From: Bacteroidota bacterium
Lineage (GTDB): Bacteria; Bacteroidota; Bacteroidia; UBA7662; JAIXUI01
Assembly: GCA_027484125.1 (NCBI GenBank)
Contig: JAIXUI010000075.1
Coordinates: 1 to 56,688, forward strand
DNA length: 56,688 bases
Reading direction: 5' to 3'
The position numbers and the translations under genes are program-made. Positions 1 to 56,688 of the stretch are shown here, piece by piece. Each line of letters opens with the position of its first letter. Positions within the stretch are counted from its first letter, which is position 1. A model generated the notes under the pieces. That model ran no database searches, was not told the origin of the DNA, and saw nothing but the letters and a program-made list of their open reading frames with translations.

Positions 1-1388
1 ACAAGGATGAAGAACAGGAACAGTGGAAACAGGTGAAGTTGGCCGGCCGTTTAATGAGCCGTCGGATTATGGGCAAAGCCTCATTCGCTGAATTGCAAGA
101 CGCTCAAGGACGTATTCAGATTTATCTTAACCGCGATGAAATTTGTCCGGGCGAAGACAAAACTCTTTATAACGATGTGTTTAAAAAGCTAAGTGATATT
201 GGTGATTTTATCGGCATCGAAGGTTACGTTTTCCGCACCCAAGTGGGAGAAATTTCTGTCCACGTTACGTCATTCACCTTCTTATCGAAGTCCATTCGTC
301 CGCTACCTATTGTAAAGCGCGATGAAGCCGGCAATGTTTACGACGGATTCAATGATCCTGAACAACGTTATCGCATGCGTTATGTGGATCTTGTTGTGAA
401 TCCACAAGTGCGTGAAACCTTTAGAATGCGCTCCAAATTGGTGCAAACCATGCGGGAGCATTTCAATCAATTAGGCTGCTTGGAGGTAGAAACGCCCATT
501 CTTCAGCCTCTTTATGGTGGTGCTGCGGCTCGCCCGTTCAAAACCCACCACAACGCCCTCGACATGACGCTTTATCTGCGTATCGCCAATGAGCTTTACC
601 TGAAAAGACTGATCGTAGGTGGTTTTGATGGAGTTTATGAGTTCTCCAAGGACTTCAGAAACGAAGGCATGAGCCGCTTCCACAATCCGGAGTTCACCCA
701 GGTAGAACTTTATGTGGCTTACAAAGACTACCAGTGGATGATGGACATGACCGAAGAACTGTTGGAGAAAGTAGCCATTAACCTACACGGTACTCCTGAA
801 GTTCAAGTAGGCGAACATACCATCTCATTTCAACGTCCGTTTGCGCGCTTTACCATGTATGGCGCAATTCAGCACTTTACCGGCCACGACATCAGCGAAA
901 TGGACGAAGCTGCTTTACGCAACCTTTGCAAAGAGTTGAAGGTAGAAACCGACAACAGCATGGGACGTGCTAAGCTGATTGATGAAATTTTCGGAACCCA
1001 CTGCGAACCGAAACTGATTCAGCCAACGTTCATCACCGATTATCCGGTGGAAATGTCGCCACTGGCGAAAAAACATCGAGATAATCCACATCTGGTGGAA
1101 CGCTTTGAGCTCATCTGCAATGGTAAAGAGGTAGCCAATTCATTCTCTGAGTTAAATGACCCACTCGACCAGCGCGCTCGTTTTGAAGAACAGTTGACCA
1201 TGGGTCTTCGAGGTGATGAAGAAGCCATGATGCTGGACGAAGACTTTTTGCGTGCGCTGGAATTTGGAATGCCTCCAACCGCGGGTATTGGAATCGGTAT
1301 TGATCGCCTTGCGATGATCATGACCAACCAGCCCAGCATTCAAGAAGTGCTTTTCTTCCCCCACATACGCCCGGAAAAAGAAGGTTAA
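1..1388 (+). CDS. lysS: Lysyl-tRNA synthetase, class II (5' end missing)
   Basis: Charges tRNA-Lys with lysine in the cytoplasm. The reading frame is open from the left edge, so the start codon and the first few dozen residues lie outside the window; the GTG at 33 is an internal valine of the OB-fold anticodon-binding domain. Landmarks of class II LysRS follow in order: the end of the OB fold ([17 protein letters not shown]), the substrate-loop motif GGAAARPF, motif 2 ([18 protein letters not shown]) and motif 3 with [10 protein letters not shown] near the C-terminus. The C-terminus ([11 protein letters not shown]) is the usual LysS ending, so the 3' end is intact. Its TAA stop overlaps the ATG of the next gene (TAATG), indicating co-transcription and possible translational coupling. 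Confidence 0.96.
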
Positions 1389-2086
1389 TGAAAAGAAGGC
1401 TTCTGTTTCTTTGCCTGTTGTTTCAATTTGCTCAGGTTAAAGCGCAAACAGGAACCTGGCAAACGCTCAACCTTCGCATGAAGCTGACAGATCAATGGTC
1501 AGTATTTGCTGAAAGTCAGCTGAGGTCGCTTGCACTTTGGGATCGATTTCACTACACAGAATTTAAAGGGGGAGCCAATTGGAACCCCGCGAAGGATTTA
1601 AACTTTGCGGTAGGCACCGGAAGGTTTACTACTTATTCCGGAGTCTCAGATTTCAGTACACCGCTATCCCAAGATGAAATTCGCGTATGGCAACAGATGT
1701 CGCTCAGAAACCGCTGGGCCGATGTAGGTATTGATCATCGTTATAGAGTGGAACAGCGATTTACCACAAGAGGATACCGGAATCGCTTTCGTTATCGCTT
1801 AGCGTTGAACAAAGTGTTGATGAAAGGTGAAACTGGAAAAACTCAATTGCAAATCACTGGCTGGTCGGAGTTGTTTCTCACCAACGAAGCGCCTTATTTC
1901 GAACGGGTAAGGTGGTATGGAGGAGTGGAATATCACTTCACCAATTCCTTTGCTACTCAAATTGGTTATACCCATCAATTCGATTATCGCATCAACGACG
2001 AAACTGGGCGAGGTTTTATCAATCTCACCTTGTTATTCGAGCTCGATTTAAAAGGAAAGCCTGAGCCAACGGTTCATATCGACTAA
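1388..2086 (+). CDS. DUF2490 family outer-membrane protein
   Basis: A 232-residue protein with a cleavable signal peptide (about residues 1-19, ending KAQ). The remainder alternates polar and aromatic residues in the way of outer-membrane beta-strands and matches the DUF2490 pattern seen in Bacteroidota: an N-terminal W-x-T-L stretch, a central WQQMSLRNRW segment, and a C-terminus ending in a short acidic tail. Its function is not established; the family is thought to form small barrels. The ATG overlaps the lysS stop codon by one base, so the two genes form one transcriptional unit that ends at the strong hairpin directly downstream. A functional link to lysine charging is not implied. Confidence 0.75.
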   Translation: MKRRLLFLCLLFQFAQVKAQTGTWQTLNLRMKLTDQWSVFAESQLRSLALWDRFHYTEFKGGANWNPAKDLNFAVGTGRFTTYSGVSDFSTPLSQDEIRVWQQMSLRNRWADVGIDHRYRVEQRFTTRGYRNRFRYRLALNKVLMKGETGKTQLQITGWSELFLTNEAPYFERVRWYGGVEYHFTNSFATQIGYTHQFDYRINDETGRGFINLTLLFELDLKGKPEPTVHID

Positions 2087-2095
2087 GTAATAGCT

Positions 2096-2142
2096 CCACA
2101 AAAAAGCCGGACAGTGTTTTATTCTGTCCGGCTTTTTTGTGG
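2096..2142. terminator. Bidirectional intrinsic terminator
   Basis: A perfect 19-bp stem (2096-2114 with 2124-2142) around a 9-base loop, containing GCCGGACAG in the core and A6/T6 tracts on the flanks. It lies between the convergent DUF2490 gene and the outer-membrane gene at 2155 and can terminate both strands. Confidence 0.9.
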
Positions 2143-2154
2143 AAAAAAACTCAA

Positions 2155-3585
2155 TTAACGACTACCTGATGCAGCAGCATTAGGATTGGTACTTCCGTTT
2201 AAGTTAAATGGAATGTTGAGTGCAAAGAAAGGCGAAACAAAGTTAGTGGCTTTGAAACTGCCATCTTCTACTCTGGCGAAGGTCCAGCGGTATTCGAGGC
2301 CTGTAATGAAGTATTTGCTGATGTTGTAGCTAATTCTCGCAAATGCCTGAGAACGTTCATCTAAAGTTAGCGCATCACCCATATTGGAAAGTCCACTTTT
2401 GATGTATGTTGCTCTTAAAGAGATAGGGCCAATCTGCGGAGATTGAGCATTGAATTGAACCATACCCGGGTTCACAATAGAAACATTATCAGGAACATAA
2501 AGCGCTCCTGTAATGGTGATCTGATTTAGAATTTGCGCATCTAATCTTCCAAAAGTGCCATTTGCGGCCTCAGCACGTGCTAATTGAGCTATGCGTGCAT
2601 CTCTATCCAACTCATAAGCGATATCAAAAAACTGAGGGATGAAGTTTCGGCCATGCCAATTACGTTCAATTCTAGCCTGAAGTGTAAAGATGTTAGCAAT
2701 CAGCCTGAATTGGGCTGATAATCCGATACTTGCACCTAAGCCGGTGCCATACGTGAGGTTATTCGCTTTTACGTAGCGGTCAAGACTATCACTATTGTTT
2801 TTAATCAAACTCGCAGCTTGCGCATACGCGGTTAGGGTCAAGAGACGGGTATTTACCAAGTAAGTTCCTGCATCAATGCTGGTAGCCCACATTCCGGATT
2901 CTGATGTAAATACCGGGCGGCGGAAAGTTGAATCAGAAGTTGCAGTTTTGGTTTTATCAAAGTCAGTGACCAAAGAAGCTCCAAACTCAAGGTTCTTTAA
3001 AATAGGTACTGAGGTTCCTCCAAAAGGTTTATAATAAGGTCTTATACCGTTTAAATTGAAGGAGCTGAAATCAAAATCGTTGTAAAATCCTTCAATACCC
3101 CATTGTTTGTTGATTCTGAAATCATATTCCAGTCCAATTTTTCTTCTTTCAAACGAGGTGTTGTTGCTGTAATTGTTGGTCAAAATACCAAAACCCAGAT
3201 AGGTATTATTCAGTTCTCCCACTCTGAGATAAACCGCATCTTTTCGCTTCATCCCATATCGAACATATCGAATCATACGTAGCAGCCCGACACCGTTTTC
3301 AAATTCTTCTTTACGCAGAGATCCATCTTTTAGATTGAATAAAAGGGGAACATCGAAGCCAATTCCAAACTTGAACAAGGAAATTTCAGGTCTAATTCGC
3401 AGTCCTACAAAATCCTGATCACCAATTCTAGTATAGCCCAAAGCCCCAGAAAACTGGGATAGGCTATCTACTCGAGGCAGTCCACTAGCCATTTGGTTAG
3501 GGGAAAACAAAAAATTTTGCTCTTGAGCGTTCGCATTACCAAGAGCGGCTGCAAAAATGATTGCAATGGCAAATAGACGATTCAT
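2155..3585 (-). CDS. Putative outer-membrane beta-barrel protein
   Basis: A 476-residue protein with a signal peptide (cleavage near LGNANAQ, residue 21) and a long run of alternating hydrophobic/polar strands with turn residues, typical of an outer-membrane barrel. The sequence has no motif that I can assign to a named family. It starts one base after the stop of the cation-efflux gene upstream on the same strand, so the two are almost certainly co-transcribed; a role as outer-membrane partner in metal or small-solute handling is only an inference from that. The C-terminus is rich in Ala, Asn and Ser (NPNAAASGSR) rather than ending in a terminal aromatic residue, which is unusual for a BAM-inserted barrel. 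Confidence 0.6.
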   Translation of the reverse strand: MNRLFAIAIIFAAALGNANAQEQNFLFSPNQMASGLPRVDSLSQFSGALGYTRIGDQDFVGLRIRPEISLFKFGIGFDVPLLFNLKDGSLRKEEFENGVGLLRMIRYVRYGMKRKDAVYLRVGELNNTYLGFGILTNNYSNNTSFERRKIGLEYDFRINKQWGIEGFYNDFDFSSFNLNGIRPYYKPFGGTSVPILKNLEFGASLVTDFDKTKTATSDSTFRRPVFTSESGMWATSIDAGTYLVNTRLLTLTAYAQAASLIKNNSDSLDRYVKANNLTYGTGLGASIGLSAQFRLIANIFTLQARIERNWHGRNFIPQFFDIAYELDRDARIAQLARAEAANGTFGRLDAQILNQITITGALYVPDNVSIVNPGMVQFNAQSPQIGPISLRATYIKSGLSNMGDALTLDERSQAFARISYNISKYFITGLEYRWTFARVEDGSFKATNFVSPFFALNIPFNLNGSTNPNAAASGSR

Positions 3586-3586
3586 C

Positions 3587-4573
3587 TTACAATTGATGTT
3601 TACGATTGGAAGTCAGGTTATGTGGTTGCCACAAGATACGTTTTTCAAAAGTTGACTTTCTAAACTCACAAGATTGAAAGATGCACGAAGAGCAACTTGC
3701 GGGAACACAGGGGTCAGCATGAAAAAAACACTCAGTAGGAAATCCAGTAGCTTGAGCCAAATGAGTTTCCAAGTCGGTGATTTTTTCATGGGTGGTTTCA
3801 AGGTTGTAGTACCAAGGTAACGTCATATGTCCGTCAATATGCACTTTTTGGCCAAATCGGATGAGTCGTACATTGTGTATATCTACCCAATCGCTTTGTC
3901 TGGCATCATTCAGATAAGCCGATACGGTTTGTAACAACGCAGTATCCGCTTCATCCATGACCCCAGCCAGTGATTTTCGGATTAAAGAATAACCGGTCCA
4001 CGAAATCCAACAACCCATAAGCACTGCCACCATGTTATCGATAGGAACCCAGCCGGTAAATTTCAATAAAAGGAGGCCGCCTAAGAGTGCAACCGAAGAC
4101 CAAGCATCGGTTAAAAGATGTTCGCCATCGGCCATAAGCGTAAGCGAATGATGTTTTTTCCCAACCGCTTTAAGTTGAATACCAAGTAAATAATTGGATA
4201 CTCCACCAATCAGAATCAACACGATTCCGGACGTTACTTCGTGAATTTCTACTGGATACCATAAATTATAGAGGCCTTTAGCAGCCATACTGGCGCCTGC
4301 AAACAAAATGAGCCCACCTTCCACACCCGCGGAAATAAATTCGATTTTTCCATGACCGTACGGGTGGTAAAAATCCTTAGGCTTAGACGCTATATACAAG
4401 CTGTAAAGTGCGAAAGAGCCTGCAAGGATGTTGGCGATACTTTCTATCGCATCAGTGAGTATGGCGTTTGAGTGAGTTAGAAAATACGCCGTCAACTTGA
4501 TTCCCATCAAAACCGTACCCGCAATAAGTGCTAGTTTTTGCCAGCGCATTAAAACCGAAGAACGTTCACTCAT
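3587..4573 (-). CDS. Cation diffusion facilitator (CDF) family transporter
   Basis: A 328-residue proton-coupled divalent-metal exporter of the inner membrane. About six hydrophobic segments span residues 10-200, followed by a cytoplasmic ferredoxin-like domain (about 205-290). CDF hallmarks are visible: AILTDAIESIAN in TM2, HPYGHGKIE in the TM2-TM3 loop and the H-x3-D pair HLLTD in TM5. The TM2 metal site reads E-S-I-A-N instead of the H/D-x3-D of Zn and Mn transporters, so the metal cannot be predicted. The C-terminal tail has four clustered cysteines (PCVPASCSSCIFQSC), a likely extra metal-binding element. The downstream barrel gene begins one base after its stop. Start chosen at the ATG giving a short polar N-terminus before TM1. 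Confidence 0.9.
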   Translation of the reverse strand: MSERSSVLMRWQKLALIAGTVLMGIKLTAYFLTHSNAILTDAIESIANILAGSFALYSLYIASKPKDFYHPYGHGKIEFISAGVEGGLILFAGASMAAKGLYNLWYPVEIHEVTSGIVLILIGGVSNYLLGIQLKAVGKKHHSLTLMADGEHLLTDAWSSVALLGGLLLLKFTGWVPIDNMVAVLMGCWISWTGYSLIRKSLAGVMDEADTALLQTVSAYLNDARQSDWVDIHNVRLIRFGQKVHIDGHMTLPWYYNLETTHEKITDLETHLAQATGFPTECFFHADPCVPASCSSCIFQSCEFRKSTFEKRILWQPHNLTSNRKHQL

Positions 4574-4623
4574 TTATGAGGCTTTTTACAGATATTTCTG
4601 ACATAGAACTCTAATTTACCAGA

Positions 4624-5280
4624 ATGAAACACGTTTTAATGTCTTTCGGACTACTTTTTTGTTTTTGTGCCTCGCATGCTCAAGAACAATGGCATTTAGT
4701 TTTTTTAAATACCCGTCCAGATAAGCCTAACATGGAAAAAGTCCAACATGATTCTATCATGAAAGCACATATGACAGGTTTACAAATGTTGTTCGACCAG
4801 GGAGTTGCAACCTTAATAGGGCCTTTTGAAGGGGGAGGAGGGATGATGTTGATGAAAGGAAGTCAGCCTCCTGCTATCAAGAATAAACTTCAACAGGAAG
4901 ATCCCGCTGTGAAAGCCGGTTTTTTCTATGTAGAACCAATGGTGTATGAGGCTGCCGGCGGTACTGCTGCTTGCCAGGTTCGCCCTGATCCGGCTAATCT
5001 TACTTCTCTTAAAGTCATTCGCCTTGATGCGAAGAAAAGTGCATCAAAAGCACTAAGAGGGCAGGTTGAAACCGCTTTGAAAAGCTTAAAAGAGCAGAAA
5101 AAACTCTTGCAGGCAGGCTGGCTCAATCAAGGTCAATCTTTTTTTATGGTGGTAAGAAATGAGTCGAAATCTGAGATAATCTCTTGGCTAAAAGCTTTTC
5201 CTTTAGGGGTCAAAAACGGATTTCAATCGCAGATAAGAAGTTGGTGGACTACCAAAGGGGCCGCTTGCGACGGTAATTAG
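4624..5280 (+). CDS. Secreted YCII-like domain protein
   Basis: A 218-residue protein with a clear signal peptide (residues 1-19, ending CASHAQ). The first half of the mature part resembles a YCII (dimeric alpha+beta barrel) domain: a beta-strand WHLVFLNTRPD, a His at the start of the following helix, a helix HMTGLQMLFDQG and a strand LIGPFEGGGGMMLM. The second half (about 115-218) could be a second, more divergent alpha/beta domain. YCII proteins are mostly cytoplasmic and of poorly known function, so export is notable. The gene is transcribed divergently from the CDF gene; a weak -7-like TAATTTAC sits four bases before the ATG. No enzymatic activity can be predicted. Confidence 0.6.
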   Translation: MKHVLMSFGLLFCFCASHAQEQWHLVFLNTRPDKPNMEKVQHDSIMKAHMTGLQMLFDQGVATLIGPFEGGGGMMLMKGSQPPAIKNKLQQEDPAVKAGFFYVEPMVYEAAGGTAACQVRPDPANLTSLKVIRLDAKKSASKALRGQVETALKSLKEQKKLLQAGWLNQGQSFFMVVRNESKSEIISWLKAFPLGVKNGFQSQIRSWWTTKGAACDGN

Positions 5281-5364
5281 GATTTATTGACTTGTTTTTA
5301 ACAGATTGAGGGTGAAATATCTTCTAATTATATCGCAATTTCATGCTTCAATTTTCTAATAAGC

Positions 5365-7368
5365 ATGAAAAAAATCTACGCTCTTCTAAGTGCCATGCTG
5401 TTTACAGCAGCCGTGGCCAGTGCTCAGTATTATGTGATTCCACATACATACGGGCCAGGCAACCCTGGTGGCCTCAATAACGACCCTGAATTCCCCATCG
5501 GTGGTGGTGCAGCTACTGGTTGGACGACTATTCTGCCTGGAAGCCAGATTGCTCCTGCATTGTCTCCGGCTACTGCTATTCCATTTGCCTTTCAATTCAA
5601 TGGACAAGCAGTTACCCATTACAAAGCTGGTTCTATTGGTTTGGTGACTTTTGATACTTCAGCACTCGCTTCTACTTTAACAATTGCAGCAGCTCCCCTT
5701 CCGAATGCGGCCATTCCTAATAATTCAGTGGTACTTTGGGGGTTACAAGGCACAGGGTCTAATGACCTGATCATTACCAAAACTTTTGGTACCGCTCCCA
5801 ACCGCCAACACTGGATTTCTTACAGTTCTTATGCTCCTGCTCCTCCAGCCGGAAGTACTTGCTGGAACTACATCTCCGTTGTGTTGGAAGAAACCTCTAA
5901 CAAAATCTACATTGTAGATCAACGTAACAATCCAAGTTGTACGCCTAGCTTCGTGCATGGGATTCAAATCAATGCCACTACTGCTATTGCTTTGCCCACC
6001 AATCCTACTCCAGCTATCAACTCTTCAGATGCATTGCCCGCTGGAAACAACTACTTTGAATTCATCTATGGAACTCAAGCGCCTGTTGCTGCAAGAATCG
6101 CTTCCATTACCACTCCACGTACCGGTTATCTCAACGATCCTGTAACCATTGCAGGTGGATTGTTTAATGCTGGTTCTCAGGCGATTACTTCTTGTAATCT
6201 TAACTATACCATCAACAATGGCGCAACTCAAACCGTTGCACTTAGCGGATTGAATGTAGCTTCTGGTACTGTTTTCAACTATTCCAGCTCTACCCTCTGG
6301 ACACCTACTACTTCAGGTGCATTTACCCTTCGTGTTTGGTGCTCAGCTATCAACGGGGGGACAGTGAATTCAGACACGTCCAATGCCACTATTAATGTAC
6401 TACCTGCTGCCATGGGCAACCTATTGGTATTCGAACATTTCACTAACGCTTCTTGCGGTCCTTGTGCGGCTCAAAATCCTGCTTTTGTTGCATTATTGAA
6501 GTCAAATGCACTAAAAGCTACTTCAATTAAGTACCACGTTTCATGGCCAGGAGTTGATCCTATGTATTCTGCAAACACCGCAGATCCAACCGCGCGAGTA
6601 AATTATTATGGTGTAACCGGTGTGCCTGATGTTTTCTTAGGTAATGCTGCTGGTTTGGTTAGCGTTTCTCCTTCTCAAGTAACTCAGGCCCTTATCGATC
6701 AGAATGCTGTAGCAACAGCTCCTTTTGAATACAACATCAACACCAGTGTCACCGGAAACGTGTTAACCGTTAGCGGTAATGTGAATAATCCTGGAAACGT
6801 AACAGGAAATCTTGTGCTTCAGCTAGCGGTTGTGGAAGATCCTGTAAAGTATGCAACACCTCCCGGAACTAATGGTGAAACTGAGTTCCCTAGTACGCTT
6901 CGTAAATTATTGCCTAGTGCTACAGGTACTACACTCTCAGGAGCTTCTACTCCTTTCTCTTATACTTACACCATCCCAACCGGCCAGGTCAAAGAAAATC
7001 TCTTTGTTGTAGCATTTGTTCAAAACAATACCAACAAGCAGGTTTATAAAGGTGGAAAGATTAAAAATGGCTTTAGTCTGAATACGGTAACCTCTGTTGC
7101 CGAGCCGGTTGCTATAGTAAATAGCTTGAATGTTTATCCAAACCCTGCTCGTGGTGAGGCTCGCATCAGCTTCAACAGCAACCAAAACGGACAAGCTCGT
7201 TTGAGAATGTTCAACTTGAATGGCCAAGAAGTGATGAGCCGCATCATCAACCTCAATGAAGGTGAAAACAACCACCGTTTAGATTTAGATGGTCTTGCTA
7301 AAGGACTTTACTTGGTGGAGCTTTCAGGTGATAATGGACATTCAACTGTTCGTTTGAGCGTTGACTAA
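5365..7368 (+). CDS. Omp28-like thioredoxin-fold protein with T9SS sorting domain
   Basis: A 667-residue secreted protein. Order of parts: signal peptide (1-20, ending ASA), a large beta-rich N-terminal region rich in Ala/Thr/Asn (about 21-235), an Ig-like beta domain (about 240-347), and an Omp28-type thioredoxin fold beginning at VFEHFTNASCGPC with the redox motif C-G-P-C at 364-367. It ends in a type A T9SS C-terminal domain (about 590-667) with the hallmarks NVYPNPA, L-N-G-x-E-V and GLYLVEL. The protein is therefore expected to cross the outer membrane and be anchored or released at the surface. Its substrate is unknown; a disulfide or thiol role follows from CGPC. It is followed by a strong terminator and appears monocistronic. 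Confidence 0.85.
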   Translation: MKKIYALLSAMLFTAAVASAQYYVIPHTYGPGNPGGLNNDPEFPIGGGAATGWTTILPGSQIAPALSPATAIPFAFQFNGQAVTHYKAGSIGLVTFDTSALASTLTIAAAPLPNAAIPNNSVVLWGLQGTGSNDLIITKTFGTAPNRQHWISYSSYAPAPPAGSTCWNYISVVLEETSNKIYIVDQRNNPSCTPSFVHGIQINATTAIALPTNPTPAINSSDALPAGNNYFEFIYGTQAPVAARIASITTPRTGYLNDPVTIAGGLFNAGSQAITSCNLNYTINNGATQTVALSGLNVASGTVFNYSSSTLWTPTTSGAFTLRVWCSAINGGTVNSDTSNATINVLPAAMGNLLVFEHFTNASCGPCAAQNPAFVALLKSNALKATSIKYHVSWPGVDPMYSANTADPTARVNYYGVTGVPDVFLGNAAGLVSVSPSQVTQALIDQNAVATAPFEYNINTSVTGNVLTVSGNVNNPGNVTGNLVLQLAVVEDPVKYATPPGTNGETEFPSTLRKLLPSATGTTLSGASTPFSYTYTIPTGQVKENLFVVAFVQNNTNKQVYKGGKIKNGFSLNTVTSVAEPVAIVNSLNVYPNPARGEARISFNSNQNGQARLRMFNLNGQEVMSRIINLNEGENNHRLDLDGLAKGLYLVELSGDNGHSTVRLSVD

Positions 7369-7389
7369 CAAGCTGCAATAATTCGTATG

Positions 7390-7425
7390 AAAAAAGCCGA
7401 CATCCTTCAAGATGTCGGCTTTTTT
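7390..7425 (+). terminator. Intrinsic terminator after the Omp28-like gene
   Basis: A perfect 15-bp stem (7390-7404 with 7411-7425) with a 6-base loop (cttcaa) and a T7 tract, 21 bases after the stop codon of the upstream gene. Confidence 0.9.
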
Positions 7426-7685
7426 TGTGCCACTTGCTTATTCGCTGTTGATTCATATAATTCGACAGTGGCGTTGCAGTATTCCATGTAACCAATGGCA
7501 ATGAAGCAAAAGTCAGGAGGGCTGAAATAGCGCATTTAATCCCACTAATTCAATCAGCATTTTAGGGTAAAATCAAAAGTAGCTGCATGAGAGTTGAGTA
7601 TAAAAGATGCATAAAAGATATTCCTTAGTAGAGTATCTAACAACCACCTTCACTTCATTTCCCTTAAAGTGTATATGCTAGGGCA
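7426..7685. other. Intergenic stretch without recognisable content
   Basis: About 260 bases between two terminators, AT-rich, with stops in every frame. I see no conserved-looking coding sequence, RNA gene or promoter that I can support. It could hold an undetected small RNA or be simple spacer. Confidence 0.5.
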
Positions 7686-7723
7686 ATAAAAAACCCGACT
7701 CTTACAGGAGACGGGTTTTTTAT
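7686..7723 (-). terminator. Intrinsic terminator of the rplU-rpmA operon
   Basis: A 12-bp outer stem (7686-7697 with 7712-7723) of ataaaaaacccg and its complement, with a short inner ctc/gag stem. On the minus strand the stem ends in a T6 tract, 18 bases downstream of the rpmA stop. Confidence 0.88.
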
Positions 7724-7740
7724 GAGGGGTAGTGTGTTAC

Positions 7741-7998
7741 TTAAGCAACAGGTTCAACAGAAACATAGCTTCTGTTGTCAGCTTTCTTTTTGAAAACCAC
7801 TTTACCTTCAACTAAAGCGAAGAGGGTGTGGTCACGTCCGAGGCCTACATTGTCACCTGGGTGGTGAAGAGTACCTCTTTGGCGAACGATGATGCTGCCA
7901 CTTTTGGCAAACTGACCACCGAAAATTTTAACCCCTAAACGTTTGCTATGCGATTCACGGCCGTTCTTGGAACTACCAACGCCTTTTTTGTGTGCCAT
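7741..7998 (-). CDS. rpmA: Large-subunit ribosomal protein bL27
   Basis: An 85-residue protein of the 50S subunit whose N-terminus reaches towards the peptidyl transferase centre. The family signature is complete: [16 protein letters not shown], then [16 protein letters not shown] and [16 protein letters not shown]. There is no N-terminal leader of the kind cleaved off in Firmicutes, as expected for Bacteroidota. It lies 12 bases downstream of rplU, the usual bL21-bL27 order, and the pair is terminated by the hairpin at 7686-7723. Confidence 0.98.
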
Positions 7999-8010
7999 GG
8001 TCTGATGGAA

Positions 8011-8319
8011 TTATCCGATGGATTCGATTTGAATTTTAGTAAAGCTCTGACGGTGTCCGTTTTTCTTTTTGTAACCCTTACGGCGTTTCTTTTTGAAAAC
8101 AATCACCTTGTCGCCTTTGAGGTGCGACAGAATCTTAGCTGAAACTTTCGTTCCGGCAACGTAAGGTGCTCCAACACTGATTTTTGCGTCATCTGCAACG
8201 AGAAGAACTTTGTCGAAAGCGACAGCTGCTCCTTCTTCGCCGGGCAAACGATGCACAAACAGTGTTTGGTTCTTTTCAACCTTGAACTGTTGCCCTGCTA
8301 TGTCAACTACAGCAAACAT
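8011..8319 (-). CDS. rplU: Large-subunit ribosomal protein bL21
   Basis: A 102-residue 23S rRNA-binding protein. The beginning (MFAVVDIAGQQFKV), the middle V-D-D-A-K-I-S-V-G-x-P and the basic loop KKKRRKGYKKKNGHRQ are diagnostic for bL21. It is the first gene of the rplU-rpmA operon. A well-formed Bacteroidota promoter (TTGG - 19 bp - TATATTTG) lies 22 bases upstream of the ATG, giving a short AT-rich leader. Confidence 0.98.
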   Translation of the reverse strand: MFAVVDIAGQQFKVEKNQTLFVHRLPGEEGAAVAFDKVLLVADDAKISVGAPYVAGTKVSAKILSHLKGDKVIVFKKKRRKGYKKKNGHRQSFTKIQIESIG

Positions 8320-8341
8320 TAATTTTAATTTTGTGAGGCCG

Positions 8342-8372
8342 CAAATATAGTATTCTCATTTAGAAATACCAA
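8342..8372 (-). promoter_or_regulatory. Promoter of rplU-rpmA (Bacteroidota -33/-7 type)
   Basis: On the minus strand a perfect -7 element TATATTTG (complement of 8342-8349) is preceded, 19 bases upstream, by TTGG (complement of 8369-8372) as the -33 element. Transcription should begin a few bases downstream, leaving a leader of about 17 bases. Confidence 0.65.
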
Positions 8373-8400
8373 GTTCCAACAGCTTATCCAATCACACAGA

Positions 8401-9195
8401 TTATTCCTTAGATTTTGAGCTGCTTCTGCTTGAGCTGCTCCCTGATGAAGAGGAGCTTCTTCTTGAAGAGGAGCTTCTGCTGGAGCGTTTTGATTTACTA
8501 GTATCTGAAAGTCCACTTATCAACAGATAAACACCTAGGTAGTAAGCGAGATAATAGACAATCTTCAACTCATCTAAAGGTTCCATGTATAGGTCATAAA
8601 TCAGAAATATAAAGGCAGAATAAATCACCGCTGAACCTGAAAAAATAAGTTCGAAGGTGGTGTTTGGCACTCTGTTTCTTCGGTTTAATGCTGCTAAAAC
8701 AAAAACTGACATAAACAGCAAGGCGCCAATAGCGGGTACTCTAGCACTTTGAACAGTAGTGAATATTTGATAACCGATAAATCCAAGCGCAATTACTACA
8801 GGCAAGCCAAAGAATGGATTCGATTTCAAATACGCTTCTTCGTGTTCAAACTTGCGCTCTTGTCCAAAGCCCATTAAAAAGCCAATCGCCAACAATCCAT
8901 AAGTTAACGGTATTTCATAGAATAGGTTGGTGGGCTTTCCTTTAGAAATCTCAGCGTTGTTATCGATGAATAACACCAGGGTCTCAGCAGCAATGATGGC
9001 TAATACGCCAAGGGTAAATCCTAATCCTGAACTCGATATGAACGAGCCTGGATTGGGTCTGGTGATAAACAAGGCAAGGGCGGTGAGCAGTGTGATGATC
9101 CTGAACACTGTTAGAGCTTCCGGAGCATCAACCATGGAAATGAACACCACTGAGGCTACTGCCAGGAAATACAAAATCTGTAAATTCTTTTGCAT
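8401..9195 (-). CDS. Hypothetical multi-pass membrane protein with Ser/Arg-rich tail
   Basis: A 264-residue protein with about eight hydrophobic helices covering residues 4-230, including VASVVFISMVDAPEALTVF, ITLLTALALFI and GLLAIGFLMGFG. The last 32 residues are almost only Ser, Arg and Lys, with runs such as SSRSSSSRR. I do not recognise the family. The ATG at 9195 is preferred to the TTG one codon upstream because a perfect -7 element TACTTTTG lies 17 bases before it. It lies upstream of rplU on the same strand but rplU has its own promoter. The low-complexity tail is encoded by imperfectly repeated gaagaggagcttct-like units, so its length may vary between strains. Confidence 0.7.
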   Translation of the reverse strand: MQKNLQILYFLAVASVVFISMVDAPEALTVFRIITLLTALALFITRPNPGSFISSSGLGFTLGVLAIIAAETLVLFIDNNAEISKGKPTNLFYEIPLTYGLLAIGFLMGFGQERKFEHEEAYLKSNPFFGLPVVIALGFIGYQIFTTVQSARVPAIGALLFMSVFVLAALNRRNRVPNTTFELIFSGSAVIYSAFIFLIYDLYMEPLDELKIVYYLAYYLGVYLLISGLSDTSKSKRSSRSSSSRRSSSSSGSSSSRSSSKSKE

Positions 9196-9212
9196 CAAAG
9201 AGGGCTTTGCCT

Positions 9213-9220
9213 CAAAAGTA
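9213..9220 (-). promoter_or_regulatory. -7 promoter element of the Ser/Arg-tail membrane protein gene
   Basis: The minus strand reads TACTTTTG, a perfect TAnnTTTG, ending 17 bases before the ATG at 9195. No good -33 element is visible. Confidence 0.45.
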
Positions 9221-9328
9221 ACGTAATTTCCACCACTACTCGACCATCATTCTTTCTAAAAAACCTCAAATTAAGATTGATTCTAAACAAAAGCCATTCC
9301 CCTTTGTACTTTAGAACAAAATTTCACT

Positions 9329-11458
9329 ATGAACCGAAAACAGCTCGCCGGAACGGCCCGTCTGTTGCTGGAACATTTCAAGCTCGATGAGCGGGAGTTT
9401 CTGCTTAAAGAGCAGTTTCACCGCTTTAGGTCTGATGATGTATATAATGTTCCCGACTTTGTACAAGAACTATTTCATTTTTCTTCTGCTTTAGACGTCT
9501 CATTTCTTGAAGAAACTTTTCCCGAGGATAAGTTTTTGGTTGTTCTTCAGGACTTATCTCTCCCTCTTTTAGTTTTTATTAAAAAGCCGGGTGAGTCTAT
9601 TCCTTTGCTTTGCTTACCAGACCGTAAGGCCAAGCATGCTTATTGTTTGATAAACCCTGATGGCTCCCGTTCTATGTTTACCGTAGAACAACTTAAAACT
9701 TGGTCCAAAGATTTTTACAGGGAAGAAAAATCGGGAAATGTTTATGCGCTTAGCATTTATGAGTCCACCTCAATCTTAGGTGCAGCTTCGAAGGAAGAAC
9801 ACCATCCTACTCCTTGGCAACGTCTGGTAAAACTCATGCTTGCCGAACGAAATGAAATTGGATATATCTATTTGTATGCAGTTGTAACCGGCTTACTAAG
9901 TCTTTCTCTACCTCTTGGTATTCAGGCAATTGTAAGTTTTATTTCCGGTGGGGTTATCTTCAATTCCGTAACCTTGCTCATCACATTTGTGCTGCTTGGA
10001 GTTATCTTAACAGGGGCGTTGCAAGTGATGCAGCTTAACATGGTGGAATTGCTTCAGCGACGAATGTTTACCCGAATTTCCCTTGAATTTGCAGTAAAGA
10101 TTCCCCGTTTTAAATTCGGTTCAGTAGGGAAAGTATTTCTGCCTGAGGTTCTTAACCGTTTTTTCGATACTCCGGCATTGATGAAAGCCATGCCTAAATT
10201 ACTCATCGACTTAACTGCTAACGTAGTTACTGTGATGTTTGGCCTCATCTTACTCTCTTTTTATCACCCATTCTTTGTGTTCTATGGAATGTTGGTGATC
10301 GCTTTGCTTATTATTTCTTTCCGATTATTGGGCAAAAAAGGACTTGCTACTAGCATCAAGGAGTCCAAGAAAAAATATGAAATAGCTGGATGGTTGCAGG
10401 ATTTGTCTCGCAACTATATGACATTCAGGACGCTGCCCTCATTCAACATCGCGATGGACAAGACCGACCGCTTGTTGAACGACTATTTAAGTGCAAGAAA
10501 GAAACACTACGCCATTCTTGTCTCCCACTATGTGGCTCTTATCGTATTTAAAACTTTGATTCTTGGTGGTCTATTGATTATCGGAACTCAATTGGTCATC
10601 AATCGTGAAATTTCACTTGGTCAGTTTATTGCTTCAGAATTAGTTATTGTACTTATTCTGGGTGCTATTGAGAAGCTGGTTTCTACCATGGACGTCATTT
10701 ATGATGCACTCACCTCCATCGATAAAATAGGCCACGTTTCTGATATCCCGGTGGATGAACTTCCTGAAATGAATGGCGTTCAAATTCGCGATGTTCGATT
10801 GGAACTAAAGCAGTTAAGGACCTCCAATTTATCCCCCTTGTCGCTAACCTTAGAACCGGGTGAGAAAATTGGCGTACTAGGACTCTCAAAACTTCAGCGG
10901 CTTGAATTACTGAATACATTAGAAGGTGACATTCTCCCCAAAGGTGGTCACGTGATGTATGGCAATGTTAATTTGTTAGACGCTGATCGGTTATCGGTTA
11001 GAAACATCATTCACAAAGTAACCGATGCTCAATTGGTAGAAGGAACCCTAGAAGAGAACATAAGCTTAGGGCTCAATACCGTTTCTTATAAAAATATGTA
11101 CGATGCGGTTGTTGAGTCTGGGCTTGAACAGGTATTAGCTGGACTTCCATCCCGACTTGACACTGTTCTCGACCCAGGTAATGCTTTTTTCTCACCGGAA
11201 TTAAGAGCAAGAATTATATATGCTAGAATGCTCGCTATCGGGGCTCAACTTTGGCTTGTAGATGACTTTTTGGGTGATAATGACCTGAAAACAATGGCCG
11301 AATTGAGCGAAAAAATCTTTAAACAGCCTGTGAGCATGCTCTATTTCAGCAACAATCCCTTCATTCTTAGAAACTGCGATAGGATTTTAGTTTACAAAGA
11401 GGATGGTACAACAGCATGGACCAGTGGAAAGAACTGGACTAACCTCTTTAACTTATAA
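9329..11458 (+). CDS. ABC exporter-type protein with degenerate nucleotide-binding domain
   Basis: A 709-residue protein with the architecture of type I secretion ABC proteins: an N-terminal soluble domain (about 1-155), a six-helix transmembrane domain (about 176-455) and a C-terminal ABC domain (about 480-709). The ABC domain has lost the residues for ATP turnover. Walker A reads GLSKLQRLE (518-526), with Arg for the Lys and no GKS/T. The Q-loop Gln is Thr565. The signature LSGGQ is FSPEL (621-625). The Walker B Asp645 is kept but the catalytic Glu is Asp646. The H-loop His is Asn675. All landmarks keep normal spacing in one frame, so this is divergence and not a frameshift. The N-domain has no recognisable C39 cysteine motif. 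The gene begins a tight operon with an HlyD-like and a TolC-like gene, pointing to a trans-envelope exporter whose energy source is unclear. Confidence 0.87.
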   Translation: MNRKQLAGTARLLLEHFKLDEREFLLKEQFHRFRSDDVYNVPDFVQELFHFSSALDVSFLEETFPEDKFLVVLQDLSLPLLVFIKKPGESIPLLCLPDRKAKHAYCLINPDGSRSMFTVEQLKTWSKDFYREEKSGNVYALSIYESTSILGAASKEEHHPTPWQRLVKLMLAERNEIGYIYLYAVVTGLLSLSLPLGIQAIVSFISGGVIFNSVTLLITFVLLGVILTGALQVMQLNMVELLQRRMFTRISLEFAVKIPRFKFGSVGKVFLPEVLNRFFDTPALMKAMPKLLIDLTANVVTVMFGLILLSFYHPFFVFYGMLVIALLIISFRLLGKKGLATSIKESKKKYEIAGWLQDLSRNYMTFRTLPSFNIAMDKTDRLLNDYLSARKKHYAILVSHYVALIVFKTLILGGLLIIGTQLVINREISLGQFIASELVIVLILGAIEKLVSTMDVIYDALTSIDKIGHVSDIPVDELPEMNGVQIRDVRLELKQLRTSNLSPLSLTLEPGEKIGVLGLSKLQRLELLNTLEGDILPKGGHVMYGNVNLLDADRLSVRNIIHKVTDAQLVEGTLEENISLGLNTVSYKNMYDAVVESGLEQVLAGLPSRLDTVLDPGNAFFSPELRARIIYARMLAIGAQLWLVDDFLGDNDLKTMAELSEKIFKQPVSMLYFSNNPFILRNCDRILVYKEDGTTAWTSGKNWTNLFNL

Positions 11459-11460
11459 GT

Positions 11461-12852
11461 ATGGCACATCAGGAAAAAGATGAATTGAAAGGGCTCGATC
11501 TCGTTTCTCTTGAGATGGTGAGCGATAAGAAGGTAGGGCGAATGACTGCTCGCTGGATGCTGGGCATTATGCTTTTGCTCTTTATTTGCTTGTTTTTGCC
11601 TTGGCAACAAAATATTCGTGGGTATGGCGTTTTAACCGCTTACACTCCTCAAGATAGGCCGCAAACCATTGAAACTACCATTGCCGGCAGAATTGAGAAA
11701 TGGTACGTCAAGGAAGGGCTATACGTAAAAAAAGGTGATACGATTTTGCTGATTTCGGAAATTAAAGACGACTACTTTAACCCCCAGCTAATCTCAAGAC
11801 TTAAAGAAGAAATCGACGCTAAGGAGTCTTCTATCATCTCGCTAGAGGATAAGGTTGCGGCTCTTTCAAGACAAATTGAAGCCAATAAGCAATCCTTGAA
11901 TTTAAACATGGAGCAAGCGCGAAATAAGTTGAAAATTGCACGGAATAAACTAAGCATCGACTCTATTCAACTGGTGGCGGCTCGCGTGGATGCAAAAATT
12001 GCGGACACTCAGTTAAAACGTCAAGAAAACCTTTATAAGCAGGGGTTAAGATCATTAGCAGAATTGGAAACGAGGGTTTTAAAAAATCAGGAAGCAGCAG
12101 CCAAATTGATAGCTGCGGAAAATAAATACTTACTCTCTCGCAACGAGCTCATCAACGCCGAGATAGAAATTAATGCTAAGCAGGCCGAATACACGGATAA
12201 AATTTCAAAAGCTGAGTCTGACAGGAATACCGCACTCAAAGATAAATTCGAAGCTTCAGGTGATTTAGCCAAAAAACGCAACTACTTGTCTAACATGGAA
12301 ATACGACAAGGTTTTTATGTCATTCGTGCTCCTCAAGATGGATATGTGGTGAAGGCTCTGAAACAGGGTATCGGACAAACCATCAAAGAACGAGAGGCGG
12401 TAGCTACCATCATGCCAGCTCGCTCTCGACTAGCGGTAGAGCTTTATATCAAAGCCATGGATGTGCCTTTGTTAAAAGTTGGTCAGCACGTTCGAGTGCA
12501 ATTCGATGGATGGCCTGCTATTCAGTTTTCCGGTTGGCCCAATTTATCTGTTGGTACTTTTGGTGGCCAGGTAGCGGTGATTGACTACATCGAAAGTGAG
12601 AAATCAACCTACCGAGTGCTCGTAATTCCTGACTCAAAAGACGAAGCCTGGCCTTGGCAGTTGCGTGTTGGTACTGGTGCCTATGGGTGGGCCATGCTAA
12701 ACGAAGTGCCGATTTGGTATGAGCTCTGGCGTCAATTCAACGGCTTCCCGCCTGATATGATAGACCAGTTTAGCAAGATGTCCGGAAGTAAGCAAGGCTC
12801 TAAGGACAAAGGAGAAGAAGATAAACCAAAGGATAAAGACAAAGCTAAGTGA
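11461..12852 (+). CDS. HlyD-family periplasmic adaptor (membrane fusion protein)
   Basis: A 463-residue adaptor that would link the inner-membrane ABC protein to an outer-membrane channel. A cytoplasmic N-terminus (about 1-31) is followed by one transmembrane helix (about 32-48), the first half of a lipoyl domain (IAGRIEKWYVKEGLYVKKGDTIL), a long alpha-helical hairpin with coiled-coil character (about 110-285), the second lipoyl half (FYVIRAPQDGYVVKALKQGIGQTI) and a beta-barrel region. The C-terminus is a highly charged low-complexity tail of Lys, Asp, Glu, Gly and Ser. It begins two bases after the ABC gene stop and ends five bases before the TolC-like start. Confidence 0.92.
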   Translation: MAHQEKDELKGLDLVSLEMVSDKKVGRMTARWMLGIMLLLFICLFLPWQQNIRGYGVLTAYTPQDRPQTIETTIAGRIEKWYVKEGLYVKKGDTILLISEIKDDYFNPQLISRLKEEIDAKESSIISLEDKVAALSRQIEANKQSLNLNMEQARNKLKIARNKLSIDSIQLVAARVDAKIADTQLKRQENLYKQGLRSLAELETRVLKNQEAAAKLIAAENKYLLSRNELINAEIEINAKQAEYTDKISKAESDRNTALKDKFEASGDLAKKRNYLSNMEIRQGFYVIRAPQDGYVVKALKQGIGQTIKEREAVATIMPARSRLAVELYIKAMDVPLLKVGQHVRVQFDGWPAIQFSGWPNLSVGTFGGQVAVIDYIESEKSTYRVLVIPDSKDEAWPWQLRVGTGAYGWAMLNEVPIWYELWRQFNGFPPDMIDQFSKMSGSKQGSKDKGEEDKPKDKDKAK

Positions 12853-12857
12853 GCTTT

Positions 12858-14288
12858 ATGAAGCATAAACTGCTGCTTTTCTTCTTTCTGGCAGGGCTTA
12901 ATACAAATTTGATAGCTCAAACGAAACTGGCTGCTTCTGACAGTGAATTGCCACTTTCATTGTTTTATCGGTTGCTGTTAGAGTTGCATCCTGTGGTTAA
13001 GCAGGCCCAATTGATGCCGCAAGCTGCCAATGCTAATCTTCTTCAAGCACGAGGGGCCTTCGACCCTGTGCTTCAATTTGCCTACGACGAAAAAACCTTC
13101 GACAAGAAGAATTACTATACGGTTAAAGAAGGTTATCTTAAACTACCTACCACTTTAGGTTTAGATTTTAAGGCTGGTTTTGAGTCAGTTACTGGTGATC
13201 GTGTAAACCCGGAAACAGCTACTCCACTCTCAGGCCTCGCAGTCGCCGGTGTTTCTGTTCCATTAGGGCGGAATTTACTCATCGACGACCGAAGGGCGAC
13301 TTTGCGCCAGGCAAGATTGTTTCGGGAGCAAGCCAAGGCCGAACAAGACAAGATGGTGCTGAAGTTCCTTTTTCAAGCTACCAAGGATTATGCAGAATGG
13401 TTGTTTCGTCAGAACAGGGTTAACTTTCTTCGCGAAGGGTATCGGATGGCGGATGAACGCTATCGTGCTGTGAGAGAGCGGGTGCTTCAAGGCGACTTGG
13501 CGGGTATTGATACCACTGAAGCTGTAATTGCTTTGAAAACTCGCGCCATTAGCCTTGCTCAAGCCGAAACGGATCTTCTCAATGCCCAATTATTTATTGC
13601 CGCTTATCTGTGGGATGAAAATGGGCGACCACTCGAATTAAATCCCTCCGTTCGCCCGGTAGCCGACCGTTCTGCTTTAAGTGTTTTCGCTCCCGATTCT
13701 ATCCGCCAACAGCTCGAACGTGCCCGCTTCAGCCATCCTGAAGTTAGAAAGCTGCTCTCAAAAATTGAACAAATCAAGGTGGAACGTTCTTTGGCGCGTA
13801 ATAACCTGCTGCCAGCCATCCAGCTAAATCTTAATGCCATTCAAACTTGGCCAGCTAATCAGGAGTTGTTAAACACTACTTTTATTCAACAGAATTACAA
13901 GATTGGAGCGTCGTTTTATATGCCTCTTTTCCTTAGAAAGGAGCGTGGAAAACTCCGTATGGTAAATTTTAAGCTCCTCGATCAGCAATGGGAATTAGAT
14001 CTTACCCGAAGGCAAGTAGAGGTTGGCATCAAAGAAGCTGCAAACGACTATCAGTTAGTCATCAATAACCTTGAGCTGCAACGTCAACTGGTTTTAGATT
14101 ATCTCAGGCTTCGCGACGGAGAGCAAATTCGTTTTGATAATGGGGAAAGCAATTTCTTTATGGTCAATACCAGGGAGGTGCAAATGATAGAATCACAAGT
14201 GAAACTTGCTGAGATGGAGGCCAAACAACTCAAAGCTTCTGCTGGACTCTGGTTTGCTGCAGGTCAATTTGAAGCATTGAAAAATTAA
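12858..14288 (+). CDS. TolC-family outer-membrane efflux channel
   Basis: A 476-residue outer-membrane channel protein. Signal peptide MKHKLLLFFFLAGLNTNLIAQ (residues 1-21), then the TolC-like helical repeats with ALPVVKQA-type openings (HPVVKQAQLMPQAANANLLQARGAFDP begins the first repeat), long heptad helices at 165-230 and 395-465 and a central strand region (SFYMPLFLRKERGKL). I choose the ATG at 12858 over the GTG three codons upstream because only it starts directly with the signal peptide and it leaves a five-base gap after the adaptor gene. It completes a type I-like export operon. No substrate gene is adjacent, so the cargo is unknown. Confidence 0.9.
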   Translation: MKHKLLLFFFLAGLNTNLIAQTKLAASDSELPLSLFYRLLLELHPVVKQAQLMPQAANANLLQARGAFDPVLQFAYDEKTFDKKNYYTVKEGYLKLPTTLGLDFKAGFESVTGDRVNPETATPLSGLAVAGVSVPLGRNLLIDDRRATLRQARLFREQAKAEQDKMVLKFLFQATKDYAEWLFRQNRVNFLREGYRMADERYRAVRERVLQGDLAGIDTTEAVIALKTRAISLAQAETDLLNAQLFIAAYLWDENGRPLELNPSVRPVADRSALSVFAPDSIRQQLERARFSHPEVRKLLSKIEQIKVERSLARNNLLPAIQLNLNAIQTWPANQELLNTTFIQQNYKIGASFYMPLFLRKERGKLRMVNFKLLDQQWELDLTRRQVEVGIKEAANDYQLVINNLELQRQLVLDYLRLRDGEQIRFDNGESNFFMVNTREVQMIESQVKLAEMEAKQLKASAGLWFAAGQFEALKN

Positions 14289-14313
14289 CCCCCATTTGTT
14301 CGAATGGCAAGCC

Positions 14314-14321
14314 TAGCTTTG
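14314..14321 (+). promoter_or_regulatory. -7 promoter element upstream of ndh
   Basis: TAGCTTTG, a perfect TAnnTTTG, 19 bases before the ATG at 14341, in the short gap after the TolC-like gene. It suggests that ndh has its own promoter and is not merely read through from the exporter operon. Confidence 0.5.
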
Positions 14322-14340
14322 TACTGGGCTAAACTATTTT

Positions 14341-15666
14341 ATGATGAAATTTTCTGCTAGGTTCGAGGGACGTTTTCCGCATGTTATAGTGGTAGGCGGT
14401 GGCTTTGCCGGGCTTGAGTTGGTAAGGCAGTTTAAAAATCAGCCCTTCGAGGTTACCCTCATCGATAAGCAGAACTTTCACACTTTTCAACCTTTGCTTT
14501 ATCAGCTAGCTTCAGGTGGAATAGGGCCAGACGGAATAGCTTACCCTTTGAGGAAAATAGTAGGCGTCATTCCGAACATTCGATTTAGAATGGCTGAAGT
14601 TCAAAGTGTGGATTTAGTCCAGAAATGTGTAAAAACCAATGTGGGGACTTTCCCATACGATTATCTCATTTTAGCTACTGGAGCAGCTACTCATTTCTTT
14701 GGAAATAAGGCCATTGAAGCACAAGCTTTTGGTCTAAAGTCCATTCAGGATGCCTTAGCGCTTAGAAGTTCTATTCTTCTGCGGTTTGAAAAGGCAATTA
14801 ATGCCTCCTCAAAAGACGAACGTTTAAGCCATTTGCACTTTGTAGTGGTTGGTGGAGGGCCTACTGGGGTGGAAACGGCTGGGGCTCTTATTGAAATGAA
14901 ACAGCATGTGCTTCCGGTGGATTACAGAGAACTGGATGCTTCTGAAATGAAGGTTACATTAATTGAAGCTTCTCCAAGAATTTTAGCTGCCATGTCCCCA
15001 ACTTCCTCCGAACGCGCTCGTTTAGACCTAGAACAAATGGGGGTGGAAGTTAAGCTGGGAGTTGCAGTTCAATCTTACCAGTCAGGAGTTATCCGGCTTT
15101 CGGATGGGGAAAACTTAAAAGCTGAGACGCTTATCTGGTCAGCAGGTGTTAAAGGAGCCTTTCCGGAGGGATTAGATGCATCATTGGTTGGAAAATCAAA
15201 CCGGTTAATGGTCAATCGCTATCTCCAACTTCAATCCCACCACGATGTTTGGGTGGTTGGAGATGTTGCCTTGGTGGTTGGCGATGAACAATATCCTAAC
15301 GGGCACCCCATGGTGGCTCCTGTAGCAGTTCAACAAGCCAAAATAGCAGCATTCAATATTAAAAGCCAAGCTAACGGAAAACCTTTACGAGCGTTTAAGT
15401 ACCGAGATAATGGCTCTATGGCTACTATTGGTCGTCATAAAGCCGTTATGGAGGCTATGGGTTTTAAACTTTCCGGTATTTTGGCCTGGCTTGGATGGAT
15501 GTTTTTACATTTGATGCTTCTGGTTGGATTCCGAAACCGACTGATAGTATTTATCAACTGGATGTGGAATTACTTCAGCTATCAAAGAGCGATAAGATTG
15601 ATTACGCGACAAGATGTTTTTACCGGACAAAATCAGAAGAGTGCGTATCAAAACGAAAACCAATAG
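14341..15666 (+). CDS. ndh: Type II NADH dehydrogenase (NADH:quinone oxidoreductase)
   Basis: A 441-residue single-subunit flavoenzyme that passes electrons from NADH to quinone without pumping protons. The FAD-binding Rossmann motif VVGGGFAGLE is at about 18-27, followed by the NDH-2 signature HTFQPLLYQLA; the NADH-binding Rossmann motif VVVGGGPTGVE is at about 176-186. The quinone-site region APVAVQQA (about 327-334) is present. A hydrophobic/amphipathic C-terminal segment (about 373-425, with WMFLHLMLLVGFRNR) would dock it to the inner membrane. The 3' end overlaps the convergent response-regulator gene by 47 bases, so the last residues are encoded opposite that gene's C-terminus. Confidence 0.94.
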   Translation: MMKFSARFEGRFPHVIVVGGGFAGLELVRQFKNQPFEVTLIDKQNFHTFQPLLYQLASGGIGPDGIAYPLRKIVGVIPNIRFRMAEVQSVDLVQKCVKTNVGTFPYDYLILATGAATHFFGNKAIEAQAFGLKSIQDALALRSSILLRFEKAINASSKDERLSHLHFVVVGGGPTGVETAGALIEMKQHVLPVDYRELDASEMKVTLIEASPRILAAMSPTSSERARLDLEQMGVEVKLGVAVQSYQSGVIRLSDGENLKAETLIWSAGVKGAFPEGLDASLVGKSNRLMVNRYLQLQSHHDVWVVGDVALVVGDEQYPNGHPMVAPVAVQQAKIAAFNIKSQANGKPLRAFKYRDNGSMATIGRHKAVMEAMGFKLSGILAWLGWMFLHLMLLVGFRNRLIVFINWMWNYFSYQRAIRLITRQDVFTGQNQKSAYQNENQ

Positions 15667-16327
15667 TCGGAATATTGGTGATTTTGAGGGTTGAATCGCT
15701 TTGTAAGTACTTTCGAAGCCTAGAAATAAACACATCAAGACTTCTTCCGAGGAAATAGTCATCGCGTCCCCAAAGTTTAATTAGGATTTGCTCTCTTTTT
15801 AATACTTGATTGGGGTGTTGAAAGAATAGTTTCAGTAATGAAGCCTCTTTAGGCGTTAACCGCTGTTTTCCATCAGGACCTTCTAAGGTGAGGTTGAGGT
15901 AGTCGAGCTTGAAAAGGCCGGCATTATCTATTTCAACGCTTGTTTCAATAGCGTTTGGAGTGTTTTGAATCCTTTTCAGCGCAATGAGTATCCGCAATTC
16001 AAGTTCTTCAATAGAAAAAGGTTTCGTCATATAATCATCGGCGCCTAATTTCAAGCCTTTGATACGATCATCTTTTTCACCTCTGGCACTTAAATAAATG
16101 AGTGGGATTTCCGGATTCTTCTGCTTCATTTTCTCTCCTAAACTGAATCCATCTAACCTTGGAAGCATGACATCACAAACCACCAAGTCGAAGTCATGTT
16201 TGCAGAAAATGTTCCAGGCTTTTTCGCCATCAGCTGCCACTACAACCTTGTATCCTGATTGCTCTAAGTTATCAGCCAGCAAGAAGGAGAGGCTGTTGTC
16301 GTCTTCAACTAAAAGAATTTTTTTCAT
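15620..16327 (-). CDS. OmpR/PhoB-family response regulator
   Basis: A 235-residue transcription factor. The receiver domain (1-120) has the acidic pair E8-D9-D10, the phosphoacceptor D52 (VVCDVMLPRLDG), the conserved Ser80 and Lys102. The C-terminal winged-helix DNA-binding domain (about 135-230) has LTPKEASLLKLF, the recognition-helix region GRSLDVFISRLRKYL and the wing IPTIGFRF. It is translationally coupled to the sensor kinase: its ATG overlaps the kinase TGA (ATGA). Four phased TTAACA-like boxes in front of the kinase gene are plausible targets of this protein. The 3' end runs 47 bases into the convergent ndh gene. Confidence 0.95.
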   Translation of the reverse strand: MKKILLVEDDNSLSFLLADNLEQSGYKVVVAADGEKAWNIFCKHDFDLVVCDVMLPRLDGFSLGEKMKQKNPEIPLIYLSARGEKDDRIKGLKLGADDYMTKPFSIEELELRILIALKRIQNTPNAIETSVEIDNAGLFKLDYLNLTLEGPDGKQRLTPKEASLLKLFFQHPNQVLKREQILIKLWGRDDYFLGRSLDVFISRLRKYLQSDSTLKITNIPTIGFRFDTHSSDFVR

Positions 16328-17598
16328 GTTAAACTAAACTTGATATAAAAAACACTGCCTGTATGGCCAGAAATGTGTCTGTAACCGGCACGTGCGTGAA
16401 GTCTTCGGGCCATCTGAGCTACGTAATACAAGCCAAGTCCAAATCCTTGTTGCTCATACCTATCACCTTGATTTTCTCTGAAAAAACGACTGAAAACCAA
16501 CTTTTGAATTTTTTTGGGAAGACCAGGCCCTAAATCTTCTACCTCTATCATCAAATTGGCGCCTGCTACTTTTAATCGCAAGGTAATTAATTCATCAGCA
16601 GGGCCATATTTCAGAGCGTTGTCAAGTAGATTGAAAAGCATTTGCCGGAGATGGAAAGTGTCGGTAACCAATTCAAATTGTTTCCCGGGCAAATCCAGCT
16701 TAATCCTATCAGTCGCATGATGATTTCGTATGTTGAAATCCTCTTTGATTTCTGTAAGAAAAGCATTCAGTTGAATGGATTCCAGACGAAGCACAACAGC
16801 ATCAGATTCTGTTTTCGCAATCTGTAAAAATCTCTCTACATACTCTTGAAGCCTGTTGCTTTCTTTTACTACCACTTCTAAATAGCGTTTTCGCCTGTTT
16901 TCTTCCATCTCTTTGTTTTGTTTTGAAAGCACTTGGGCTGCTAAATGCAAGGAAGCTACAGGGGTTCGAAGTTCATGTGTCATGGTGTTGATAAAGTCGT
17001 TTTGGATTTCTGATAGCCGTTTTTGTTTGAAGAGCGTTAACAGGGTGTACCCAAAAAATCCTAAAACAACCAGAAGGGCTGATGATGAATAAAACCACAT
17101 GCTCATGTCATTCAAGATGCCTGCATTCTTATCAGGAAACATCACACCAAAATAAGTGTAGTTCGCTTTCAGAACAGGAAACTCTTTAATGGGTCTGCTT
17201 TTTTCCGACTTCCCTGTAAGATAGTTTATTCGTCCGCTATGAATAAAGTCCTTCGCCCAGCAATCATAAATGGTATATTCATAATCATCATATACTTGAT
17301 GCTTCTTCAGCTCCTGTGAGATGCTGATTTCGAGCAAATATGGATCAATGTTATCATTCACTCTCACTGTAAAATAGTTATCCGTTAACCTAGATACCAT
17401 ATCAATGGGCTCACTTTGGTTGGAATTGTACTTCAACAGGGTATAAGCCACATTGCGTAAAGCGAGCGAAACATTTTTTTCAAATTGTTGATCCCCAATT
17501 TCAAAAGCCTTCTTAAACCAATAGCCTTGCAAGGTTAAAAGTACAGCTGCCGACGATAGGGCCATAAAAAGAAACAATCGAAGCTTTCGGCTTTTCAC
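16324..17598 (-). CDS. Membrane sensor histidine kinase
   Basis: A 424-residue inner-membrane kinase, partner of the response regulator. TM1 covers about 8-27 and TM2 about 168-190, enclosing a periplasmic sensor region of about 140 residues with no recognised domain. The HisKA box NTMTHELRTP carries phosphoacceptor H208. The ATPase domain has the N box (NLLDNALKYG), the G1 box (VEDLGPGLP), the F box (FSRFFR) and the G2 box (GFGLGLYYV), so it is catalytically complete. The start is a GTG: the reading frame gives no better ATG before TM1, and a near-consensus -7 element (CAAATTTG) lies five bases upstream. The upstream gap contains the phased TTAACA boxes. Confidence 0.93.
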   Translation of the reverse strand: MKSRKLRLFLFMALSSAAVLLTLQGYWFKKAFEIGDQQFEKNVSLALRNVAYTLLKYNSNQSEPIDMVSRLTDNYFTVRVNDNIDPYLLEISISQELKKHQVYDDYEYTIYDCWAKDFIHSGRINYLTGKSEKSRPIKEFPVLKANYTYFGVMFPDKNAGILNDMSMWFYSSSALLVVLGFFGYTLLTLFKQKRLSEIQNDFINTMTHELRTPVASLHLAAQVLSKQNKEMEENRRKRYLEVVVKESNRLQEYVERFLQIAKTESDAVVLRLESIQLNAFLTEIKEDFNIRNHHATDRIKLDLPGKQFELVTDTFHLRQMLFNLLDNALKYGPADELITLRLKVAGANLMIEVEDLGPGLPKKIQKLVFSRFFRENQGDRYEQQGFGLGLYYVAQMARRLHARAGYRHISGHTGSVFYIKFSLT

Positions 17599-17621
17599 AG
17601 TTACAAATTTGGGGGTTAAAT

Positions 17622-17649
17622 ATTGGTTGTTTTTAGCTTAACAACCAAT
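17622..17649. repeat. 9-bp inverted repeat upstream of the two-component operon
   Basis: attggttgt (17622-17630) and acaaccaat (17641-17649) form a perfect 9-bp inverted repeat with a 10-base spacer. It lies 24-51 bases upstream of the kinase start and partly overlaps the TTAACA box array, so it may be an operator rather than a terminator; neither side has a T tract after the stem. Confidence 0.5.
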
Positions 17650-17675
17650 TAACAGCTCTTCAAAGCGGATTAACA
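17638..17675. promoter_or_regulatory. Array of four phased TTAACA-like boxes (candidate response-regulator operator)
   Basis: TTAACA at 17638, TTAACA at 17649, TTCAAA at 17659 and TTAACA at 17670 are direct repeats spaced 11, 10 and 11 bases, one helical turn each. The arrangement is that of OmpR/PhoB-family binding sites and closely resembles the PhoP boxes of Bacillus subtilis (TTAACA-like hexamers with about 5-bp spacers). It lies between the kinase-regulator operon and the DUF1573 gene. Confidence 0.55.
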
Positions 17676-17723
17676 GAATCAAGTAACGCCGATAAAGACC
17701 TTTGATTCAATCAATTCAAACAC

Positions 17724-18122
17724 ATGAAAAAAATCTTTTTAGCGATGTTGCTGGCGATGCCGGTACTCGCCTTGGCTCAAGGTCCAAAAACTTCAACCCA
17801 AGTTAAACTAGCTGATGTCGCAAGTATTCAATGGGAATCCACTGAAGTATCGCTTGGAAAAATTGCGAAAAATGTCCCCTCACTAGCAACCTTCAAGTTG
17901 GTGAACACAGGAAAACAACCGGTGGTAATCACCCAAGTGCAGCCTTCCTGTGGGTGCACTGCTGCCGAGTTTACCAAGGAGCCTATTCCTCCAGGTGGTA
18001 CTGGCTACGTAAAAGCGACTTACAATGCTGCTACGTTGGGAGCTTTTCGTAAGCAAGTGACAGTTTCAGTGAGTGGTGAAGCTAATCCTGCTGTATTGTT
18101 GCTAACTGGCACGGTGGAATAA
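17724..18122 (+). CDS. Secreted DUF1573 protein
   Basis: A 132-residue periplasmic or surface protein with a signal peptide (1-19, ending LALAQ) and one DUF1573 Ig-like domain. The diagnostic block is visible: FKLVNTGKQPVVITQVQPSC followed at once by GCTAAEF, then PIPPGGTGYVKATYNA and GAFRKQVTVSV. DUF1573 is common in Bacteroidota; its function is unknown. It is transcribed divergently from the two-component operon across the gap holding the TTAACA boxes, so control by that system is possible but unproven. Confidence 0.9.
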   Translation: MKKIFLAMLLAMPVLALAQGPKTSTQVKLADVASIQWESTEVSLGKIAKNVPSLATFKLVNTGKQPVVITQVQPSCGCTAAEFTKEPIPPGGTGYVKATYNAATLGAFRKQVTVSVSGEANPAVLLLTGTVE

Positions 18123-18149
18123 CTGCTTGGTTACTTAGTGAATGTTAGG

Positions 18150-18196
18150 GAAGAGCTTTAGCGGAACTATCAATGGTGGTTGCGTTAAAGCTCTTC
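18150..18196. terminator. Imperfect hairpin between the convergent DUF1573 and ade genes
   Basis: gaagagctttagcg (18150-18163) pairs with cgttaaagctcttc (18183-18196) with a single mismatch around a 19-base loop. The right arm covers the last codons of ade. There is no long T tract, so termination is uncertain, but position between convergent genes favours it. Confidence 0.4.
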
Positions 18197-19816
18197 TTTG
18201 CTTACCGGCTGGGTAAATCGAAATTTATCCCCATCAAACAAGCCTTGATCAGAAAGCTTGAGGGACGGAATGACCAGCAAGGCCATAAACGAGAGCGTCA
18301 TAAAGGGTGCAGGCATGGTAGCTCCCATTTGCGCCAAAGAGGCATTAAAGGAGGAATAGATTTCGGCCACCGTTTCACCCGGGTTCAAGGACATCAGCCC
18401 TGCCACTTCTAGGGGAAGAACTTCTACCTGCTCTCCATCAGTCCAAGCCAACCCACCCCGAGTTTCCATCAAGGCGTTGATGACTTTGGTCAGGGATTGG
18501 TCGTCAACTCCTGCTGCGATAATGTTATGCGAATCGTGAGCGACGGTAGAGGCAATGGCCCCTTTTTTCAGCCCAAAACCAGTAATCCATGCGATTGCGG
18601 GCGTCGCCTCTTTGTACCGGTTTACCACGGTAAGCTTAAGCAAGTCGTGAGTGAGGTCAGATTCCAAGTTCTCTGTTTCAAACGGGCCAATCAAGGCTTT
18701 TTCGGTCACTAACTGCCGATCGGCAGCAACTATGGCCTTCACCTTGCCATTAACAGGAGCGGCAAGAGCGCTAACTGAAATCTTTCTACTCTTAAACCGA
18801 TTTAAAGGATAAACCTTTGGCAAATTGAAAGCTACATAACCTCGATTAAAAACTTGTGCACCGGCAATCCAGGTTTCTAACACATTGAACGCTTCTAGAT
18901 TATCTACTCGGATGAAGTCAGCTTGATCGCCTTCTCTTAGCAAACCCACCTGGAGGCGATAATGTTGAACCGGATTCAAACACGCTGCGCGCAAAGTATC
19001 CCATAGGTCGTAACCTGCCTTCACTGCTCTGGCGCATAACGAATTGAGGTGTCCTTGTAGTAAATCATCAGGATGTTTGTCATCGGAGCAGAACATGATG
19101 AGCTCCGGATATTCACGCAATAGGGGAATGAGTGCTTCAAAGTTGCGAGCAGCAGAGCCTTCTCGTATGAGGATTTTCACCCCAATGCTTGCCTTAAACT
19201 TCCCTTCTTCATAAGTGAAACACTCATGGTCGGTGGTGATGCCGTAGCTGAAATAGTCGCGTGCGTCATCTCCGGTAAGGCCCGGTGCATGTCCGTCGAT
19301 GGGTTTGTTGAATTCCTTGGCAGCTTCAATTTTAGCCATTAAATCAGCTTGTCGCTGCAACACGCCCGGATAGTTCATCACTTCTGAGAGGAAGTGCATG
19401 TCTTCCCATTCCATCAGTTGGAGGACTTCTTGTGGGCCGATTGCAGCACCTGCAGTTTCAAATCCGGTAGCTGGAACACAGGATGGTACCCCAAAATGGA
19501 ATTTCAACGGTACCGTTTTAGAATTACTAACCATAAAGCGGATGCCTTCGATGCCACAAACATTGGCTATTTCATGAGGGTCCGAAACGGTAGCTACCGT
19601 GCCTTGTCGTACAGCCAAATGAGCAAATGCCGATGGAACCAGCAGCGAACTCTCTATATGTATATGTGCATCGGTGAACCCTGGCAGCAAGAATCCATCT
19701 TCTACAGCCTCGGAAGTGGGTTCAATCCGAATGACTTGGGTTCCTTCGGTGTATATTTTACCCGGGAAAATCTGCCTGTTGTGAATGTCCACAACGTGTC
19801 CGCTGATAACCGCCAT
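18185..19816 (-). CDS. ade: Adenine deaminase
   Basis: A 543-residue amidohydrolase converting adenine to hypoxanthine and ammonia in purine salvage. The metal-binding start of the barrel is seen in LPGFTDAHIHIESSLLVP, then TVATVSDPHEIANVCG, PIDGHAPGL, TDHECFTYEE and FCSDDKHPDDL; the C-terminal Ade domain has VAHDSHNI. Start: the ATG at 19816 gives MAVISGHVVD, which fits the N-terminal beta-domain of the family; the frame continues 13 codons upstream but that stretch looks like leader DNA and contains the promoter-like TTACTTTG (19833-19840 complement). It is convergent with the DUF1573 gene and divergent from the 150-residue hypothetical gene. Confidence 0.93.
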   Translation of the reverse strand: MAVISGHVVDIHNRQIFPGKIYTEGTQVIRIEPTSEAVEDGFLLPGFTDAHIHIESSLLVPSAFAHLAVRQGTVATVSDPHEIANVCGIEGIRFMVSNSKTVPLKFHFGVPSCVPATGFETAGAAIGPQEVLQLMEWEDMHFLSEVMNYPGVLQRQADLMAKIEAAKEFNKPIDGHAPGLTGDDARDYFSYGITTDHECFTYEEGKFKASIGVKILIREGSAARNFEALIPLLREYPELIMFCSDDKHPDDLLQGHLNSLCARAVKAGYDLWDTLRAACLNPVQHYRLQVGLLREGDQADFIRVDNLEAFNVLETWIAGAQVFNRGYVAFNLPKVYPLNRFKSRKISVSALAAPVNGKVKAIVAADRQLVTEKALIGPFETENLESDLTHDLLKLTVVNRYKEATPAIAWITGFGLKKGAIASTVAHDSHNIIAAGVDDQSLTKVINALMETRGGLAWTDGEQVEVLPLEVAGLMSLNPGETVAEIYSSFNASLAQMGATMPAPFMTLSFMALLVIPSLKLSDQGLFDGDKFRFTQPVSKEEL

Positions 19817-19859
19817 AATTATATTTCTGCAAAGTAAAGTGTCAGCACGGCCCAAAGGC

Positions 19860-19867
19860 TAAATTTG
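19860..19867 (+). promoter_or_regulatory. -7 promoter element four bases before the start of the 150-aa gene
   Basis: TAAATTTG, a perfect TAnnTTTG, is followed by tagaATG. With the usual distance from this element to the transcription start, the mRNA would begin at or next to the A of the start codon (leaderless). Confidence 0.55.
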
Positions 19868-19871
19868 TAGA

Positions 19872-20324
19872 ATGAATTTGAAACGCCTCAACTCTGACCT
19901 GACAGATTTGATTGAAATGCGAAACGAACTGGCAGGCATGAATTTCAATGATGACCGTTATGATGACCTAGAAGAAGACATTCACGCCTGTGAGGATGGT
20001 TTTCTGGAGCGCTATGGTGAAATTTTGGAAGATGTTCTGGAGAAAATCCACTTGGTGATTGCTCCAGATAACGATGTGCTTCTTCCAACTGCCTATTTAG
20101 CAAGGCGTTATCATTTAATTGAAGGAACAGAAGATGAATTTGAAGTAGATCCAGATGCCGGAATCTTGTTGGAGACCATGATAAAAAACTCTAATGGCAA
20201 GCCGATGGATGGTAGGTTGGTGATTATGCCCTCTCCCTTTCGTTTTGTGTTGAACTTGCCTAACGGTCCTCGTGTATTGTGGTCAGAAGAATCCCCGGAA
20301 CAATATCAACTTTCTACCAACTAG
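19872..20324 (+). CDS. Conserved hypothetical acidic protein
   Basis: A 150-residue, clearly acidic cytoplasmic protein with no signal peptide or membrane helix. The first 60 residues form charged helices (LTDLIEMRNELAGM, DDRYDDLEEDIHACEDGF) with heptad-like spacing; the second half looks like alternating strands (RLVIMPSPFRFVLN). I do not recognise a named domain. It appears monocistronic, with its own -7 element directly before the ATG and an intrinsic terminator 20 bases after the stop. Confidence 0.75.
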   Translation: MNLKRLNSDLTDLIEMRNELAGMNFNDDRYDDLEEDIHACEDGFLERYGEILEDVLEKIHLVIAPDNDVLLPTAYLARRYHLIEGTEDEFEVDPDAGILLETMIKNSNGKPMDGRLVIMPSPFRFVLNLPNGPRVLWSEESPEQYQLSTN

Positions 20325-20343
20325 CTAAAACGCTTTTCAAGGC

Positions 20344-20373
20344 AAAAGCCCTACCGCAACCGGTAGGGCTTTT
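20344..20373 (+). terminator. Intrinsic terminator after the 150-aa gene
   Basis: A perfect 13-bp stem (20344-20356 with 20361-20373; core gccctaccg) closed by a caac tetraloop and followed by T5. Confidence 0.9.
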
Positions 20374-20442
20374 TACTTTGGGCTACCGAAGAAAGCCCAA
20401 TTCTACCTAAGAGAAAACCATCAACCCAAAAACTATTGACAT

Positions 20443-20479
20443 AAAAAAAGCCGCCAAGGAACTAACCTGAGCGGCTTTT
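20443..20479 (-). terminator. Intrinsic terminator of the tRNA-Arg gene
   Basis: aaaagccgc (20446-20454) pairs with gcggctttt (20471-20479). Read on the minus strand it begins at the very CCA end of the tRNA and ends in a T7 tract. Confidence 0.75.
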
Positions 20480-20555
20480 GGCGGTCTCGTAGGGATTCGA
20501 ACCCCAAACCTTCTGATCCGTAGTCAGATGCTCTATCCAGTTGAGCTACGAAACC
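20479..20555 (-). tRNA. tRNA-Arg (anticodon ACG)
   Basis: On the minus strand a full cloverleaf can be folded: acceptor GGTTTCG paired with CGAGACC, D-arm TAGCTCAACTGGATAGAGCA, anticodon stem TCTGA/TCAGA with loop CTACGGA (anticodon ACG, wobble A likely inosine), T-arm TGGGG-TTCGAAT-CCCTA and discriminator G. The terminal CCA is encoded in the DNA. It would decode CGU, CGC and CGA codons. Confidence 0.95.
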
Positions 20556-20680
20556 CGGTGCCGAAGCGGTTGCAAAGATAGTGAGCTTTTTTGCGTTTCC
20601 AAGTATGGGCTGGAATATTTCTTTAAGAAAAAATTGAGGGGAAGGAATACTTTCTGCCTCATCTCTCTTATTTTGCGCAC

Positions 20681-21601
20681 ATGTCAGAAGAAAACGAGCA
20701 CTCAGGCCCTAGAATGCGCCGAAGGGTGAAGATTCGCCTGAAGTCTGATCCTAACAAGAAAAAGATTGCTTCCAGCATCAATGAGTCAGATCGCCTGAAG
20801 GGTTTTTTGTTGATGAATGTCATCAATTACACCTTCTTTTTTATTCTAGCTTATCTTATCACCTATTTTCTTAGCCGCTTTGCATCAGGTTTTGTGGCCA
20901 ACATGGAAAATAAAGGCCCATTTATTAACTACAACTACATCTTGTTCTGGGCTGAGTACACCAGCTGGGATCAGAAATCTATCATCAGTATCTTTTCCTC
21001 GGGTGTCGCAATCAACCTGTTCGCTTTTTTTATCGCACTCGTTATTTTCATCAAGACACGCAAACGCGAAGGGTACCTCTCCTCATTCCTCCTTTGGTTG
21101 GTGTATTTTACTTTCGTAAGGGTGTTTGGTGGGATTTTAGCAGGCGTTGCCACTCACCGTGATTTCGGGTTTCTTACCATGTGGATTTATCTCAGCAGGA
21201 ATCAAGAGATTGTGATTATCGTAGTTTCTGCCATCTTAATAGGGATATTAGGTCTTTTTACTACCAGGTGGTTTCTTCAAACCTCTATGTCGAACTCATT
21301 AATTCAAGGTGAAAACCGGATGAAATACGTGATAGTTTCCGGGGTTATTCCCTATGTAATCGGAAGCGCTATCATCATGGTTTCCCACTTGCCAATCAAG
21401 CAAATTCATGAGTTTATCTTATTGTTGTCTTTCGGGATTCTGTTCGTGCCAATGTTCATCCTTATTCCTAGATTATCGAAGTCAAGTATTGTCTGCTTCA
21501 ATAAGCCAAGCTTGTATAAAGTCCAATACAAGGTGATCATCTACACGGTAATTCTGTTAGTTGGATTAAGGGTGTTGCTTGGACGAGGATTAACACTCTA
21601 G
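20681..21601 (+). CDS. Hypothetical multi-pass membrane protein
   Basis: A 306-residue protein with a basic cytoplasmic N-terminus (RMRRRVKIRLK, residues 11-21) followed by about seven hydrophobic helices, among them NYTFFFILAYLITYFL, GVAINLFAFFIALVIFI, IVIIVVSAILIGILGLF and the C-terminal IIYTVILLVGLRVLL. A segment of the rhomboid or CPBP type cannot be confirmed: the expected catalytic motifs are not seen. Function is unknown. A near-consensus -7 sequence (TATTTTG) ends five bases before the ATG. A terminator follows 17 bases after the stop, so the gene is probably expressed alone between two tRNA genes. Confidence 0.75.
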   Translation: MSEENEHSGPRMRRRVKIRLKSDPNKKKIASSINESDRLKGFLLMNVINYTFFFILAYLITYFLSRFASGFVANMENKGPFINYNYILFWAEYTSWDQKSIISIFSSGVAINLFAFFIALVIFIKTRKREGYLSSFLLWLVYFTFVRVFGGILAGVATHRDFGFLTMWIYLSRNQEIVIIVVSAILIGILGLFTTRWFLQTSMSNSLIQGENRMKYVIVSGVIPYVIGSAIIMVSHLPIKQIHEFILLLSFGILFVPMFILIPRLSKSSIVCFNKPSLYKVQYKVIIYTVILLVGLRVLLGRGLTL

Positions 21602-21617
21602 TATCGACGTGCTCTAT

Positions 21618-21648
21618 AAAAAAAGGTAGCCATTGGCTACCTTTTTTT
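21618..21648 (+). terminator. Intrinsic terminator after the 306-aa membrane protein gene
   Basis: Stem aaaaaaaggtagcc (21618-21631), loop att, then ggctacc followed by T7 (21635-21648). Confidence 0.9.
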
Positions 21649-21681
21649 ATGTGGGGTTTTTCTGTTTGGCTAGGCGGTATC

Positions 21682-21715
21682 AAAAAAAAAACCTGCTTGA
21701 TGAAGCAGGTTTTTT
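21682..21715 (-). terminator. Intrinsic terminator of the tRNA-Lys gene
   Basis: aaaaaacctgctt (21686-21698) pairs with aagcaggtttttt (21703-21715). On the minus strand it starts two bases after the tRNA discriminator base and runs into a long T tract. Confidence 0.85.
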
Positions 21716-21716
21716 G

Positions 21717-21789
21717 TGATTCGACTGGGGCTCGAACCCAGGACCCTAACATTAAAAGTGTTATGCTCTACCAGCTGAGCTATCGAATC
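21717..21789 (-). tRNA. tRNA-Lys (anticodon TTT)
   Basis: The minus strand folds into a standard cloverleaf: acceptor GATTCGA/TCGAATC, D-arm TAGCTCAGCTGGTAGAGCA, anticodon stem TAACA/TGTTA with loop CTTTTAA (anticodon TTT), T-arm CTGGG-TTCGAGC-CCCAG and discriminator A. Unlike the tRNA-Arg nearby, CCA is not encoded (the next bases are CAA) and must be added enzymatically. Confidence 0.96.
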
Positions 21790-21892
21790 GGCCGCCGTTC
21801 TTTCGAAAAGCGATGCAAAAGTATGTTTCCTAAATGTTACATCCAAGCATATTTTGCAATTATTTTTATAAAAACCTCATAGGCATTGATTA

Positions 21893-23059
21893 TCAACGCA
21901 ATAAGTTGGGCTTTTCAAATTCACGATTGGGATTGAATGGGTATTTGTAAGTAATATGCCTTTTGTAGAAGGTTGCACCGGCCGCCTGATGCAGCGCTTC
22001 CATCTTTGGATTGAAGTCGCCAACCCAACTTAACTCAACGTCTTCGAACTGAGGGTACTTGATAAACTCATCGTAACACTTCTTAATCATCCCCGATTCT
22101 AGTCCTAACTTCTGGTACTTGGGGTTGATTCCCATAACAATGATTCTGGTTCGCGTCATGGCTTTTCTCCAGCGATACCAAGCAAACTTCAGTTTACCTA
22201 CCCAACCGAGCTTCCCATTTACATGTTTGAGAATTTGATTGACATCGGGAATCATGGCCATAAATCCGGCAGGCTCATGGTCAACATAGGCAAACCAAAC
22301 AAATTCCGGTATGAGAATAGGTTTCATAGATAGGAATTGTTTCTTGAGGTTGGCTTTGTTCATGGGGCTGAATCCCTGATGATGTGCCCAAGCTAGGTTA
22401 TAGACATACACAAAGTCATCGATGAATTGATCTAAATGATTCAAGTCAAGCGATTTGAATTGATTGGCTGGCTTGCTTAAAACCCAGTCAGCAATTTTAA
22501 AGAAACGGTCAGGTAGCCCATTTTTCTTAAAATGAAGCACATTGGTGACTTGCTCGTAGTAAATCTTGAAGCCATAGTTTTCAAAAAGTGCTTGGTAATA
22601 AGGCTTATGATAATTCATGCCAAAAGAAGGCGGTTGAAATCCGTCGGTGAGTAATCCCCAAAAATTATCATTTTCCCCAAAGTTGATAGGGCCGTCCATG
22701 GCTTCCATGCCACGCTCAATGAGCCAGTTTTTACAAGTATCGAAAAGTAAATTGGCCGCCTCTTGATTGTTGATGCAGTCGAAGAATCCCATGCCCCCCG
22801 AAACTATATCGGTGATTCTCGCTTTTTTTTCATTGACAAAGGCAGCTACTCGGCCTACAAGCTGGTCGTGCTGATACAACAGCCAGCGCTGGCAACTGCC
22901 ATGTTGGAAGTAGGCGTTTCTTGATGGGTCAAAAATGGCTTCTACCATATCATCTAGTGGTGCTACATAGTTTGGTTCATCCTTATAAAAGGATTTAGGC
23001 CATTGTATGAAGAGGTGAGCAGCTTGTGCGGTACTTACTTCTACGATTTTGAACTGCAT
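21893..23059 (-). CDS. GNAT-fold N-acetyltransferase-like protein
   Basis: A 388-residue cytoplasmic protein. It resembles the long, YghO-like GNAT-related proteins of Bacteroidota and Proteobacteria, with an N-terminal block (FIQWPKSFYKDEPNYVAPL), a central MDGPINFGENDNFWGLL segment that is typical of this group, and a C-terminal GNAT-like half with IIVMGINPKYQKLGLESGM, where the Q-x-x-G-x-G/A acetyl-CoA loop is only partly kept. No substrate can be predicted. The ATG at 23059 is chosen over the TTG two codons upstream because that TTG lies inside a perfect -7 element (TACCTTTG) three bases before the ATG. Confidence 0.75.
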   Translation of the reverse strand: MQFKIVEVSTAQAAHLFIQWPKSFYKDEPNYVAPLDDMVEAIFDPSRNAYFQHGSCQRWLLYQHDQLVGRVAAFVNEKKARITDIVSGGMGFFDCINNQEAANLLFDTCKNWLIERGMEAMDGPINFGENDNFWGLLTDGFQPPSFGMNYHKPYYQALFENYGFKIYYEQVTNVLHFKKNGLPDRFFKIADWVLSKPANQFKSLDLNHLDQFIDDFVYVYNLAWAHHQGFSPMNKANLKKQFLSMKPILIPEFVWFAYVDHEPAGFMAMIPDVNQILKHVNGKLGWVGKLKFAWYRWRKAMTRTRIIVMGINPKYQKLGLESGMIKKCYDEFIKYPQFEDVELSWVGDFNPKMEALHQAAGATFYKRHITYKYPFNPNREFEKPNLLR

Positions 23060-23062
23060 ATG

Positions 23063-23070
23063 CAAAGGTA
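23063..23070 (-). promoter_or_regulatory. -7 promoter element three bases before the GNAT-like gene
   Basis: The minus strand reads TACCTTTG followed by catATG. A perfect TAnnTTTG this close to the start codon implies a leaderless transcript and fixes the start at 23059. Confidence 0.55.
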
Positions 23071-23254
23071 TTAAGAGAATCGAGGAAGCATGGAGATTAG
23101 AAATGAGGTAAAAATGTGTGTAAAAGGCCTACGACTATAAATAAATAATCAATTCTAAGTCAAAACATTAAAAAATATTATATAAATAAACTTTTGCATG
23201 CGTTATCAAATTGTTAAATAAATCTTAACTTGATGTACACTTAAATTTTTGCTG

Positions 23255-26200
23255 ATGAGAAGAAAACTACTCACTTCCCTGATGGGTCTATTAGCAGTTT
23301 TGTACAGCTTGATGGCTTCAGGGCAGTCCCGTATGATTAGCGGGACCGTGACAGATTCCCGTAACGGCGAGCCGCTCGCAGGCGTTACGGTATTCGTGAA
23401 AGGCACCCAAACAGCCTCGAACACTGATGGTAGCGGTAAATATCGAATACAGGTAAGTTCTGATAAACAGACGCTTGTATTTCGAATGATTGGTATGAAA
23501 ACGAAAGAGATTGCTGTGGCTGCCGGGCCTGAAATCAACTTGGCCATGGAAAGTGACGCATTAAACCTTAGCGAAACGGTGGTTACCGCGCTAGGCGTAG
23601 AAAGGGAGAAAAAAGCTTTAGGCTACTCAGCTCAGTCGGTTGGGGGCGAAGAACTTAGACGTTCAGGTGAAGTAAACATCGTTCAAAGCTTAGCAGGTAA
23701 AGCGGCAGGGGTTCAAATTGTAGGATCCAGCGGTACTCCAGGAGCTTCTTCTAAGATTCTCATTCGTGGTAACTCAACCTTTACAGGCGAAAACCAACCG
23801 CTTTTTGTTATCGATGGTGTTCCTATGGATAACTCTACCAGTAGCTCAGTGGCAGGCGATTATCCATTCAACCCAACATTAAACGGGGTAAATAATTCCA
23901 ACCGTGCGTTGGATATCAATCCGGATGATATTGAAGATATGACGGTATTGAAAGGTCCAGCTGCTGCTGCTCTTTATGGGGTACGTGCCGGAAACGGAGC
24001 AGTTGTAATTACTACCAAACGTGGCAAAGGTGGAAAAGGCAAGAACTATGAAGTCCAGATTTCTTCTTCGGTAGAACTGTCGGAGGTTAACAAACTTCCA
24101 GAATTGCAATCTAAGTATGCGCAAGGTAATAGCGGCGGCCGATTTGTTGGAGGTGTTTACCAAAATGGCACTTACTCTACCGCTAATCCCGGAGCAGATG
24201 GCGTTTGGAACACTGACGATGATGTGCTGGGTACCGCCAATAGCTGGGGGCCTGCCATCAGCAATGTGCCTGAATTGGGCGGGAAAAGCTATGATAACAT
24301 GGCTGATTTCTTTCAGACTGGATACACCTATAATAACAACGTGTCTGTTTCTGGTGGAAGTGACCGCGGTTCTTTTAGACTGTCTATAGGTAGAACAGAT
24401 CAAACCGGGGTAGTGCCGAATACGCAATTAAAACGTACCACTATCAGGCTAACGGCGGACCATCGCTTAAGCGATAAAGTTTCGGTATTTGGTACTGTCA
24501 ATTATACCAATAGCAATGGCATAAAAGCGCAAAATGGTTCGAACCTTTCTGGTGTAATGCTAAGTCTTACTCGTGCCCCGGCCAGTTTCAATCTTAAAGG
24601 AGATGGAGATAATGGTTGGCTATTTCCCAATGGGCAGCAACGCCAATATTTCGGCGTTTATGACAATCCTTATTGGACGGCTTTCAGAAATCCACATACC
24701 GATCAAGTAAATCGTATCCTCGGCAACATCGCCTTAAATTACAAACCTGCCAGTTACATGGATATTACCTACCGTTTGGGAACCGACGTTTATACCGATA
24801 ATAGAAAACAAGTGTTTGCTATTGGCTCCTGGGATCCTCCAACCCCAACTGGTGAAATTTGGAATAATACCAAGACGTACTCTGAAATCTATAGCGATTT
24901 GTTGATTACCCTTAAAAAGCAACTAAACCCAAGTTTGATGGGAACCCTAACACTTGGTAACAACCTGAACAATCGCCAGACTAGGGATGAATTTGCAAGA
25001 GGTCGTAATCTAAGCGTTCCTAATTTCTACAATATGACGAATGCCTCTGACCGCTTTGCTAGTGAGTCCGATCAGGTGATTCGCACAGCAGCATTGTTCT
25101 ATGATGCTCATCTTGACATCAAGAATTATTTGTACCTCGCAACTACCGGTCGTTTAGAGTATTCTTCCACCTTTGGTAGCAGTCAAAACAACTTTTTCTT
25201 TCCTTCGGTTAGTGCCTCTTTTGTATTTACTGAGTTTATCAAGGAAAATGATATTTTATCCTTTGGTAAGCTGAGAGCCGCGGTAGCACAATCCGGTATC
25301 AGCCCAAGTCCTTACACTTCCAGAACATATTTTCGTTCGCCATTATTTACAGATGGCTTTACTGACGGAATCAGTTTCCCATTTAATGGGCTCAATGGAT
25401 TTGGTTATACATCAAATGGTGTAATTGGTAACCCTAACTTACGTCCTGAAATTTTGACTGGTTATGACCTTGGTCTTGACTTGCGCTTCCTAAAAGGGCG
25501 TTTAAATTTAGACTTCACCTACTATTATCAGCAAACGGATGACATCATCGTTACTAGACCAGTAGCTGGTTCTACAGGATTTACGAATTATGTTCAGAAT
25601 GCCGGTTCTATGCGCAACCACGGAATTGAAATGGTCTTAACTGGTACTCCAATAAAGTCTAAAAACCTGAGCTGGGACATAACGGTAAACTTTAATGCCA
25701 ACCGTAACAAAGTGTTAGATTTAGGTGAAGGGCTCGAAGAAATTCAAATTGATGCCGCATTTGGAGACATCAACGCTTTTGCAATCAAAGATCAGCCCTA
25801 TGGGGTGTTGTACGGCACTCGTTGGTTGAGAAATCCGGCGAATGGCGCATTATTGATTAATCCAAATACTGGTTTGCCTTACTTGGATCCAATCAATGGT
25901 AACATTGGAAATCCTTATCCAGATTGGTTAATGGGTATCCGGAACACCGTTAATTACAAAAACTTTTCGCTTAGTTTCTTATTTGATATTCGCCAAGGCG
26001 GAGCAATTTGGAACGGCACCTATGCCCGTTTAAATAGAATTGGACGAACAGAAGCATCTGCTGATCGTGAACGCCAGTATGTAATTCCAGGAGAGGTTGC
26101 AACAGTTGATGCTAATGGAAACATCGTAAGCACAGGTCAACAAAACGGGAAGCTAATTAATGCGCTTGATTACTATGCACGTTTTGAAGGTGACAACGGC

Positions 26201-26467
26201 TCTGCTCGCGAGCAAAGCGTAGAAGATGGTTCTTGGGTAAGACTTCGTGACGTTGTATTCACTTACAGCTTGAAATTTAAGAATAATAGTACGCTTCGAG
26301 CTTTGGATTTCTCAATTACAGGACGAAATCTATTGCTGATTACCAATTACAGAGGAGTTGATCCTGAAACCAGCCTTACCGGTGCCGGCTCTAACATCGG
26401 TGGATTTGATTACTTCAACATGCCTGGAACTCGTTCTTACATTTTCAGCGTCAGAGCCACATTTTAA
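23255..26467 (+). CDS. SusC/RagA-family TonB-dependent outer-membrane transporter
   Basis: A 1070-residue outer-membrane importer. Order: signal peptide (about 1-23), a CarboxypepD-regulatory-like Ig domain (about 25-105; ISGTVTDSRNGEPLAGVTVFVKG), a plug domain with the family signature ALYGVRAGNGAVVITTKRGK at about 235-255, and a 22-strand barrel ending in an aromatic residue (SVRATF). It works with the SusD-like lipoprotein encoded 11 bases downstream, taking up oligomers or large ligands powered by TonB. The ATG at 23255 is chosen over the TTG two codons upstream. The upstream 190 bases are AT-rich; AATTTTTG three bases before the ATG is a one-mismatch -7 element. No anti-sigma/ECF pair, hybrid sensor or glycoside hydrolase adjoins, so the ligand is not predictable. 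Confidence 0.95.
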   Translation: MRRKLLTSLMGLLAVLYSLMASGQSRMISGTVTDSRNGEPLAGVTVFVKGTQTASNTDGSGKYRIQVSSDKQTLVFRMIGMKTKEIAVAAGPEINLAMESDALNLSETVVTALGVEREKKALGYSAQSVGGEELRRSGEVNIVQSLAGKAAGVQIVGSSGTPGASSKILIRGNSTFTGENQPLFVIDGVPMDNSTSSSVAGDYPFNPTLNGVNNSNRALDINPDDIEDMTVLKGPAAAALYGVRAGNGAVVITTKRGKGGKGKNYEVQISSSVELSEVNKLPELQSKYAQGNSGGRFVGGVYQNGTYSTANPGADGVWNTDDDVLGTANSWGPAISNVPELGGKSYDNMADFFQTGYTYNNNVSVSGGSDRGSFRLSIGRTDQTGVVPNTQLKRTTIRLTADHRLSDKVSVFGTVNYTNSNGIKAQNGSNLSGVMLSLTRAPASFNLKGDGDNGWLFPNGQQRQYFGVYDNPYWTAFRNPHTDQVNRILGNIALNYKPASYMDITYRLGTDVYTDNRKQVFAIGSWDPPTPTGEIWNNTKTYSEIYSDLLITLKKQLNPSLMGTLTLGNNLNNRQTRDEFARGRNLSVPNFYNMTNASDRFASESDQVIRTAALFYDAHLDIKNYLYLATTGRLEYSSTFGSSQNNFFFPSVSASFVFTEFIKENDILSFGKLRAAVAQSGISPSPYTSRTYFRSPLFTDGFTDGISFPFNGLNGFGYTSNGVIGNPNLRPEILTGYDLGLDLRFLKGRLNLDFTYYYQQTDDIIVTRPVAGSTGFTNYVQNAGSMRNHGIEMVLTGTPIKSKNLSWDITVNFNANRNKVLDLGEGLEEIQIDAAFGDINAFAIKDQPYGVLYGTRWLRNPANGALLINPNTGLPYLDPINGNIGNPYPDWLMGIRNTVNYKNFSLSFLFDIRQGGAIWNGTYARLNRIGRTEASADRERQYVIPGEVATVDANGNIVSTGQQNGKLINALDYYARFEGDNGSAREQSVEDGSWVRLRDVVFTYSLKFKNNSTLRALDFSITGRNLLLITNYRGVDPETSLTGAGSNIGGFDYFNMPGTRSYIFSVRATF

Positions 26468-26478
26468 CGACTAATCAC

Positions 26479-27864
26479 ATGAAAAGAATTCTCCTTTTAG
26501 GCCTTGTATCGGCCCTTTTTCTAAGTTCCTGCGATAAGTACATTGAGGGATTTGATAAATCGCCCAATCTTCCCGGAGAGGTGAGCAATGCTAACCTGCT
26601 TTTGGTTTCAGGCGTTGCCACTCAATCCAATTATACTGGCCACTTGGCACGTATGCAAGCATGTTTTATTCAGCAGTGTTCCGGAATTGCGTTTCAATAT
26701 GCCGATTTGGAAGCCTATGTGGTTACGGAAAACGACATGGATAACCTTTGGAACGGAATCTATGCCGATGGTGCTATCAATGCCCAAACCTTGATTAAAC
26801 AGGCAGGTGCCGGCAACCCTTGGTATGCTGGTATGGCCAAGGTGTTGAAAGCCATGAACTTGGCACTCGCCAGCGATATGTGGGGTAATGTTCCATTGCG
26901 TGAAGCCCTTCGCGGTATTGAAGGTCCAGCCTACTTCAACCCTGCTTATGATAATCAGGAGCAGATTTATAATGATTTACAGGCCTTGTTGAGTGAAGCC
27001 ATTGTTGATCTTAAGAAACCTGCTTCTGCTAACCTGTTAAGGCCTAATGCCAGCGATGATGTGTTTTTTGGTGGCGATGCCGCCAGTTGGGTGAAAGTTG
27101 CCTGGATGTTGAAAGCAAGGCTGGCCATTCATCTAACTAAACGAAATGGCAACAATGCGGCAACTCAGGCAAACGCGTTCCTAGATAGTGCAAATCTTTC
27201 CGGTAACGGAGATAATATGATAGCGCGTTGGGGTTCTCGTGGCAATGAATTGAATCCCTGGTACTCGTTTAACCTCACTCGTGGAGGATATTTAAAGATG
27301 GGTAAACCATTTGTAGATCGAATGCTAAGCACCAACGACCCTCGCTTGCCATTTTTTGCTACTACCGATGCCTCAGGAGGATATTCCGGTACAGAAGCGA
27401 ACAGTGGGGTGGATACCACTTCGGATGTTGGCAACTTTGTAGCTGGTGCTAGTGCTACTAATGCCTTAGTAACTTATGCAGAAATGATGTTCATAAAAGC
27501 AGAGGCTGAATTTCGATTGGGCAATGGTGCAGCTGCGGCTACTGCTTTTAATGCTGCTGTAAAAGCTTCAATTCTTGAAGTAACTGGAAGTAGCAATCCT
27601 ACATTTGAAGCTGCAAATGCAAATGAAACGGCTACAACCATCACTTTGGAGAAAATTTTAACCCAAAAGAATACCGCCTTGTTCTCTCAAATTGAAGCCT
27701 TCAACGACTGGAGGAGAACAGGAATCCCTGCTGTTACACCAGCTGCCGGTGCTGCTTTATCCGCTGTGCCTCGTAGGTTACCAACTCCACTTAATGAAAG
27801 AGTAAATAACCGAAATGCTTCGGTAGTTTCTGATTTGCTAAGTCGAGTTTGGTGGGATCAATGA
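26479..27864 (+). CDS. SusD/RagB-family surface lipoprotein (SusD-like_2 type)
   Basis: A 461-residue lipoprotein with lipobox LFLSSC (Cys at 17) directing it to the outer membrane, where it forms the lid of the SusC-like barrel. The family pattern is seen in the helical TPR-like region: MDNLWNGIYADGAINAQ, WYAGMAKVLKAMNLALASDMWGNVPLREAL and SWVKVAWMLKARLAIHLTKR, then VTYAEMMFIKAEAEFRLGN and the C-terminal FNDWRRTGIPAVTP followed by PRRLPTPLNE. The closely matching block DMWGNVPLREAL is typical of SusD-like_2 members. It is followed by a terminator, so the SusC/SusD pair forms a two-gene operon. Confidence 0.95.
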   Translation: MKRILLLGLVSALFLSSCDKYIEGFDKSPNLPGEVSNANLLLVSGVATQSNYTGHLARMQACFIQQCSGIAFQYADLEAYVVTENDMDNLWNGIYADGAINAQTLIKQAGAGNPWYAGMAKVLKAMNLALASDMWGNVPLREALRGIEGPAYFNPAYDNQEQIYNDLQALLSEAIVDLKKPASANLLRPNASDDVFFGGDAASWVKVAWMLKARLAIHLTKRNGNNAATQANAFLDSANLSGNGDNMIARWGSRGNELNPWYSFNLTRGGYLKMGKPFVDRMLSTNDPRLPFFATTDASGGYSGTEANSGVDTTSDVGNFVAGASATNALVTYAEMMFIKAEAEFRLGNGAAAATAFNAAVKASILEVTGSSNPTFEAANANETATTITLEKILTQKNTALFSQIEAFNDWRRTGIPAVTPAAGAALSAVPRRLPTPLNERVNNRNASVVSDLLSRVWWDQ

Positions 27865-27882
27865 TTCAATTTTTAATTGATA

Positions 27883-27914
27883 ACAAAAGGCTGCCCAAAC
27901 GGGTAGCCTTTTGT
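27883..27914 (+). terminator. Intrinsic terminator after the SusC/SusD pair
   Basis: A 14-bp stem (27883-27896 with 27901-27914, one G-T pair) with an aaac loop, followed by a T-rich stretch that ends at the start codon of the PAS gene only eight bases later. Confidence 0.85.
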
Positions 27915-27921
27915 ATTTTTA

Positions 27922-29607
27922 ATGGTGGAGAATCAAGGTTTAGCTGCTTTTTATGATCAGAATGCGATATCTGCTTTAGCGCAGTCTTCGTTGGTGTCGA
28001 TGATTTTGCTAGATGAGGAAGGGATGATCCGCTTCCTCAACGAGCCTGCAAAATTTGCATTTCCCGACCTTAAATATGGACAATCTCTCTTTTCTTTTGT
28101 GCACGATGCGCATCATGGAAGACTTGATGCGTGTTTGAATAATAGGCTTGACTTTTCACCAAAGCTGGTTCAGCTTCACTTTAAAATGGTGAACCACGCC
28201 ATGCTTTGGGAAGTATTTCGAAGAAATAGTACCAGTGAGGTGGTTTTGTTAACTCAAGAAACTGGATTTGCAGACATACACAGAGAGCAGCTCGTTCGGC
28301 AACAACAAGAAATTTTTCAAGCATTAGAAGATGGTTTCTTTGAAATAGATGACTCTGGATTCATTACTTCTGTTAATCAAACTCTTATAAATTGGCTTCA
28401 AGGAAGTTATGCTGATCAGCCAAAACTCGAAGATTGGTTTAAGAAGGATGATAAAAACCTTGATTTCTACCAAAAACTTCAGGCCATTAAGCAGCCTTTT
28501 CTTTCTGATTCTGGTGTATGCTTTTGTTATCCATCAAGTCGTTGGTGTCGATTTGAATTGGTGTCGAGATTAGGATTTGTGATGGTTCGATTAACTGATA
28601 TTTCTGATGAAATCACCAAAGATGACGAATTGAAACTCGCCCAACGAAGAATGCTTGCGATTTTGGAAAGTACCGGTGATGCCAATTTGTTGATTGATAA
28701 TTCCGGTAAATTACTCTCGTTCAATGGAAAAGCTATTGAAGTAATTCAGAGTTGGCTTGGTATAATTCCTTTTGAGGGCTTGGATTTCCAATCCTGCTTA
28801 TCCAGGCAACAAACTTTGGACTTTGAAGCATTAATTCGAAAAGCACTTGAAGGTGAGTTTGTAAACTTTGAATTAAAAATCAATTCCTTATTGGGGCTAG
28901 AAAATTGGTATTCTGTTAGGATTTTTCCGGCTAAAGAGGAGGGAGGTGAAATTTTTGGTGCCTCTTTAAATCTGTCAGACCTAACCAAACATAAAGAGTT
29001 AGAGCAAATTTTAACTGAAACAGAGCGCAAGCTTATGGCTCTTTTTAGCGCAACAAATGAGTCATTTGTGCTTTTTGATCATTTAGGTAAGGTTAAGTTC
29101 TATAATAAACAACTTTTACAACTTCCCTTGCATGTGAAGTCATCGGGTAATGTTTCCATTGGTAGTACCCTGTTTGATTTGGGATTAAACTTTCCGGGAG
29201 ATTTGTTGGAGGAGTCTCTTAGCCAGACTTTAGAAGGATTAAGTAAGAAGCAAATATTTGAATTAGAAAATCATAGCCAAGAACCAAGTTGGTGGGCAGT
29301 TAATACCTTTCCGGCTTTAAATAATCAAGGTTCCTTGTTAGGCGCTGTGCTATCAATAGAAGAAGTTACAGAAGAGATTTTGAATAAATTGGAAATAATT
29401 GATCGCTACAATCAATTAAGAGAGTTAGCAAAAATTCATTCGCATGAGGTTCGGAAACCTTTAGCCAATGTGTTAGGGCTTATAGACATTTTATCAAATA
29501 CAAGCCAAGAGGAAATAGTGGATCAAGAGAAACTCAAGCATTTACTAAGTGGTCAAATATCAGAGTTGGATGTTCTCATTCAACAGCTAAATCAACGCAA
29601 TTTTTGA
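27922..29607 (+). CDS. Multi-PAS protein ending in a HisKA-like helix without ATPase domain
   Basis: A 561-residue cytoplasmic protein without signal peptide or membrane helices. Four PAS-like domains can be outlined at about 16-115, 128-230, 240-355 and 365-482, for example ILLDEEGMIRFLNEPA, NLLIDNSGKLLSFNGKA and FVLFDHLGKVKFYNKQ. The last 70 residues form a dimerisation/phosphotransfer helix pair with the box HSHEVRKPLANVLGL; H508 matches the phosphoacceptor His of HisKA domains. The protein stops right after the second helix and has no HATPase domain. It could be a phosphorelay or scaffold protein acted on by another kinase. It is coupled to a paralogous gene by a TGATG overlap. The start ATG lies eight bases after the SusC/SusD terminator. 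Confidence 0.85.
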   Translation: MVENQGLAAFYDQNAISALAQSSLVSMILLDEEGMIRFLNEPAKFAFPDLKYGQSLFSFVHDAHHGRLDACLNNRLDFSPKLVQLHFKMVNHAMLWEVFRRNSTSEVVLLTQETGFADIHREQLVRQQQEIFQALEDGFFEIDDSGFITSVNQTLINWLQGSYADQPKLEDWFKKDDKNLDFYQKLQAIKQPFLSDSGVCFCYPSSRWCRFELVSRLGFVMVRLTDISDEITKDDELKLAQRRMLAILESTGDANLLIDNSGKLLSFNGKAIEVIQSWLGIIPFEGLDFQSCLSRQQTLDFEALIRKALEGEFVNFELKINSLLGLENWYSVRIFPAKEEGGEIFGASLNLSDLTKHKELEQILTETERKLMALFSATNESFVLFDHLGKVKFYNKQLLQLPLHVKSSGNVSIGSTLFDLGLNFPGDLLEESLSQTLEGLSKKQIFELENHSQEPSWWAVNTFPALNNQGSLLGAVLSIEEVTEEILNKLEIIDRYNQLRELAKIHSHEVRKPLANVLGLIDILSNTSQEEIVDQEKLKHLLSGQISELDVLIQQLNQRNF

Positions 29608-31298
29608 TGAGAAGGTGGTTTGATTCTAAATTGTTTCCTTCGGTTTCAATATATCCGGATGGAAGATTAAAAATGGTAAATGAGCGATTCAGGGCCATGT
29701 TTCTGCCTAATTCTGATTCTTACCATGGAATTCCATTTTCCGGATTATTAAAAAGTAAGGAGGTTGATTTAATGATGCGCAGTCTCGTTGCTTTAAATCA
29801 AAGTCCGGGAACACAGATTTCGCTAATCTTCAGTATGTCAACCATGTCTTCGAAAATAGAGGTTATTGAATGGGAATTTTTATCTCATGCCCAATCAGAA
29901 GATCAAGTAGATGAAATTACCGCCATAGGCAGAATCAGAGAACCATTGATCCATTCGGCTCCCTATTCCAATTCATTGGTTTACCATCAACGTTATTTGG
30001 ATGCACTAGTTGATTTGTTTTTTATTGTTGATAGAAACTTCAGATTAATTAGTGTAAACAGAAAGTTTGAACGTTATTTTCAATTGAATAGAGTGAATTG
30101 GTTAGGAGTAAATTTGAATGAAAATCCTATCCCGGGAATGCACCATCAGCTTTTGAAATCAATTGACTTAGCTATTTTGTTGAATCAGCCTAATGAGTTG
30201 TTAATTTCTGATTTTGATGGAATGGCCATTGTTAAATATAAAGTGGCGATCGTAAACGATGGTGTTTTGGTGCTAGGTCGGGATGTAACACCCTGTTATG
30301 CTAATTCTGAGAAATTAAAACGTTCGAAACAGAAACTTGATGCCATTCTTAACTCTACCACCGACAGTAACTTGCTAATTTCCCCCGAAGGCTATGTGCT
30401 TAGTTTTAATAAAGTCTCAGAAATTGAAATGCGCACGGTCTTTAAGAAAGAGCTTAAAATTGGTAGCCATATAGAGTCATACCTTATTCCCAAGTTGATT
30501 GAAGATTTTCGAAAAACGTTTGAAAAGGTGCTTGAAGGTGAAATAGTGGTAAAGGAAGTACAGTTAAACCTTGGCAGCTATTCTGCTTGGTATGAAATCA
30601 AATATCAACCGGTATATGCAGAAAATGGAGAGTTAATTGGAGTCTCTTTCAACTCACGATATATAGATTCTTACAAACAACTCTTGGAACAGTTGAAAAA
30701 TCGGACAGAGATTTTAAACGCAGTTTTTAATAGCACACAATCTGCCTTGATCATTTTGAATTATCAAGGCGAAATCACTTATTTGAATCAGGTGGCCGAG
30801 TGGCTTTTGGTGTCACAATCAGGGTATCCTGTCAAAGAAGGAGATGCCTTGTTCGGCCTACTTCCTGCTCAGTATGGTCATGGTTGTAAACAAAAGTGGG
30901 AGCTTTCCTTGCGAGGGAACCATGCCTCATTAGAGATGGAGCTAGAGAGCCATCTTCATGGGACACAGTATTATCAAGTGCAATTTCACCCTGTTAAAGA
31001 TCAAGAAGGCAAGCAATTCGGCGTTTCAATGGTATTGATTAACCGCACTCATCAGCATCAACAACTCGAACGATTGGCCGCGCAAAACAGAACATTAGCC
31101 AAAATTACAGAGGTTTGTAGTGAAAGTTGGCCTATTCCAATCCGTGTAATTCGTGAGTTAGAAGAGCAGATTAGGCTAACGCCAGACTTAGCTCCTCGGC
31201 TTCTGCCTGCACTACTGAAACAAGCAAGAAAACTAGATCAAATGATTTATTCTGTAAATAAGATGATAGCTGAAACTTCTTTTCAGGACTTTAATTAA
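29607..31298 (+). CDS. Multi-PAS protein with degenerate HisKA-like C-terminus
   Basis: A 563-residue paralogue of the preceding protein with the same plan: four PAS-like domains (about 1-112, 125-230, 240-352, 365-482) and a C-terminal helix pair. The third PAS domains are the closest (AILNSTTDSNLLISPEGYV beside AILESTGDANLLIDNSGKL). In the C-terminal helix the sequence after LAKI is TEVCSESWPIPIRVI, so the phosphoacceptor His is missing, and there is no ATPase domain. It is therefore unlikely to be phosphorylated like a kinase and may sense or modulate as a partner of the first protein. The ATG at 29607 overlaps the upstream TGA (TGATG). No terminator is obvious before the next gene. Confidence 0.83.
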   Translation: MRRWFDSKLFPSVSIYPDGRLKMVNERFRAMFLPNSDSYHGIPFSGLLKSKEVDLMMRSLVALNQSPGTQISLIFSMSTMSSKIEVIEWEFLSHAQSEDQVDEITAIGRIREPLIHSAPYSNSLVYHQRYLDALVDLFFIVDRNFRLISVNRKFERYFQLNRVNWLGVNLNENPIPGMHHQLLKSIDLAILLNQPNELLISDFDGMAIVKYKVAIVNDGVLVLGRDVTPCYANSEKLKRSKQKLDAILNSTTDSNLLISPEGYVLSFNKVSEIEMRTVFKKELKIGSHIESYLIPKLIEDFRKTFEKVLEGEIVVKEVQLNLGSYSAWYEIKYQPVYAENGELIGVSFNSRYIDSYKQLLEQLKNRTEILNAVFNSTQSALIILNYQGEITYLNQVAEWLLVSQSGYPVKEGDALFGLLPAQYGHGCKQKWELSLRGNHASLEMELESHLHGTQYYQVQFHPVKDQEGKQFGVSMVLINRTHQHQQLERLAAQNRTLAKITEVCSESWPIPIRVIRELEEQIRLTPDLAPRLLPALLKQARKLDQMIYSVNKMIAETSFQDFN

Positions 31299-31353
31299 GT
31301 TATCCACTCGCTCATTGGGGAAAGTTGACGCGCTAGCGTTGAAGAATAGCGGT

Positions 31354-31361
31354 TATCTTTG
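31354..31361 (+). promoter_or_regulatory. -7 promoter element of the hydrolase-parA-parB operon
   Basis: TATCTTTG, a perfect TAnnTTTG, 19 bases before the ATG at 31381. It lies inside a frame that is open further upstream and therefore supports the downstream start. Confidence 0.5.
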
Positions 31362-31380
31362 GCCACCAATTTCATCAATC

Positions 31381-32067
31381 ATGAAGGTTACTTATTACGG
31401 ACACGCTTGTTTCGCGGTTGAATCAGGCCAGGCAAAACTCTTGTTTGACCCCTTTATCCGCCACAACCCACTGGCAGGACATGTTTCTGTGGACGAAATT
31501 CAGGCTTCGCACATTCTTGTATCTCATGCACATGGTGACCATCTTGCTGAGGTAGAAGAAATTGCTAACCGCTGTGGTGCTCAGTTGATATCAAACTGGG
31601 AAATAGTTCAATGGTTTGGCCAAAAAGGCATCACAAACGCGCATCCGTTGAATTTTGGTGGGGGGATGGCCGCTACTTTTGGCCGAGTTGATATGACTTA
31701 TGCCCAACATTCCAGCAGCTTTCCAGATGGAACTTATGGTGGAAATCCAGCAGGTTTCATGGTTCATCTCCAGGAGGAAAACCGCCGCTTTTATTATTCC
31801 GGTGATACCGCTCTCTTCTCCGATATGAAACTCCTCGGTGAACTTTACAAGCCTGAGGTTGCTTTTCTCCCAATTGGGGATAACTTTACTATGGGTTACG
31901 AACATGCTGCAATAGCAGCAGAAATGGTTGGTGTGAAGGAAGTAGTAGGTCTTCATTTCGATACTTTCCCCTACATCGTCATCGATCATGCTAAAGCAAT
32001 AGAAGCTTTTAGTAACCGTGGTATCCGCCTACACTTACTTGAACTAGGTCAAAGTATAACCCTCTGA
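31381..32067 (+). CDS. Metal-dependent hydrolase, UPF0173 / metallo-beta-lactamase fold
   Basis: A 228-residue cytoplasmic protein. The start MKVTYYGHACF is the typical beginning of UPF0173 (YtkL-like) proteins, and the metal ligands are visible in LVSHAHGDHL (H-x-H-x-D-H), AQHSSSFPDG, YYSGDTALFSDM and GDNFTMGYEHA. The physiological substrate is unknown. The frame is open for 22 more codons upstream, but that part includes a perfect -7 promoter element, so the ATG is preferred. Its TGA overlaps the parA ATG (TGATG), placing it at the head of the parA-parB-DUF5683 operon. Confidence 0.9.
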   Translation: MKVTYYGHACFAVESGQAKLLFDPFIRHNPLAGHVSVDEIQASHILVSHAHGDHLAEVEEIANRCGAQLISNWEIVQWFGQKGITNAHPLNFGGGMAATFGRVDMTYAQHSSSFPDGTYGGNPAGFMVHLQEENRRFYYSGDTALFSDMKLLGELYKPEVAFLPIGDNFTMGYEHAAIAAEMVGVKEVVGLHFDTFPYIVIDHAKAIEAFSNRGIRLHLLELGQSITL

Positions 32068-32867
32068 TGGGAAAAGTAATCGCTGTTGCGAACCAAAAAG
32101 GGGGAGTAGGGAAAACTACTACCGCCATTAACTTGGCTGCCAGCTTGGCAGTACTTGAGTATAAAACCTTGCTCGTTGACGCAGATCCTCAAGCCAATGC
32201 CACCTCGGGTATCGGAGTGGATGTTCGAGCTGTGAAAACGGGCTTGTATGAGTGTATGGTGAATGACGTGCCGGCTTCAAGGAATATCCTGACTACGGAT
32301 ACGCCCATGCTGGATTTGCTTCCTTCACATATCGACTTAGTTGGTGCTGAAATTGAAATGATTGAGCGACCAAATCGTGAACGTATTCTAGATCAAGTCT
32401 TACATGATGTCCGTGACCACTATGATTTCATCATCATAGATTGTTCACCCTCATTGGGTTTAATTACAATCAACGCACTAACCGCTTCTGATTCTGTTAT
32501 CATCCCAGTTCAATGCGAATATTTCGCTTTGGAGGGACTTGGCAAATTGCTCAATACCATTCACATTGTTCAACAGCGTTTCAATCCCAACCTTCGCAAC
32601 GAAGGAATTTTACTGACCATGTACGACGCTCGGCTTCGCCTTTCCAACCAAGTGGTGGAAGAGGTAAAATCGAACCTCGGAGACATGGTCTTCGACACCA
32701 TCATTTACCGAAATACCCGATTAAGTGAGGCTCCAAGCTTTGGTAAGTCTGTTATCATGCATGATGCAGCCAGCAAAGGTGCGGTAAACTACCTCAACCT
32801 TGCGAGGGAAATTCTTCAGAAAAATAACCTGACTCAAATTTCAGAGTCAGACAGAACGTTGCAATAA
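32067..32867 (+). CDS. parA: Chromosome-partitioning ATPase ParA (Soj)
   Basis: A 266-residue deviant-Walker ATPase that forms a nucleoid-bound gradient driving separation of origin regions with ParB. Seen: the P-loop NQKGGVGKTTTAIN with the signature Lys at the start of the loop, the Walker A' block LLVDADPQANATSG, and the Walker B region FIIIDCSPSLGLI; PVQCEYFALEGLG is a typical ParA/Soj stretch. The lack of an N-terminal helix-turn-helix marks it as chromosomal (Soj) type. Overlaps the upstream hydrolase gene by one base and is followed four bases later by parB. Confidence 0.97.
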   Translation: MGKVIAVANQKGGVGKTTTAINLAASLAVLEYKTLLVDADPQANATSGIGVDVRAVKTGLYECMVNDVPASRNILTTDTPMLDLLPSHIDLVGAEIEMIERPNRERILDQVLHDVRDHYDFIIIDCSPSLGLITINALTASDSVIIPVQCEYFALEGLGKLLNTIHIVQQRFNPNLRNEGILLTMYDARLRLSNQVVEEVKSNLGDMVFDTIIYRNTRLSEAPSFGKSVIMHDAASKGAVNYLNLAREILQKNNLTQISESDRTLQ

Positions 32868-32871
32868 CGCC

Positions 32872-33768
32872 ATGAGTGCAGATAAAAAAGACAAAAAACC
32901 TGCTTTGGGTAGAGGATTAGGTGCATTGCTGAACGCAGAAGCAACAGTAGCAGCTGTTACAGGCCCTGTTCAACAGCTTCCGAGAATTCCGGTAGATGCC
33001 ATTGAGAATAATCCCTATCAACCAAGAACGGAATTTGAACAAAAAGCACTGGAGGAATTGGCGGACTCTATCCGTTTGCACGGAATCATTCAGCCTATTT
33101 CTGTAAGAAAGCTAGGTGCTAACCAGTATCAGTTAATCAGTGGAGAGCGTAGAACTCGCGCTGCTCGATTAGCAGGATTGAAAGAAATTCCAGCCTACGT
33201 CATTGAAACGGATAACCGTGGCATGATTGAAATGGCTATCATCGAGAACATTCAGCGTGAAGATCTGAATGCCATTGAAGTGGCTATTTCTTTCCAACGA
33301 TTAATGGATGAATGTCAGCTTAAACAAGAAGAACTAGCCGGAAGGGTGGGGAAGGAACGGTCAACCGTTACCAACTACCTTCGTTTACTTCGATTGCCTC
33401 CCGATGTTCAAGTTGCAGTACGTGATGGGAAAATTTCTATGGGACATGCCCGTGCATTAGCCGGTTTGGAAAATATCGACCACCAATTGGCTGCATTCAA
33501 GGAAATTGTGAAGCAGGAATTGAGTGTTAGAAAGGCAGAAGAATTGGTTCGGAATATGGGAACTAAGCCAGCTTCTGCTTCAAAAAAGCAAGCACCTCCT
33601 CCGGAACCTGAATTGCCGGCTCAATATCGAGAAATACAAAGTCAACTGAGCAGTCGCTTTTCTTCTAAAATCAACATCAAGGTGAGTGGAGAAGGCAAAG
33701 GTGAAATTGTAATTCCTTTTCTGAATACCGATGATTTCAATCGGTTGTTAGAACTTTTAGAAGGATAA
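32872..33768 (+). CDS. parB: Chromosome-partitioning protein ParB (Spo0J)
   Basis: A 298-residue CTP-dependent DNA clamp that loads at parS sites. The N-terminus has KPALGRGLGALL, a ParA-activating motif common to the family. The CTP-binding domain shows NPYQPR and the GERRTRAA box, followed by IENIQREDLNAIE and a helix-turn-helix region (QEELAGRVGKERSTVTNYLRLL) for parS recognition. The C-terminal 60 residues form the dimerisation domain. I found no sequence resembling a parS site (GTTTCACGTGAAAC-like) in the window. Co-transcribed with parA and the DUF5683 gene. Confidence 0.97.
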   Translation: MSADKKDKKPALGRGLGALLNAEATVAAVTGPVQQLPRIPVDAIENNPYQPRTEFEQKALEELADSIRLHGIIQPISVRKLGANQYQLISGERRTRAARLAGLKEIPAYVIETDNRGMIEMAIIENIQREDLNAIEVAISFQRLMDECQLKQEELAGRVGKERSTVTNYLRLLRLPPDVQVAVRDGKISMGHARALAGLENIDHQLAAFKEIVKQELSVRKAEELVRNMGTKPASASKKQAPPPEPELPAQYREIQSQLSSRFSSKINIKVSGEGKGEIVIPFLNTDDFNRLLELLEG

Positions 33769-33775
33769 TTCCGGC

Positions 33776-34414
33776 ATGAAGGCTTGCTGCCTGTTTATGT
33801 TGCTGCTTCTGGCAACCGCGTTCTCTGGAATGGCTCAGGCCGTACCTGATAGCATTCCGGTTGCTTCCAAAGACAGCCTCGCGAGAATCAGATTTCAGCA
33901 AGCCATCAGCGATTCTTTGTTTATCAACTTCTCCGATTCTTCTGCCAATGCCAAGGTGGGAAGACGAAGAAGTCCCAGCAAAGCGTTTCGCTTATCTTTT
34001 ATTCCTGGTCTAGGGCAGATTTACAATGGGAAATATTGGAAATTGCCTCTGGTTTATGGGTTGATGGGTTGGTCGATCTACAGCCTATCAGATCACGCCA
34101 ATCTTTATAACGTGTACAGTGGTGCTTACGCCAGGGCTTTAACCGATTCAGCTTCCGGCTTTGTAGATTTAGTAACCGGTGAAACTGCCGAAAGTGCACG
34201 CTTCAAACGCGATGTATCTCGCAGAAATCGCGATTATTTTGTCATTGTTTCTGCGGTTTGCTATGCCGTTCAAATGCTGGATGCGGTAGTTGATGCTCAT
34301 TTGTCTGATTTTAACGTTAATGACAACTTGAGTTTGCATCTTTTTAAAGAACCACCTGTTCTGATGGCCGGACATACCGTTCTGATGCCAGTGAGCATAC
34401 GCTGGCGATTTTAA
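33776..34414 (+). CDS. DUF5683 family membrane/envelope protein
   Basis: A 212-residue protein with a signal peptide (about 1-20, ending GMAQA) and a hydrophobic region characteristic of DUF5683: FIPGLGQIYNGKYWKLPLVYG (residues 78-98) resembles the PGLGQ-Y-G motif of small TM2-like domains, with a further hydrophobic stretch at about 157-175. Members follow parB in many Bacteroidota, where dapB and lepB often come next; here a thioredoxin-fold gene follows instead. The molecular function is unknown. It starts eight bases after parB and is probably in that operon. Confidence 0.85.
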   Translation: MKACCLFMLLLLATAFSGMAQAVPDSIPVASKDSLARIRFQQAISDSLFINFSDSSANAKVGRRRSPSKAFRLSFIPGLGQIYNGKYWKLPLVYGLMGWSIYSLSDHANLYNVYSGAYARALTDSASGFVDLVTGETAESARFKRDVSRRNRDYFVIVSAVCYAVQMLDAVVDAHLSDFNVNDNLSLHLFKEPPVLMAGHTVLMPVSIRWRF

Positions 34415-34466
34415 CATCCACTCATTTCTGCTCGCAAACTCTAATTTTTTTCTCAACTTTAAGTAG

Positions 34467-35618
34467 ATGAAACGATTGCTTATTTTCTTCTCTCTTAGCC
34501 TTTTTCTAGTTTTTCATGTGAAAGGTGAAGGTCAAGACGATGTCTTAAAACGACTCACAGAAGCCAGACAAATCGCCAAAAAGTCAGGGCATCTGATTAT
34601 GCTCGATTTTGAAACCGAATGGTGTGGTTTCTGTAAAGAAATGGATAAGAAAACACTTCCTTCGGATGAGGTTAAGGAGTATATGTCTTCTAACATCATC
34701 CTGGTGAAAGTGGATGCGGAAAGCGATAGTGGCCGATTTTTAGCCATGAAGTACCGTGTAAGTGGATATCCTACTTTCGTCTTTGTGGACGACAAACTGA
34801 GGGTGTTCGGAGGTTCTTTTGGATATCAGGAGCCTGCTGATTTCGTAAAAACTTTGCAGGAAATGAGAGACAACCAAGCGAAAGGCAAGTTTTTCACGGC
34901 TATTTCGTCTACACTCAAATTGCCGTTTCCTGATTTTTACCAAAAACGATTCAACAAAAACGGCAAGCGTGTTTTTGCTAAACAGGAAGTGGTGAATCAG
35001 TGGTTGGCCAAAAGAAAAACTTACGATGACGAGGTCACATTTTCTGTCATGGCCATGCATGAAATTCCAGACAAGCAATTACAATATGTCATTGCCAATC
35101 AAAAGCGATTGAAATCCATGTATGGTCCTGAAAATGTGAATGCTATTTTTTCCAGAGCGGTAGAAAAGCAGTATCGGGCTTTATTGGAGAAGCCACTTCC
35201 TCTATTGAAAAAGTGGCTTCCATCGTTGCGCCAATACAATTTCCCAGAGGCAGATCGCATGCAAAATTGGTATTTAAGAAACTATCTGCTCCACAATCGG
35301 CAGTGGGAAGAATACTTCAATGAGCTTTCGCAAGCTGTTGAGAACAAGTCAGTAACTCCTACTGAAATCAATGCAACAGGGTGGGATTTTTATGAAAAGG
35401 AAGAAGACCTTGAAGTGTGTAAAAACATGCTCCCATTCATGGAGACCATTTGTGCAAACAACCGTGATTATAATTTTTGGGATACTTATGCAGCTCTGCT
35501 TCTTAAATGCGGCAACTCAGAACTTGGTAAAGAGTGGGCTAATCGGGCTATTCAACTTGGGAAATCCTTGGAAATAGATATTAGTGGCAGTGAAAAACTG
35601 CTGGAACGATATCCATAG
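34467..35618 (+). CDS. Secreted thioredoxin-fold protein
   Basis: A 383-residue protein with signal peptide (1-20, ending VKG). A DsbD-gamma/Thioredoxin_7-like domain occupies about 30-140: LIMLDFETEWCGFCKEMDKKT carries the redox pair C-G-F-C (W52 to C56), and the cis-Pro is in VSGYPTFVFVD. The remaining 240 residues are helical, with tryptophan- and lysine-rich helices, and resemble no domain I can name; they may bind a client. Expected in the periplasm as a disulfide reductase or isomerase. It lies 52 bases after the DUF5683 gene and ends before a bidirectional terminator. Confidence 0.85.
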   Translation: MKRLLIFFSLSLFLVFHVKGEGQDDVLKRLTEARQIAKKSGHLIMLDFETEWCGFCKEMDKKTLPSDEVKEYMSSNIILVKVDAESDSGRFLAMKYRVSGYPTFVFVDDKLRVFGGSFGYQEPADFVKTLQEMRDNQAKGKFFTAISSTLKLPFPDFYQKRFNKNGKRVFAKQEVVNQWLAKRKTYDDEVTFSVMAMHEIPDKQLQYVIANQKRLKSMYGPENVNAIFSRAVEKQYRALLEKPLPLLKKWLPSLRQYNFPEADRMQNWYLRNYLLHNRQWEEYFNELSQAVENKSVTPTEINATGWDFYEKEEDLEVCKNMLPFMETICANNRDYNFWDTYAALLLKCGNSELGKEWANRAIQLGKSLEIDISGSEKLLERYP

Positions 35619-35662
35619 TTTCATGGAACCATTTGTTTCAATTGAATGACTAATAATTATAA

Positions 35663-35694
35663 AAAAAGGCGACTCTGATGAGAGTCGCCTTTTT
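35663..35694. terminator. Bidirectional intrinsic terminator
   Basis: A perfect 14-bp stem (35663-35676 with 35681-35694; core ggcgactct) with loop gatg and A/T tracts on both sides, between the convergent thioredoxin-fold gene and ahcY. Confidence 0.9.
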
Positions 35695-35716
35695 AGTTTG
35701 TTTGCTTAACTAGTGA

Positions 35717-37024
35717 TTAGTAACGGTATTGCTCTGATTTGAACGGTCCTTTTACTGACACACCAATGTATTCAGCCTGACCTTCTGAAAGTTCCTCCAG
35801 TTCAACGCCAATTTTAGCGAGATGAAGACGAGCTACCATTTCATCGAGGTGCTTAGGCAGGGTATAAACTTGGTTTTCGTACTTATCACGGTTCTGCCAA
35901 AGTTCTAACTGAGCCAAAGTTTGGTTGGTGAAGGAGTTAGACATGACGAATGAAGGGTGACCAGTAGCGCAGCCGAGGTTTACCAAACGTCCTTCTGCAA
36001 GGATGATAATTTCTTTGCCATCTACATTGTAAACATCAACCTGTGGCTTAACGGTGTATTTGGTACTTCCATAAGCGGTGTTGATCCAAGCCATGTCGAT
36101 TTCATTATCGAAGTGGCCAATGTTACAAACGATGGTTTTGTCGTTCATCATTCGGAAGTGCTTCTCGGTTACGATGTCGCGGTTACCGGTAGCGGTAATG
36201 ACGATGTTCGCGCGAGGAATAGCCGTTTCCATTTTCTTGACTTCAAACCCATCCATAGCAGCTTGAAGCGCGCAAATGGGGTCGATTTCTGTAACGATAA
36301 CACGAGCGCCAGCACCACGTAGTGACTCAGCAGTTCCTTTACCTACGTCACCATAACCTGCTACTACTGCAACTTTACCTGCCATCATCACGTCAGTAGC
36401 ACGGCGAATAGCGTCAACAGCAGACTCTTTACAGCCATATTTGTTGTCGAATTTCGACTTGGTTACACTGTCGTTGATGTTGATGGCGGGAAGTGGCAAA
36501 GTGCCCTTTTTCATACGCTGATACAGACGAAGAACGCCGGTGGTGGTTTCTTCAGAGATACCGCCGATGTTTGGAACGAGCTCCGGATAACGATCCAATA
36601 CCATGTTGGTAAGGTCGCCACCATCGTCGAGGATCATGTTGAGCGGCTGTCCACCTTCAAAAGCGAAAAGCGTTTGCTCGATACACCAGTCAAACTCTTC
36701 TTCATTCATTCCTTTCCAGGCAAAAACCGGAATCCCGGCAGCGGCAATTGCAGCAGCGGCATGGTCTTGCGTAGAGAAGATGTTACAGGAAGACCAGGTA
36801 ACTTGAGCACCCAACTCTACGAGGGTTTCAATTAAAACCGCAGTTTGGATGGTCATGTGGAGGCAGCCTGCAATACGTGCTCCGCTTAGTGGCTTAGTTG
36901 CGCCATATTGCTCGCGAAGCGCCATCAGTCCTGGCATTTCAGCTTCGGCCAAACGAATTTCTTTTCGGCCCCATTCGGCAAGGCTAATGTCCTTGACCTT
37001 GTAGTTTTGCTTTTCTGTAATCAT
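35717..37024 (-). CDS. ahcY: Adenosylhomocysteinase (S-adenosylhomocysteine hydrolase)
   Basis: A 435-residue NAD-dependent enzyme cleaving S-adenosylhomocysteine to adenosine and homocysteine in the methyl cycle. The family landmarks are complete: [61 protein letters not shown](K)YGC with the substrate Lys/Asp, the NAD-binding [13 protein letters not shown] and the C-terminal K-x-x-x-Y ending (KSEQYRY). The length and the DHAAA block fit the bacterial/eukaryotic form. A variant -7 element (TACCTTCG) lies 16 bases upstream of the ATG. Confidence 0.97.
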
Positions 37025-37040
37025 TCTTAAAAAAGTGTTG

Positions 37041-37048
37041 CGAAGGTA
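37041..37048 (-). promoter_or_regulatory. Variant -7 promoter element of ahcY
   Basis: The minus strand reads TACCTTCG, TAnnTTTG with one T-to-C change. The same TACCTTCG precedes the SlyD gene. Confidence 0.4.
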
Positions 37049-37071
37049 CAGCAGTATTTTTAAATTCCCGC

Positions 37072-39012
37072 ATGGTACGGAAAGCGCTATTCATACTACT
37101 GTTGGCTTATAACAACCTCTTAACTCTTAAGGCTCAGCATGTACCAACACAATTCGACCAATTAATGGGAGAGGCCCACCAATGTGCCACCTCCAAATTC
37201 CGTCATTCTAACCGTTTAGCAACAGTAACCAGCGCTCCTGAGCAAGATAAGTACGACCTTCATTATGTAAATGCTCGCTGGACTGCTTTCCCAGGCGGCA
37301 CCATGCTCAATGGTAGAATCGTTTATCATTTTAAAACACTTCATTCACTCGACTCTTTTGAACTAGACCTGGCCGATGGGATGCTGGTGTCTCAAGTGCT
37401 GCATCGGCAACAGCCGCTGGGGTGGAATCACCGCCAAAACCGACTCAGAATAGGATTTCCTCAAACTTTATCTGCACAAACTGTCGACTCGCTGGAGGTC
37501 AGCTATTCTGGCATACCGGTTTCTACCGGATTTGGCAGTTTTTATTCTGATGCCAACCGTATTCATACCCTTTCTCAACCCTATGGCGCCAGAGACTGGT
37601 GGCCAATCAAACAGGGACTGTCAGATAAAATTGACTCCCTCGATGTCGCTCTTGCTGTTCCTTTTGATCGGGTGGGGGTTTCGAATGGCATGCTAACCGG
37701 GCATTTTCCAGGTGGATTTACCGATGTCTATACCTACCGACATCGCTATCCCATTGCACCTTATTTAGTAGCCATAGCGGTAGGTCCTTACACCGTACAT
37801 GATACTACCCTGGTGGTAAGAGGCAAGAATCTTCGCATGGAACACCATGTTTACACCGACCCACCCAAATGGATTGAACAAATGGGTAATCTTCATGGCA
37901 TGTTGAATCTATTTACCGACCTTTTTGGAGAATATCCCTTTATCAAAGAAAAATACGGCCATACCGAATTTGCCTGGGGCGGAGGTATGGAACACCAAAC
38001 CAATTCTTTTATGGGAAATTATGGGTTCGAATTGACGGCCCACGAACTTGCTCACATGTGGTTTGGTGACAAAGTAACCTGTGGAACTTGGTCGGATATC
38101 TGGTTGAATGAAGGATTTGCAACTTGGATGAGTGGATTGGCTATCGAGAAACTACTCGACCCATATTGGTACAGCAGATGGAAATGGTTGCAAAAAGATA
38201 TCGTGACCCATCCGGTTTCCGGCATACGTGGAAGCATTTATCGAACAGATACTAGCTCTTCATCCACCTTGTTTTTCTATCCGCTTACCTATGCAAAGGC
38301 AGCAGCTGTGCTTCATCAATTGAGGTATCAGTTGGGTGACGACAAACTCTTTCCGGCGCTTAAACAATACTTGCAACGACCTGATTTATCCTACCAATTT
38401 GCTCGAACTCCGGACCTTAAACAAACTTTAGAGCTACATACGGGCACTGACCTTACTGACTATTTCCAGAAATGGGTTTATGGTGAAGGGTATCCCTTGG
38501 TTGGAGTAAGCTATCGGGTTAATGGGCGTTATGTTCGAACACTTACTTCTCAAGTTCCGGTAAATGGCGCTGTTGGATTTTTTAAGATGAAGTTCCCTTT
38601 GCGATTCTACAATGCTACAAGAACCGATAGTGCTGACGTTTGGATTCAACATCAGCAGAATGGCCAAGAAAACCAATTCGGTTTCAACTTTGAACCAGAT
38701 AGTGTAGCCTTCGACCCTGATAATTTGGTCTTGGCGAGAGGGAGTTTTACCCCTTTGCCCGAACAAGGCGATCCTATCGTCATCATTCATCAACCCAATT
38801 CGAAGAGAATCCTCGTTCAACTGACTAATTCCGGCAACGAGATGAAGAGGGCGTGGGTTACCAATGTGGAAGGGAAGCAAGTGCTTGAAGTGGCTACTTC
38901 ACTAAGTACTGATATGCTGGAGGTAGATTTGTCGAACCAGCAAAACGGGATTTATTTCCTTCGATTAGAGACCTCGCAAGGAACCATCATTAGAAAAGTT
39001 GCCGTTTATTAA
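37072..39012 (+). CDS. M1-family zinc aminopeptidase with T9SS sorting domain
   Basis: A 646-residue secreted metallopeptidase. Signal peptide (1-21, ending LKA). The M1 catalytic core has the exopeptidase motif GGGMEHQT at 303-310 (variant of GAMEN), the zinc site [10 protein letters not shown] with H324, E325 and H328, and the third zinc ligand E347 in [10 protein letters not shown]. The core stops near residue 540. A T9SS type A C-terminal domain follows (about 565-646) with [15 protein letters not shown] and GIYFLRLE, so the enzyme should be delivered to the cell surface or medium to trim peptides. Divergent from ahcY across 47 bases; TATTTTTA 14 bases before the ATG is a weak -7 match. 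Confidence 0.92.
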
Positions 39013-39046
39013 TGCAATTCTGCCTTGGTTGTAAGAGATAAGTAAG

Positions 39047-39160
39047 ATGTTGGGTCTAATTAAAGGGCTGTATGGGGCAGAAGAAGCGATAGGAGCTAAA
39101 GTGAGCAAGAACTCCAATAAAAAGCCAAAAACTGAAAGGACTTCGTTAACCAGCACTTAA
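39047..39160 (+). CDS. Possible small basic protein (37 aa)
   Basis: An ATG frame of 37 codons in the gap between the M1 peptidase gene and adk. The product begins hydrophobic (MLGLIKGLYGAEEAIGAKV) and ends with a Lys/Thr/Ser-rich tail. No homologue is recognised. The stop codon TAA is shared with the -7 element TAACTTTG of adk, which would place its 3' end over that promoter. It may be a chance frame; the good ATG context and the amphipathic start are the only support. Confidence 0.25.
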   Translation: MLGLIKGLYGAEEAIGAKVSKNSNKKPKTERTSLTST

Positions 39161-39165
39161 CTTTG
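39158..39165 (+). promoter_or_regulatory. -7 promoter element of adk-obgE
   Basis: TAACTTTG, a perfect TAnnTTTG, 20 bases before the adk ATG. Confidence 0.5.
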
Positions 39166-39185
39166 CAAGGCAATCACAACCACCC

Positions 39186-39761
39186 ATGCTGAACATAGTC
39201 CTTTTTGGTCCTCCAGGTGCAGGCAAAGGCACCCAGTCTGAGAAACTCATTCAAAAATTTTCACTTGTCCACCTTTCAACAGGTGACATTCTCCGAGGTG
39301 AAATCGCACAAGGAACCCCACTAGGGCTGGAAGCGAAGAAGCTAATGGATCAAGGTATCCTTGTTCCAGATGAGGTAGTGATTGGCATGATCAAGAATAG
39401 AATTGAGGCCAATGCAGCGGCCGCGGGATTTATTTTTGACGGTTTCCCGAGAACAATTGCACAAGCTGAAGCACTTGATACGTTGTTGAATGGCCGAAAT
39501 ACTCCAATTACTTGCATGCTCTCACTTAAAGTGGACGACGAAGAATTAAGTCGTCGACTTTTAGAAAGAGGCAAAGCCAGTGGTCGCCCGGATGATCAGG
39601 ACGAAAGCATTATTCGTCGCCGTATTCAGGAATACAACAATAAAACAGCCCCAGTCGCAGGATTTTATCATAATCAAGGAAAACTGGTTGATATCGAGGG
39701 AGTCGGCGCTATTGAAGCCATTTTTGAGGCACTCTGCGATGCCATTGAAGCACGTGCCTGA
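39186..39761 (+). CDS. adk: Adenylate kinase
   Basis: A 191-residue enzyme catalysing ATP + AMP to 2 ADP. P-loop [10 protein letters not shown] (8-17), the AMP-binding stretch [20 protein letters not shown] and the LID segment [20 protein letters not shown] are all present. It is the short form: the LID domain is replaced by a short loop and lacks the Cys4 zinc site of long adenylate kinases. Its TGA overlaps the ATG of obgE (TGATG). Confidence 0.97.
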
Positions 39762-40762
39762 TGCCTGAAAGTAACTTTGTAGATTACGTTAAGATATTCA
39801 TGCGCTCCGGTAAAGGAGGCGCTGGTTCTGTACACTTTCACCGGGATAAATTCACCGCGAAAGGGGGGCCTGATGGTGGTGATGGAGGTAAAGGGGGCTC
39901 GGTTGTCATTAGAGCAAATGCTCAGATGTGGACGCTGCTTCATCTTAAATATAGAAAACACGTTTTTGCAGAACATGGTGGCATTGGAACTGGCGGTCTA
40001 AAAAAAGGCGCCGATGGAGAAGATGTCATTCTTGAAGTGCCAGTTGGTACGGTTGCTCGTGACGGTGAAACCGGTGAGTTTATCGGAGAGGTTACTGCCG
40101 ACGGCCAATCTCTTACTTTAGTTAGAGGTGGAAGAGGCGGCTTAGGTAACTGGCATTTTCGTTCTTCTACCCAACAAACGCCACGATTTGCTCAACCTGG
40201 AGAAGATTATACGGAAGGTTGGTACATTCTGGAGCTTAAAGTGCTTGCAGATGTAGGGTTGGTTGGTTTTCCTAATGCTGGTAAATCTACTTTGTTATCA
40301 GTAGTCTCTGCCGCTAAACCGGAAATTGCTGATTATCCCTTCACTACCTTGGTTCCTAATTTAGGAATCGTTCCCTACCGTGATTTCCGCTCTTTTGTTA
40401 TGGCGGATATCCCTGGAATTATTGAAGGGGCCGCTGAAGGCAGAGGCTTAGGCACACGTTTCCTTCGACACATTGAACGCAATTCTTTGCTGTTGTTTAT
40501 GGTTCCGGCCGATGCCGATAGTATCAGAGAACAATACCGCATCTTACTGAGTGAGTTAGAGCAGCACAACCCTGACTTGCTCGACAAAAAACGACTATTA
40601 GCCATTACTAAAGCCGATATGCTGGATGAACAATTGATGCAGGAAATGAGAGACACTGAACTGCCTGAAGGAATTGAGGCGCTTTTTATCTCTTCCGTTA
40701 CCGGGTTCAACATTCAACAGTTAAAAGATAAACTCTGGCAAGAGCTGGAACAGGGGCTGTAG
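39761..40762 (+). CDS. obgE: Ribosome-associated GTPase Obg
   Basis: A 333-residue GTPase acting in late 50S assembly and stress control. The glycine-rich Obg fold fills residues 1-158 ([37 protein letters not shown]). The G domain follows with G1 [10 protein letters not shown]2 region [13 protein letters not shown]3 [10 protein letters not shown]4 ITKAD and G5 ISSVTG. The C-terminal OCT domain found in some Obg proteins is absent, as is common in Bacteroidota. It is translationally coupled to adk by the TGATG overlap. Confidence 0.97.
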
Positions 40763-40861
40763 CCATCAAGCTATTCATTGAGCTTAGCTTGTTATAATAG
40801 TTACATTTCCCCCTTATAGTTTCTTCCTTTATAACTGCCAAATCAGTTCTTTATACACGTA

Positions 40862-40914
40862 AACGACTTGTTAGAAAAAGAGAAGATTAAATTTTCCTTT
40901 TTTAACAAGTCGTT
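40862..40914. repeat. Long inverted repeat upstream of a T9SS cargo gene
   Basis: aacgacttgtta (40862-40873) and taacaagtcgtt (40903-40914) are perfect inverted repeats; with the adjoining G-T pair and A/T pairs the stem reaches 17 bp (40862-40878 with 40898-40914) around a 19-base AT-rich loop. No T tract follows the right arm, so a standard terminator for obgE is not evident. It lies 24 bases upstream of the -7 element of the next gene. Confidence 0.7.
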
Positions 40915-40924
40915 CTTGATTTTT

Positions 40925-40935
40925 GTAACTGTTAC
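40925..40935. promoter_or_regulatory. Palindrome GTAACtGTTAC in the promoter spacer
   Basis: An 11-base palindrome lying two bases upstream of the -7 element TACATTTG (40938-40945) of the T9SS cargo gene, where a repressor would block RNA polymerase. It is short and could be chance. Confidence 0.35.
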
Positions 40936-40937
40936 AC

Positions 40938-40945
40938 TACATTTG
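40938..40945 (+). promoter_or_regulatory. -7 promoter element of the T9SS cargo gene
   Basis: TACATTTG, a perfect TAnnTTTG, 12 bases before the ATG at 40958. TTTG at 40922-40925 is closer than the usual -33 distance. Because it lies within the open frame upstream, it supports the ATG at 40958. Confidence 0.5.
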
Positions 40946-40957
40946 GAAAAAATTAGT

Positions 40958-43459
40958 ATGAAGAAATTAATATTTCGTCTTTTAGGTCTTTTAATAACTA
41001 TTTCTGGGATAACCCCTAAATCTTTATTGGCTTCCCACGTTGCAGGTGAGCTTATTACTCTAAAGAAACTTCCAAACGGCAACTCGGTTTTTCAGATTTG
41101 GGTTTTAAGAGATTGTTCTGGAAGCTCTTTTAGCTCATCAAATTGGTTATCAATCAGGGCATTGAATAATAACTCTTTTGCACCTATCAATTGTTTTTTT
41201 ACTTCGGTGACCTCTGTCTCTAATGAATGTATCCCCAATTCGTCTTCTAGTGCCTCATTAAATTGCCCAGCACCTGTTTTTACAAGTGGTTTACCAGGCG
41301 CTTACCAATTATTATTGTTTGAATCTGCTCCATTTTCTTTAAGCCAGTTTACCTTTAGCCCAAATCAGTGGATAGATTTTTTTAGTGACGGTATTCCATG
41401 CTGTGCCCCAAATTACAATAATTCAAATGCATCTATGAATGAATTGAACGCAATTTTAAGGTTAAAAACGGATGTTAATGGGAAAGTTATAGCTAAATCT
41501 ACCATCAATGTAAAGGAATGGCCTCAGACTTCTTATACACTAAACAGTAATGCAACCTATAATTGGATGGTAAGGTTAATAGGAGAAGCTGATGATCGCA
41601 GTACCTGGAATTACACCTTCCCTCGAGATGTTATTAGTAATAATATGATTACAACGTACTCTTACAATACAGCAACACCTTTAACTTCTTATCAAAGGCC
41701 CCCCAATACTGATGTTGTTAGTTTCTTACCTGCTTCTTCTACAAGCCCTCAGAACTACCTTATGTATTTAGAAGCGCAGCAAAAAGTGAACGGAGAGCAC
41801 ATTGCTACTCTTTGGTTTTATACTTCCATAAGAACGATTCCTCCTGCTCCCGGTTTTGCACTGAATCAGTCTCAGCCAGTTTTTTCTACTTTACCTACCC
41901 CATTCGCAGTGAACAACACTCCAGTGTTTTATTACATGCCCGGAGATACAGTAGAGTTTCCCGGCTCTGTGAGCAATCAGTTTGTGTATAACAACATGAC
42001 GTTGAATAATCGATTAGTAGGAGAATTTGCTACACCATGTAATTCAGCACCTTGCGCTACTATTTCTCCCCTGCCGGGTACTACAGCGGCAAATCTATTG
42101 TTCCAAGGTAAGCCTACAGGCTCTGTTATGACTTTTACAGGAAACGATTCTAGTCGTTTAAACTTCAAATTTCAATGGTTGCCTAATTTTCAACATCTAG
42201 ATTATGATTCTATCCTACAATCTTATTCTTCCAAGCTTATTCCATTTTATTTCCATGGGTATAATACCATGTGTCCTACTTCTGTTCATTCTTATCAACC
42301 ATTTTTTATAAGCCTTTTTAATCCCAATCCACCACTTGTCCGCCCTGCGAATGCGCAAATCCTTCCTGGCGATTCATGCCGGGTGCAGGTTGCAGCTTCT
42401 TTGGATTCAACTCCTGCAAATGCTAATGCTATGGGAGTGGATTACCAGGTGTATCTTCAGAAGCAGTCACAGTTGAGGATGCTTTGCCATTTAGAAAGTT
42501 CCGATTCTCCGTTCGGTCCGTTTCAACGTTGTTCTCCACAACAACCCATGGTTTATAACTCCGGTAATTCTGCTTTTTCCTTAACACTTACAGATTCTAC
42601 CATTTCAGGAGCATCGGCGCAAACCAAGTGGTACAAAGTTGTTAATCTCGCTTATTCACGAACTACTTTACTTAAAACAACAGTAAGTAAGGCATTTCAA
42701 GCTTTCACCAATCCCGCACAATTGCCCAATGTTCAAGTAAAGCCTGACACGGTTTGTCATGGGGTTCCAACGCGTTTAAAAGCAGTTTCTACCAATGGCG
42801 CTCAGGATCCAGTGTATGAGTGGCGTTTCAATGGGGTGGTTCAATCTTCCACTACAGACGAGCTTACGTTAGCTCGTTTAACAAGTACCGACTCTGTTCG
42901 TGTAGTCATTATCAGCCGCAGTGGAGGAGCTAATCTGAATAGTGTTAGTTCAGCAGTAGCTCGCCCAGCCCGCGTTCAAGCATTTTTCCCACAAATCTCC
43001 CGTCAAGGAGATAGCTTGGTCTCTTCTATCCCATTCCGTAATAAGTGGTACAACTTAGGATCAGGTAGCCTCGCCAACGATACCTTATTCTGGATTAAAC
43101 CCTCAGCCGGCAATTTCGGGCCTTACACGTTAGTAAATCAGCAGAAATATTGCGCTGTTAACTCCCCCGACACTGTTTCTTTCTTCCCGGTAAATGTTCA
43201 ACATATCAACTTAGAGGATGTAACCATGTTTCCTCAACCTACTAGCAATCAACTTCATTTGAAAGTACCGGAGCATCATGAAGTTGCATTGGTTGAAGTT
43301 TACGATTTACAAGGAAAGCTCATAAAGTTAACACGTTACCAGCAAGAACAGTTTCTGTTATCCATAAACGTGAAGACCCTTCCTAACGGTGTTTATGTAT
43401 TACGGCTTATCATGGATGGAAAAGAAGTCCGGAAGAAATTTCAGGTTTTTCATCCTTAA
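40958..43459 (+). CDS. Large secreted protein with T9SS sorting domain
   Basis: An 833-residue surface or secreted protein. Signal peptide about 1-26 (MKKLIFRLLGLLITISG... ending LLAS), then SHVAGELITLKKLPNG, a start often seen in large Bacteroidota surface proteins of gliding/adhesion type. The body is beta-rich with Ser, Asn, Thr and Pro bias and several isolated cysteines; Ig-like folds are likely, for instance around PDTVCHGVPTRLKAVSTNG (about 595-615). The last 75 residues form a T9SS domain (VTMFPQPTSNQLHLKV, VYDLQGKLIKL, LPNGVYVLRLIMDGK). The frame is open for 30 codons upstream but these cover the hairpin and promoter, so the ATG is used. Its stop codon abuts the stop of the convergent flippase gene with no spacer. 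Confidence 0.85.
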   Translation: MKKLIFRLLGLLITISGITPKSLLASHVAGELITLKKLPNGNSVFQIWVLRDCSGSSFSSSNWLSIRALNNNSFAPINCFFTSVTSVSNECIPNSSSSASLNCPAPVFTSGLPGAYQLLLFESAPFSLSQFTFSPNQWIDFFSDGIPCCAPNYNNSNASMNELNAILRLKTDVNGKVIAKSTINVKEWPQTSYTLNSNATYNWMVRLIGEADDRSTWNYTFPRDVISNNMITTYSYNTATPLTSYQRPPNTDVVSFLPASSTSPQNYLMYLEAQQKVNGEHIATLWFYTSIRTIPPAPGFALNQSQPVFSTLPTPFAVNNTPVFYYMPGDTVEFPGSVSNQFVYNNMTLNNRLVGEFATPCNSAPCATISPLPGTTAANLLFQGKPTGSVMTFTGNDSSRLNFKFQWLPNFQHLDYDSILQSYSSKLIPFYFHGYNTMCPTSVHSYQPFFISLFNPNPPLVRPANAQILPGDSCRVQVAASLDSTPANANAMGVDYQVYLQKQSQLRMLCHLESSDSPFGPFQRCSPQQPMVYNSGNSAFSLTLTDSTISGASAQTKWYKVVNLAYSRTTLLKTTVSKAFQAFTNPAQLPNVQVKPDTVCHGVPTRLKAVSTNGAQDPVYEWRFNGVVQSSTTDELTLARLTSTDSVRVVIISRSGGANLNSVSSAVARPARVQAFFPQISRQGDSLVSSIPFRNKWYNLGSGSLANDTLFWIKPSAGNFGPYTLVNQQKYCAVNSPDTVSFFPVNVQHINLEDVTMFPQPTSNQLHLKVPEHHEVALVEVYDLQGKLIKLTRYQQEQFLLSINVKTLPNGVYVLRLIMDGKEVRKKFQVFHP

Positions 43460-44953
43460 TTATTCGGTAGGACTTTGAGCTTTAACTTTCATGCTGCGAT
43501 ACATAAGAAGCATGAAAGGAATTAAGAACATCAACTTGATGGCGATTCTCCATTCTGTATAAGTGACCAAAGCCAAGAAAAGAACTTGTTCCTGGAGCCA
43601 ATAAACAAAAACAGCTGAGCAAATCCAGAAGAGAATTTTTCCGGTGGAGTAGGGGATGGGATAATGCTTCTGGCCAATGAGATAAACAAGGGCAGTCATA
43701 CACAAGTAACAGCCAAGTGTAGCCCAGGCTGCGCCTTCATACCCTAATTTCGGAACCAATATTAAATTGCCCATGATGGTAATTCCTGCACCTATCCCTG
43801 TGAATAGTAAAGCATATTGGGTTTTATCGGTGAGTTTGAACCAAACTGATAAGTTCACATACAGGCCTAAAAACAGATTAGCAAGGAGTAAAATTGGGAC
43901 AATTGGAAGTCCTTCGCGATAGTTGGCTCCTATAAACATCCCAAACCATTCCAATCCTACTGCCACCACAAGGAATATGGCAATCAGTGCCATGCTGAAG
44001 TAATTCATGATGGAGGCGTAGCGCAGTTGTGGTTTTTCAGTCTTTAATTGACGATAGAAATAAGGCTCAGCGGCCATTCGGTAGGTTTGAATAAATAGAG
44101 TCATCAACATGGCCAATTTGTAAACTGCTCCGTAAATACCCAATTGGCGAAGTTTTTCTGCTTCAGAAGAGGCCACAACCAATTTCTTGAGGATGATTCG
44201 ATCTAAAGTTTCATTAATCATACCAGCAAGGCCCGCAATCATCAACGGCCAGCCGTATTTCCAAAGTTTTTTTAGGAGGGTGTAATCGTATTCCGGTTTT
44301 TGCCATAATGGAATCAGAAGCAAACAGACCAATCCATTAGCGACCAGATTAGCCAGGAAAATGTAAATCACGGCCTGGTCTATGGTGTTTACTCCAAGAA
44401 GATCGCCCATAAAAAACGCACCTCCATGGAATTTTGGCCACCAAAAAAGGAAAAACAGATTTAAACCGATGTTGAGAAAAATATTGAAGAGCTTTAACCC
44501 TGCATACAACGCAGCCTTCTCCTCTTGTCTTAATCTGGCGAAAGGCATCACACTGAGCGCATCAGTTACCAGGATTAGAACCATGAGGTTCAGGAAAATG
44601 GGACTGTTGTTGTAGCCAAGCGCAGGTGCAATCCAAGGCATCAATAACAGCAATAAAGCTCCAAGCGACAAGCTGCTCATGAGTAAGCTGAATAAGCTAT
44701 TTCGGTAAACCGAATGTGGCGCTTTGGTTTCCGCTTGTTCCGGAGAAAATCGAAAATACGCCGACTCCATGCCATAAGTAAAAACAATCATCAGAAAAGT
44801 AGCGTAGGCATAAAGTTCAGTGACTACTCCATAGTCCGCCGGATTGGCGAATAGTCGGGTGTAAATCGGAACTAACAGGTAGTTGAGAAGGCGGCCTACC
44901 ATGGAGCTTAAACCATAGACCGCAGTTTGCTTCGCCAGTTGGCGTATGGCCAT
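43460..44953 (-). CDS. Polysaccharide flippase (Wzx/MATE-like, MOP superfamily)
   Basis: A 497-residue inner-membrane protein with 14 predicted helices. The N-terminal IRQLAKQTAVYGLSSMVGRLLNYLLVPIYTRLF is the characteristic opening of oligosaccharide flippases (polysaccharide biosynthesis proteins), followed by DYGVVTELYAYATFLMIVFTYGMESAYFRF. The second half contains the matching repeat (KKLWKYGWPLMIAGLAGMINETLDRIIL). Expected to flip lipid-linked glycan repeat units across the inner membrane. It is not within an obvious glycan gene cluster in this window; it follows the TPR gene by one base, so the two are co-transcribed. Confidence 0.9.
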   Translation of the reverse strand: MAIRQLAKQTAVYGLSSMVGRLLNYLLVPIYTRLFANPADYGVVTELYAYATFLMIVFTYGMESAYFRFSPEQAETKAPHSVYRNSLFSLLMSSLSLGALLLLLMPWIAPALGYNNSPIFLNLMVLILVTDALSVMPFARLRQEEKAALYAGLKLFNIFLNIGLNLFFLFWWPKFHGGAFFMGDLLGVNTIDQAVIYIFLANLVANGLVCLLLIPLWQKPEYDYTLLKKLWKYGWPLMIAGLAGMINETLDRIILKKLVVASSEAEKLRQLGIYGAVYKLAMLMTLFIQTYRMAAEPYFYRQLKTEKPQLRYASIMNYFSMALIAIFLVVAVGLEWFGMFIGANYREGLPIVPILLLANLFLGLYVNLSVWFKLTDKTQYALLFTGIGAGITIMGNLILVPKLGYEGAAWATLGCYLCMTALVYLIGQKHYPIPYSTGKILFWICSAVFVYWLQEQVLFLALVTYTEWRIAIKLMFLIPFMLLMYRSMKVKAQSPTE

Positions 44954-44954
44954 A

Positions 44955-46763
44955 TTATTCTAATTTATCGCCTCTTAGCGCTCTGAATCGTTTACGGGCT
45001 TCGGTGCAGTAAGTGCTTCCTGAATATCGGGTAAGCAACGTTTCGTAGGTCTTTTGAGCCTCAGAAGAATTCTTCAACTTGAACTCTTGAGTTTCAGCAA
45101 TTCTAAACAAGGCATCATCGGCCAAAGGCTCATCCGGATATTGGCTCACGATTTTTTCCCAAAGGGTAACTGCTTCGTTGTATTTCTTTTGCTTGATTCG
45201 GTCTTCAGCTTGTCGGTACCAAACGTCGTCGGTAATGGGGTGGCTTGGAAAAGCTTTGAGTAACGAATCATACAGTACTTCAGCTTGATCCATTCTTCCT
45301 CTTGCAGACCAGAGTTCTGCACGTGCCAGAGTGGATAATGGGGCGGCATTGCTATCAACACCAAGTTGTTCCTGAATAAGTAAGGCTAAGGCAATAGCAT
45401 CGTTCGCGATTTTTTGGGTGGTAGAACCTTTAAGCACTTCTAGTTGTGCAAATGCCCAATCGAACTCATTTCTATAGTAAGACAAACGTGCATTAGAGAA
45501 CTTTGCTTCCTGACCTAATGGATCATCTTTGAAGTCTTTTTCTACTTGACCGTACAAGAGCGTAGGCTCCCAGACTTCACCGGAAAGTAAGAGTGCTTCT
45601 GCAAGTTGAAGTTTTAATTCTCCCAATATTCTTGGTTGAAGCCCTGGAAGGAAGGTAGCGCTATCGAGTAAGTTGACTGCTTCATCTACTTCATCTAATT
45701 GACTGACTTGCAGCCTGGCGAGACCGCGAATGAGCGCGATGGAAACGGCATTAAAACCTAATTCACGAATAAACTGCTGGTACGATTGCTTGAGTTGCCG
45801 GAACTGTTGTTTGCCGGCCGTATCGGAAGCGGCAAGCGCTTGACCTGAAACATCGAGGTACTCAATTCTGGCAATTCGGTAATACGGGGTAGTCTGCCCT
45901 TTATCGATCAAATAGCGGTAAATCTCCAACGCTGAGGTCCAAGCAAGATTTTCTGTGGCGGTACGCGCCAAGTTTAACAATCGGCTGCCATTTTGCCCTT
46001 CTCTTCGATCAAGTGCTTTAGCTTGAATAAAGGCCATGTCGAAGTCTTTTTGTTGCACAAAAAACCAGACCATCAATTCTGAAAGCGCGGAATTGTCGGG
46101 GTTGAGTCGGCTTCGGCTAAGGAGCGCTTCACGGAGCATGTCATAATCATCCTCTTGAAGACGAGCTTGCAATAAGTTCTGTACTTGACCGGTTTGGCTG
46201 CTATTTTCCTCAATCATATCGAGGTAGAACTGCGTCATACGCTTTCTGTCGCCACGTGCGAAGGCTAACTCCGCTAATTCAGGGGTAATGTTGAAAGAAG
46301 CACCGAGCAGTTCGCGCCCTCGAACGAAGGCATTTTCTGCCCATTCGTTTTCTTGACGTAGTTTGAAGGCATTGGCTGCGCTGTAAACCGAGCCGGGATT
46401 GGGTTGAATGCTGGAAATGAGTTGTTTATAATGCTTTTCTGCTTTTTCTATCTTGCCGTCTAACCTGAGGGCATACCCATAATCGACACCATAATTAAAG
46501 TTGAGCTCGTTTTTTCGCCAAAGTTGTCGGGCTGTTTTAGCAGCCTGTTCATAATCTTTTATCCCAATCAACGATTGGTAATAATATTGGTAATAGATGA
46601 ATTGTTGAGGCTCTTTGTCGAGCAGTTTTTCAAACAGAGCAGCAGCTTTTTCATATTCTGCCTTGTTGTAAGCCTGTACTGCAAGCTGATAATCCAGGCC
46701 AAACTGGGCATGGGCCAGCCAGGAAGAGCAAGTTAGGAGAAGCAACAGCAGGGTGCGGCGCAT
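44955..46763 (-). CDS. Secreted TPR-repeat protein
   Basis: A 602-residue periplasmic or envelope protein with signal peptide MRRTLLLLLLTCSSWLAHAQ. Tetratricopeptide repeats are visible throughout, for example AVQAYNKAEYEKAAALFEKLL at about residues 26-46, KIEKAEKHYKQLI, and the closing pair YNEAVTLWEKIVSQYPDEPLADDALFRIAE and AQKTYETLLTRYSGSTYCTEARKRF. The frame is open for 55 codons upstream, but that part would overlap the terminator and the SlyD gene region and lacks family character, so the ATG at 46763 is chosen. TPR proteins of this type assist assembly of envelope machines; co-transcription with a flippase hints at glycan or surface assembly, without proof. Confidence 0.82.
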   Translation of the reverse strand: MRRTLLLLLLTCSSWLAHAQFGLDYQLAVQAYNKAEYEKAAALFEKLLDKEPQQFIYYQYYYQSLIGIKDYEQAAKTARQLWRKNELNFNYGVDYGYALRLDGKIEKAEKHYKQLISSIQPNPGSVYSAANAFKLRQENEWAENAFVRGRELLGASFNITPELAELAFARGDRKRMTQFYLDMIEENSSQTGQVQNLLQARLQEDDYDMLREALLSRSRLNPDNSALSELMVWFFVQQKDFDMAFIQAKALDRREGQNGSRLLNLARTATENLAWTSALEIYRYLIDKGQTTPYYRIARIEYLDVSGQALAASDTAGKQQFRQLKQSYQQFIRELGFNAVSIALIRGLARLQVSQLDEVDEAVNLLDSATFLPGLQPRILGELKLQLAEALLLSGEVWEPTLLYGQVEKDFKDDPLGQEAKFSNARLSYYRNEFDWAFAQLEVLKGSTTQKIANDAIALALLIQEQLGVDSNAAPLSTLARAELWSARGRMDQAEVLYDSLLKAFPSHPITDDVWYRQAEDRIKQKKYNEAVTLWEKIVSQYPDEPLADDALFRIAETQEFKLKNSSEAQKTYETLLTRYSGSTYCTEARKRFRALRGDKLE

Positions 46764-46790
46764 GAGACGAAGATAAACAGCGATGAATGA

Positions 46791-46814
46791 AAAAAAGCCC
46801 TGGTGACAGGGCTT
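46791..46814 (-). terminator. Intrinsic terminator after the SlyD-like gene
   Basis: aagccctg (46795-46802) pairs with cagggctt (46807-46814) around gtga; on the minus strand it runs into T6, about 26 bases after the slyD stop. Confidence 0.8.
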
Positions 46815-46839
46815 ATGAAACGTGAAAAAAGGAAGTTTA

Positions 46840-47352
46840 TTAGTGATGTACGCCACCCTCCCCATGAACATGTCCATGGGCAAGTTCATCAGGCTGTGCT
46901 TCGCGAATGTTAACGATTTCGCCGTCAAATGTTACCGGAACACCTGCCAAAGGATGGTTGAAATCCATGACAATGTTTTCTTCCCCTATGGTTACCACTT
47001 TTCCTTTGTGGAGGTAGCCATTTTCATCTTCAAGTTGAAGATAGGCACCTTCATACACTGCCTCCGTGTCGAACTGGCCGGCTTCGTTTACAAATACCTC
47101 TTTAGGTACTTCTGAGAGGGCTTCTTCCTGATACTCGCCAAAAGCATCTACAGGGTCAAGGCTAACACGGAAACTATCACCAGTTGATTTTCCGGATAAA
47201 GATTCTTCAAATTTGGGCGGTAAACCACTAACACCAAAGATAAAGACCATTGGATCAGTAGCTTCAGCGGTTTCAACTACGATTTCCTCGTTGTTCTCAT
47301 TGACGAGCAGGCGGTAGCTTACAGAAACCACCTTATGAAGTTCGGCTTTCAT
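46840..47352 (-). CDS. slyD: FKBP-type peptidyl-prolyl isomerase, SlyD-like
   Basis: A 170-residue cytoplasmic prolyl isomerase/chaperone. The FKBP core is split by an insert-in-flap (IF) domain as in SlyD: MVFIFGVSGLPPKFEESLSGKSTGDSFRVSLDPVDAFGEY, then the IF region about 70-125, and the returning strand NPVMDFNHPLAGVPVTF (read here as NIVMDFNHPLAG). The C-terminus is a short His-rich tail (HGHVHGEGGVHH), able to bind nickel or other metals, much shorter than in E. coli SlyD. A variant -7 element TACCTTCG ends four bases before the ATG. Confidence 0.92.
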   Translation of the reverse strand: MKAELHKVVSVSYRLLVNENNEEIVVETAEATDPMVFIFGVSGLPPKFEESLSGKSTGDSFRVSLDPVDAFGEYQEEALSEVPKEVFVNEAGQFDTEAVYEGAYLQLEDENGYLHKGKVVTIGEENIVMDFNHPLAGVPVTFDGEIVNIREAQPDELAHGHVHGEGGVHH

Positions 47353-47356
47353 GCCG

Positions 47357-47364
47357 CGAAGGTA
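47357..47364 (-). promoter_or_regulatory. Variant -7 promoter element four bases before slyD
   Basis: The minus strand reads TACCTTCGcggcATG. With the usual distance to the start site the transcript would be leaderless. Confidence 0.45.
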
Positions 47365-47394
47365 GGCAATATATCTCCTAAAGTGCTGAAAAAG

Positions 47395-47424
47395 AAAAGG
47401 GCCGGAATTTCTTCCGGCCCTTTT
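47395..47424 (-). terminator. Intrinsic terminator after the LruC lipoprotein gene
   Basis: aaaagggccggaa (47395-47407) pairs perfectly with ttccggccctttt (47412-47424) around a 4-base loop; T tract on the minus strand. It lies 13 bases after the stop of the LruC gene. Confidence 0.9.
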
Positions 47425-47437
47425 GTAGGTGTTTTAC

Positions 47438-49477
47438 TTAACGTCTGTAAAAACGATCTGGATTTCTGTAGCCTGATTCTCTGTTATTGTACCAATCTTG
47501 GAATTGGGTACCACCACCGATGGCCCACTGCATGAACTTCAGATAAGCCTGCTGGATGTTAGCCATTTCATGGGGATATTCAAAGTTAACTGGCAATGCC
47601 AATACCCAAGGAAGGTTGTTAGCAGTTTTGTAGGTTCTTCCACTTGCAACATCTGAGTTGTCCATGCCCTTTTTAAAGAAAGCTGGGTTGGCAAGTGCCG
47701 TAGGCATTTTGTCTGCAAGGTGAATTTCACGTCCTCGTTCTTCAACGAATATGAATGGATTGAATGGTCCGAAGCCTAAGTCATTCAAATCAACGCTGTT
47801 AGGAACGAAGTTTACCGTTACAATAGCTGTGTCAGGATTGTTCCAAATGCCACCGATTTGGGTGTTGGTGATGTGTGTGTAGCCACTAAACATGTCTGCA
47901 ACATCTTCAAAAGGCACAATAACCGCATTGGGTTGGTTGTTTTCTGTACCGTTTTGACGATAATCAGTCTTGCCTTTTCTAGGCTTACAGCCAGAAACAG
48001 AAGTAATGTTGTTGAAAGGTACCGGCAATTCAACTGCAAAGCCAAGAGCCTTCATTCCACCTTTACCTGAGCCGTAATAGGTTGCAGTGAAGTCAACTAC
48101 TTTATTGGTCGCATTGGTAACGATTTTGTAGTTGGTATTTAAAACTAAGTCATTGAAGTCATAATCTCCCAATGATGGCCAAAGGTCTTCAAATGCCAAG
48201 CACGTATTGTAGTAGTTATTGAAAGCACGGCTTCCATCACAACGATATTCATCAAAAGCGTCGTAGATACCATCTCCGTCGCAATCTTCATTGACGTTGA
48301 TTTTAGCTACACCAGTGGTGTCGATTCCATTGATGATTGGATTAGATGATACAGCAAAAATAACGTCGTTAAAATCGTAGTCAGAGTAGCGATTGTCAAC
48401 GTCTTCCATACCCATGATGAAGTGACCTGATGAGATTTCATTGAGTAAAATGGTGTGTTGCTTTAAGGTTGCATTAGGTTCAGGATTGAAAGAAGGACGA
48501 TCCCAAAAAACAGGCTTATTTCTACGAACCGTTTGGGTAGTTGCATCCCATCCATCTGCAATAACTGCGAAACCAATTACTGTATCAGCTCCAAATTCTC
48601 CAAGTTTAACCCTGCTTAATGAGTTTAAGCTTCCTCCTGAACCTGGGAAAGAAGAATTGGCGTAAATAATCGTGAGGTTAGTGACCTGAGCTGGGCTTGC
48701 AGGAGGGTTGTTTTTATTGTAGGTATAGAAGGCTAGAGAATTTCTCTGTCCGGCACCTTCATGAAGAAAAGAAACAAATACTTCGGATCTGTTCTTCAAT
48801 GCTGCATAGTGAATATAAGAACTGCCGTCAACCAAATCAGGGCGAGTAGTACTAAGACTTTGTCTTTCAGGAAGGTAACCTCTAATGTTTGTTACAAACT
48901 GAGTAGAAACTTCTAAAGGTGCTATCAGATAATTGGGCACACCGTTAGCGTTCCATGTTCCTAAAAATTCATAGGGAGGCAGTGTAGAGGTTTGGGAAGT
49001 AGAGCCTACCCTTAAACCTGAAGGTGTAGGTACAACGAATTCTTGTAACGGAGTAGGGGCATTTCCTCCAAGCGTTACTTGTAGATTATTTCCTTGTAAT
49101 GGAAGAATTTGATATTCCGGCATTCCGATAGCACCTGGATGCAGGATAACCTCTTTCATAAATGTTGGTAAGGTAACTTGTATAGAAGCGTTACCATCGG
49201 TGCCAGTAAGCCCTTTGAACAAAACTTTTCCACCCATTGAGAGGGGCTTATCTAGTAAATAGACAAAAGTTTTAGTGAGGGGTTGATTGGAAGGGCTTAG
49301 CAACCTAACGCTAATCTGATAGTTACTAGTGGTTTTGAAGTTAAAGCCTTCTGGGAATCGAACTTGCTGAATGGGCGTGTTTGGATCTTGGTCAGTAAGC
49401 TGCATAGCGTCTTTCTGGCATGATGCCATCAACCCAGCCATTATAACTCCTGCCAATGCTAATCTTATACGGTTCAT
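47438..49477 (-). CDS. LruC-domain surface lipoprotein
   Basis: A 679-residue lipoprotein (lipobox LMASC near residue 20) with the LruC domain: two copies of a D-x-D-F-N-D motif, in RYSDYDFNDVIFAV (about 367-380) and WPSLGDYDFNDLVLNTNYK (about 430-448). Between them is a calcium-type repeat, EDCDGDGIYDAFDEYRCD. The N-terminal part (about 30-200) is beta-rich and may hold an Ig-like region. LruC proteins are surface proteins first noted in Leptospira and common in Bacteroidota; their function is not settled. The ATG at 49477 is chosen over the codon 16 positions upstream since only it begins the lipoprotein signal, and a TACTTTCG -7 element ends four bases before it. A terminator follows. Confidence 0.88.
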   Translation of the reverse strand: MNRIRLALAGVIMAGLMASCQKDAMQLTDQDPNTPIQQVRFPEGFNFKTTSNYQISVRLLSPSNQPLTKTFVYLLDKPLSMGGKVLFKGLTGTDGNASIQVTLPTFMKEVILHPGAIGMPEYQILPLQGNNLQVTLGGNAPTPLQEFVVPTPSGLRVGSTSQTSTLPPYEFLGTWNANGVPNYLIAPLEVSTQFVTNIRGYLPERQSLSTTRPDLVDGSSYIHYAALKNRSEVFVSFLHEGAGQRNSLAFYTYNKNNPPASPAQVTNLTIIYANSSFPGSGGSLNSLSRVKLGEFGADTVIGFAVIADGWDATTQTVRRNKPVFWDRPSFNPEPNATLKQHTILLNEISSGHFIMGMEDVDNRYSDYDFNDVIFAVSSNPIINGIDTTGVAKINVNEDCDGDGIYDAFDEYRCDGSRAFNNYYNTCLAFEDLWPSLGDYDFNDLVLNTNYKIVTNATNKVVDFTATYYGSGKGGMKALGFAVELPVPFNNITSVSGCKPRKGKTDYRQNGTENNQPNAVIVPFEDVADMFSGYTHITNTQIGGIWNNPDTAIVTVNFVPNSVDLNDLGFGPFNPFIFVEERGREIHLADKMPTALANPAFFKKGMDNSDVASGRTYKTANNLPWVLALPVNFEYPHEMANIQQAYLKFMQWAIGGGTQFQDWYNNRESGYRNPDRFYRR

Positions 49478-49481
49478 AATA

Positions 49482-49489
49482 CGAAAGTA
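49482..49489 (-). promoter_or_regulatory. Variant -7 promoter element four bases before the LruC gene
   Basis: The minus strand reads TACTTTCGtattATG. It lies inside the longer open frame and thus decides the start at 49477. Confidence 0.45.
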
Positions 49490-49635
49490 AGGGGTTTGAT
49501 AGCACCTACTTTGTTTCGTGAGCACCCATCGATAATTGTAGGTTTTACTTCGATGAATGAAGAATGGTGTTGAATTATTTATACTAGTATTATAGTTGTA
49601 AGTGTTTCATTATATATATTGTCTGTCCCGCTACT

Positions 49636-49672
49636 CATTAAAAAAGCCCTGATTATCAGGGCTTTTTTAATG
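49636..49672 (-). terminator. Intrinsic terminator after the desaturase gene
   Basis: A perfect 17-bp stem (49636-49652 with 49656-49672; core aagccctga) with a 3-base loop and T6 on the minus strand, directly behind the desaturase stop codon. Confidence 0.92.
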
Positions 49673-49676
49673 AATG

Positions 49677-50756
49677 TTAGGCTACAACCGGATCAGGTTT
49701 ACTCATTTGATCGAGGTAGCGGACATGAGATTTTAACGCTTCCCAAACACTTTGATATTCAACATACTTGATGTTGAATTCGTCGCAGGTTTCCCGAATT
49801 ATTTTGTTGATGGCTGGGTAATGGATATGGCTGATTTTCGGAAATAAGTGGTGTTCAACCTGGAAATTAAGTCCACCCATGAAGAAAGAAACCGGTTTGC
49901 TGGCAGTAGAGAAGTTAGCAGTAGTAGCAACTTGATGGACTGCCCACTCGGTAGCTATTTTACCTTTTTCGTCAGGTTCTGGGAAAGTAACATCAGAAAC
50001 TACGTGAGCCAATTGGAATACCACCGCGATTACAAGTCCGCAAATAAAGGCAGTAACGAAGTAGCCAATAAGTGTAGGCACTAGCCCTACTTGCCAGATA
50101 GGAATAGCAAAAAACACGGTTAGATACATCACTTTGGTAAACCAAAAGCCAATGTGCTCACCAACAGGCATTTTCTGAAATTTAGTTGATGCAATCTTCC
50201 CGCTGAAATACTTACCGTAGTCTAATACAAACACCCAAAGGATGTAGGTAAATCCGTAGAGTAATACCCAATAGGTAGATTGGAATCGATGGAACCAGTA
50301 ATGCTTTTGAGCACGATGAACACGCATCCATATGCTAATGTCGATATCATCGTCCATTTCATGAATGTTGGTGAAAGTGTGGTGAACTCCGTTGTGTTTG
50401 GCTTTCCATAAAAAAGCACTTCCTCCAAGCGCATTTAAGGTGTGCGCCATGATTTCATTGATCCACTTTTTACTTGAAAAGCTGCCATGAGCACCATCGT
50501 GCATCACGTTGAATCCAATTCCAGCCATAGAAATCCCGAAAAGGCCGCAAAGTACAAGGGCTATTGGGGTGGCAGGGGTAAAGAATACCAAGGTTATATA
50601 CAAGGCGATGGCGCTGGTCAGAAAGAATGCAGCTTTGCTATAAAGCTTGAAGTTTCCTGTTTTAGCGATATTCTCTTGCTCAAAATAAGCATCGACACGT
50701 GTCTTAAGCGCCGTATAGAATGGCGCTTGACGATTGTTAAACTGAATACGGGTCAT
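49677..50756 (-). CDS. Membrane fatty-acid desaturase, front-end type
   Basis: A 359-residue di-iron desaturase of the inner membrane. The three histidine boxes are HDGAH (86-90), HNGVHH (121-126) and QVEHH (299-303). The Gln that opens the third box is the mark of front-end (delta-5/delta-6-like) desaturases and acyl-lipid/linoleoyl-CoA-type desaturases; the N-terminal cytochrome b5 domain of eukaryotic members is missing, so electrons must come from a separate carrier. Hydrophobic helices occupy about 40-82 and 205-250. The ATG at 50756 is chosen over GTG three codons upstream because that GTG overlaps the last base of a perfect -7 element (TATATTTG). Divergent from the M28 peptidase gene; a strong terminator follows. 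Confidence 0.92.
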   Translation of the reverse strand: MTRIQFNNRQAPFYTALKTRVDAYFEQENIAKTGNFKLYSKAAFFLTSAIALYITLVFFTPATPIALVLCGLFGISMAGIGFNVMHDGAHGSFSSKKWINEIMAHTLNALGGSAFLWKAKHNGVHHTFTNIHEMDDDIDISIWMRVHRAQKHYWFHRFQSTYWVLLYGFTYILWVFVLDYGKYFSGKIASTKFQKMPVGEHIGFWFTKVMYLTVFFAIPIWQVGLVPTLIGYFVTAFICGLVIAVVFQLAHVVSDVTFPEPDEKGKIATEWAVHQVATTANFSTASKPVSFFMGGLNFQVEHHLFPKISHIHYPAINKIIRETCDEFNIKYVEYQSVWEALKSHVRYLDQMSKPDPVVA

Positions 50757-50764
50757 TTCGGACA

Positions 50765-50772
50765 CAAATATA
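50765..50772 (-). promoter_or_regulatory. -7 promoter element of the desaturase gene
   Basis: The minus strand reads TATATTTGtgtccgaaATG, a perfect TAnnTTTG eight bases before the start codon, giving a leader of only a few bases. Confidence 0.55.
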
Positions 50773-50820
50773 TATTAATCCCTTATTGAGAACTATTAAT
50801 CTTTCCTAAACTAAGGCATG

Positions 50821-50828
50821 TACTTTTG
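50821..50828 (+). promoter_or_regulatory. -7 promoter element four bases before the M28 peptidase gene
   Basis: TACTTTTG, a perfect TAnnTTTG, is followed by cagcATG. It overlaps the first codons of a longer frame beginning at 50818 and therefore points to the ATG at 50833. Confidence 0.55.
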
Positions 50829-50832
50829 CAGC

Positions 50833-52488
50833 ATGATTCGCTACATTTTATTGTTGGGCTTGCTCGTTTGGTCGGTATCCGGGTATTGTCAGCGTGCTGC
50901 TTCTTGGGACTCTTCATCTCTTGCTAAACAGCTTTTTAACGATGTGAGCTATCTTTCTGACGATCGTTTGGAGGGTAGAGGTACAGGTACTCAAGGGGAG
51001 AAAAAAGCGTATCAATTCATCATTAAGTCTTTTCAAAATGCAGGTTTGAAACCTGCGGGAATTAACGGTTGGTTACAACCATTCGAGGTAACTGCTTCTG
51101 TGGCTTTACGGAAATTTAGTTTTAGTGTAAACGACAAACTTTTAGCCGCCAGTGCAGCCTCATTTACGGGCGAAGGCGAAATCCGTAATCTTCCTTTAGT
51201 GAATTGTGGCTATGCTTTTTTACACGAAAACCAGACTGATTGGGCCCAACTTCATCTGAATGGAAAAGTAGCAATCATCAACGCAGCAATGCCGGAACCG
51301 AATAACCCGCATAGTGCTCTAAACGGTCGAAATGACCTGGAGTCACGGGCTAAAAAAGCCCAATTGGAAGGTGCGGCGGCTGTTGTGTTTTACGCAACGG
51401 ATACATTAACCGCATTGCCTTCTACAAAATTGAGAAAATCCAATGGGATTGGGATTCCTGTTTTTGTGGTTACTGCCATTCAGTCTACTGCTCCGGCAGG
51501 AAATATTTCAGGTCGGATTGTATTGAAAAAGGAAGTTAGAACTGCCCATAATGTGATTGGTTTTGTGGATCGAGGAGCTCCCACTACGGTAGTGATTGGT
51601 GCTCATTATGACCATTTAGGTTATGGTGAAACCGGTGGTTCTTTACACGCAAACCATGAACATGAAAAAGCCATTCACAATGGTGCTGACGATAATGCAT
51701 CAGGAACCGCAGGATTAATGGCCCTAGCACACCGGGTAGCCAATCTTCCAAATCTTAAGCAGAACTATCTTTTTATCGCTTTTTCAGGAGAAGAAATGGG
51801 TCTTTTAGGGTCCAATTACTTCACTAAATTCCCAACGATTGACTTAAAACAAGTTGCCTATATGTTCAACATGGACATGATTGGAAGATTGAAGTCAGCA
51901 GAGCCTATACTTGGTTTAAATGGGGTTGGCACTTCTCCTGTATGGATGCAAGTAGCAGATACTACTGGACGTTGGGGCGTTAAGGTAAAAACTTCAGCAT
52001 CCGGTACCGGTGCTTCTGACCACACTTCTTTCTACCTTAAAGACATTCCGGTCATCCACTTCTTTTCCGGAACACATAGCGATTATCACAAACCCTCCGA
52101 TGACATTGAGAAAATCAATATTGGCGGCATGGTGATGATCATGAATTATATGGATGATATGATTCAGAAACTCGATTCAAAAGGCAAACTTCCCTTTCTA
52201 AAAACCAAAGATGAAGATAATACGCCTCGACAATTGAAGGTTACATTGGGGATCATGCCCGATTATTTATATGACAAAGAAGGGGTAAAAGTAGATGGAG
52301 TGAGTCCGGGTAAACCGGGTGATAAAGCAGGGATGAAAGCGGGAGATGTCATTTTAAAATTAGGCGATTATACCATCAACGACATGCAAGGTTATATGAA
52401 GGCTCTTGGATTATTCAAGAAAGGAGAAACTGTTCCTTGTGAAGTGTTGAGAGGTGGTCAAAAAATGCTTTTGAACGTTAGTTTCTGA
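50833..52488 (+). CDS. M28-family zinc peptidase with PDZ domain
   Basis: A 551-residue secreted peptidase. Signal peptide MIRYILLLGLLVWSVSGYCQ, an N-terminal PA-like (protease-associated) insert at about 110-210, then the M28 core with zinc ligands in GAHYDHLG, the bridging Asp in NGADDNASGTAG, the catalytic pair in FSGEEMGLLGS, FNMDMIGR and the final His in SGTHSDYHKPSDD. A PDZ domain ends the protein (about 435-545: GVKVDGVSPGKPGDKAGMKAGDVIL). Such proteins are periplasmic aminopeptidases; the PDZ may sense or position substrates. Its TGA overlaps the tsaB ATG (TGATG). Confidence 0.93.
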   Translation: MIRYILLLGLLVWSVSGYCQRAASWDSSSLAKQLFNDVSYLSDDRLEGRGTGTQGEKKAYQFIIKSFQNAGLKPAGINGWLQPFEVTASVALRKFSFSVNDKLLAASAASFTGEGEIRNLPLVNCGYAFLHENQTDWAQLHLNGKVAIINAAMPEPNNPHSALNGRNDLESRAKKAQLEGAAAVVFYATDTLTALPSTKLRKSNGIGIPVFVVTAIQSTAPAGNISGRIVLKKEVRTAHNVIGFVDRGAPTTVVIGAHYDHLGYGETGGSLHANHEHEKAIHNGADDNASGTAGLMALAHRVANLPNLKQNYLFIAFSGEEMGLLGSNYFTKFPTIDLKQVAYMFNMDMIGRLKSAEPILGLNGVGTSPVWMQVADTTGRWGVKVKTSASGTGASDHTSFYLKDIPVIHFFSGTHSDYHKPSDDIEKINIGGMVMIMNYMDDMIQKLDSKGKLPFLKTKDEDNTPRQLKVTLGIMPDYLYDKEGVKVDGVSPGKPGDKAGMKAGDVILKLGDYTINDMQGYMKALGLFKKGETVPCEVLRGGQKMLLNVSF

Positions 52489-53195
52489 TGAAGTATTTGC
52501 TGCTTGATACATCCGGCCATCAAGGATTTGTGGCATGGGCAGAAGCGGGTCAAGTAATTTCAACCCGATTTACAACCGGGCACAACAGTCATCTCGAGGA
52601 GATTCCCATTTTCGCGGAGCAGCTTCTTGCCAAACATGGACCACCGGAGGTTGTAGCAGTCATCGCCGGGCCGGGTTCTTATACCGGCTTAAGGGTTGGT
52701 CTTTCGCTTGCAAAAGGAATTTGTTTCGGTTCAGGAGCCCAATTGCTTTTGCCGGATACCCTTGCCGTGATGTGCGAAGCTTTTCTACTTGAACTTGGTA
52801 CACCAATTTCGAAAGAAGCCAGACTGATTCCCATGATGGATGCTAGAAGGATGGAAGTTTTCCACGCCGTTTATCATCATGATGGCACTGTTGAAGTTGA
52901 GCCAATTCCATTGATTGTAACAGAACAATGGGTAAGAGGCCTTCATCATGCTTCTATACTGTTGGGAGACGGGGCTAGCAAAGTGAAGCAATTCAATCTT
53001 GAATCCACCTTATCTATTTACGAAACAATTGTTCCGACACCTCAGGCTTTATTAAACCTTTCCCTACGGGCTGCAAATAACGACCAATTTGTCCCTTTGG
53101 CACAGGCAGTTCCACGCTACACCAAAGCATTTTATACTACTGCGCAGTTACTTCCTGAACCTGATACCAGTGACGTTCGGCATGGGAGTGAATGA
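52488..53195 (+). CDS. tsaB: tRNA threonylcarbamoyladenosine synthesis protein TsaB
   Basis: A 235-residue ASKHA-fold protein, partner of TsaD and TsaE in forming t6A at position 37 of ANN-decoding tRNAs. The N-terminal LLLDTSG, the hallmark GPGSYTGLRVGLSLAKGI (about 65-82) and the mid region PMMDARRMEVFHAVY are diagnostic. It has no enzymatic site of its own and acts as dimerisation scaffold. It is coupled to the M28 gene (TGATG), and its last 59 bases are antisense to the convergent DinB-fold gene. Confidence 0.94.
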   Translation: MKYLLLDTSGHQGFVAWAEAGQVISTRFTTGHNSHLEEIPIFAEQLLAKHGPPEVVAVIAGPGSYTGLRVGLSLAKGICFGSGAQLLLPDTLAVMCEAFLLELGTPISKEARLIPMMDARRMEVFHAVYHHDGTVEVEPIPLIVTEQWVRGLHHASILLGDGASKVKQFNLESTLSIYETIVPTPQALLNLSLRAANNDQFVPLAQAVPRYTKAFYTTAQLLPEPDTSDVRHGSE

Positions 53196-53643
53196 AGTAT
53201 AGCCAATCGGTTACCGACATCTCTCCTAATCTGGGGTGAACCATGCCCATGCTGGCTGGAACAATGGTTCCTGTTTCTAAATCTTGTACCAAGGCATCCC
53301 GATTTTCTTTGAATGCTTGAAGCGTTTCTTCCCAATGATTCCAAGTGTTTCGGGGCTTTAACAATTCCGGTGAATCTACTTTCATGGCTCTTTTGTTAAC
53401 CAAAATATGTTTAATCTTTCCCTCACCTAATTTTTCAGGAGCATCAAGTTGAACTAAAGAAGTTTTAAGGCGCTTTCTTACCCCGGTTTCTACCAGTGCC
53501 AAATGCTCTAAAACTTCTTCCGGACTCCATGCATTTTCATGCTTCACCTTAATAAGGTTAGGATGTGTTTTAAACCACTCTTCCCATTGCTGGGTTTGTT
53601 CTTTCAAGGCATCAGACCAGCGCTTAACATCAAACGATTCCAT
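53137..53643 (-). CDS. DinB-fold (DinB_2) protein
   Basis: A 168-residue cytoplasmic four-helix protein. The metal-binding histidines of the DinB/YfiT fold fit H in EEVLEHLALVE (about residue 47) and the pair in FIHSHAERHWYQVQ near the C-terminus. NAWSPEEVLEHL is the typical W-x-x-x-E-x-x-x-H start of such proteins. Members include thiol transferases and stress-related enzymes; no substrate can be stated. The 3' end overlaps tsaB by 59 bases and the gene is divergent from the glycosidase-like lipoprotein gene. Confidence 0.85.
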   Translation of the reverse strand: MESFDVKRWSDALKEQTQQWEEWFKTHPNLIKVKHENAWSPEEVLEHLALVETGVRKRLKTSLVQLDAPEKLGEGKIKHILVNKRAMKVDSPELLKPRNTWNHWEETLQAFKENRDALVQDLETGTIVPASMGMVHPRLGEMSVTDWLYFIHSHAERHWYQVQEVTAQ

Positions 53644-53661
53644 ACCCTAAGAAACGCGTTT

Positions 53662-53669
53662 TATCTTTG
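53662..53669 (+). promoter_or_regulatory. -7 promoter element of the glycosidase-like lipoprotein gene
   Basis: TATCTTTG, a perfect TAnnTTTG, nine bases before the ATG at 53679; it overlaps the TTG of a slightly longer open frame and favours the ATG. Confidence 0.5.
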
Positions 53670-53678
53670 AGAATTCTC

Positions 53679-56363
53679 ATGAAAAACCTTTCCATTTACC
53701 TTTTACTTACACTCGTTGTTTTTTCTGCTTGTCAACCCCGACAACGAGTACTTTATCAGTCATCCGCTTTCAGGGTAGAGGCAGACCGGGTAATTCAAGG
53801 TGCTTATACAGCAGTAGCAGATGGTTCAGGTTCCATCACCTCGGATTACCAAAGTCCGGCTACTGCTACATATTCCAATCTTATGCTTTTTAAGCTTAGT
53901 GTAAATGAAAAAGACAACGAGTTGCCGGTTGGGGTCAATCATTGGTTAGTGATCGGCAAGGATACTGTTTCTCCGGTGATCAAATTTGGCTCAGCGCCTG
54001 CTCCGTTGCCAGAAATGCAGCCTTCGTATTTGCCTGTCAATGTTCCATATACCTTTCGTTTCGACCTTTCCCCTTTAATGGAGCAACTAGAAAGGCAAGG
54101 GTACTACTTAGGCAGTGATGGGCAAAAAGTGATGAAGCAAGATTTTAAAGGAGTGTATCTGGCTGGAAACCAACTGCCACTTAGTTGGGATTTCGTGAAT
54201 CTTGACTCGAAAGGTTTGAAGTTACAACCAACAGGTCGCGGTCATGAATATGAAGTTCGAGTAATATTAAATCCTTGGAAGCAGTTGGGGCCTGTAAAGA
54301 AAACTTGGAGTCCAACGCTCAATATTAGCAGCAAGCCACAGTACACCTCTCCCCAACCTTTGGTAGATGCACTTTGGAAGTTAAGCTTAGAGGAAGCCAT
54401 TAAAGCCATAGAACCCGATTCTACCTTCCGTACCGGTGCACAATGGGGAGGAGTTTGGACCAGAGACATCAGCTATTCTATCCTGTTGGCAATGGCCATA
54501 CATGAACCGGAAGTGGCAAAAATCAGTTTGATGAAGAAAGTCAAGCGCAACAGGATTGTGCAAGATACTGGTTCAGGTGGTGCATGGCCGGTTTCATCCG
54601 ATCGGGTGGTGTGGGCCATGGCTGCTTGGGAAGTCTATCTGGTTACCGGCGACAGAAGCTGGTTGGAAACCGCGTTTGAGGTGGTGAGAAACTCTCTCGA
54701 CGACGACCGTTTGGTACTTGCCAATACAGAAAGTGGACTTTACAGAGGGGAATCTTCGTTCCTAGATTGGCGTGAACAGAGCTATCCGCGTTGGATGTCG
54801 AACCGCGATATCTATGTTTCAGAGAATTTGGGCACCAATGTATTGCATTATCAAGCCATGAAAGTGGCTTACATGATGGCTCAAACCTTAGGTTTTCAAG
54901 TACCTCGTTATCAAGTCCGAGCCGATAGTCTAAAAAGCGCGATTCAGCGTAATTTCTGGATGCAAAAGCGAGGTTATTTCGCGGCTTACCGTTACGGAAG
55001 GCCTCAATTGCATGTTCACGCAGGAGCTGAAACTTTAGGCGAGGCCCTGTCAATTTTATTTGGTGTTGCAGAGCCCTGGCAATCATCTCGTGTATTGATG
55101 CAGATGCCGGTAACGCCTTATGGCGCTACTTGTTTTTATCCTCAAATCCCTGGCATCGCACCTTACCACAACAATGCCATTTGGCCCTTTGTGCAGGCAT
55201 ACTGGAATTGGGCTGCTGCCAAAACCGGATTGGAGCAGCCGCTTACCCATGGTTTGGCTTCCATATACCGAGCAAGCGGATTATTTCTAACCAATTACGA
55301 AAACATGGTCGCGACTACCGGCGACTTCAAGGGTACTGAGGTAAACTCAGAACGCATGCTTTGGAGCATGGCTGGGCAAATGGCGATGGTGTATCGCGTT
55401 TTTATGGGTATGGAATTTCATACAGATGGGTTGCATTTCTCTCCTGTTGTTCCCCAAGCGTACCAAGGCACCAGAAAACTCACTGGAATGAAATACCGCC
55501 AATCGGTGGTGAATGTGACGGTTCATGGTTTTGGTAGAAAGGTAAAAAAGGCTAAGCTCAATGGAAAGTCTATCGAAGAAGTAGAAATTCCGGCTCAAGC
55601 CCAAGGGGTACAGCTCTTGGAGATATGGCTAGATAATCAACCTTTCGACGAAGCACCGGTAAATGTACAGCCAGTACACTTTCAACTTCCAGCTCCAAAA
55701 CCTCCGGTAATCAGCACGCCTTTCAGCAATAAGAAAATTATCCAGTTCGACTGGCAGCCTGTTCCTGGCGCGGTTTCCTACAACCTTTACAGAAATGGCG
55801 CTTTACTTTCCACGGTTAGAGATACAACGCTCGACCACTTTCATGATCGCACCTCTTCCTTTGAGTTGAGCGCAGTGGATAGCTTGGGATATGAATCGTT
55901 TACCTCTGAGCCCTTTATTTGGCCGGTAGAAAATTCTGTAGAAAAAATAGAGGTTGAAATGGTAGCCCCTGCAACCGCTAGGTTGGTGGCTGGTTACACA
56001 GGCAATGGATGCGTGGAAGTTTCTAAAGCTGAAAACAAGCGGATTGACCTTACCTATTATGTCAAGGAAGAAGGACTTTACAGTTTTGACCTTCGCTATG
56101 CGAATGGAAGCGGCCCTTGGAACACCGACAACAAATGTGCGTTGCGGTCATTTTACATCGCAGGTGATTACATGGACGTATTCGTGATGCCACAACGCGG
56201 CAAAGGAGAGTGGTCAGATTGGGGGTTCACCAATATGGTTAAAGTGCGTATGAAACCCGGAGAATATGTGTTGTCTATCTATTTGGATGATTGGAATACC
56301 AATATGGATGGAGAAGTTAACACCGCTTTGATAGACTACCTTAGGGTTATTCGCTGGGAATAA
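53679..56363 (+). CDS. Six-hairpin glycosidase-like lipoprotein
   Basis: An 894-residue lipoprotein (lipobox VFSAC, Cys18). After an N-terminal beta domain (about 25-215) comes an (alpha/alpha)6-barrel region (about 225-600) like that of inverting glycosidases of the GH15/37/63/78 type: GVWTRDISYS (258-267) resembles the WTRD block of these enzymes, DWREQSYPRW (363-372) resembles the trehalase-type GWDFSSRW site, and TEVNSERMLWS (553-563) may carry the second carboxylate. These are candidate catalytic residues, not proven ones. An FN3-like stretch (about 675-748) and a C-terminal beta-sandwich resembling CBM6/CBM35 (about 755-894) follow. It probably acts on glycans in the periplasm or at the surface. 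The exact GH family and substrate are not recognisable. Confidence 0.8.
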   Translation: MKNLSIYLLLTLVVFSACQPRQRVLYQSSAFRVEADRVIQGAYTAVADGSGSITSDYQSPATATYSNLMLFKLSVNEKDNELPVGVNHWLVIGKDTVSPVIKFGSAPAPLPEMQPSYLPVNVPYTFRFDLSPLMEQLERQGYYLGSDGQKVMKQDFKGVYLAGNQLPLSWDFVNLDSKGLKLQPTGRGHEYEVRVILNPWKQLGPVKKTWSPTLNISSKPQYTSPQPLVDALWKLSLEEAIKAIEPDSTFRTGAQWGGVWTRDISYSILLAMAIHEPEVAKISLMKKVKRNRIVQDTGSGGAWPVSSDRVVWAMAAWEVYLVTGDRSWLETAFEVVRNSLDDDRLVLANTESGLYRGESSFLDWREQSYPRWMSNRDIYVSENLGTNVLHYQAMKVAYMMAQTLGFQVPRYQVRADSLKSAIQRNFWMQKRGYFAAYRYGRPQLHVHAGAETLGEALSILFGVAEPWQSSRVLMQMPVTPYGATCFYPQIPGIAPYHNNAIWPFVQAYWNWAAAKTGLEQPLTHGLASIYRASGLFLTNYENMVATTGDFKGTEVNSERMLWSMAGQMAMVYRVFMGMEFHTDGLHFSPVVPQAYQGTRKLTGMKYRQSVVNVTVHGFGRKVKKAKLNGKSIEEVEIPAQAQGVQLLEIWLDNQPFDEAPVNVQPVHFQLPAPKPPVISTPFSNKKIIQFDWQPVPGAVSYNLYRNGALLSTVRDTTLDHFHDRTSSFELSAVDSLGYESFTSEPFIWPVENSVEKIEVEMVAPATARLVAGYTGNGCVEVSKAENKRIDLTYYVKEEGLYSFDLRYANGSGPWNTDNKCALRSFYIAGDYMDVFVMPQRGKGEWSDWGFTNMVKVRMKPGEYVLSIYLDDWNTNMDGEVNTALIDYLRVIRWE

Positions 56364-56419
56364 GGGGACTTCGAAGAAAGGAAGAAGGTAATTAGCGCTC
56401 TATTTTCCCATTCCGCCAA

Positions 56420-56688
56420 TCAGTTTTTCATAATCTTTCCTCTGAACCTTTGGTCATTTTCCAAAGTAATTTCCCAGAGGTAAAAGCCGTTGGATAATTG
56501 TGGTAAAGAAGGATTTTTCTCCGGGTAATCTTCTTGATAGAGCCTTCTTCCATTTAAATCAAATAGCGTAAACTGCTTGATAGGAATTTCAGTTTCCGGT
56601 AAGTTAATTTCTTGATTAAACGGGTTTGGATAGGGTGCTCCTATTGCAGACTTTGCAATGTCTGAACTTTCCAATGGCAGATAGTTGC
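56420..56688 (-). CDS. T9SS-sorted secreted protein (C-terminal end only)
   Basis: The frame is open to the right edge of the window, so only the last 89 or so residues are visible. They form a type A T9SS sorting domain: PYPNPFNQEINL, FDLNGRRLYQ, GFYLWEI and a basic end (KIMKN). The nature of the passenger protein cannot be known from this window. It is convergent with the glycosidase-like gene across 56 bases without a clear terminator hairpin. Confidence 0.88.
   Translation of the reverse strand, partial: NYLPLESSDIAKSAIGAPYPNPFNQEINLPETEIPIKQFTLFDLNGRRLYQEDYPEKNPSLPQLSNGFYLWEITLENDQRFRGKIMKN

Follow-up and report, generated by a model that had tools for sequence, protein, structure and literature searches.

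The described systems that most resemble the locus analysed here are the type I secretion systems (T1SSs; HlyB-HlyD-TolC, LssB, PrtD) and the PCAT/ComA exporters, with which it has in common the operon layout, the fold of the transmembrane domain (TMD), and the HlyD and TolC partners. The best sequence matches also lie in this group (TIGR03796, TIGR03375, and the ComA and PCAT1 structures), and the N-terminal domain of the protein under study stands where these systems carry a C39 or C39-like domain (CLD). What sets the family apart is that its nucleotide-binding domain (NBD) lacks the elements of hydrolysis or is absent, and that no consistent secreted-protein gene adjoins the operon. Degenerate NBD motifs within an exporter fold are also seen in the heterodimers TAP1/2 and TM287/288, but there one composite site is still competent and the partner is intact, and the operon described here encodes no such partner. 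EmrAB-TolC and FarAB-MtrE combine a HlyD-type adaptor and a TolC-type channel with an inner-membrane transporter that is not an ATPase, although that transporter is an MFS protein and does not have the ABC fold. These MFS-based tripartite pumps illustrate that HlyD-TolC can serve a non-ATPase (review PMC8277102). A further parallel is SbmA, reported to be a proton-driven protein that has an ABC-type TMD with a glutamate ladder and no NBD or coupling helices; descent of SbmA/BacA (SLiPT) from a full-length ABC transporter has been proposed (PMC13316013).

The window, by which we mean the whole 56,688-nucleotide stretch of DNA analysed, contains an intact operon of three ORFs on one strand, with the following features:

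9329..11458, + strand: ABC-exporter-fold protein with a pseudo-ATPase domain, 709 aa (ORF, Pfam ABC_membrane, relatives)
9329..9793, + strand: N-terminal domain of ~155 residues, unassigned, without a catalytic Cys (family profile without Pfam or PDB match; hhalign to C39)
9794..10768, + strand: six-helix type IV exporter TMD, residues 156-480, with E437 in TM6 and the K408/E448 pair (alignment, conservation)
10379..10444, + strand: residues 351-372, the region of coupling helix 2, which has eroded in part (it retains half of the 8 consensus residues)
10766..11458, + strand: degenerate NBD, residues 480-709 (motif table; no frameshift)
11461..12852, + strand: HlyD-family periplasmic adaptor, 463 aa (Pfam HlyD_3; TIGR01843 type_I_hlyD, 3.8e-21)
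12849..14288, + strand: TolC-family outer membrane channel, 479 aa from a GTG start (Pfam OEP, 4.6e-30)
14310..14330, + strand: terminator-like stem 3' of the operon (promoter/terminator scan), graded weak because the region has fewer such sites than shuffled sequence

A preliminary description of this DNA had recognised the T1SS-like three-gene layout, and both the ORFs and the Pfam matches (ABC_membrane, HlyD_3 and OEP) agree with it. Of the two intergenic gaps it gave, the 2-base gap before hlyD stands; the 5-base gap before the TolC gene applies only to an alternative in-frame ATG at 12858, since from the GTG the ORF overlaps hlyD by 4 bases. In the ABC-fold protein, the Pfam ABC_membrane match is above its cut-off (38.5 bits against 28) and the ABC_tran match is below (17.7 against 25). 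An NBD can nevertheless be recognised, since TIGR02857 (CydD) covers residues 476-686 at 7.6e-17. The protein falls far below every curated cut-off (100.6 bits against 853; 79.7 against 693 for TIGR03375; 55.5 against 725 for TIGR01846). The operon thus resembles a T1SS in layout and fails T1SS membership on a competent NBD and on every curated score. Nor does the protein have the N-terminal C39 peptidase with a catalytic Cys that a PCAT requires, and it is not an NBD-less TMD of the SbmA type, because it keeps its degenerate NBD. PADLOC gave no match, and a scan against viral contigs found nothing.

Which elements of the ATPase are missing? Five exporters from the same genome or from neighbouring loci, all with every motif intact, served as controls. 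Against the GxxxxGK[ST] of the controls, the window protein has GLSKLQRL at Walker A; its Q-loop residue is T, its signature is FSPEL and its H-loop residue is N. Walker B reads LWLVDD. This motif retains its own Asp, and a second Asp stands in for Glu at the catalytic position, so the catalytic Glu is lost and Walker B itself is not. The alignment therefore bears out the earlier reading that Walker A, the Q-loop Gln, LSGGQ, the catalytic Glu and the H-loop His are all gone. The sequencing error that would have undone that reading was not found. No frameshift restores the motifs, because the two other reading frames at the three motif sites examined contain stops and no motif; the 709-codon frame is intact, and GC3 is even along it (0.39 in the N-terminal domain, 0.42 in the TMD, 0.41 in the NBD), which argues against a decayed frame. 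AlphaFold2 models from three-sequence alignments, limited to the window and its related loci, were too poor to use (mean pLDDT 47 for the full protein and 43 for the NBD).

The protein belongs to a large family. Strong relatives, with 29-44% identity, occur in a large share of the 295 genomes searched in the window's class, and the window TMD is 27-51% identical to those of its relatives. The family is common in the window's class and extends to other classes of the phylum, to Polyangiales and to Novosphingobium: 53 of 198 genomes in a phylum-wide sample have a relative at E <= 1e-30, as do 29 of 57 genomes in the order of a Polyangiaceae MAG. The class search supplied 107 distinct sequences, extracted with their context, two of them from named records. 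The order ABC-HlyD-TolC is kept in nearly all of ~105 loci, and the operon is conserved over three phyla. In three plasmid records the homologue is followed by HlyD and TolC genes: Walker A has been lost in those of Aureibacter tunicatorum (WP_309940528.1) and Novosphingobium aromaticivorans (WP_049759575.1), and retained in that of Riemerella anatipestifer (WP_004920602.1), whose signature reads LPYST. The 102-kb R. anatipestifer "plasmid" (NZ_CP081938.1) carries the housekeeping genes murB, rsmI and fabG and is possibly a mis-assembled piece of chromosome. We found no paper describing the family in the open-access literature searched, although a subscription paper could exist, and a term search covering part of a Chem Rev review of tripartite systems returned nothing on NBD-less T1SSs.

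Motif loss is graded across the 96 aligned relatives that have an NBD. LSGGQ is found in none of them, the Q-loop Gln in 3, the H-loop His in 7 and the catalytic Glu in 16. The Walker A pattern is present in 78 and the Walker A Lys in 88. The usual state in other classes of the phylum is to keep Walker A, the catalytic Glu and the H-loop without the signature or Q-loop; in one set of such relatives (L142-L155) the first three are mostly intact, and this combination may represent the first step of loss. Among the Polyangiales, many relatives lack Walker A and a few are near-canonical (L169 has GANGSGKS, LSAGQ, LLILDE and the H-loop H; L173, L174 and L184 are similar), which suggests that the latter preserve the ancestral state. 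From these motif states, the signature and Q-loop appear to have been lost first and family-wide, with Walker A lost later and repeatedly. Indeed, parsimony on the TMD tree requires at least 14 changes in Walker A state, and the loss in the window protein is not common to its nearest relatives in the tree. Polarity is inferred from that tree, for which the sole outgroup is one very distant exporter. The preliminary description had allowed that relatives with intact motifs would count against it. For Walker A this is what was found: most relatives keep it, so its loss is not conserved. For the signature the opposite holds, with none intact among the Bacteroidota relatives examined and a near-canonical form only in a few distant Polyangiales.

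Two clades have no NBD, as confirmed with Pfam. One consists of five TMD-only members (L036, L038, L039, L040, L131; support 99), whose proteins terminate immediately after TM6; four of the five have an 8-base overlap of hlyD with the stop, and in the other hlyD starts 40 bases on. In the second (L049, L050, L134, L135; support 100), a short linker leads from TM6 into the HlyD adaptor within a single frame of 750 residues, with the TolC gene directly next. To our knowledge, no characterised system has an exporter TMD fused in-frame to a HlyD adaptor without an NBD. A search of the TMD-only genomes with the sister clade's NBD found no detached family NBD, the best matches being ordinary full-length exporters with 24-30% identity. 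One other candidate TMD-only relative (L037) was removed because a contig end cuts its gene; a parsimony count of three changes in NBD state included it, and without it we count two. As read from these sequences, the NBD has been lost completely twice with the operon kept.

Coupling helix 2 docks the NBD in type IV exporters. The fraction of its consensus kept is 0.93 in Walker-A-positive members, 0.67 in Walker-A-less members, 0.50 in the window protein, 0.42 in the TMD-only clade and 0.06 in the fused clade, and the corresponding values for TM6 are 0.95, 0.91, 0.80, 0.94 and 0.88. Erosion of the helix, judged by alignment and with bounds taken from a low-confidence model and homology, thus seems to follow the order of NBD loss, while TM6 stays conserved. 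Within TM6, position 437 holds Glu in 145 of 147 aligned sequences and an acidic residue in 146; ComA and PCAT1 have Asn there in the alignment. E448 is conserved in Bacteroidota, and changes at K408 and at E448 tend to go together. The near-canonical Polyangiales relatives also have E437, and E448 is not conserved there. The origin of E437 therefore does not coincide with the loss of the NBD, and this residue is a candidate for ion coupling and not proof of it. As to gains of charged TM residues specific to the NBD-less clades, some changes (at 243, 398 and 402) were seen, without a clear pattern common to them.

Selection has continued to act on what remains of the NBD. In close Bacteroidota pairs with signature-less NBDs, dN/dS is mostly 0.03-0.08 for the NBD, with one pair at 0.17, and 0.006-0.04 for the TMD where synonymous sites are unsaturated; for one Polyangiales pair without Walker A the values are 0.20 (NBD) and 0.09 (TMD). 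These values are rough because many dS are near saturation, and they come from pairs of relatives and not from the window's own NBD. With that qualification, they point to purifying selection on degenerate NBDs.

The N-terminal domain remains unassigned, as the preliminary description had left it: a family profile has no Pfam or PDB match. Some 40 extracted relatives carry such a domain of 130-240 residues, very divergent, with a mean column identity of 23%. In position and length it corresponds to the C39 or C39-like domain in PCAT/HlyB, and hhalign to C39 domains from the same class aligned 105 columns (probability 15%, E 0.0017). The window domain has no C39 Pfam match and no catalytic Cys motif. 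A degenerate C39-like origin is possible and not shown; the alignment is only suggestive.

Gene neighbourhoods bear on substrate and energy. At 55 of the class loci, or about half, a TetR-type gene lies beside the first operon gene, with TetR_N confirmed in one member; in the window no such gene adjoins the operon. No conserved candidate gene for a secreted protein was found in the relatives' neighbourhoods. The adjacent regulator would fit a small hydrophobic or toxic substrate better than a dedicated secreted protein; this is an inference. The idea that a separate ATPase or NBD partner drives the complex gains no support from gene neighbourhood. The window has no partner half-transporter with an intact NBD beside the operon, and no intact ATPase is conserved there in relatives save a canonical ABC exporter (LSGGQ intact) directly upstream in four genomes of one genome family (L059, L060, L063, L064). 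As separate observations, several loci (L083, L087, L095) have, as assigned by eye, an SbtA-like transporter and in some cases a small P-II/SbtB-like protein close to the operon, and elsewhere the window encodes proteins that bear the C-terminal sorting domain of type IX secretion (Por_Secre_tail; 5365-7368 and 40868-43459), a SusC-like TonB-dependent receptor with a SusD-like lipoprotein (23249-27864), and a neighbouring pair of similar multi-PAS proteins (561 and 564 aa; 27922-31298).

How might such a machine work? Since the ATPase is eroded family-wide and was removed in two lineages, these machines probably run without ATP hydrolysis. We propose that the operon encodes a tripartite exporter with an ATP-driven ancestor, which does not hydrolyse ATP and for which an ion gradient is the likeliest driving force, a reading we consider evenly poised between right and wrong. 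The inner-membrane part would descend from a HlyB/PCAT-like ABC exporter that lost hydrolysis. Its TMD homodimer would retain alternating access and hand substrate to HlyD-TolC, with an ion gradient supplying the energy by way of charged residues in the membrane, for which E437 and K408/E448 are candidates. In members with Walker A the NBD may be a nucleotide-binding gate or sensor, and in the window protein it may be only a dimerisation or regulatory scaffold. The parts of this proposal are not equally secure. That a homodimer of the window protein would not hydrolyse ATP is very likely, as an inference for which there is no biochemical evidence. Export through HlyD-TolC, also inferred, is probable. 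An ion gradient as the drive is tentative, with the case for it falling a little short of the case against, and rests by analogy on SbmA and on MFS-based tripartite pumps. The likeness to SbmA has limits. Both have a type IV ABC-type TMD with charged membrane residues, and SbmA lacks the NBD and has lost the coupling helices; however, SbmA works as an importer, has an additional TM0 domain and lacks HlyD and TolC partners, whereas export is inferred for this family, in which degenerate-NBD intermediates survive and only two related clades lack the NBD. E437, and E448 in Bacteroidota, are conserved, and any correspondence to the glutamate ladder of SbmA, like homology to SLiPT, would be conjecture.

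The evidence admits other readings. The TMD-HlyD-TolC assembly could be a passive or nucleotide-gated conduit, a sensor or an envelope scaffold, and no active pump. The NBD is dispensable in two clades, and retention of Walker A with loss of the hydrolysis motifs fits binding-only gating; yet the type IV exporter TM core, the TM6 charges and the full HlyD-TolC path are conserved, and a TetR-type regulator beside many operons is typical of inducible efflux. We consider this reading unlikely, if worth keeping in mind. Power could also come in trans, from an intact ABC ATPase encoded elsewhere that forms a heterodimer with the protein or docks on its TMD. Many heterodimeric exporters are known in which one site is degenerate, and relatives from other classes, with Walker A, catalytic Glu and H-loop and no signature, show the pattern of one heterodimer partner. 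Generic ABC exporters are present in the genomes searched, any of which could act in this way, and four loci have the canonical exporter just upstream. Nearly all loci, however, have no conserved partner gene beside the operon, both composite sites would be broken in the window protein and many relatives even with an intact partner, and the docking helix is eroded in the TMD-only and fused members; trans power is accordingly rather doubtful in our estimation.

Walker A persists in most relatives, so these may still bind ATP, and some may hydrolyse it slowly, which counts against the proposal above. Taken further, the NBD could be a slow ATPase of an unconventional kind whose motifs have diverged, and the whole an ordinary T1SS or ABC efflux pump. 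The frequency of Walker A, the common acidic Walker B residues, the strong purifying selection on the NBD and the near-canonical Polyangiales members would all fit, but the Walker A Lys is gone from the window protein and several independent lineages, and two clades have no NBD at all, which makes this account improbable. As for isolated pseudogene decay or sequencing error in the window genome, only the failure of the nearest tree relatives to share the Walker A loss speaks for it. The intact frame with no motif in another, the even GC3, the family-wide signature loss and the normal conservation of the TMD leave it next to no room; it is refuted for the signature, Q-loop and H-loop and possible only for the Walker A step. 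The earlier suggestion of selection for a non-ATPase function, on the other hand, is strengthened: the signature and Q-loop are lost in nearly all relatives and the H-loop in most, and purifying selection on the NBD, its two complete losses and the retained operon lend further support.

What are the implications for tripartite export? An ABC-derived, ion-gradient-driven exporter working with HlyD and TolC would be a further energetic class of double-membrane system besides RND, MFS and ABC, which is possible and still somewhat doubtful. If true, the class would be widespread in Bacteroidota and in Polyangiales, and its living intermediates would record the stepwise, parallel loss of a motor. 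ABC exporters are defined by ATP hydrolysis, and this family gives the ATPase up stepwise and repeatedly with the rest of the machine kept. Annotation labels the family members "ABC transporter ATP-binding protein", and tallies of T1SSs or ABC pumps in Bacteroidota genomes therefore probably include systems that are not driven by ATP. Finally, the family offers a graded natural series, from a near-canonical NBD through loss of the signature, of Walker A and of the whole NBD to a TMD fused to its adaptor. This series bears on how a TMD functions without NBDs and on the role of residual NBDs, the question that SbmA raised.

Follow-up and report, generated by a model that had tools for sequence, protein, structure and literature searches.

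Tandem PAS proteins ending in a DHp hairpin without a kinase domain in a Bacteroidota genome: a putative histidine phosphotransferase and its probable His-less partner

In a Bacteroidota bacterium, two adjacent genes, P1 and P2, encode proteins with PAS-like domains and a C-terminal helical hairpin of the DHp type, after which both proteins stop. What can such proteins do in signalling if no CA domain follows? We analysed this locus within the window, that is, the whole stretch of 56,688 nucleotides (Table 1). A sequence-only reading had described P1 and P2 as coupled paralogues of about 560 residues each, with four PAS-like domains and HisKA-like C-terminal helices. The lengths of the open reading frames, their TGATG overlap and 27% identity over 391 aa (E 1e-23) agree with the first part of this description. 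Several Pfam PAS families matched in both proteins, and the AlphaFold2 models contain four PAS folds each in P1 (mean pLDDT 70) and P2 (mean pLDDT 61); thus, the count of four also stood. In both, PAS1 is modelled with low confidence. In both models, a DHp-like hairpin follows, formed by helices 483–509/511–526 and 532–560 in P1 and by helices 481–507/509–524 and 526–556 in P2, the last with a pLDDT of about 68–91. A PDB sequence search with P1 gave zero matches. The structural matches found using Foldseek (P2) and VIA-align (P1) were dominated by PAS domains, none of those listed being restricted to the DHp hairpin; VIA-align barely covered the other parts.

Table 1. Features of the P1/P2 locus (positions in the window)
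Feature	Position	Strand	Description
Intrinsic terminator-like hairpin	27883..27914	+	between susD and P1; 14 bp stem, T-rich tail
P1	27922..29607	+	ORF, 561 aa, ATG; four PAS, then C-terminal DHp with His, without CA domain
P1 PAS1	27997..28254	+	residues about 26-111; low-confidence AlphaFold2 model
P1 PAS2	28333..28599	+	residues about 138-226; Pfam and AlphaFold2 model
P1 PAS3	28681..28980	+	residues about 254-353; Pfam, structural match and model
P1 PAS4	29062..29364	+	residues about 381-481; Pfam and model
P1 DHp helical hairpin	29368..29601	+	residues 483-560; Pfam, CA-less DHp profile, model
P1 H508 codon, candidate phosphoacceptor	29443..29445	+	motif SHEVRKPL
TGATG	29605..29609	+	one base common to P1 stop (TGA) and P2 start (ATG); translational coupling
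P2	29607..31298	+	ORF, 563 aa, best start ATG 29607; four PAS, then His-less DHp-like hairpin, without CA domain
P2 C-terminal helical hairpin	31047..31274	+	residues 481-556; model and weak profile match
P2 Glu506 codon	31122..31124	+	aligned with P1 H508

P1 matches PF00512 (HisKA) with 21.2 bits and E 2.9e-4, which is under the curated cut-off of 26.9. It turned out that the tails of its CA-less relatives match PF00512 in 12 of 12 cases; together, these matches indicate that the C-terminal helices are related to HisKA. P1 also scores 86.8 bits against a CA-less DHp profile, P1 itself being among the sequences of this profile. P2 has no Pfam HisKA match, and its second hairpin helix matches the profile weakly (12.9 bits). 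As the first reading stated, the His is kept in P1 (H508) and is gone in P2, where Glu is aligned with it. Both proteins had also been said to lack an HATPase domain, and this was correct: HATPase_c is absent among the Pfam matches of both, as is the Hpt domain (PF01627), and the six frames of 29401–32100 show no remains of HATPase or REC. The last residue of P1 is 561, and no degenerate CA-like domain follows the hairpin. Since P1 contains no kinase domain, its phosphorylation would have to occur in trans.

We defined a class of proteins with a DHp carrying S/A-H-x-[VLI]-R-x-P, with the protein end within about 20 aa and without CA. P1 belongs to it (SHEVRKPLA, ending 1 aa after the match), and P2, with Glu at the His position, falls outside. 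The class sample comprises 55 CA-less C-terminal DHp genes of 30 genomes; outside the own genome, it draws on 60 regions around the best among the listed matches of a search of the taxonomic class, and is therefore biased to high scores. Two regions (L182 and L232) gave no DHp gene, a longer overlapping ORF being preferred, and C96 of the own genome, class-like by sequence, was thereby left out of the class counts. The named-genome set was obtained by a strict scan and contains the best 80 of 580 confirmed loci, ranked by similarity to a query with V at H+1. In the class sample, the His (54/55), the Arg at H+3 (55/55) and the Pro (54/55) are conserved, and the His is kept in 82/82 of the named set (from the best-ranked of 580 loci); His-less members are under-sampled in such counts because the DHp profile was made from His-bearing tails. 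The protein ends 1–19 aa after the DHp in all of the best 80 of 580 loci. According to an excerpt of PMC3510030, HisKA kinases need E/D at H+1 only for kinase activity and T/N at H+4 only for phosphatase activity. None of the 55 class proteins has Thr/Asn at H+4. E, D or N occupies H+1 in 16/55 CA-less proteins versus 20/20 CA-bearing relatives (p 9e-9); for acidic residues alone the counts are 13/55 and 8/20 (p 0.24), since many CA-bearing relatives carry Asn. Among the best 80 of 580 loci, H+1 is V or I in 74 and E/D/N in 0, V being over-represented because the ranking query itself had V at this position.

Among Bacteroidota, kinase-less C-terminal DHp proteins are a widespread class that has drawn little notice. 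That HisKA proteins can lack a CA domain has already been noted in print: an excerpt of PMC3591291 gives a SMART count of 1556 among 42417 HisKA proteins that lack HATPase. We found no description of the Bacteroidota class or its operon in the open-licence PubMed Central literature, subscription papers being outside this search. The first reading had called it unusual that one member of a pair can be phosphorylated only in trans and the other not at all. The features stand, as P1 has a candidate His without a kinase domain and P2 has no His, but P1 is not unusual, given how common CA-less DHp proteins are among Bacteroidota.

Is P1 simply a truncated or frameshifted kinase? Distant full kinases align with its PAS-DHp part at 23–24% identity and run on into a CA domain. 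Despite this, we ruled out a local truncation, since no remnant is present at the locus and the CA-less relatives group in separate lineages. In the DHp tree, built without identical rows and without the later class members of the named set (locus numbers over 285), the CA/no-CA label changes 6 times, versus a shuffled mean of 30. Close relatives of P1 are scarce. When 84,980 species genomes were scanned with degenerate peptides, 68 stretches matched, with no relative and no P1 orthologue among them, and the family, which gave none either, is represented by the source genome only. In the order, 8/21 genomes gave matches, all of them partial and distant outside the own genome, and the gene downstream of the pair matched in 2/21, the own genome and one other. 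Across the phylum, a strict search (E ≤ 1e-15) matched 26/296 genomes, another taxonomic class among them, irrespective of the CA domain; the search of the taxonomic class (E ≤ 1e-5) matched 103/149, CA-bearing kinases included. The lack of an orthologue in the family or order, the degraded H-box of P2 and the G+C content, which is lowest at P1/P2 (37%), would fit a kinase that lost its CA domain, was then duplicated and is now functionless. However, both frames are open at full length (561 and 563 codons) and precisely coupled, the P1 H-box is intact, no CA remnant exists and the CA-less relatives are an old lineage. We consider such decay highly improbable.

Alternatively, another histidine kinase might form a mixed dimer with P1 and use its CA domain to phosphorylate H508 directly, in the way CheA4 phosphorylates CheA3; P1 would then act on a response regulator. 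A split-kinase role has been proposed for CA-less HisKA proteins, and in split kinases, as in P1, the phosphoacceptor lies on a protein without an ATPase domain (PMC3591291, in excerpt). P1 keeps Glu at H+1, a residue needed for the kinase reaction (PMC3510030, in excerpt) and unneeded in a protein that only transfers phosphate, and for 28 HisKA matches of the genome a CA domain lies in frame. On the other hand, H+1 is not E/D/N in 39/55 of the class sample and in 80/80 named loci (best 80 of 580), and this loss in most members makes the kinase reaction less likely for the class. There is no lone CA protein near P1/P2, although a partner encoded farther away may exist, and many members of the class are flanked by receivers, not by lone CA proteins. 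Direct phosphorylation by a kinase in trans is therefore doubtful.

Receivers are linked to the class in several ways. The named set is often found in operons of the form HK - REC - [REC-PAS-DHp] - REC. REC is present in cis in 44/80 of these proteins (best 80 of 580 loci). A same-strand REC neighbour occurs in 43/77 and some REC or CA link in 55/77; these counts, also from the best 80 of 580 loci, leave out the clipped loci L260, L315 and L329. In the class sample, REC genes make up 16/94 immediate neighbours versus 2/188 genes four or more genes away (p 7e-7). REC in cis or a REC/CA neighbour was found in 14/55 and neither in 41/55; thus, the REC link is a property of only part of the class. 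In the own genome, five class members, among them P1, were counted, and the genes next to them on the same strand encode neither a REC nor a kinase. The earlier statement that no kinase or regulator gene adjoins P1/P2 was borne out, the nearest such pair within the window being located at about 16.0–17.3 kb on the minus strand.

The helices could also serve as a dimerisation and protein-binding surface only. NifL and RetS regulate by contact, and P1 and P2 would likewise regulate a kinase or regulator, with the His of P1 unphosphorylated. The P1 model aligns with NifL of the NifL-NifA complex (9qq6_A; Z 12.8), but the rmsd is poor (11.3 over 308). The His is lost in 4/11 CA-less DHp proteins counted in the own genome (P2, the second C80 gene, C130 with Asp and C38 with Thr), the architecture being kept, so phosphoacceptance is not always needed. 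An adaptor role is nevertheless unlikely, because the His is kept in 54/55 sampled and 82/82 named proteins (best-ranked of 580) while neighbouring positions drift, and because the fused RECs keep the phosphoacceptor Asp (58/58, with Lys also in 58/58).

Since the His is kept, the H+1 residue is mostly lost, the phosphatase Thr/Asn is missing, the protein ends by the DHp and REC operons are frequent, the class looks like PAS-gated dimeric phosphotransferases working in trans. We estimate a probability of about 0.5 that P1 is an orphan member of this class, a dimeric sensor-gated histidine phosphotransferase, and that P2 is most likely its regulatory partner. Class proteins would dimerise via a DHp four-helix bundle. 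The conserved His would take the phosphoryl group from a phosphorylated receiver domain and pass it to another receiver, with the PAS domains gating access to the His. P1 may act like the REC-linked members. P2, best read as the His-less partner of P1, would be made in step with it through translational coupling and, having Glu where the His would be, could pair with P1 or compete with P1:P1 dimers and add its own PAS input. Homologues do not always form an adjacent duo, as had been considered: among 143 CA-less DHp genes, a PAS gene whose helical tail lacks the His follows only in this pair and one other (L230), both in the same genome. It is possible, though the odds are against it, that Bacteroidota possess an unrecognised class of PAS-gated dimeric phosphotransferases consisting of just a DHp hairpin and that the His+/His- tandem pair evolved twice in this genome. 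The heterodimer would then have one phosphoacceptor per bundle, and the His-less subunit (P2 with its Glu) would be a dedicated regulatory half coupling a second PAS array to the phosphate flow.

In Spo0B, the hairpin is followed by a second domain, a degenerate Bergerat fold, and the protein is not known to contain PAS domains. By the description in an excerpt of PMC3433190, Spo0B of Bacillus and ChpT of Caulobacter have a dimerising DHp-type hairpin, a four-helix bundle, a shuttle His and no autokinase activity, features predicted here for the class of P1; ChpT has no PAS, and its hairpin likewise precedes a degenerate Bergerat-fold domain. In contrast to both, P1 has four PAS domains and stops directly behind its hairpin. 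A 2005 census family of HK-like proteins from Archaeoglobus fulgidus shares with P1 the HK architecture without HATPase, but these are archaeal and are likened by description, not by sequence (PMC1183210, in excerpt). Four proteins of Flavobacterium and Dyadobacter (L272, L273, L274, L304; 568–581 aa) resemble P1 in four PAS domains, a C-terminal DHp and no CA. They differ in the H-box (SHIVRAPLA) and in a 128–141 aa receiver gene within about 10 bp downstream, and their genes are not among the listed BLAST matches of P1.

Class proteins are easily mistaken for truncated kinases. They represent a natural separation of the phosphoacceptor from kinase and phosphatase function within one DHp fold. 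Should they be phosphotransferases, the phosphorelay wiring of Bacteroidota has been undercounted; this genome has one weak Hpt match, away from P1/P2, versus 34 REC matches. Algoriphagus and Flavobacterium are among the culturable genera in which the HK - REC - REC-PAS-DHp - REC operon is testable.

SusC/SusD genes do lie directly upstream, but the functional tie suggested for them is unsupported, because a strong terminator separates them from P1/P2 (centroid -24.4 kcal/mol, z -6.3; 0/200 shuffles as good). Read-through from susD into P1 may still occur, as the P1 ATG follows the hairpin by 8 nt. At 27600, within the 3' part of susD, there is one TANNTTTG-like element.

P1 and P2, the two adjacent PAS proteins under study, are encoded by genes that overlap by one base within TGATG (table). 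Both proteins matched PAS families in Pfam, and the AlphaFold2 models give each of them four PAS folds and a C-terminal helical hairpin, the first PAS being of low confidence in both. The identity of P1 and P2 is 27% over 391 aa and 25% across the full alignment, which indicates that the tandem duplication is old. Thus, their earlier description as coupled paralogues with four PAS-like domains each holds. The candidate phosphoacceptor of P1, H508, lies within SHEVRKPL on the first helix of the hairpin. P2 reads SESWPIPI in the aligned stretch, where Glu506 stands in place of the His, confirming that the His is retained in P1 and lost in P2; P2 cannot accept a phosphoryl group at this site. Using Pfam, we found the histidine-bearing hairpin of sensor kinases (HisKA, PF00512; DHp) in P1 only below threshold (21.2 bits against a cut-off of 26.9) and obtained no match in P2. 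The catalytic HATPase domain (CA), reported as missing from both, indeed had no Pfam match, and no remnant of it was seen downstream in six frames.

Features of the P1/P2 locus
Feature	Position	Strand	Length	Description
SusC (presumed)	23249-26467			upstream of P1; reads as SusC, also in the sequence-only reading
SusD	26479-27864			upstream of P1; SusD-like families (Pfam)
Hairpin	27883-27914		14-bp stem	between SusD and P1; T-rich tail; -24.4 kcal/mol, z -6.3
P1	27922-29607	+	561 aa	ORF
P2	29607-31298	+	563 aa, counted from ATG	ORF

The sequence-only reading had suggested that P1 and P2 might control or use the SusC/SusD pair. This link is not supported, because the intervening hairpin is a strong intrinsic terminator candidate. 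Only 8 nt separate it from the P1 start codon (27883-27922), and on transcripts that read through, the stem could therefore also block access to the translation start of P1. Downstream of P2 there are a metallo-beta-lactamase-fold hydrolase (Pfam) and genes that we take to be ParA and ParB. The closest kinase/regulator pair is ~11 kb off on the opposite strand; as claimed earlier, no such gene adjoins P1 and P2.

P1 is not an isolated oddity, since further proteins of its own genome also stop just past a HisKA-like hairpin. By coordinates, 7 of the 35 PF00512 matches have no same-frame HATPase match (contigs C30, C96, C130, C148, which carries P1, C38, C73 and C135), and in the last three a receiver (REC) takes the place of CA after DHp. 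Only means other than PF00512 detected the proteins of C80 and C71:32033, as well as the tails without His in P2 and in the product of the second C80 gene. We counted 11 CA-less DHp or DHp-like proteins in this genome, 7 with and 4 without the His. Fusions of the PAS-DHp-REC type without CA occur at L235, L236 and L237 (C135, C73 and C38), as well as at L205, L215 and L216; in L237, Thr replaces the His and the REC Asp is kept.

A profile from ten CA-less DHp tails was run over 149 class genomes, and the regions around 60 best matches among those listed outside the own genome were fetched together with 20 own-genome stretches. It turned out that 55 DHp genes, spread over 30 genomes, end within 40 residues past DHp without CA, 6 run into REC without CA and 20 into CA. 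With these numbers, the earlier idea that such a module is unusual is not supported for P1. On a DHp-tail tree, 6 changes of the CA/no-CA label were counted, where shuffled labels gave 30.3 on average and never fewer than 24; the CA-less lineages are therefore old and not scattered truncations, the tree being built on 72 columns with many weak nodes.

Of the 55 genes, 54 retain the His and one has Asp instead; H+3 is Arg in all 55 and H+5 is Pro in 54. H+1 is E in 13, V in 11, Q in 6, K and I in 5 each, L in 4, N and M in 3 each, R in 2, and T, S and P in one each; T or N at H+4 was found in 0 of 55. Mutational work on HisKA kinases assigns the acidic H+1 to kinase activity only and T/N at H+4 to phosphatase activity only (PMC3510030), and the acidic residue neighbouring the His is described as the general base (PMC7005713). 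A His kept while both positions are released is what would be expected of a phosphotransfer-only protein, although Asn and Ala are also frequent at these positions in the subfamily's relatives with CA, and H+1 of P1 is Glu. In the 20 CA-bearing relatives H+1 is N in 12, E in 6 and D in 2, and an acidic H+1 taken alone shows no significant difference between the two groups (13/55 against 8/20, p 0.24). REC genes make up 16 of 94 immediate neighbours of this sample, against 2 of 188 at a distance of at least 4 genes.

A motif scan (W[TIM]QSHxVRA), more selective than the profile sample, gave at least 594 stretches, 580 of them confirmed. In the best 80 of the 580, all organisms in the record titles are Bacteroidota (including Arenibacter, Flavobacterium, Algoriphagus, Salegentibacter, Marivirga and Dyadobacter), the chain ends 1-19 aa past DHp in 80/80, H+1 is V in 53, I in 21, M in 3, K in 2 and L in 1, and 44 carry REC in cis. 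Both the phosphoacceptor Asp and the Lys are intact in 58/58 fused receivers. The neighbourhood was counted for 77 of these 80: a REC gene adjoins on the same strand in 43, a CA protein is encoded no more than two genes upstream or one gene downstream in 33, and a link to REC or CA of one kind or another exists in 55. In Algoriphagus, Belliella, Marivirga, Flavobacterium and relatives, a recurrent operon encodes a PAS kinase, a REC-only protein (~145 aa), a CA-less REC-PAS-DHp protein (~340 aa) and a REC-only protein (~130 aa), for example at L297, L312, L319, L322 and L323 and also at L266, L280, L296 and L327 (locus position ~4001 for all nine). It is a candidate undescribed phosphorelay. 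Elsewhere, L292:2669-4024 holds a MEDS-PAS-DHp protein without CA, then a REC-only gene. Seven Arenibacter loci (L253, L254, L257, L259, L264, L270, L276) encode kinase-less proteins of ~1395-1401 aa with eight PAS and DHp; other very long ones have nine PAS and up to ~1410 aa. At L222 (G058:C94) a kinase-less DHp gene is followed, 141 bp downstream, by that of a PAS protein whose C-terminus, judged by eye, is SpoIIE-type phosphatase-like.

HisKA proteins without HATPase are already known in general: they number 1556 of 42417 in SMART and were proposed to be split kinases (PMC3591291), and an archaeal family of CA-less kinase-like proteins is on record (PMC1183210). For the Bacteroidota class of P1 and its operon, we found no description in open-licence PubMed Central papers. 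The dimeric phosphotransferases ChpT and Spo0B contain a DHp-like bundle (PMC3433190), resembling the DHp hairpin of the class. By this analogy, the DHp dimer is probably a shuttle of the same type under PAS control, with phosphate probably passing from a histidine kinase to REC, then to the DHp His and on to REC. The own genome has 34 REC matches (33 above cut-off) but one marginal phosphotransfer-domain (Hpt) match, leaving scope for proteins of other kinds to carry out phosphotransfer. P1 probably uses the same chemistry with partners encoded at a distance, since none of five own-genome members counted has a same-strand REC or kinase neighbour.

The pairing of a His-bearing with a His-less protein is the least explained feature of P1. 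The simplest idea is that P2 would form a mixed dimer with P1, given its hairpin, the translational coupling and their kinship. A second such tandem pair lies in the same genome on C80 (L230:4868-6953): the upstream protein has SHILRHPV, and its paralogue, encoded 13 bp downstream and 35% identical over 203 aa, has no His in the aligned stretch. Among the proteins compared, each gene of the two pairs matches its own partner best, so the pairs most likely arose separately. Homologues are not always an adjacent duo: among the 61 + 82 CA-less DHp genes examined, only at P1/P2 and C80 is the gene followed downstream by one for a PAS protein whose helical tail lacks the His. In other tandem arrangements, at L202 and L282, every member has its His; from 1781, L282 has three successive kinase-less PAS-DHp genes on one strand (819, 363 and 712 aa).
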